Positions 1 through 21,795 of a DNA stretch of 21,795 bases are shown one piece after another (the first letter of the stretch is position 1; each line of letters opens with the position of its first letter). Under the pieces are notes generated by a model. It worked only from the letters and a program-made list of their open reading frames with translations, had not been told where the DNA came from and searched no databases. This stretch comes from a virus, in the IMG/VR virus record IMGVR_UViG_3300036668_000062, positions 1 through 21,795 of that record; one strand, written 5' to 3'. The position numbers were made by a program, and so were the translations under genes.

Positions 1-267
1 TTAGTAACTAGTAGCTTTCCAACGGCATCAGGTTACATTCGAGATATGTCAACAACCGTTGACCCTTACTTTTTAAGTTCGACCAATTCAGGTGGCGGCT
101 CTACTACTTACATAACAGATTATCATTATGCATCGGCGTCAAGCAATCGGGTTGTGCTTGTGGGCGGTAGTGCTGTTGATGGCGCGACTGCGGGTGCGTT
201 CTGCTTGCTTTCGAATAATGATTCTTCTAATGCTAATCGTGCTCGTGGTGGTCGGCTCGCCCGCTAG
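1..267 (+). CDS. DGR variable (target) protein, C-terminal part, 5'-truncated
   Basis: The frame is open from the window's left edge, so the N-terminus lies outside; the internal ATG at 46 is not a convincing true start. The visible 88 residues are Ser/Thr/Gly/Asn-rich and end in a segment typical of DGR targets with a C-type-lectin-like fold: a variable stretch, an Asn-rich SNNDSSNANR stretch and a GGRLAR terminus. The last ~38 codons are the variable repeat copied from the template at 323-436. Such proteins usually display the variable surface for ligand binding; in phages they are commonly tail-fibre tips or other adhesins. Its place directly before a DGR reverse transcriptase and the virion genes fits receptor binding, but the missing N-terminus prevents naming the structural role. 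Confidence 0.85.
   Translation, partial: LVTSSFPTASGYIRDMSTTVDPYFLSSTNSGGGSTTYITDYHYASASSNRVVLVGGSAVDGATAGAFCLLSNNDSSNANRARGGRLAR
145..258 (+). other. DGR variable repeat (VR)
   Basis: Aligns without gaps to the template repeat at 323-436 (constant offset of 178). I count 20 mismatches over 114 positions, 19 of them at template adenines (A to G, C or T) and one at a template T (position 423, T to G at 245). All changed codons lie in the last 38 codons of the variable protein. A 30-base block at 211-240 is identical to the template although it contains 9 adenines. Homology fades after about 258, where the stop-codon hairpin begins. Adenine-specific divergence in one direction is the hallmark of mutagenic retrohoming. 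Confidence 0.93.
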
Positions 268-272
268 GGCGA
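257..272 (+). other. Hairpin/cruciform at the 3' end of VR, spanning the stop codon
   Basis: TCGCCC (257-262) and GGGCGA (267-272) form a 6-bp perfect GC-rich stem around the 4-nt loop GCTA, which overlaps the TAG stop codon. A further G-C pair is possible beyond one C-C mismatch. In the Bordetella phage DGR, a short stem with a 4-nt loop just downstream of VR aids target recognition, so position and geometry fit that role. The loop does not match the GRNA loop I recall for that system. Six T residues follow at 279-284, so it could instead, or also, be a weak terminator. Confidence 0.6.
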
Positions 273-322
273 CCATTATTTTTTAGTGTTTTTAATTTGT
301 AAAGGGGTTAAATTTCATGTTG

Positions 323-436
323 AATCAGGTTGTGATTGTGGGCAGTAATGCTAATAATGGCACGAATGCAGGTACGTTCTACTTGAATTCGAATAATGAT
401 TCTTCTAATGCTAATCGTAATATTGGTGGTCAGCAC
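323..436 (+). other. DGR template repeat (TR), non-coding
   Basis: Adenine-rich (AAT-rich) copy of the variable repeat lying between the target gene and the reverse transcriptase. It is the RNA template for error-prone cDNA synthesis, and its adenines are the mutable positions. It is placed as usual for a DGR: after the target stop and upstream of the RT start at 550. The flanking 437-549 is probably part of the same structured TR RNA needed for cDNA priming. It holds short self-complementary segments (for example GGCT near 501 with AGCC near 521) and no gene. A 78-codon open frame runs across TR from 317, but it reads as a by-product of TR matching a coding VR. Confidence 0.92.
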
Positions 437-549
437 GCTGTAAGCAGTAACCGAAATTTAACCCCTGCTCGAAAGGGCGAATACGTCTATCCAATACAGG
501 CTGGTAGCATGGTCAAAAGCCTATGCGAACGTCTGGGAGAGCATCAGCG

Positions 550-1566
550 ATGAAACGCTATGGAAACCTATTTGAGCGCATTACAAATATAGACAACATT
601 AAACTAGCTCATAAACAAGCTAGACGTGGCAAAGCATTTTATGCAGAAGTAAAAATGGTTGATAAAGACATAGATAAACATTGCTTTGCGATTCAGAAAA
701 TGTTAATTGATAAGACTTTTACGACTAGCTCGTATGAAATTGAAGAAAGGTTTGACGGTAGGAAAATGCGGACAATTTACAAATTGCCGTACTACTCAGA
801 TAGGATTGTTCAGCACGCATTGCTAAACGTGACAGGTAAAATATTTACATCAAGTTTTATTAGAGATACCTATCAATCAATTATTGGCAGAGGAACGTCT
901 GACGCCATGCGTAGAGTGATGAAGGTAGTTAGGTCGGATAAATGTCCTAATTATGCGTTAAAAATAGATATTGAAAAATACTATCCATCTGTTGATAACG
1001 ATAAATTAAAGTTAATGATACGCAGTAAAATTAAATGCACACAGACATTATGGCTGTTTGACAATATTATTGACAGCATAAAAGGATTACCAATTGGAAA
1101 CTACACAAGCCAACACTTAGGTAATTTGTATTTAAACAATTTTGATTGGTGGGTAAAGCAAGAAGTTAAACCTGCGGGTTATTTTAGGTATTGTGACGAC
1201 ATTGTTTTTATGTCTGACTCAAAAGCCAAGCTACTTGCTTATAAAGTTAGGGCGGTGGCAACGTTAAAATTATTGGGTTTAAACATTAAAAACACATGGA
1301 ACATTTACAATATTAAAAAGCATGGTTTAGATTTTGTTGGTTACGTTTTTACGCCATACAGCACAAGACTAAGAACTTCAATTAAAATGAAGTTTAAAAC
1401 AGCTTGTAAGACAGTAAAAAAAAGAAGCGGCAACCAAGACGGTGATTTAAGTAGAATTATGGCTTACAAAGGGTGGTGCAAACCGTGTAGCGCAAAAATG
1501 CTTTGGCGAACACATACGTTACCATTGCGTAATCTTTACCCAAAACAACTTAGAGGCGCAATATGA
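550..1566 (+). CDS. DGR reverse transcriptase
   Basis: A 338-residue reverse transcriptase that copies TR RNA into adenine-mutated cDNA. Motifs visible from the ATG at 550: KIDIEKYYPSVD at residues 138-149 (catalytic Asp region), LPIGNYTSQHLGN at 180-192 (the IGNxxSQ signature of DGR enzymes, in place of the QG motif of retroviral and intron RTs) and FRYCDD at 212-217 (catalytic YxDD box, with Cys in the variable position). A DFVGY segment near residue 272 matches the later DGR-RT motif. I prefer 550 over an in-frame ATG at 523 because MKRYGNLF is the usual N-terminus of these enzymes and a GGGAG lies about 10 bases upstream. No maturase or integrase domain is seen. No Avd accessory gene is recognisable in the window. 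The stop overlaps the next start (ATGA), so it is co-translated with virion genes. Confidence 0.93.
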   Translation: MKRYGNLFERITNIDNIKLAHKQARRGKAFYAEVKMVDKDIDKHCFAIQKMLIDKTFTTSSYEIEERFDGRKMRTIYKLPYYSDRIVQHALLNVTGKIFTSSFIRDTYQSIIGRGTSDAMRRVMKVVRSDKCPNYALKIDIEKYYPSVDNDKLKLMIRSKIKCTQTLWLFDNIIDSIKGLPIGNYTSQHLGNLYLNNFDWWVKQEVKPAGYFRYCDDIVFMSDSKAKLLAYKVRAVATLKLLGLNIKNTWNIYNIKKHGLDFVGYVFTPYSTRLRTSIKMKFKTACKTVKKRSGNQDGDLSRIMAYKGWCKPCSAKMLWRTHTLPLRNLYPKQLRGAI

Positions 1567-1892
1567 AAATGTATTCAACCGAAAAACCAGAGGGCTACGC
1601 TGTTTCTGCACAAGAACTACGCATACGTTGGAACATTAAACAAGTTACAGCACCAAGCGTTAATGATGAAGAATTAACTCAATGGGAAGCCAACGAAGCA
1701 TTGTGTTCAATTTATGATGAACGTGGGGCTCTTATTGAAAAAGTAATTGGCTCGGTGTATGACACGGGGGCAGAGATTGCAACTATTAACAATCAAGTTA
1801 CAAAGCGACAGGATTATGCGGATTACCAAGACTTTAGATTGTTAGCAAAATATCTTGTTGATACTTGGTTAAGCACTAAAGAAGTGGGCTAA
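1563..1892 (+). CDS. Phage hypothetical protein coupled to the DGR RT
   Basis: A 109-residue, mostly polar protein with no membrane segment. Its start overlaps the RT stop as ATGA, which implies translational coupling. It begins MKMYSTEKPEGYAVSAQELR and ends with a helical, Tyr/Asp-rich tail. Proteins of this look occur among phage structural genes, but I assign no function. An accessory role in retrohoming is conceivable from position, yet it lacks the strongly basic four-helix character expected of Avd. Confidence 0.75.
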   Translation: MKMYSTEKPEGYAVSAQELRIRWNIKQVTAPSVNDEELTQWEANEALCSIYDERGALIEKVIGSVYDTGAEIATINNQVTKRQDYADYQDFRLLAKYLVDTWLSTKEVG

Positions 1893-1894
1893 TC

Positions 1895-2485
1895 GTGTTA
1901 GGGTTTGCACCATTATCAACCTACCCAATATCAACAGTACCTTTGCAGGATAAGGTAAGTGCATTTGCATCAAGTGTTGCTAGTGTTAATTCTCTAGCAA
2001 ACGCAAGATTTTTAATGAGTGGCGACTTACAAGTGGTTGCTTCTATTGATTTAACTGTTAGAAAAACGATGATCATCGTTGCTACAGCAACCGCAAATGC
2101 ACAGATTAATCTAAATGCTTTACGCACTACATTCTCAATCGGTGATATAAGCTCTGTTGCTGTCGTATTTATAGACGCAAATAGGTTCGCTTTTGATAAT
2201 GCATCTGTTTCAGCTAGTGCGACAGTGGACAGTGATAGTATTAGGCTACGACTTGTTGCGTCATCGGTCAACGGTACGGCTACAATAGTGGCGCAACCCA
2301 ATGCAATATTCACATTTGTATCAGACATAAACGGTATTGCCGTTGCTGATTTGACACCTAATATCATAGCTTCTGCGGGTGCTAATATTAATGGTAACGC
2401 GGTCTATGTTATTAACGCTGAACTTGTTGGCGAAAATTGGTCAGTTGTGCCACAAGGTGAGAATATATGGCTACGAAAAGGCTAG
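1895..2485 (+). CDS. Phage virion-associated hypothetical protein
   Basis: A 196-residue protein starting at GTG 1895, two bases after the previous stop. It is almost wholly Ala/Val/Ser/Ile/Asn-rich with alternating hydrophobic residues, suggesting repetitive beta-strand structure as in phage fibre or decoration proteins. It overlaps the next gene by 19 bases, so it belongs to the same rightward late operon. A long antisense open frame (1921-2367) is a by-product of this biased composition. Confidence 0.75.
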   Translation: MLGFAPLSTYPISTVPLQDKVSAFASSVASVNSLANARFLMSGDLQVVASIDLTVRKTMIIVATATANAQINLNALRTTFSIGDISSVAVVFIDANRFAFDNASVSASATVDSDSIRLRLVASSVNGTATIVAQPNAIFTFVSDINGIAVADLTPNIIASAGANINGNAVYVINAELVGENWSVVPQGENIWLRKG

Positions 2486-3888
2486 TGCTTGGTGAGTGGT
2501 TGCCAGACCAACCAGGGTTGACTGGTGCGATTACAAAGGCATTCAACGTCATACCACTTCTTAACGGTTATGGACAATTGCCGTCTATAAAAGCGTTTTC
2601 AGACAATGCAAGCGAGCCTTTGACTAATGTTGTTGCGGGAAAGTTTGGTGACACAGTCCAGTTATTCGCCGCGAGTGAAACAAAGATTTTTAAATACGAC
2701 CCTAATGATTTAAGTTTAAATGATGTTTCCAAAGCGGGTGGGTATACCGCATCAAGTGGTTGGAATTTTACACAGTATGGAAAATCTTTGATCGGTGCAA
2801 ACGGTTCAAACGTTTTACAGTACTGGGAGTTAGGCGTATCTACTGCTTGGGCAGATGTGTCAGCAAGCGCACCAATTGCTAGTTTTGTAACCGTTGTGCG
2901 TGACTTTGTGGTAGCAGCGAACAACAGTAGTAACCCTAATCGCGTGTTTTGGTCGGATATAAACGATGAAACAAATTGGGTTTCTGGGGCAACGTCACAA
3001 TCTGATTTTCAAGATTTACCCGATGGCGGCAATATTCAGGGCGTAACGGGAGGCGAATTTGGGATAGTGTTCTTAGAGCGTGCAATTTATAGAATGAGCT
3101 ATCAGGGTTCACCATTATTTTTCCAATTTGATGCTATTTCAAGAACGCTAGGTTGCTATGAGCCGAATTCTATTGTGCAACAAGGTGCAAGAACGTTCTT
3201 TTTGTCAGACGATGGATTTTACGTATGCGATGGTCAAACAGTTACTGCAATCGGTGCTGAAAAAGTAGATCGATGGTTTTTTGAAGATGTCAGTGAAGGT
3301 TCATTAGATAAGATGTCGGCTGCAATTGACCCTGAACGCCATTTAATTGTGTGGTGTTACCCGAATGCAAACGCCACTCAAACCATTTTATTTCACAACT
3401 GGCAAACAGGGAAATGGGCGTATGGAATTACAACCGCTGATTACATAGCTAATGCTACGACTGTTGGAACTACACTAGAACAACTTGATATCTACACAAG
3501 TTTAGAGGGTATACCCGCATCGCTTGATTCTCGGCTTTGGGCTGGTGGAAAGCCTCTATTTGCGGGTACTAGTGGCTCACAAATTGTTCTATTCGGTGGC
3601 GTAGCAAGACCAGCAGAAATCGAAACAGGAGATATTGAGGAAGGTAGCCAATCAATCGTAAAACTGGCATACCCGCAAGTCGATGGTGGTTCTGCAAGCG
3701 TAGCTGTTGCGTCTAGATTCAGGCTTGACGGCACAGTTTCATATACTCCAGATGTTTCCGCAGATGCTGAAAACAGAGTTTCGCTTAGGTCTCTCGGCAA
3801 GTACCATCGGTTGTTAATAAAACCTTCAGGTAACTGGCAAACAATTATGGCTGTTGATATTGAAATACAGCCAGTGAGTAGTCGATAA
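2467..3888 (+). CDS. Putative tail / packaged-DNA stabilisation protein (P22 gp10-like)
   Basis: A 473-residue protein beginning MATKRLVLGEWLPDQPG, followed by repeated beta-rich segments with Trp/Gly/Asp turns such as VFWSDINDETNW, FGIVFLERAIYRM and RTFFLSDDGFYVCDG. This pattern and length resemble the podoviral tail-hub or DNA-stabilisation proteins that plug the portal after packaging (P22 gp10 type), with a propeller-like body. The assignment rests on recalled family resemblance rather than a diagnostic motif. It sits just before small neck-type proteins and the internal virion genes. ATG 2467 has a GGTGAG upstream and overlaps the preceding gene. Confidence 0.65.
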   Translation: MATKRLVLGEWLPDQPGLTGAITKAFNVIPLLNGYGQLPSIKAFSDNASEPLTNVVAGKFGDTVQLFAASETKIFKYDPNDLSLNDVSKAGGYTASSGWNFTQYGKSLIGANGSNVLQYWELGVSTAWADVSASAPIASFVTVVRDFVVAANNSSNPNRVFWSDINDETNWVSGATSQSDFQDLPDGGNIQGVTGGEFGIVFLERAIYRMSYQGSPLFFQFDAISRTLGCYEPNSIVQQGARTFFLSDDGFYVCDGQTVTAIGAEKVDRWFFEDVSEGSLDKMSAAIDPERHLIVWCYPNANATQTILFHNWQTGKWAYGITTADYIANATTVGTTLEQLDIYTSLEGIPASLDSRLWAGGKPLFAGTSGSQIVLFGGVARPAEIETGDIEEGSQSIVKLAYPQVDGGSASVAVASRFRLDGTVSYTPDVSADAENRVSLRSLGKYHRLLIKPSGNWQTIMAVDIEIQPVSSR

Positions 3889-4187
3889 TGTTTAGACGCT
3901 TGCCACAGCAAGGCGGTCAACCTAGAGACATTTCTGAGGTTGTCAACGGCATAATTGATGGCAAAACAAACAACACGGGTTCAGTAACGTTAGCAACGGG
4001 TGATACAACAATTTTGACAGACGAGCGCATAAGTCCAAGCAGTAAGATTGTGTTAATTCCAAAGACGTCAGATTCTGCGGGTGCAACTGGAGTCTATGTA
4101 TCAGCTCAAACATTTGGTTCAGCAACTATATCGGATATAGGTAATGTTTCAACTAATAAAATTTATGATTATATTGTGGTAGGTTGA
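3888..4187 (+). CDS. Small phage virion protein, hypothetical
   Basis: A 99-residue protein starting on the last base of the previous stop (TAATG). It opens with RDISEVVNGIIDGKTNNTGSV-type sequence followed by Thr/Ser/Val-rich beta strands. Similar small proteins with an N-terminal VVNGIxxGKTNNTG segment occur among phage late genes, where they may form part of a fibre or neck. No enzymatic motif is seen. Its stop TGA overlaps the next ATG by one base. Confidence 0.75.
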   Translation: MFRRLPQQGGQPRDISEVVNGIIDGKTNNTGSVTLATGDTTILTDERISPSSKIVLIPKTSDSAGATGVYVSAQTFGSATISDIGNVSTNKIYDYIVVG

Positions 4188-4576
4188 TGTTTACATACAT
4201 ACAGCCTAAAGATGTGAGAGCTAATTGGGCTTTTGTAAAAAAAGGGCTTGAACATATTTTACGCAAATCTCCTGAAAATTGGATACCAGAGGACATTTAC
4301 GCAAGCTGTGTTAACAATACTGCTGTGCTGTGGTTGGCTATGGAAAACGACAAACCGATAGGTTTTGTTGTTGGTTATAGAGAAGGCGATGCTTTTCATA
4401 TATGGTGCGCGCACGGAAATTTAGGTGGAAAACTAGCAGAATGGTTTAAAATGGTTGAAAGCATAGCAAGAGGCATGGAATGTAAGCAAATTACTTTTGC
4501 ATCGTGGCGACCTGCATGGAACAAGGTTGCTGTTGAGTTGGGTTTTAAGACCCGAAGCTGGATTAAGGAGTTATAG
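4187..4576 (+). CDS. GNAT-like acetyltransferase family protein
   Basis: A 129-residue protein. WLAMENDKPIGFVVGYREGD (about residues 46-65) gives the central beta strands of a GNAT fold, followed by a helix and a final NKVAVELGFKTRSWI segment typical of the C-terminal GNAT strand (GF after a helix). The classic R/QxxGxG/A acetyl-CoA loop is weak: GNLGGKLAEWF is the best candidate, so activity is uncertain. Podoviruses often carry a similar small GNAT-like gene between tail and internal virion genes. ATG 4187 (TGATG overlap) is preferred to a TTG three bases earlier. Confidence 0.75.
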   Translation: MFTYIQPKDVRANWAFVKKGLEHILRKSPENWIPEDIYASCVNNTAVLWLAMENDKPIGFVVGYREGDAFHIWCAHGNLGGKLAEWFKMVESIARGMECKQITFASWRPAWNKVAVELGFKTRSWIKEL

Positions 4577-4578
4577 AT

Positions 4579-5649
4579 ATGTCAATGGGCGGCGGCGGTG
4601 GCGGTAGTGACAGACAAACAGTCACAACGGAACTTGACCCGATGGTTAAGCCTTTTGTTGAATTCGGTTTAAACGAAGCACAACGATTATATGATACGGG
4701 TGGCCCGAGTTTTTTCCCTGGGCAAACATACGTTGGCCCGTCATCGCAAACTCAGCAAGGTTTGCAGATGGCGCAAGACCGAGCGTTAGCGGGTAGCCCG
4801 TTGCTACGAGGAGCTCAACAAACAGTTGGCTCATTGCAAACGGCAACAAATCCCGCATTGGGTGGGTTTGCAGACGTATATAACCGCGCAGGCAATAATC
4901 CTGCAATGGGTATGACTAACCAAACGGCTCAAGGTGCGTATCTGGGTGGTAATCCATTCTTTCAGGGCGCATTTCAACCCGCAGCGCGTGCAGCGCAGGA
5001 TGCGTTTAACCAAGGTATTCAGGGCGTATCAAGTCAAGCCTCAAGAGCGGGTCGATATGGCTCAGGGGCTATGGGGCAACTTGAAGATAGAGCATCTAAT
5101 CAATTTGCACAGTCGTTATCTGACACGGCAGGAAAACTAGCTTATCAAAACTACGGTCAAGAACGAGGGTTGCAAGAGAATGCGATTCAAAATCTTGGTG
5201 CGCTATCAAATCAAGGATTACAGACGCAACTTGCAGCGACATCGGGGCTAGGTCAAACAGCATCAAACGATTTTGCACGACAATTACAAGCTGCGGGCAT
5301 GTCACCTGATATGGCTTCGCAAGATTATGCTGATATTCAAAGACTTATTGATCTTGGACAGACTCAAGAAAATTACCAGCAACTTGCTTTGGGTGACGCG
5401 ATGCAAAGATTTAACTTTGAGCAGAACGCGCCTTACGCGGGTTTGCAAACATTCTTATCAGCAGCGTATGGGGCTCCTATGGGCAGCCAGGTGTCTCAAC
5501 CAATCTATAACAATCAATTAGGTGGCGCTGTATCAGGTGGGCTGTTAGGCGCAGGGCTGGGCACTAAAATGGCAGGTGCAGGTGGCAATCAACTAGGCTA
5601 TGGGGCAGGTGGCGCTGCTCTAGGAGCATTAGCAGGAGCATTCGCATAA
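4579..5649 (+). CDS. Putative internal virion / DNA ejection protein
   Basis: A 356-residue protein with a poly-Gly N-terminus (residues 4-9), a long Gln/Ala/Asn/Gly-rich helical body and a glycine-zipper-like hydrophobic C-terminus (residues ~310-356, GGLLGAGLG and similar). Such composition is typical of podoviral internal core proteins that leave the virion with the DNA and help it cross the envelope. It is the first of four consecutive genes of this kind. Cysteine is absent. ATG 4579 follows the previous stop by two bases. Confidence 0.7.
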   Translation: MSMGGGGGGSDRQTVTTELDPMVKPFVEFGLNEAQRLYDTGGPSFFPGQTYVGPSSQTQQGLQMAQDRALAGSPLLRGAQQTVGSLQTATNPALGGFADVYNRAGNNPAMGMTNQTAQGAYLGGNPFFQGAFQPAARAAQDAFNQGIQGVSSQASRAGRYGSGAMGQLEDRASNQFAQSLSDTAGKLAYQNYGQERGLQENAIQNLGALSNQGLQTQLAATSGLGQTASNDFARQLQAAGMSPDMASQDYADIQRLIDLGQTQENYQQLALGDAMQRFNFEQNAPYAGLQTFLSAAYGAPMGSQVSQPIYNNQLGGAVSGGLLGAGLGTKMAGAGGNQLGYGAGGAALGALAGAFA

Positions 5650-6311
5650 TGAGTGGAATGGAACCTTTACTGATCGGTGCAGCGTTGGGCGCAGGAGTAG
5701 GCGGTGCTACCGCTAGTTTGTCGGGTGGCGATGTGTTACAAGGTGCGCTTATGGGCGGTTTAACGGGTGGCGCAACGGGCGGTTTAGGTGGCCTAGGAGG
5801 TGGCGCGGCAGCAGGAGGTGCAACCGCATCGGGCGCTGGTTCAGCACTAGGTGGCGCGGGTGCACTAGCATTCCCCGTTTCTGCTGGGACATCATTTGCA
5901 ACACCTTTAGCAACAGGGCTCACAAGTGGTGCTGGTAGTATTGCACTTAACCCTGCATTAAGTAGTTTCATGCCATCTATTCCGTCTGCGATCAATCAAG
6001 TGCCAATGGGTGCAATGCCGTTTCAAGTGGGTACTGTACCAAGTGGTCTTGGGCCAACAGTAAGTGCTGGGCAATCAGGAATTATGCAAGGCGTTACGGA
6101 AGTAGCAACTCCTAGCATGATGGATAGTTTTATTAAATACGGTGATGTTGCAAAGCAGATGATGCCAAAGCAACAACAAAAACAAGGTCAACAGTTAACA
6201 CCTGGTAGGATTCGTCAAGGTCAGGCGGTAAACATGACAGACCCTTACGCGAGTCTATTACAAGAGCAGATGGCGATGCAACAACCACGTCGTCGGCTGT
6301 CTTTACTGTGA
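5649..6311 (+). CDS. Glycine-zipper internal virion protein
   Basis: A 220-residue protein starting within the previous stop codon (TAATG). Residues ~5-100 are nearly all Gly, Ala, Leu, Ser and Thr in GxxxG-type spacing, able to form membrane-inserting helix bundles. The remainder is Pro/Gln/Met-rich and the end is basic (PRRRLSLL). It continues the glycine-zipper theme of the upstream protein and is plausibly a partner in forming the DNA ejection conduit. Confidence 0.7.
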   Translation: MSGMEPLLIGAALGAGVGGATASLSGGDVLQGALMGGLTGGATGGLGGLGGGAAAGGATASGAGSALGGAGALAFPVSAGTSFATPLATGLTSGAGSIALNPALSSFMPSIPSAINQVPMGAMPFQVGTVPSGLGPTVSAGQSGIMQGVTEVATPSMMDSFIKYGDVAKQMMPKQQQKQGQQLTPGRIRQGQAVNMTDPYASLLQEQMAMQQPRRRLSLL

Positions 6312-6318
6312 GAATATA

Positions 6319-7419
6319 ATGGCTAATTATTTAGAAAGTTTACTCGGCGAAGATGAGTTACAACAAGCAAAAAATCAGGCGTTAAGCTCTGGGTTAATGC
6401 AAGCGGGATTTGCTGGCCTGTTAGGTAGTGGGCCATCTCTATTGCCAACGAGTGCCGGGCAAGCAATTGGCCAAGCTGGGCTTGCTGGAATGAGCGCATA
6501 TGACAGTGTTTTACAAGGTGCTGAAGACCAAGCTGTTAAAGGCATGGAAATGCGTGGTTTACAAAACGAAAAAGCACAAGAACAAATGTTTATGCAAGAA
6601 TTGCAGGGGCTACAAGGTAAAGGGCAAATTAGGCAATCCGATATTTTAAATTTGGTTACAAAGTACCCAACTTTATCTAAAAATATTATTCCTACTTTGC
6701 AGGGCATGATGCCAAAAGAATCTGCACCAGTTAACTTGCAGTTTGACGCAGCTACAGGCACAGTATTTAACCCGCGCACAGGTCAAATTCAATACAATCA
6801 AAACCCTAATCAGCCAACAGCATCAAATATAGTAGGTTCGCCACAAGAAAAAGCCACACAAATGCGAGCAATTGGTGATACGTTTGCTGCCACTGACCCT
6901 AAAAAAGCTGAGTCTTATTACAGTGCTGCTGAAAAAATGTCACCACAAGAGAAAGTTACAAAAGCAACGGACACTCAATTAGCGGCAACTGGTTTTTTTA
7001 ACCGTATGTCGCAAGCAGAAAGCATCTTAAATCCGCTAGAAGAGCAAAAAGAATACCCAATGTTCGTTGCAGGGTTGGCGGGAAGTTTGCCGTTTGTCGG
7101 TGATGTTGCGCGTAACGCAGTTATGTCCGCAGGTCAACAACAGTACCAACAGGCCGCAATGGATTGGGTGCGTTCAAAGTTACGCAAAGAATCAGGCGCA
7201 GTTATTGGCGAGGACGAGGGTAGAGATGAATTTAAACTTTACTTCCCTCAAGTTGGGGATACTGACAAGGTTATTGAGCAAAAACGTCAAGCGCGAGCAA
7301 CAGCAACAAAAGCTATGAAAGAGCAATCATCGTTAGCAAAAGTGCAAGAATCAGCACCTCCTGACATGGCTACGCAAGCTAGGCAGGAATTAGAGCGACG
7401 TGCAAGGGGTGGTCAATAA
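6319..7419 (+). CDS. Putative DNA ejection / internal virion protein
   Basis: A 366-residue helical protein. It has an Ala/Gly/Leu-rich N-terminus, a Gln-rich coiled middle and a conserved-looking C-terminal domain from about residue 275: AAMDWVRSKLRKESGAVIG followed by YFPQVGDTDKVIEQKRQAR. That RKESGAxI...YFPQ arrangement recurs, as I recall, in podoviral internal proteins. The C-terminus is charged (QARQELERRARGGQ). It lies between two other candidate ejection proteins, and its stop overlaps the next ATG. Confidence 0.7.
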   Translation: MANYLESLLGEDELQQAKNQALSSGLMQAGFAGLLGSGPSLLPTSAGQAIGQAGLAGMSAYDSVLQGAEDQAVKGMEMRGLQNEKAQEQMFMQELQGLQGKGQIRQSDILNLVTKYPTLSKNIIPTLQGMMPKESAPVNLQFDAATGTVFNPRTGQIQYNQNPNQPTASNIVGSPQEKATQMRAIGDTFAATDPKKAESYYSAAEKMSPQEKVTKATDTQLAATGFFNRMSQAESILNPLEEQKEYPMFVAGLAGSLPFVGDVARNAVMSAGQQQYQQAAMDWVRSKLRKESGAVIGEDEGRDEFKLYFPQVGDTDKVIEQKRQARATATKAMKEQSSLAKVQESAPPDMATQARQELERRARGGQ

Positions 7420-9341
7420 TGGACTTCAGCAAATTATCGGATGACGATTTAAAAGCTATTGCGAGCAACAACTTTCAAGGTATGTCTGATGATGGTTTGC
7501 GTATGCTGTCTGGCTCAGCAGAAGTCCCGCAAGGCACACCTATGGGGCAAGAGATTGTCGTGACACCGCAGGGTGCAAGCGTTGAGGGTAAACCCGTACA
7601 ACAAGAAAACCTTGGTTTGCCACAACGTTCGATAGCTGAAGACATTGGTCGCCAATTAGGTTTAACTGCTCGAGCAGGGGTTACAGGTTTATCAGCGTTG
7701 CCAACTATGGCAGCAGATGCGCTGAACTTAGGATTGAATTTTTTGCCGGGCGTGAATATACAGCCTGCATCGAAGTCTTTGCAACAGCTAATGAATTCTC
7801 TAAATTTACCTCAACCTGAAACGGCAACTGAGCGCGTATCACAAGATATTGCTTCAGCCATGTCAGGTGTAGGCGGGGCTGTAAAATTAGCGTCAAGGTT
7901 GCCACAACAAATGGCAGCACCATTTGTTAATAATGCTGGTCTACAAACTGCGGGTGCAGCGAGTGGCTCTTTAGCCTCTGGTGTTGCGCGTGAAAATGAT
8001 GCAAGTCCAATAACACAGGCTTTATCTGCCTTGTTAATTGGTTCGCTTGCACCGACCACAGCAACCACAGCCGTGGCACGCACAGCAGAGGGCGTAAAAC
8101 GCTTAGTACAGCCATTTACTCAAGGTGGCCGAGAAAAGGTCACAGGCGAGGTTCTGCGGTCTTTAGCACGCAATCCTGATGAGGCCGCAAAAGTTGCTCA
8201 ATCGTACACGACATCAATAAAAGGTTATCAACCTACAACCGCACAAGCAACGCGAGATGTCGGATTAGTCGCTGCGGAAACGCCTATACGTGCGTTAGAC
8301 ACTACTGGCAGATTTGCTGAACAGGCAAGCGTGGCCAACCAAGCACGCATAAGCATACTAGATAGAATGGCAAAAGACGAAGACGCTGTATTGAAAGCGT
8401 TAACTAAACGTGAAGAGGTTACTGCACCGTTACGAGAGCAGTCATTTGCTCAGTCAGTAGTAACGCCAGAAATGTTTAAATCGGCAGTTACATTGACGGT
8501 CGGTAAGGTGGCTAACAATATTGCCAATTCACCCTCTGGTAAGCGTGAAACAGTTATAAACGTTATTGATGATTCGGTCAGAATGATTCAGCGTGCTAAT
8601 ACGCCACAAGATTTGTATGAGATACGCAAAGACTTAAGAGCAGCCGCTCAGGGTTTGTTAGACAAGTCTGGTTCAGGTGGGCCAAGCGCAGGGTCTTTTA
8701 AGGTAGCAAAAAACGAATTAAACCAAATTATTCGTGCGGTTGATGATGCGATTGAAGCGGCAGCGCCAGGCTATAAAAACTACTTGGACAAGTATTCAAA
8801 ACTGAGTAAAGGTATTGAGAGCATGGAAGCGGCTCAAACTTTTAGAAATAAGGTTTTGACCACTACGCCAGACCCCATGAATGCGGGTAACTTTTTAATA
8901 TCACAACCTGCATTTGCTAGAACTATTCGTAACTTGGAATCTACTAAATCCCTTAAAGGTTTATCAAAACCACAAATTTCTGTTTTGAAAAATGTGTCTA
9001 AAGACTTAGACGAGGGCGTACTTAATCGTGCGACAAAAGTGCCGGGTTCGGATACATTTAAAAATATGTCGACTGCCAACGTGATCGGTGGAATTATTGG
9101 TAAACAATTATTTGGTGAAGTTAGTCCTTTATTGCAAAAAATTAGTTTACCCATGAACTGGCTTTATAACGGCACAGATGATGCTATTCGTGAGCTAATT
9201 GTTTCTTCTATGCTTGACCCTAAATTAGCAAGTAGATTGATGGCGAACGCGACTCAAACTACAATGGAAACAATAGGCAAAGAACTTCAACGCAAGGCTC
9301 TTACGATGGGCTTTGGAGCAACATTCGGAATAGGTCAATAA
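7419..9341 (+). CDS. Large internal virion / DNA ejection protein
   Basis: A 640-residue protein, the largest in the window. The N-terminus carries a twice-repeated short helical motif (KLSDDDLKAIAS, then MSDDGLRMLSG) also seen in P22-type injected proteins. Hydrophobic Ala/Gly segments follow at roughly residues 90-125 and 145-220, then a long charged helical body and a C-terminus ending GFGATFGIGQ. It is probably ejected with the genome. I see no lytic transglycosylase or peptidase motif. Confidence 0.7.
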   Translation: MDFSKLSDDDLKAIASNNFQGMSDDGLRMLSGSAEVPQGTPMGQEIVVTPQGASVEGKPVQQENLGLPQRSIAEDIGRQLGLTARAGVTGLSALPTMAADALNLGLNFLPGVNIQPASKSLQQLMNSLNLPQPETATERVSQDIASAMSGVGGAVKLASRLPQQMAAPFVNNAGLQTAGAASGSLASGVARENDASPITQALSALLIGSLAPTTATTAVARTAEGVKRLVQPFTQGGREKVTGEVLRSLARNPDEAAKVAQSYTTSIKGYQPTTAQATRDVGLVAAETPIRALDTTGRFAEQASVANQARISILDRMAKDEDAVLKALTKREEVTAPLREQSFAQSVVTPEMFKSAVTLTVGKVANNIANSPSGKRETVINVIDDSVRMIQRANTPQDLYEIRKDLRAAAQGLLDKSGSGGPSAGSFKVAKNELNQIIRAVDDAIEAAAPGYKNYLDKYSKLSKGIESMEAAQTFRNKVLTTTPDPMNAGNFLISQPAFARTIRNLESTKSLKGLSKPQISVLKNVSKDLDEGVLNRATKVPGSDTFKNMSTANVIGGIIGKQLFGEVSPLLQKISLPMNWLYNGTDDAIRELIVSSMLDPKLASRLMANATQTTMETIGKELQRKALTMGFGATFGIGQ

Positions 9342-9342
9342 A

Positions 9343-10113
9343 ATGGCAAAGATTAAAATCTCGCAGTTTGATACAGACCCAGCAAATAACACAGATATCG
9401 ATGGAATTAACTTAGCCGAGGGCATGGCTCCCGGTCTTGTCAACAATGCTATTCGCACGTTGATGGCACAGCTAAAAAATCAGTTGACTGGCACAGACGA
9501 TGATGACCGCACAATCGGTGGCAATCTTACAGTTGATGGTACGTCTACGTTCACTAATGCGGTCACTATTAGTGGCAGAATAGCTGATGCGTTCCCATCT
9601 GGCACAAAAATGCTGTTTAACCAAACTTCTGCACCTGTTGGCTGGGTTAAAGATACAACGCACGATAATAAGGCTTTGCGAGTTGTAAGTGGCACTGCTG
9701 GCACAGGTGGCTCAATAGCATTTACCACAGCGTTTGCAAGTCAAAACGTTGGTGATACTACATTAACAGCATCTCAAATACCAAGCCACACGCATACGTT
9801 TTCAGGTTCAGGTACGACTGGTAATGCTGGTAGTCATACTCATAGCGTTACTGACCCATCGCACAGCCATGGGAATGTGCCATTACAAATGACTGACCCA
9901 GATAGAGGTACAGGATCAAGTTTGTTTTCAATTGATAACATTGGTAATACTAATTCCGCAACCACTGGAATATCTATAAACGGTGTAGGCGACCACGCGC
10001 ACAGTGTTTCAATTTCGGGAACAACAGGTGCTCTAGGCGGTGGCACAGCACACAGCCATACTATAAACCTAGCCGTTCAATACGTTGACGTTATTATCTG
10101 CACAAAATCATAA
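9343..10113 (+). CDS. Tail fibre / collar-domain protein with HxH metal-binding repeats
   Basis: A 256-residue protein. The N-terminal ~80 residues match the start of many podoviral tail proteins (KISQFDTDPANNTDIDGINLAEG, then a TVDGTSTF beta-helix-like stretch). PSGTKMLFNQTSAPVGWVK at 86-104 is a tail-collar signature. The C-terminal half holds five HxH motifs (about residues 149, 165, 174, 218 and 238) in Gly/Ser/Thr spacers, the pattern that binds metal in T4 gp12-type fibre tips. It is likely a trimeric receptor-binding or fibre protein. It shows no similarity to the DGR variable repeat. Confidence 0.85.
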   Translation: MAKIKISQFDTDPANNTDIDGINLAEGMAPGLVNNAIRTLMAQLKNQLTGTDDDDRTIGGNLTVDGTSTFTNAVTISGRIADAFPSGTKMLFNQTSAPVGWVKDTTHDNKALRVVSGTAGTGGSIAFTTAFASQNVGDTTLTASQIPSHTHTFSGSGTTGNAGSHTHSVTDPSHSHGNVPLQMTDPDRGTGSSLFSIDNIGNTNSATTGISINGVGDHAHSVSISGTTGALGGGTAHSHTINLAVQYVDVIICTKS

Positions 10114-10394
10114 TGAAAATTGAATCTAAAGCCAATTGCCCGCTAGACAACTTTAACCCGTGTCGGCAGCTAGATTGCGCTTGGTTCACTCAATTGCGTG
10201 GCAATAACCCAAATACGGGTGAGCCGATAGACGAGTGGGGTTGCGCTATTGCATGGATACCAGTTTTACTTATTGAAAACTCTCAACAGCAAAGAAGCAC
10301 GGGCGCTGCGGTGGAGTCATTTAGAAACGAGATGACAAAAGCTAACACACAAACGGCTGATCTTATTAATGCTCAACAGAAACTTTTGGGGTAA
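10113..10394 (+). CDS. Cysteine-containing phage hypothetical protein
   Basis: A 93-residue protein starting in the previous stop (TAATG). The first half holds four Cys (residues 9, 17, 22 and 43) around NFNPCRQLDCAWFTQLRG and EWGCAIAWIPVLLIEN, then a Gln-rich polar helix. This compact Cys/Trp-rich architecture is, as I recall, conserved in phages directly upstream of lysis genes, but no function is known to me. The Cys could bind metal. Confidence 0.75.
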   Translation: MKIESKANCPLDNFNPCRQLDCAWFTQLRGNNPNTGEPIDEWGCAIAWIPVLLIENSQQQRSTGAAVESFRNEMTKANTQTADLINAQQKLLG

Positions 10395-10397
10395 TAA

Positions 10398-10649
10398 ATG
10401 AGTCAAGAAATATACAATATTGTTTTGGGTTTAGCAGGTACGCTTGGCGGGTGGTGGCTAAAAGTGATGTGGGATTCTTTGAAAGAATTGCAATCTGCTG
10501 ACAAAGATTTGACCGAAAAAGTTAGCCGTATTGAAGTTTTAGTTGCGGGCAACTATGTTAAGCGCGAAGAATTTGAACGCGCGTTAGAAAGAATATTTGT
10601 CAAACTCGATAATATCGAAATTAAGATTGACGCCAAGGCTGACAAATGA
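10398..10649 (+). CDS. Small membrane-anchored coiled-coil protein, lysis region
   Basis: An 83-residue protein with one N-terminal hydrophobic segment (residues ~5-25, IVLGLAGTLGGWWLKVMW) followed by a charged coiled coil (ELQSADKDLTEKVSRIEVL, then ERALERIFVKLDNIEIKID). It is translationally coupled to the holin by ATGA. Similar one-helix plus coiled-coil proteins sit in phage lysis cassettes and may assist or antagonise holin, but this is inferred from position. Confidence 0.75.
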   Translation: MSQEIYNIVLGLAGTLGGWWLKVMWDSLKELQSADKDLTEKVSRIEVLVAGNYVKREEFERALERIFVKLDNIEIKIDAKADK

Positions 10650-10915
10650 AACTGGTAGAAAATTCAAAAGACTGGTCGAAGTGGTGGTCGGTGCGGTTCT
10701 CAATTATTGGTGGCGCAATATTAACTTTACTGGAGGTATATCCAAATGTGGTCGCAACTGTTATCCAAACTCTTCCAGACGCAATCACCGACCAAATTGG
10801 AACAGATATCCTTAAAGTCATCGGAATCGTCTGCATCATTGCCTCACCAATCGCCCGTGTCATTAAGCAATCAAGACTGGATAAGCCAAGCGACAAAACA
10901 AATCACGAGGCATGA
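10646..10915 (+). CDS. Putative holin
   Basis: An 89-residue protein with two hydrophobic segments (about residues 18-40 and 55-74) joined by a short loop, a polar N-terminus with WSKWWSVRFS and a charged C-terminus (KQSRLDKPSDKTNHEA). This is typical of small two-helix phage holins that permeabilise the inner membrane for endolysin. It begins in an ATGA overlap with the upstream gene, and the endolysin start lies inside it. Confidence 0.75.
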   Translation: MKLVENSKDWSKWWSVRFSIIGGAILTLLEVYPNVVATVIQTLPDAITDQIGTDILKVIGIVCIIASPIARVIKQSRLDKPSDKTNHEA

Positions 10916-11309
10916 GGGCGAGGTACTTCACGCTTACGATGACCACTTAGGATTTGCCACTATTGGTGTGGGCAGGCTAATTGACAAGCGCAAAGGTGGT
11001 AATATCACGCATGATGAAGCCCAGTATTTGCTGAACAATGACATCACTACACGTGTAGAATCCTTACAAGCAAAGCTGCCTTGGTTTGATGGTCTCTCTG
11101 ACGTGCGTAAAGGCGTACTGTTGAACATGAGCTTCCAGTTGGGTATAACAGGACTACTTGGCTTTGGTCGCACCTTAGAGATGGTTAAAATGGGTGACTA
11201 TGATAACGCTGCTGACAATATGCTTAAAAGCAAATGGGCGCAACAAACGCCTGCTAGAGCGAACGAGTTGGCTAATCAAATGAGAACAAACACATGGCAA
11301 TCTGGCTAA
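10746..11309 (+). CDS. Endolysin, T4-type lysozyme (glycoside hydrolase family 24)
   Basis: A muramidase that cleaves peptidoglycan at lysis. RHEGEVLHAYDDHLGFATIGVG places E57, D66 and T72 at the same spacing as T4 lysozyme E11, D20 and T26. The domain continues to the TW motif near the C-terminus. The start at ATG 10746 has a good Shine-Dalgarno (TGGAGGT, nine bases before) and gives a 45-residue Ser-rich leader (MWSQLLSKLF...) before the domain, read from inside the holin gene. A later start at GTG 10857 lacks a ribosome site. No cleavable signal peptide is evident, consistent with holin-dependent release. Confidence 0.9.
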   Translation: MWSQLLSKLFQTQSPTKLEQISLKSSESSASLPHQSPVSLSNQDWISQATKQITRHEGEVLHAYDDHLGFATIGVGRLIDKRKGGNITHDEAQYLLNNDITTRVESLQAKLPWFDGLSDVRKGVLLNMSFQLGITGLLGFGRTLEMVKMGDYDNAADNMLKSKWAQQTPARANELANQMRTNTWQSG

Positions 11310-11530
11310 AGTTTAAGGTCTATATTATTGGACTAGTTGCCGTGTTTACCGCAGCACTCTCAATCTATTTTGTAGGGCGCAGTCATGGCGGACAAGCTGA
11401 AAGCGAGGCACGAGATGAATCAGACAGAAAACAAGCACGCAAGATTGAAGATAGTGCCGACAATGCTCGCACTATTACTGGCGACCCAGTTAAGCGGTTG
11501 TCAAAACACGGGCGGATACGTTCAGACTGA
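11294..11530 (+). CDS. Putative i-spanin (Rz-like)
   Basis: A 78-residue protein with an N-terminal membrane anchor (residues ~7-27, FKVYIIGLVAVFTAALSIYFVG) and a charged periplasmic tail (ESEARDESDRKQARKIED). It is the inner-membrane half of a spanin pair that fuses inner and outer membranes in Gram-negative lysis. It overlaps the lysozyme by 16 bases, and a lipoprotein frame is nested out of phase. The coiled coil is short compared with lambda Rz (153 residues), so it is an unusually small member. Confidence 0.7.
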   Translation: MAIWLKFKVYIIGLVAVFTAALSIYFVGRSHGGQAESEARDESDRKQARKIEDSADNARTITGDPVKRLSKHGRIRSD

Positions 11531-11651
11531 GCGTAGCATTTGCAGGGAGCTTGCGCGTGACTTGCCGACTTACAGCACAAAAGATACGCCCGCAACTCTC
11601 GAATCGGGCGCACGGTTTATAGACGTTTTTTATGCGGTTTGTCCTAATTGA
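11415..11651 (+). CDS. Putative o-spanin lipoprotein (Rz1-like)
   Basis: A 78-residue protein with a lipoprotein signal: basic start, hydrophobic IVPTMLALLLATQ and lipobox LSGC with Cys at about residue 29. The mature part would sit on the outer membrane and contact the i-spanin. ATG 11415 has a GAGG six bases upstream and is preferred over an in-frame ATG at 11385. It starts inside the i-spanin gene in another frame and runs 121 bases past it. It is not Pro-rich like lambda Rz1 and carries two more Cys near its middle and end, so its identity rests on the lipobox and position. Confidence 0.7.
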   Translation: MNQTENKHARLKIVPTMLALLLATQLSGCQNTGGYVQTERSICRELARDLPTYSTKDTPATLESGARFIDVFYAVCPN

Positions 11652-11653
11652 TA

Positions 11654-11761
11654 ATGGCGACAAGAGTAACAACCCACACGAGAACATTTATAAATATTAT
11701 TGTGGCTAGAAAGTGTAAGCGATTCAATGATTTTTTTCCTTTAGTTTTGCTTCTATCATAG
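11654..11761 (+). CDS. Possible 35-residue protein at the convergent junction
   Basis: An open frame of 35 codons, MATRVTTHTRTFINIIVARK and onward, begins three bases after the o-spanin stop. Its last third overlaps, antisense, the 3' end of the leftward gene ending at 11724. The first 25 residues are basic and coherent. The end (DFFPLVLLLS) is read from the antisense of that gene and may be fortuitous. No convincing terminator hairpin is seen in this junction on either strand. Confidence 0.3.
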   Translation: MATRVTTHTRTFINIIVARKCKRFNDFFPLVLLLS

Positions 11762-12344
11762 ACATTTGTTTAATAATTGTTGCGGATGAGTTGTATATCT
11801 TAAAAAATTCTTCTTTAGTTAGCCCGACCCATTCGCGCTTTGGTGGTGCTGTGTATAGATCAACGCCCCCTTTAGGGTAAGACCCTTTTGGGTAAACTAA
11901 AATGTGGCTGTAGTCATCTGAAATAAATCCCTGCAAATCATTGCTTTCAACAGGTTCTTGGCTTTCTGCATCTGACATTTCTTCTCCTTTAAGAACTTCT
12001 TGAATGCGTTGATACAACTGATGTCGCGTGAAGTTATCTTCTTGTCTGACATCCCACCCAGCGTATCTCATCTCCGTTTCTGCGTGTCTTAGTATTGCGT
12101 ACAGTAAATCATTGTCTGCTGAGAAGGCGTCCATCATGTCGCGGTAGGAATCGCACTCGTCTTTCATTTGTTCCAACTCAGAGTATTTAACCGCCCCAAC
12201 GGGTTCTTGGCTTTCTGATTGTTCAGGAAGCGGGTCAACAAGACCTATGATTTTACTCATGGCTTCTTTTCGGCTTATTCCATCCGGAGGCAAATAATCG
12301 CACACGACTTTTAAAATAGCCTCAAGTCTTTCTCTGTCGGTCAT
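11724..12344 (-). CDS. Phage early-region hypothetical protein
   Basis: A 206-residue acidic, helical protein, the last gene of the leftward operon. It contains a SQEPVGAVKYSELEQMKDE segment, a long helical middle and LYTAPPKREWVGLTKEEFFK near the end. LYTAPP followed by a helix is a segment I recall from several small phage proteins of unknown function. SESQEPVGAV at 50-60 and a second ESQEPVESND near residue 128 look like an internal duplication. It overlaps the preceding gene by four bases (ATGA). Confidence 0.75.
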   Translation of the reverse strand: MTDRERLEAILKVVCDYLPPDGISRKEAMSKIIGLVDPLPEQSESQEPVGAVKYSELEQMKDECDSYRDMMDAFSADNDLLYAILRHAETEMRYAGWDVRQEDNFTRHQLYQRIQEVLKGEEMSDAESQEPVESNDLQGFISDDYSHILVYPKGSYPKGGVDLYTAPPKREWVGLTKEEFFKIYNSSATIIKQMSMIEAKLKEKNH

Positions 12345-12514
12345 GTGTTTAGCTCCCTGAGTCGTTCAGATATTTCTTTTTGCTTGCGCTCCGATACTAA
12401 ATCGAAGTTGCTACCACATATACAAACATAACTCCCTGCGTTGTGACTCGCATATCGGTCAAAGCCGTGCAGAACTTTAGGGTTTGGGTCACAGGGTTCG
12501 CTTGGGTCGTTCAT
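12341..12514 (-). CDS. 57-residue hypothetical protein with a CxC motif
   Basis: Read leftward from ATG 12514: MNDPSEPCDPNPKVLHGFDR and onward, ending SERLRELNT. Both ends overlap neighbours by ATGA, which strongly supports a real coding gene despite its size. Cys at residue 8 and the pair CIC at about 32-34 could bind a metal. Function unknown. Confidence 0.75.
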   Translation of the reverse strand: MNDPSEPCDPNPKVLHGFDRYASHNAGSYVCICGSNFDLVSERKQKEISERLRELNT

Positions 12515-12729
12515 TCTTTTTCCCTATATTCAAAGTAATGTGTTGGGTCTAGCGTTGGGTCCATGGAGCTTCCTTTTTTAATGTTGTGCGCTACTTTGTA
12601 GGCTACGCACCTAGCGTATTTTTCGAGAGCATCTTCTGTCAAAATATATTCACCTGTTGAGTGATTAAATGGAAGGCCACTAGCGCTTTCTAGTGCCAGA
12701 GCATAACTGTATGCTGTATTTTTATTCAT
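12511..12729 (-). CDS. Small hypothetical phage protein
   Basis: A 72-residue protein, MNKNTAYSYALALESASGLP and onward, helical in the first two thirds and ending in acidic, aromatic FEYREKE. It overlaps the genes on both sides by four bases in the leftward ATGA chain. No recognised domain. Confidence 0.75.
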   Translation of the reverse strand: MNKNTAYSYALALESASGLPFNHSTGEYILTEDALEKYARCVAYKVAHNIKKGSSMDPTLDPTHYFEYREKE

Positions 12730-12992
12730 TCTTCTACTCCAAAATTTGATTTAATCTGCTGTTCTATTTCATTAAAAATAGCTAAGGCTAAATCTTTATC
12801 CATAATCTTGTGTGAGTTTTTTTCGTGGCACCAGCCTCGAGCAATAGCCCCCAACAATTCTTCCCGGCCTGTACACTCTTTAGCAACCATCTCTGCAAAC
12901 TGTTCCAATTCTTTGCCATCAGATACCACATACATTTCGTCAAATTTAGGAAATCCTGCCTCAAGAATTAACTCTTTTATTCGTTTGTTCAT
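12726..12992 (-). CDS. Hypothetical phage protein, helical
   Basis: An 88-residue protein: MNKRIKELILEAGFPKFDEM, then a segment with one Cys (ECTGREELLGAIARGWCHEKN) and DKDLALAIFNEIEQQI. The pattern REELxxAIARGWCxxKNxxKxMDxDLAxAI is one I recall among phage hypothetical proteins. Its start follows the frame-broken mini gene at 12989-13064, and its end overlaps the next gene by ATGA. Confidence 0.75.
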   Translation of the reverse strand: MNKRIKELILEAGFPKFDEMYVVSDGKELEQFAEMVAKECTGREELLGAIARGWCHEKNSHKIMDKDLALAIFNEIEQQIKSNFGVEE

Positions 12993-13064
12993 TTCGCCTC
13001 CTGTTTTATTGGGCTGCCCTGCTCATCTAGCCAAAAAGGCCAAGGTGCGACAGGTTGCGTTCAT
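12989..13064 (-). pseudogene. Frame-broken mini gene (about 24 codons)
   Basis: Directly after the stop of the upstream gene, in the same frame, 23 codons stay open: TQPVAPWPFWLDEQGSPIKQ followed by EAK and a stop that overlaps the next ATG as ATGA. The Trp/Pro-rich text looks like real protein, but no start codon exists in this frame. An ATG at 13064 starts in the wrong frame and hits a stop after 13 codons. The sequence GCGAAATGAAC (leftward strand) occurs at both ends, 72 bases apart. I infer either a small gene broken by a 1-2 base indel near its start, or a readthrough tail of the upstream gene. Confidence 0.45.
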
Positions 13065-13462
13065 TTCGCTTCCATTATTGCTTGTTTGTTGGCTTCCATC
13101 AACGCTCTGCTGTGTTGCTCTGCGGATTCTTTTGTTAAATGCGTCAATCCAAAATCGCACACTCTACAATCATACGCATCGTTGCGCCACAGTAATGAAT
13201 CCACAAAATGTGCCGAAGCTATCCAATATTTTTGACCTGACTTCATTAAAGATGAATCGCTTACAGGGGCGGGAAATTTAACCCCTGCTAACTCGCACAT
13301 CTTGGTTGGTGGGCTAGTAGGCTTGTCACCAACTGCGTAAATGTTGTCTTGGTTGATGACGAGCGTTTCTTCCCAAACGTGGCAGTAACGACTCCAATAC
13401 CATAACTGTTGACTTGTGTCGTCAAGCCATTGCTTAATAACTTCTGCTTGTGGGTGTTTCAT
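13061..13462 (-). CDS. IKQW-domain phage protein, tandem paralogue 1
   Basis: A 133-residue protein with the N-terminal motif KHPQAEVIKQWLDDT and a C-terminal part carrying MCELAGVKFPAP, then QKYWIAS and FGLTHLTKESAEQHSRAL. The gene immediately upstream shares the same architecture, so the two are tandem duplicates. The N-terminal block alone also opens the third gene of the series. Proteins of this type occur in phage early regions without known function. Start overlaps the neighbour by ATGA, and the stop is followed by an in-frame open tail. Confidence 0.8.
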   Translation of the reverse strand: MKHPQAEVIKQWLDDTSQQLWYWSRYCHVWEETLVINQDNIYAVGDKPTSPPTKMCELAGVKFPAPVSDSSLMKSGQKYWIASAHFVDSLLWRNDAYDCRVCDFGLTHLTKESAEQHSRALMEANKQAIMEAK

Positions 13463-13869
13463 TTTGATTCCTTTATCGTGAGTAGGTTAACTGCCATCAA
13501 CGCTTGGCTGTGTTGGTCTGCGGCTTTTCTTGTTAGGTGAATTAAGCCTGCATCAAGAATTTTACAATCGATAGATTCATCATACCAAGACACAGAATAA
13601 GAATGTCCAGATGCGTCAGCTATAAAGTATAGGGCGTGTTTAGTTAATGCTTTATTGTTTGGCGCAGGAAACTTTACCCCTGCTAACTCGCACATCGTGA
13701 CTGGTGGTGCGGTTGGCTTTATGCCTATTGCGTAACTTAAATTAGGGCAAACAAGCACCTCTTCTAAGTAAGATGCTGACCAAGTTTTTGAATCTGCTAA
13801 CAAAACCCATATGCACTGATCGGTATCCTCAAGCCATTGCTTAATTAGTTCTGCTTGTGGGTGCTTCAT
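13459..13869 (-). CDS. IKQW-domain phage protein, tandem paralogue 2
   Basis: A 136-residue paralogue of the downstream gene. Shared blocks are KHPQAE(L/V)IKQWL, MCELAGVKFPAP, an aromatic middle and GLIHLTRKAADQHSQAL. The central regions have diverged (ASYLEEVLVCPNLSYAIGIK against ETLVINQDNIYAVGDK), so the duplication is not recent. ATGA overlaps on both sides keep the three genes in one translational unit. Function unknown. Confidence 0.8.
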   Translation of the reverse strand: MKHPQAELIKQWLEDTDQCIWVLLADSKTWSASYLEEVLVCPNLSYAIGIKPTAPPVTMCELAGVKFPAPNNKALTKHALYFIADASGHSYSVSWYDESIDCKILDAGLIHLTRKAADQHSQALMAVNLLTIKESK

Positions 13870-14156
13870 AGCTCAAACTCCTTGGCTGACAATGCAATTG
13901 CTTCGATTTTGAAAAACTTAAATTTATCCATCGCTTCTTCGTATGTGTAGTGGTCGATAGTCATGTCAACGTAATCCCCTTGCACGAGTGCGTACCTGTG
14001 CTTAGTAACGATCTTAGGTTTGACTCGATACTTTGTGCCTTTGTGCCATTGGGGGGACTCAACGTAACGCCAATCTTCTTCGTTTTCAAAATAAAACTGA
14101 ATTTCAGCACCGTCAGCCCATTGCTTAATCACATCTGCGTGTTTATGTGGTTTCAT
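13866..14156 (-). CDS. IKQW-domain phage protein, shorter relative
   Basis: A 96-residue protein starting MKPHKHADVIKQWADGAEIQ, the same N-terminal block as the next two genes, but followed by EDWRYVESPQWHKGTKYRVK. This KHADxIKxWADGAEIQ...W....YR form is common among phage hypothetical proteins. It lacks the FPAP...GLxHLT C-terminal part of its neighbours, so it may represent the simpler form of the family. Confidence 0.8.
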   Translation of the reverse strand: MKPHKHADVIKQWADGAEIQFYFENEEDWRYVESPQWHKGTKYRVKPKIVTKHRYALVQGDYVDMTIDHYTYEEAMDKFKFFKIEAIALSAKEFEL

Positions 14157-14581
14157 TATCTTATCCCCTGTATATGTTCCAAATACATTAAATTAACGAC
14201 ACGTTGTTGCTTCATGTTTCTGACAGGTACAAGTGCACGATTAATTGCATCGTAACGCGCACCGATTCCCCTACTCACAATTTCTGCATCGCTTAACTTT
14301 TGAGCTTCAAGTCTGCAAGAAATGGGAAATTCTGCGTCAATTTCGTCTCCGATACTAAACGCAGCAAGTGGTCTAGTACATTTTAATTTCTGCCAACTTG
14401 AAACGTAAATTATTTTATGTTTGCGTAACGTTGCAACTGCTACGTTAATTGCTCGAGCAAGTAAATCGGGCAAATGCTCGCCTATAGATTCTCGAGTTAA
14501 GTTTTTATTTTTCTTCAACAATATTAAAATCTGTGATGCAGCAGAATCCTTTTTTTCAAGGTAATACTCAATATCTCTCAT
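14156..14581 (-). CDS. Putative winged-helix DNA-binding protein
   Basis: A 141-residue protein. Residues ~10-65 (AASQILILLKKNKNLTRESI, then a second helix and VATLRKHKIIYVSSWQK) read as a winged helix-turn-helix. The rest is less conserved and ends with RALVPVRNMKQQ-type basic sequence. ATG 14581 is chosen because it overlaps the stop of the upstream gene (ATGA) and has GGGGG just upstream; an ATG ten codons earlier lies inside that gene. Possibly a regulator of the phage early region. Confidence 0.7.
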   Translation of the reverse strand: MRDIEYYLEKKDSAASQILILLKKNKNLTRESIGEHLPDLLARAINVAVATLRKHKIIYVSSWQKLKCTRPLAAFSIGDEIDAEFPISCRLEAQKLSDAEIVSRGIGARYDAINRALVPVRNMKQQRVVNLMYLEHIQGIR

Positions 14582-14730
14582 AATGCCCCCAAAGATTTGT
14601 AATAAGCCCATTTTTCTTGGTACTCAGGCAACTCACTCGGTGGCACAAAGCCAAGGCGTTTAAACGTTGCTAGCACGTCGGTTGCTGATGCTGGCACGTA
14701 TGCTTTATGATCTTGCGGGTAGTTCAACAT
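14578..14730 (-). CDS. 50-residue phage hypothetical protein
   Basis: Read leftward from ATG 14730: MLNYPQDHKAYVPASATDVL and onward, ending KWAYYKSLGAL. YVPASATDV...RLGFVPPSE..EYQEKWAYY is a pattern I recall from small phage proteins. It is preceded by the strong ribosome element TGGAGAAACCAAATG and followed by an ATGA overlap, so it is almost certainly translated. Confidence 0.8.
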   Translation of the reverse strand: MLNYPQDHKAYVPASATDVLATFKRLGFVPPSELPEYQEKWAYYKSLGAL

Positions 14731-14743
14731 TTGGTTTCTCCAG

Positions 14744-14932
14744 TTATTTCAATTTATATCTATCACGGCATGGCGCACAAGCACCATCTATTAGTCTACC
14801 TGTCCACTCTCCACACAAGTCGCAGTCACCCTCAGTGCCTGGGTCAAGTTTTGCGGCATTGCTGATTTCCTGCAACTTTGCGTCAATGGCAAGTTGAGTG
14901 CGGTCATTGGTTATGTCAACGTCATCGCTCAT
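14744..14932 (-). CDS. TraR/DksA-like zinc-finger protein
   Basis: A 62-residue protein with an acidic helical N-terminus (MSDDVDITNDRTQLAIDAKL) and a C-terminal four-Cys zinc ribbon, CDLCGEWTGRLIDGACAPC. This resembles the small phage and plasmid TraR/DksA proteins that enter the RNA polymerase secondary channel and alter promoter choice. Start 14932 is set by a one-base overlap with the upstream stop (TGATG). An alternative upstream start at 14983 lies inside the neighbouring gene. Family assignment is by pattern only. Confidence 0.65.
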   Translation of the reverse strand: MSDDVDITNDRTQLAIDAKLQEISNAAKLDPGTEGDCDLCGEWTGRLIDGACAPCRDRYKLK

Positions 14933-15045
14933 CAGACAAAACACGCTAGGATAAGCGTCAGGAACGCCATAGAAGCCACGCAATAGCCTAGCCTTGGTGT
15001 AATGTTATCTTCGTCTTTTAAACGCTTGTATTCGCCTGTAATCAT
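14932..15045 (-). CDS. 37-residue single-pass membrane protein
   Basis: Read leftward from ATG 15045: MITGEYKRLKDEDNITPRLG then YCVASMAFLTLILACFV. A basic/acidic N-terminal half is followed by a 17-residue hydrophobic helix reaching the C-terminus. It overlaps both neighbours (ATGA upstream, TGATG downstream), which supports expression. It could be a small inner-membrane effector or superinfection factor, but no function is known. Confidence 0.7.
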   Translation of the reverse strand: MITGEYKRLKDEDNITPRLGYCVASMAFLTLILACFV

Positions 15046-15443
15046 AATTGCACCTGATAATTTGTACGAACCACTTTATATACGATAGCGTCTTGAGCAG
15101 CTGTCAAACTAAGTATTTTTTTGCCGCCGTCTTTATAGACAAGGGTCGAAAATACATCGGTTAAAAACCAGCCATTTGATTTGCGAGTCAAAGTGACAGA
15201 AGTCGCATCACGAGAATATTTGTAAGAATTCGGCACTGATGCGCCACTAGTCGCATTAAATATCGCGCCAGGAAAATGCTTTTTTGCGCTGAGTAGTTTG
15301 ATCAATAGGCTTTCAGCGTCAGCAACGAGCGCCTCGATTTGATCAAAGCGCGCATAAGTATGCGCGGTCGATTTGTGGTTGACTTCGCGCAAAACTGCTT
15401 CTATTTTTTGTGCGTTTGCTTGTGTGATTTTAATTTCTTTCAT
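15042..15443 (-). CDS. Conserved phage early hypothetical protein
   Basis: A 133-residue protein: ITQANAQKIEAVLREVNHKS, a helical middle, then SGASVPNSYKYSRDATSVTL and GWFLTDV. This layout (ITxxNAxxIEAxL...VPNxYKYSR.AT) is one I recall as a phage hypothetical family. It is the first gene behind the 15462-15522 operator-like block and has the repeated ribosome element CGGAGAAACAAAATG. Confidence 0.8.
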   Translation of the reverse strand: MKEIKITQANAQKIEAVLREVNHKSTAHTYARFDQIEALVADAESLLIKLLSAKKHFPGAIFNATSGASVPNSYKYSRDATSVTLTRKSNGWFLTDVFSTLVYKDGGKKILSLTAAQDAIVYKVVRTNYQVQL

Positions 15444-15461
15444 TTTGTTTCTCCGTTAATG

Positions 15462-15522
15462 TGTAAACAATATTAACACACTATTTACACCTTTATATTA
15501 TTATTTACATTATTTTATAGGT
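15462..15522 (-). promoter_or_regulatory. Operator/promoter block, copy 2 (TGTAAA/TTTACA repeats)
   Basis: AT-rich block with TGTAAACA at 15462-15469, TTTACA at 15484-15489 and TTTACA at 15504-15509, ending TTATTTTATAGG. It matches 18790-18851 almost base for base in the shared parts, including ACACTATTTACAC and TATTATTTACAT. It lies directly before the leftward gene starting at 15443 and overlaps the end of the gene at 15510. On the leftward strand TTAATA/TAATAT near 15470-15476 could be a -10. It probably gives the second half of the leftward operon its own regulated promoter. Confidence 0.6.
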
Positions 15523-15734
15523 ACTTTCCCTAGTATTCTGTAAACATAAATTTGTCGTGGCCCGGCTTTGTACTCGGCTGGTGCTGTTTTTAAACGCAAA
15601 AGTTTGCCACTCTTAATCATGCGTAGCAGTGTAATTTTTACAGTCTCTTCTTTTAGATGTAATGCTGATGCAATTTCATTCGTATTTTTGTCTGCGTTTT
15701 CTGTTAAATAAGTAATAATATCTTTTGAAATCAT
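15510..15734 (-). CDS. Small winged-helix DNA-binding protein
   Basis: A 74-residue protein: ISKDIITYLTENADKNTNEI, then ASALHLKEETVKITLLRMIK and a wing-like RQIYVYRI end. This is a classical winged helix-turn-helix (recognition helix around residues 29-41). Being next to one of the duplicated operator blocks, it is a candidate for binding them, though that link is inference. Confidence 0.75.
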   Translation of the reverse strand: MISKDIITYLTENADKNTNEIASALHLKEETVKITLLRMIKSGKLLRLKTAPAEYKAGPRQIYVYRILGKVPIK

Positions 15735-15743
15735 AATATTTCC

Positions 15744-16052
15744 CTAAAATTCAAATTGTTTTAATTCATAGCGGTTGCTAGAATTTTTCCACCATCCGTG
15801 AACAATTACCCGCCAGTTGCTTCGTATCATCTCAGGCAATGCGGGTGCGTTCTCAATTTTTTTAATGCGTGCTGACATATTACTTTTGCTTGTTACCTGT
15901 ACCGCAAGCGTTTCACCGTTGCCAACAGCTAGTAAATCTATGCAACCGTACAGGTCGTGTTTGCGTTTAGTGAAAGCGTTGTAATACTCTACTGTCGCAA
16001 CGGTGTAGCCATCTTTCTCTAGCATTTTTTTTGAGCGCAACGATAAACTCAT
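15744..16052 (-). CDS. PD-(D/E)xK-like (resolvase/VRR-type) nuclease fold protein
   Basis: A 102-residue protein: an N-terminal helix, then YGCIDLLAVGNGETLAVQVTSKSN, the alpha-beta core seen in Holliday-junction-resolvase-like and VRR-type nucleases, and a C-terminal WRVIVHGWW strand. The first Asp (CIDLLA) is present, but the usual ExK is read as QVTS, so catalytic activity may be altered or lost. It sits among recombination genes. ATGA overlap with the upstream gene. Confidence 0.65.
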   Translation of the reverse strand: MSLSLRSKKMLEKDGYTVATVEYYNAFTKRKHDLYGCIDLLAVGNGETLAVQVTSKSNMSARIKKIENAPALPEMIRSNWRVIVHGWWKNSSNRYELKQFEF

Positions 16053-16309
16053 AGTATTTGACCTAAAACTTTGTTGAGCGCATCAAGCTCGGTCATTTTC
16101 ATTACCCGCCACATATTTTTCTGCCCATGAATGCCATTTAAAGACCCTTGGTGGCAATCTTTACACAGAGGTAAGCATAAGTACTGCTTGTGTTGCTCGA
16201 TGTGGTGTGCATCGCTTGGCGGGGGCGCATCGCACACAGCACACGGTAGTGACTTAATCATGCCAAGGTGTTTGCGTTCACGAGCTGTCAATTTATTGTT
16301 CATCGTCAT
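16049..16309 (-). CDS. Ref-like HNH zinc nuclease
   Basis: An 86-residue protein with LPCAVCDAPPPSDAHHIEQ, then LPLCKDCHQGSLNGIHGQKN and a helical end. The two CxxC pairs and the HH...H set match the HNH core of the phage Ref (RecA-dependent nuclease) and related small nucleases. It is much shorter than P1 Ref (186 residues), as it lacks an N-terminal DNA-binding part. Start choice among ATGs at 16330, 16309 and 16303 is uncertain; 16309 avoids most of the overlap with the upstream gene. Confidence 0.75.
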   Translation of the reverse strand: MTMNNKLTARERKHLGMIKSLPCAVCDAPPPSDAHHIEQHKQYLCLPLCKDCHQGSLNGIHGQKNMWRVMKMTELDALNKVLGQIL

Positions 16310-16445
16310 ACATTTTTTGTAGTAGCACAATTGCGTCTTTCAATATGTCTAACCGTGTAATCGTGTCCGTCTTACTAAAATACTCACTACTTTTTAACGT
16401 TACTTCGTCTTTGTTTTCATCAAAGAATATTGCAATCGCTCTCAT
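16293..16445 (-). CDS. 50-residue hypothetical protein
   Basis: Read leftward from ATG 16445: MRAIAIFFDENKDEVTLKSS and onward, ending LQKMYDDEQ. A GGAG sits about seven bases before the ATG. The frame is open further upstream, but that part overlaps the zinc-finger gene at 16420-16629 and is unlikely to be coding. It looks like a small alpha-beta protein; function unknown. Confidence 0.65.
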   Translation of the reverse strand: MRAIAIFFDENKDEVTLKSSEYFSKTDTITRLDILKDAIVLLQKMYDDEQ

Positions 16446-16629
16446 TTTTCTGCTCCGTGTATTCTTTATAAAGTGTTGCTCGGTCAATGCGTGTAGCGTG
16501 CTCCAAAAAATCAAACATTCTTTCGCCTTGAGTTTTGTCTGGGTACGCAGATTTAACAAGTCGGTAGCGGCAACCCACACACTTATTGTCGTAAGTTGAA
16601 CCGCTAAGTTCACATTTGTTGCATTCCAT
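16420..16629 (-). CDS. Four-Cys zinc-finger phage protein
   Basis: A 69-residue protein starting MECNKCELSGSTYDNKCVGC, a CxxC...CxxC zinc knuckle, followed by RYRLVKSAYPDKTQGERMFD and a helix. CxxC...CxxCxxRL(V/L)xSA-type proteins recur, as I recall, in phage early regions. ATG 16629 overlaps the SSB stop. It overlaps the next gene by 26 bases. Confidence 0.75.
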   Translation of the reverse strand: MECNKCELSGSTYDNKCVGCRYRLVKSAYPDKTQGERMFDFLEHATRIDRATLYKEYTEQKNESDCNIL

Positions 16630-17009
16630 CAGAACGGTAAGTCAGAATCTATATCAGCTAATTCTTGACGAGCTGGCTTTGCTTGCTGAGCTGGCTTTTC
16701 TTGCGTATCACTTTTACCCGTTAGCCCGACTTCCTGAACGATACCCTCAAGCGCAACACCCTGTTTACCGTCTTTGCTAGTAAATTCATTTAAATGTACA
16801 TCTGATATCTCAGCGTAGATCAACTGACCCTTTGCAAGATATGGAGCAAGAGATTCGGCACGTTTACCAAAAAGTGATGCGCGTACCCATTGTGATTTCT
16901 TTTCTTTGCCGAATTTGTACGCAAGACTTATCTGCAGTACAGCCATGCCACCAGATGAATAACGTAATTCAGGTTCGTTCCCGATTCTTGCTAATCCTAA
17001 TAATTTCAT
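16629..17009 (-). CDS. ssb: Single-stranded DNA-binding protein
   Basis: A 126-residue OB-fold protein: LARIGNEPELRYSSGGMAVL, ISLAYKFGKEKKSQWVRASL and KGQLIYAEI follow the SSB strand order. The Gln/Lys/Pro-rich linker and acidic C-terminal tip DIDSDLPF match the partner-binding tail of bacterial and phage SSBs. It is coupled to the YqaJ exonuclease and annealing genes and would coat the ssDNA they produce. Confidence 0.9.
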   Translation of the reverse strand: MKLLGLARIGNEPELRYSSGGMAVLQISLAYKFGKEKKSQWVRASLFGKRAESLAPYLAKGQLIYAEISDVHLNEFTSKDGKQGVALEGIVQEVGLTGKSDTQEKPAQQAKPARQELADIDSDLPF

Positions 17010-17632
17010 ACTTCCTCCGTTGTTAACTGCTCAAACATCTGTTCGACTTCTTCTAAAAACTTAACCGCTTCAGCCTCGACGTTTTTTATCTCGTCTGCGG
17101 TTGGCTCGTACAACCTGATAAACAATTGTTTGCCTTTTGGCATTCTTGGGTCAAATGATGCGAACCATACTGCTTTTCCTGTACAAGCTGATTGCACAGA
17201 CATTTGCGGTTTGTATTCATCTGGAATTACACCGCCAAGCAAATACTTAAGATGTGTTGAGGTAGTCGGGCATTTAATCTCAATCGCACGACCATCTGAC
17301 ACAAAACCATCGGGGCTTGCACCAAAGTACTGAATCATCGGGTGATCAATAAAGCCTACGTCTGTAACCTTTAACCCAGTTTTTGACTCAAATGCTTCTT
17401 TAGCCATCGATTCGTGGTCGATGCCCCACTGCATTGCACCGTTTACAAACTTGGGCACAATGTTATCAGTTAACCGTTCCGCAAGTATTTCAATCTTAAG
17501 GTCTTTTCGTGCAGCAGAATCGCCTCCGCCTTTTAGATACGACATTGCCGAGGCCATGCGTGAAGCTGTCAACTTGCCTATTCTTGCGTTAAACCAAGCA
17601 CCAGTTCCCTGTTGTGCGTTTTCTTCTCTCAT
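17006..17632 (-). CDS. YqaJ-family (lambda-exonuclease-like) recombination exonuclease
   Basis: A 208-residue exonuclease that resects dsDNA ends to make 3' tails for annealing. Motifs: GIGKLTASRM-like start (RIGKLTASRMASAM, residues 18-30), GIDHESMAKEAFE (residues 70-82), GASPDGFV with D108 and EIKCP with E118 and K120, the PD-(D/E)xK core. A YKPQMSVQ helix follows. Length and motif order match phage YqaJ/lambda-exo proteins. The genes for annealing protein, exonuclease and SSB are chained by ATGA overlaps, indicating one recombination module. Confidence 0.9.
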   Translation of the reverse strand: MREENAQQGTGAWFNARIGKLTASRMASAMSYLKGGGDSAARKDLKIEILAERLTDNIVPKFVNGAMQWGIDHESMAKEAFESKTGLKVTDVGFIDHPMIQYFGASPDGFVSDGRAIEIKCPTTSTHLKYLLGGVIPDEYKPQMSVQSACTGKAVWFASFDPRMPKGKQLFIRLYEPTADEIKNVEAEAVKFLEEVEQMFEQLTTEEV

Positions 17633-18177
17633 TCTTTATTCTCAATTTGATTTATTCTAAAATCTTTAATCATAGCAACAGCTTCAGCCCGAATTAAATT
17701 GCGTTCTGTTTCTGTCAATGTCGTTCTAAATTCTTTAACTTTGTTTTCAGTATCCATGCCTGATAACAGCGCTAACAGTTCAGGCTTGCCACGTGGCTCA
17801 GGTTCTTGCTCAGGCTCTGTGTGTGGCAAATCCTCACCCGCATAAATATACAAACCGAGACCGTGACACGCGATAGCTTTGACCAGACATCTCATCATGT
17901 TTTTGTTGACCTGAAACGAATCTGGGTTTTTGATTGCCTGGTTGCGATGATCCATGACTGGTAGGTGCATGGTTAGAGGCTTTTCAAATGCAGTAACAGT
18001 ACAAGACACCATCATAGATTCACCAAAAATTTGCGGTTCGTGGAATGTCCAGTTAGCAGTTGGGTCTTGGCGCATGAGTTGGTCTACTGCCCACGCCCAC
18101 GACAGGTAAGACAATTTGTTTTTTTGTTCTATGTGCTTAGATACGTCAATCTTTGCTAGTTGTTCAAAATGGTTCAT
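17629..18177 (-). CDS. Sak/DUF1071-type single-strand annealing protein
   Basis: A 182-residue recombinase. LSYLSWAWAVDQLMRQDP (residues 22-39), FEKPLTMHLPVMDHRNQAI and NKNMMRCLVKAIACHGLGLY followed by IYAGEDLP are hallmarks of the DUF1071 (Sak-type) annealing proteins that pair ssDNA produced by the partner exonuclease. The C-terminal third is acidic and variable (HTEPEQEPEPRG), probably a partner-binding tail. It is preceded by the ribosome element TGGAGAAACAAAAATG and coupled to the exonuclease gene. Confidence 0.88.
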   Translation of the reverse strand: MNHFEQLAKIDVSKHIEQKNKLSYLSWAWAVDQLMRQDPTANWTFHEPQIFGESMMVSCTVTAFEKPLTMHLPVMDHRNQAIKNPDSFQVNKNMMRCLVKAIACHGLGLYIYAGEDLPHTEPEQEPEPRGKPELLALLSGMDTENKVKEFRTTLTETERNLIRAEAVAMIKDFRINQIENKE

Positions 18178-18374
18178 TTTTGTTTCTCCAATTTATACTT
18201 TGCGTAACGCGTGCCGTTAGACTCTATTAAAAATGTTGTTATATCAAAGCCTTTGCCCCGCAGTTTAAATACAATGTCAGCAAGCCGTGTTGCTTTAAAC
18301 AGCTCAAACGCTTGCCAACTGGTTATAGTCTTGCCTTTTTTAAGGTGGGCAAACACCGAATCAATCTTAGTCAT
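18174..18374 (-). CDS. Small helix-turn-helix protein
   Basis: A 66-residue protein, VFAHLKKGKTITSWQAFELF then TRLADIVFKLRGKGFDITTF and a basic end. It reads as the compact winged-helix type (ITSWQAFELFKATRLADIVF as the HTH) used by phage helix-turn-helix proteins. Overlaps the annealing gene and the upstream gene by four bases each. Confidence 0.75.
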   Translation of the reverse strand: MTKIDSVFAHLKKGKTITSWQAFELFKATRLADIVFKLRGKGFDITTFLIESNGTRYAKYKLEKQK

Positions 18375-18559
18375 AGCGCCTCCACGGTTATGCGGTACAC
18401 AGTACCGTTCTTGTCGACAACCTCTAGCATGCGCTTACCCACTTGCGAATAAACGTCATACGCATGTTCTACGTGCTCTACACGATCAGAGTCACGCAAT
18501 GCGTTTAGGCATACATCGGCAAGTTGGTCAGCGTAAACAAACATAGATTTAGTTTTCAT
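18371..18559 (-). CDS. 62-residue hypothetical protein
   Basis: Starts MKTKSMFVYADQLADVCLNA and ends TVYRITVEAL; it is an alpha-beta protein with no recognised motif. ATG 18559 is favoured because TTTGGAGGATATCA lies just before it, inside the end of the upstream gene; an ATG at 18580 has no clear ribosome site. Function unknown. Confidence 0.7.
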   Translation of the reverse strand: MKTKSMFVYADQLADVCLNALRDSDRVEHVEHAYDVYSQVGKRMLEVVDKNGTVYRITVEAL

Positions 18560-18752
18560 TGATATCCTCCAAATATTCATTACGATTTACACCGAAGTAT
18601 TGCTCAACTTCTTCGGGTTCAATAGTCCCGATAACTTCCCATTCATCGGGAGTTACGCACAGCAAAGAATCATCAATATGGTCATCGTCTTTTGCGTACA
18701 CGACAGCGCACACTTTTTGCACGCGGGTAGAATAAATTTTATACATTGGCAT
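18549..18752 (-). CDS. 67-residue hypothetical protein, first gene of the leftward operon
   Basis: MPMYKIYSTRVQKVCAVVYA, then very acidic (DDDHIDD, EPEEVEQYF) to the end LEDINEN. This acidic composition is seen in some phage DNA-mimic or inhibitor proteins, but also in many unrelated ones, so I assign no function. It is preceded by CGGAGAAACCAAATG, the exact repeated ribosome element, and by the operator block at 18790-18851. Confidence 0.75.
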   Translation of the reverse strand: MPMYKIYSTRVQKVCAVVYAKDDDHIDDSLLCVTPDEWEVIGTIEPEEVEQYFGVNRNEYLEDINEN

Positions 18753-18789
18753 TTGGTTTCTCCGTTTATGTCAGCTAATTTGCTAACCA

Positions 18790-18851
18790 TGTAAACATTG
18801 TAATACACTATTTACACATTATGTATTTATTATTTACATTTATTTTTATAG
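18790..18851 (-). promoter_or_regulatory. Operator/promoter block, copy 1
   Basis: Contains TGTAAACA (18790-18797), the imperfect palindrome TGTAATACACTATTTACA (18799-18816) and a second palindrome TGTATTTATTATTTACA (18822-18838), ending TTATTTTTATAGG. Most of it is repeated at 15462-15522. It lies directly before the first leftward gene (18752) and abuts a rightward promoter at 18855, so a repressor bound here could control both directions. On the leftward strand TACAAT (TATTACAATG context) is a candidate -10. Confidence 0.65.
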
Positions 18852-18854
18852 GTT

Positions 18855-18883
18855 TTGCACAAGCTATAAATTTTAGCTATAAT
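18855..18883 (+). promoter_or_regulatory. Sigma-70-type promoter, rightward
   Basis: TTGCAC (18855-18860) and consensus TATAAT (18878-18883) are separated by exactly 17 bases. The spacer itself holds the interrupted palindrome AGCTA-7-TAGCT (18862-18878), an operator candidate. Transcription would begin near 18889-18891 and meet the terminator at 18907-18943. Confidence 0.8.
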
Positions 18884-18888
18884 TGGGT

Positions 18889-18943
18889 TGGGTTTCTCCG
18901 ACCTGTGGCTCGCAAGTGAATATTCCTTGCGAGTCTTTTTTTT
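18889..18943 (+). ncRNA. Predicted ~55-nt small RNA with an anti-ribosome-site 5' seed
   Basis: Bounded by the promoter at 18855-18883 and an intrinsic terminator. Its unpaired 5' end would contain GGUUUCUCCG (18891-18900), the exact complement of CGGAGAAACC, the ribosome element before the genes starting at 18752 and 21716 and, with one or two changes, at 14730, 15443 and 18177. A 5' seed followed by a terminator stem is the usual shape of a trans-acting bacterial sRNA. The same ten bases could instead be a relic ribosome site of a lost leftward gene, or the RNA may be a simple leader. Confidence 0.45.
18907..18943 (+). terminator. Intrinsic terminator
   Basis: CTCGCAAG (18909-18916) pairs perfectly with CTTGCGAG (18926-18933). 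The stem extends by a G-U and a G-C pair (18908/18934, 18907/18935) around a 9-nt loop and is followed by eight T residues (18936-18943). It lies only about 24 bases after the -10 of the rightward promoter. Confidence 0.85.
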
Positions 18944-18953
18944 AGTGTATAAT
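18927..18953 (+). promoter_or_regulatory. Possible second rightward promoter
   Basis: TATAAT at 18948-18953 is a consensus -10; TTGCGA at 18927-18932 is a usable -35 but at only 15 bases spacing, and it overlaps the terminator stem. It would start transcription near 18960, just before the attenuator-like leader. Without it, rightward replication genes would depend on readthrough of the terminator. Confidence 0.45.
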
Positions 18954-18965
18954 TAAGTTGTTGCT

Positions 18966-19049
18966 GTGGAAGGCGATGATACCGTTTTAATCTGTGTCTT
19001 TCTCCGTAAGGAGGCCTTCCACAAGGACGCAGATTAAAGCGGTTTTTTT
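18966..19049 (+). terminator. Attenuator-like leader: conditional terminator with interleaved stems
   Basis: Two stems overlap in ABA'B' order. A is GTGGAAGGC (18966-18974) with GCCTTCCAC (19014-19022), 9 bp. B is ACCGTTTTAATCTG (18981-18994) with CAGATTAAAGCGGT (19030-19043), 14 bp with one G-U, followed by seven T (19043-19049). B is a strong intrinsic terminator; A can only coexist with it as a pseudoknot, so the pair could switch. Inside lies CTCC-GTAA-GGAG (19002-19013), which hides the AAGGAGG at 19008-19014. An ATG follows directly at 19050. Confidence 0.65.
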
Positions 19050-19073
19050 ATGTCTGTGGCAACCGCTAGATTT

Positions 19074-19800
19074 GTCGGTTAAAAACGGCAGGGGTCTAGG
19101 GATAGCATCTACTGTGGGATAGGTTTGAGAGAGATGCAAGGGTGGCGAAGCTAGTGCCCTTAACCAAACGACTGGCGGGTTCTGTTCATACGGCAATGGC
19201 TCCGAAAAGCAGATTAAGGAACTTAGTTTATCTCTAGGATAGGCTAGGTTCGTACACCGACAATTCACCAAAAAGCAAATGTTTAAACACTTAGTTAAAC
19301 AATATAAGTTAAAGAGTAAAAAACAATCTTTATTATTAAAAATGTCAACTTTAACTTCTAACGAAATTGGTAACTTAATCAAAAAGTCTTCAGACGGTTT
19401 TTTACATACTAAAGAATGGAAAAACTTAAGACAACAAGCTATTGAAATTTATGGCAAGCAATGCGCTATATGTAAAGTTGTTCCAAATAAAAAAAACCCT
19501 TGCAACATTGACCACATAAAACCGCGTAAATTTTTTCCAGAATTAGCTTTAGACATTTTAAATTTGCAACCATTGTGCGCTAAATGTAATAAACGCAAAG
19601 GAAACAAATATTGACTATCACCCTTGGGGACTTTATTGCCAAACAAAAAACAATAAAAAATAAATAATTAAATTACAAAATTATTGCAACACAGATTGGA
19701 TTAATTTGTATATAGTTAACATTGGCGGATAGGCTTGCAAACCGAAAATTGAGCATCTCACTCAACTTCCGTCACCCTAAATTGAGATGCAACTAGAGAG
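19074..19800 (+). ncRNA. Probable group I intron (subgroup IA-like), boundaries approximate
   Basis: P7 candidate: TTGACTAT (19611-19618) with ATAGTTAA (19712-19719), 8 bp with one G-U. The 5' strand runs into CACCCTTGGGG, like the P7.1 hairpin of T4 td-type introns (recalled). P1 candidate: CTAGATTT (19066-19073) with GGGTCTAG (19092-19099), extended by GTCG/CGGC (19074-19077, 19086-19089), giving U-G at the 5' splice site after 19073. Further stems: GCATCT/AGATGC (19105-19137), AAGGG/CCCTT (19138-19161) and GCATCTCA/TGAGATGC (19753-19790). The HNH gene sits before P7 and its stop codon lies within it. 19050-19278 and 19615-19800 hold no convincing gene. P3-P6 and the 3' splice site (perhaps after G19800) are not proven. 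Confidence 0.55.
19279..19614 (+). CDS. Intron-borne HNH homing endonuclease
   Basis: A 111-residue protein with an N-terminal basic region (KQYKLKSKKQ) and an HNH core: CAIC, NIDHIKPRKFF, DILNLQPLCAKCNKRKGNK. The His, Asn and His/Asn of the motif and both zinc CxxC pairs are visible. Such small HNH enzymes nick or cut intronless alleles and spread group I introns. It is more AT- and Lys-rich than nearby genes. The start could be ATG 19342 instead (89 residues); neither has a clear ribosome site. The TGA stop lies in the predicted P7 strand, a compact arrangement typical of intron ORFs. Confidence 0.85.
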   Translation: MFKHLVKQYKLKSKKQSLLLKMSTLTSNEIGNLIKKSSDGFLHTKEWKNLRQQAIEIYGKQCAICKVVPNKKNPCNIDHIKPRKFFPELALDILNLQPLCAKCNKRKGNKY

Positions 19801-19806
19801 GTTGTA

Positions 19807-20412
19807 ATGAATTGCTACAAAATAAATATTGTTGAAATTGCAATTAATACAAGGTATTTAACACTTATACAAGATTTGTCGTATAGGCGCTTACTTGACT
19901 GGTATTATTTAAATGAAAGACCAATACCTACAAGCAACCCATCAATGCTGATTGGGTTAAACGATTATTTAACAGACGTTGAACGAGTGTTGAACGACTA
20001 TTTTGTACGCACAGATGATGGTTGGGTTAACAATCAAATAGAAGTTGCCATCGAAGCGTCTAAAAGAACAAAACAAATTAAACCTGAAGCTATAAAACCA
20101 GATAATGTTGATGCGAACATTTGGAATGATTTTATTGCGTTAAGAAAAACAAAAAACGCGCCATTAACAGAAACCGCTTTAAATGGCATTGTGCGTGAAG
20201 CAAAAAAAGCTAACGTCACAATTAATGATGCCTTGTCTATGTGTTGCTCTCTTGGTTGGCGGGGCTTTAAAGCTGACTGGGTAAAAGATACAAAGAAAAA
20301 AGAACCAGAATGGGTCACAGCCAAAAAAGATTGGGTAAACGAAATGACTGGAAAAACAGTAACCGCGGACATTATTGACATGGAAAACAATAATTTGAGG
20401 TTAGAAAAATGA
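19807..20412 (+). CDS. DUF1376-like replication-associated protein
   Basis: A 201-residue protein. The N-terminal ~85 residues follow the DUF1376 (YdaU-like) pattern: MNCYKINIVEIAINTRYL, LSYRRLLDWYYLNERPIP, then a short winged-helix-like part ending FVRTDDGWVNNQIEVAIEAS. DUF1376 proteins sit in phage replication loci and are thought to be initiator or loader proteins. The middle and C-terminus (KPDNVDANIWNDFIALRKTK onward) form a second helical domain like those of phage replisome accessory proteins. ATG 19807 keeps the family N-terminus complete, though it could be extended to an upstream exon if the intron is spliced. Confidence 0.8.
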   Translation: MNCYKINIVEIAINTRYLTLIQDLSYRRLLDWYYLNERPIPTSNPSMLIGLNDYLTDVERVLNDYFVRTDDGWVNNQIEVAIEASKRTKQIKPEAIKPDNVDANIWNDFIALRKTKNAPLTETALNGIVREAKKANVTINDALSMCCSLGWRGFKADWVKDTKKKEPEWVTAKKDWVNEMTGKTVTADIIDMENNNLRLEK

Positions 20413-20873
20413 GCTTGCCAATGAAAGCACTTGAAAGATTGTTTCAACGGTTAAGCGCAACGTATGGTTCAGAATTTATAAACAAATGGGATAAGTTACC
20501 TATTAGTGACGTTAAAACAGCATGGGCGCACGAGCTTTCATCATTTGCGGACAATTTAACGGCTATCGGCTGGGCATTGGAAAACTTACCAGAACGCTGT
20601 CCTAACGCAATAGAATTCAAGAAGCTATGTAGGCAAGCACCAAAACCTTTAATCGCACTAGAGGACTATTCAAAGGCTTCTGCGGACATCGTAGACGCTG
20701 AGATTGCTGAAATGGTTAAAGCTGTGGTTCAGCAAACGGATACAAATGACAGCAAGCGTGATTACAAAGCGTGGGCTAAAAATCTAAAGGCTCGGCACGA
20801 TGCGGGCGAGAAACTGGAAATATTTCAAATAAGGTCGTACAAAGTTGCCTTGGGCATAACGGAGAAATACTAA
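20409..20873 (+). CDS. Replication-associated protein downstream of the DUF1376 gene
   Basis: A 154-residue helical protein: LERLFQRLSATYGSEFINKW, VKTAWAHELSSFADNLTAIG, WALENLPERCPNAIEFKKLC. This resembles proteins that follow DUF1376 genes in phages and parts of lambda-P-type helicase loaders (ERCPNAIEFKxLCR). No Walker motifs are present, so it is not an ATPase. ATGA overlap with the upstream gene suggests coupled production and a partnership. Confidence 0.75.
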   Translation: MSLPMKALERLFQRLSATYGSEFINKWDKLPISDVKTAWAHELSSFADNLTAIGWALENLPERCPNAIEFKKLCRQAPKPLIALEDYSKASADIVDAEIAEMVKAVVQQTDTNDSKRDYKAWAKNLKARHDAGEKLEIFQIRSYKVALGITEKY

Positions 20874-21373
20874 TGGAAAAAAGCAAAATTTACAAATTGT
20901 TAGATGAGCGTTTAGAAACATCACATGAGGCAATAAATGTCAAAATTGCTTATTTAGATATACATAAAGAATGGCAAATAGACATTGTTGGTAAGGGATA
21001 TTTATTTTTTGTTGGCATTTATAAAACCCGTGATGAAGCAAAAAAAATTGCAAACATTGTAAATGAATATTTAATAAGCAAACATCGAATTTGTGTTGAT
21101 CAAAGCGTTATAAAAACAGTAATTGAACAGAAAGATCATATTCGTGACGCCACGAAAATGATAAAACCAGAAAATAAACAAGTAGGTGGCACTCATTACA
21201 AATCAGATATTGAATGTTGGGATTACATTATCGCAAACCAGCTTGGTTACCTTGAAGGTTGTGCAATTAAGTACGTTACACGCCACAAAAGCAAGGGCGG
21301 GCGTGCGGACATACTTAAGGCGATTCATTATCTTGAGAAAATACTTGAGGTTGAGTATAAGGGTGAATCATGA
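20873..21373 (+). CDS. DUF3310-domain protein with N-terminal extension
   Basis: A 166-residue protein. Residues ~104-160, KQVGGTHYKSDIECWDYIIA then CAIKYVTRHKSKGGRADILK and an IHYLEKIL helix, are a full DUF3310 domain (also found in phage nucleotide-kinase-like proteins). The ~100 N-terminal residues are a separate alpha-beta region that I do not recognise. The gene starts on the last base of the previous stop (TAATG) and overlaps the next by four bases. Confidence 0.85.
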   Translation: MEKSKIYKLLDERLETSHEAINVKIAYLDIHKEWQIDIVGKGYLFFVGIYKTRDEAKKIANIVNEYLISKHRICVDQSVIKTVIEQKDHIRDATKMIKPENKQVGGTHYKSDIECWDYIIANQLGYLEGCAIKYVTRHKSKGGRADILKAIHYLEKILEVEYKGES

Positions 21374-21546
21374 AAGAAACAGTTTACTTTGACATTGTTG
21401 ATAAGCGAATCGTATGCAAAGAATGCAGTACGCAAGAGTGTGTCAATTTCCCAATTGATGCCAAGCTACTGCAAGCCCAGTTTGATCTATTTGCGCGTAA
21501 TCACATAGGGTGCGTGCGTAACCTGTACCGACCATTGGCAGATTGA
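21370..21546 (+). CDS. 58-residue cysteine-containing hypothetical protein
   Basis: From ATG 21370: MKETVYFDIVDKRIVCKECS and onward, ending CVRNLYRPLAD. Cys at 16, 19, 24 and 48 (CKEC then C and C) could form a zinc site. Its start overlaps the DUF3310 stop by ATGA, which supports translation. Function unknown. Confidence 0.75.
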   Translation: MKETVYFDIVDKRIVCKECSTQECVNFPIDAKLLQAQFDLFARNHIGCVRNLYRPLAD

Positions 21547-21551
21547 TTACA

Positions 21552-21719
21552 ATGATATTTCAGATAACTAAAGAGCATATTAAGGATAACAATCTTTTGT
21601 TTACAAAAGTGGGTTGGTGGTGCTATAAATCAAATGAATCACAAATTTTACATGTAAGAGAAACAAGAGATGAAGTACAACAAATAGTATTTTATTTACA
21701 AACGGAGAAACCAAAATGA
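21552..21719 (+). CDS. 55-residue hypothetical protein
   Basis: From ATG 21552: MIFQITKEHIKDNNLLFTKV and onward, ending FYLQTEKPK. It begins five bases after the previous stop and overlaps the next start by ATGA, so it is likely translated. The last codons (ACG GAG AAA CCA AAA) double as the ribosome element CGGAGAAACC of the next gene. Confidence 0.65.
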   Translation: MIFQITKEHIKDNNLLFTKVGWWCYKSNESQILHVRETRDEVQQIVFYLQTEKPK

Positions 21720-21795
21720 AAAAATTATTAGCAATCATTCTTATGACATTTTCAGTAAGTGCTTTTGCTTACTGCACAACTCAGGTTATATTTGC
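21716..21795 (+). CDS. Secreted small protein, 3'-truncated by the window
   Basis: Twenty-six codons are visible: MKKLLAIILMTFSVSAFAYC and onward. The lysine start, hydrophobic core and AFA site form a clear signal peptide (cleavage probably after AFA), so the product is periplasmic or secreted; it has no lipobox. It carries the exact repeated ribosome element CGGAGAAACCAAAATG. Confidence 0.7.
   Translation, partial: MKKLLAIILMTFSVSAFAYCTTQVIF

Follow-up and report, generated by a model that had tools for sequence, protein, structure and literature searches.

Does the short stretch between the divergent early operons of this phage contig encode a small RNA (sRNA) acting on the phage's own messengers? 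The contig, a virus record of 21.8 kb, was analysed over its whole length of 21,795 nt, here called the window. Rightward late genes occupy approximately positions 1–11,650, a leftward early block (11,724–18,752) carries genes for SSB, a YqaJ exonuclease and a Sak annealing protein, and a rightward early block encodes an HNH protein, an O-like/DUF1376 replication protein and a DUF3310 protein. The Sak gene (17629–18177, minus strand; Pfam SSAP_Sak, 4.5e-44) has a protein of a Methylophilales phage as its top-ranked record match (46% identity), for which reason a betaproteobacterial host is plausible. In the control region flanked by the two early blocks, an earlier note had pointed to a promoter closely followed by a terminator, with the 5' end of the resulting RNA complementary to the ribosome-binding element of several phage genes. 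We judge it probable, with some reserve, that this locus is a genuine trans-acting sRNA gene whose product prevents a group of phage early genes from being translated.

The putative sRNA cassette

The features of the cassette and its putative target sites are collected in Table 1. The −10 box (18878–18883) is an exact consensus match, while the −35 hexamer TTTGCA (18854–18859), at 18-nt spacing, agrees with the consensus at four of six positions and is poor to fair; the earlier description of the promoter as near-ideal is thus overstated. Promoter-like matches in the cassette region show no excess over shuffled sequences (18 versus 23), so the weight of this promoter lies in its conservation and not in its consensus score. 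The predicted RNA folds with −20.9 kcal/mol (z = −5.2). Its strong terminator, a stem of 10 bp plus two inner pairs (12 in total), was missed by a consensus scan because of its 9 nt loop, and for the proposed terminated transcript of about 55 nt a length of about 54 nt is predicted. In the predicted clade-1 fold, the GGUUU of the seed region is paired and UCUCC is left in a 5-nt loop; a conserved 5' hairpin was considered and dropped, its pairs being broken in clade 2. The Rfam scan of the window gave no family match at 18855–18943, C4 included. Judged by its sequence features, the locus is an intergenic unit with its own conserved −10 box and a fully paired terminator helix, as expected of a trans-acting sRNA.

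Table 1. Features of the putative sRNA cassette and candidate target sites in the window
Feature	Position	Strand	Description
sRNA promoter	18854–18883	+	−35-like TTTGCA/TTGCAC, −10 TATAAT; from scan and conservation
Predicted sRNA	18890–18943	+	About 54 nt; start 6–7 nt past −10 box; 3' end in T8
Seed GGTTTCTCCG	18891–18900	+	Exact complement of ribosome-site 10-mer CGGAGAAACC
Intrinsic terminator	18907–18943	+	Stem 18907–18916/18926–18935, then T8 (18936–18943)
−10 box of second tandem rightward promoter	18948–18953	+	TATAATTA, invariant in 8 aligned contigs
Target 1, CGGAGAAACC	18755–18764	−	Ribosome site of first leftward gene (18549–18752, 67 aa); 10 bp with sRNA
Target 2, GGAGAAAC	18182–18189	−	Ribosome site of Sak (17629–18177); 8 bp
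Target 3, CGGAGAAAC	15447–15455	−	Ribosome site of 133-aa gene (15042–15443); 9 bp
Target 4, GGAGAAACC	14733–14741	−	Ribosome site of 50-aa gene (14578–14730); 9 bp
Target 5, CGGAGAAA	20860–20867	+	Ribosome site of DUF3310 gene (20873–21373); 8 bp; near-form CGGAGAAATACTAATG
Target 6, CGGAGAAACC	21703–21712	+	Ribosome site of rightward gene from 21716 (cut by window end); 10 bp

Conservation among related contigs

Eleven copies of the cassette were compared, seven in clade 1 (the window and contigs G001–G006) and four in clade 2 (G007, L176, L178 and L179). A pattern combining TATAAT with the seed matched 63 stretches, six of which contain the whole cassette; the other 57 lack the promoter-plus-terminator context and were rejected. 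Leaving the seed free in a promoter-to-terminator pattern added G007; L176, L178 and L179 were recovered with a pattern of seed plus terminator, which also hit L177, discarded as a chance match. Searches with the promoter only and with the terminator only each returned exactly the same ten IMG/VR phage contigs, in two clades.

Nine bases of the seed, GGTTTCTCC, are unchanged in all 11 contigs, and two of the searches did not require the seed. The four to six bases directly behind them vary among the copies, and the tenth seed base is G in clade 1 and T or A in clade 2. The promoter does not differ among the seven clade-1 contigs and differs little in clade 2, where the −10 box reads TATAAT, TATGAT (two contigs) or TATAAG, and every cell of the terminator helix is paired (100% among 10 distinct sequences), including one double change from C-G to U-A in L179. 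Because the seed is no more invariant than the terminator and the promoter, its invariance does not by itself prove pairing. Between the window and G007 the cassette (18838–18956) is 87% identical, against 67–80%, mostly about 70%, for the other aligned segments; recombination could have moved it between the clades.

A covariance model built from the 11 copies found no other convincing copy in the sequences searched. It gave zero matches in 81 Sak-phage loci and, in 274 bacterial genomes, a sole weak match (L180) between glutamate-dehydrogenase and RiPP-modification genes, judged to be due to chance. Nine matches from a pattern scan of a genome collection, spread over varied bacterial phyla, were likewise taken as chance, collectively and not case by case. 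In the phage records no DNA similar to the window was found, and none similar to the cassette except one weak chance match.

A family of extended ribosome sites

Of the 39 occurrences of GGAGAAAC counted over the seven clade-1 contigs, 32 are ribosome sites (three of them before 37-aa frames and one before a frame truncated by the end of the window) and seven are the antisense copies in the sRNA, with none elsewhere, which confirms an enrichment before start codons. The genes concerned are the first leftward gene, 67-aa, 133-aa and 50-aa genes, Sak in some contigs, and rightward genes including one of 48 aa. The invariant seed of all 11 copies is hence complementary to mRNAs encoded elsewhere, in clade 1 at 32 distinct ribosome sites.

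In the window, the perfect complement reported before the genes starting at 18752 and 21716 was found as exact copies of CGGAGAAACC at Targets 1 and 6, and the 8–9 matched bases claimed for three further leftward genes are also present (nine at Targets 3 and 4, eight at Target 2). A sixth site, before the DUF3310 gene (Target 5), was absent from that first list. The designation of the leftward targets as recombination genes holds for Sak, which has the motif, but not for the YqaJ and SSB genes, which are without it. The Target 1 site is kept throughout clade 1, with the gene behind the shared leader varying by contig; the leftward promoter region recurs in front of Target 3 (repeats D13 and D15).

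The density of GGAGAAACN{2,4}ATG is 229 per Mb in the window, 203 per Mb in clade 1 and 86 per Mb in clade 2, compared with 3.7 per Mb in distant Sak-encoding phages (538 kb), 12 per Mb in unrelated viral contigs and mostly 1–4 per Mb in 274 bacterial genomes. Given this contrast between about 200 per Mb in clade 1 and 4–12 per Mb in other phages or mostly 1–4 per Mb in bacteria, the extended ribosome element characterizes this phage group and not bacterial ribosome sites in general. An IMG/VR search with the full ribosome module matched at least 120 stretches; almost every one had one or two copies, a chance-level number, and no other phage group with several copies was present among the matches listed.

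Predicted pairing in the two clades

Binding energies were computed with both RNAs folded, since simple duplex energies without folding were too noisy. In three clade-1 contigs the mean net binding is −10.5 to −11.6 kcal/mol for genes with the motif versus −3.3 to −3.8 kcal/mol for the others, and shuffling of the seed weakens the computed binding of nearly all motif genes, with losses of 4 to 9 kcal/mol in most. For Target 1 the computed value is −13.3 kcal/mol, compared with −4.8 kcal/mol with a shuffled seed, and for Target 4 it is −10.6 kcal/mol.

The sRNA model is weaker in clade 2 than in clade 1. There the seed is kept, yet each contig has only one or two perfect targets; the first-gene sites of L178 and L179 have one mismatch to the sRNA, and G007, with an A after the seed, pairs weakly. 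Good targets are left in two places: before the first leftward gene of L176 and before a frame for a 28-aa membrane peptide in G007, L176 and L179. Upstream of the first leftward gene the base before GGAG is C in clade 1, facing a G of the sRNA, and A in clade 2, facing a U in L176, L178 and L179 and an A in G007. The resulting change from C:G to A:U affects one position in three contigs, with about one event on each side; it runs in the direction expected of pairing, and G007 does not fit. The 28-aa frame itself, MYDHTIYAIGAAVTVAIVTFVAMGWIVL, is conserved, encodes a single membrane span and has a AGGAGAAAC-type ribosome site (L173 5617–5629 in contig G007; also L176 and L179).

A possible translational switch and its alternatives

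From the conservation of the cassette, the invariance of the seed and the enrichment and placement of the target sites we infer transcription, pairing, repression and timing as follows. A phage RNA of about 54 nt would be transcribed rightward from its own σ70-type promoter in the divergent control region and would end at the intrinsic terminator. Its 5' end, GGUUUCUCCG, would pair over 8–10 bases with the extended Shine–Dalgarno element CGGAGAAACC, which is repeated before three to six early genes in these phages, and thereby bar 30S subunits. Because its first ten letters are complementary to a site repeated before these genes, one RNA may lower the translation of the whole scattered set. 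The promoter looks host-type and the sRNA dose would follow the number of phage DNA copies, so that the early genes may be shut off as replication advances. More tentatively, and with somewhat less confidence than doubt, the 10-mer may be regarded as a private ribosome-site code that marks early genes across several transcription units, with a copy-number-linked sRNA turning off the whole set at once; the genes would then form a translational regulon that has no repressor protein.

What speaks for an sRNA acting on phage mRNAs is a conserved, self-contained gene with a 5' end complementary to phage-specific ribosome sites; what speaks against it is clade 2, which keeps the seed with few perfect sites and is the main reason why two other roles stay under consideration. 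A real phage sRNA might mainly address host mRNAs, UUUCUCC(G/U) serving as a broad anti-Shine–Dalgarno seed that damps host translation or particular host genes, with the phage matches secondary. The core CUCC complements any GGAG ribosome site, the behaviour of clade 2 would be accounted for, and host mRNAs are targets of PreS and VpdS, two described phage sRNAs (PMC12197685). We nevertheless consider this unlikely, the match extending beyond the Shine–Dalgarno core to a 10-mer that is rare in bacteria and repeated in these phages. Equally unlikely is a role in transcription control: the short terminated transcript would serve to shield the leftward control region from the second rightward promoter, or to provide a replication primer in the vicinity of the O-like gene, with the antisense match arising incidentally. 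The sRNA terminator does directly precede the second conserved promoter, replication proteins are encoded in the rightward operon, and promoter and terminator letters are conserved as much as the seed; left unexplained are the exact complementarity of the 5' end to the phage's own ribosome-site family and the nine invariant bases beside variable ones.

It had also been suggested that the sequence might be the relic of a ribosome site on the opposite strand. A second form of this idea is that the ribosome-site module was recently copied here in inverted orientation; neither form implies an RNA function. The decamer does correspond, in inverted orientation, to the core of a 16-nt repeat, AAACGGAGAAACCAAA (I7), but the copy is limited to this core and its AAA flanks are missing. 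On the minus strand none of the 11 contigs has a start codon at ribosome-site distance, and a leftward gene using the antisense copy was found in none of them. With no start codon behind it, and with promoter, seed and terminator conserved together in all 11, a relic is very improbable.

Comparison with known systems

Most described phage sRNAs target one phage gene or the host. The C4 RNA is part of the same transcript as its target, and the P4 CI RNA is a small phage RNA acting on phage leaders. The statement in the earlier note that no system of this form had been described was too strong, given the similarity of P1/P7 C4 and of host anti-Shine–Dalgarno sRNAs. C4 is a short phage RNA that pairs around the ribosome site of a phage mRNA and blocks its translation, its complementary stretches being thought to sit in loops (PMC12197685). 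Both C4 and the window sRNA are thus phage-encoded antisense RNAs directed at a phage ribosome site. They differ in that C4, cut from the leader of its target operon, controls ant (antirepressor control) in lysogenic immunity, whereas the window sRNA has its own promoter and terminator in a separate divergent unit, a first target on the opposite strand and several scattered targets; moreover, neither a tyrosine integrase nor an HTH_3 repressor was found in the window and in nine related contigs, several being fragments. The sar RNA of P22 blocks translation initiation of ant (PMC12197685). Unlike the window sRNA, P4 CI and sar involve a single target or transcription termination and no shared ribosome-site family.

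Among bacterial sRNAs, NfeR1/αr14 (PMC10746234) and NmsR of Neisseria (PMC5362039) use C/U-rich anti-Shine–Dalgarno motifs to silence many mRNAs at the ribosome site. These are chromosomal and recognize generic Shine–Dalgarno sequences of host metabolic targets, in contrast to the 10-nt match of the window sRNA to a phage-private extended site; in αr14/NfeR1 CCUCCUCCC motifs lie in several hairpin loops, whereas here a single 5' UUUCUCC(G/U) motif is present. Trans-acting sRNAs encoded by phages, as is that of the window, include PreS of λ, which acts on host dnaN, and VpdS of VP882, whose targets are RNAs of host and phage, and both of them use Hfq (PMC12197685); VpdS, at about 50 nt, is close in length to the window sRNA. 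A literature search (open-access text, few terms) found nothing on a multi-target phage form, a weak sign of novelty. The general kind is already known from P1 C4 and the host anti-Shine–Dalgarno sRNAs; within it, an sRNA with which a phage reads its own private family of ribosome sites would seem to be an undescribed variant. If the model is correct, a phage without a recognised repressor could time a set of early genes at the level of translation through one RNA, and such systems could be sought in other phages by a simple sequence rule, a short terminated transcript that contains the antisense of the extended ribosome-site consensus of the phage itself.

Neighbouring elements

Directly behind the sRNA terminator lies a second tandem rightward RNA (window 18960–19047; L105 243–382; L114 6119–6220), with its own TATAATTA, a terminator formed from a long outer stem and a sequence that is completely different between phages. 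In two types of this RNA a 5' segment complements the loop of the stem, and the crossing pairs (e.g. GTGGAAGGC/GCCTTCCAC) suggest alternative folds or a pseudoknot. The type shared by the window and L116 contains TTTCTCCGT (window 18999–19007), which is antisense to three ribosome sites and mostly paired in the predicted fold. Further downstream, 19064–19180 matches the Rfam Betaproteobacteria-1 RNA (RF02932, 101 bits), the sole family reaching its gathering threshold in the window. This stretch is followed by the HNH gene (19279–19614), looks like an insert that L121 lacks, and resembles DNA located behind the primase gene of Acidovorax phage AP1.

Two copies of the leftward promoter region occur (window 15446–15520 and 18755–18848), and the TGTAAA/TTTACA-like blocks common to both are a candidate phage operator. 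At the far end of the window, 145–1566 holds a diversity-generating retroelement with a variable repeat (145–260) in the ORF 46–267, a template repeat (323–438) and a reverse transcriptase (523–1566; PHROG reverse transcriptase, 4e-90); 19 of the 20 differences between the repeats fall at template adenines.
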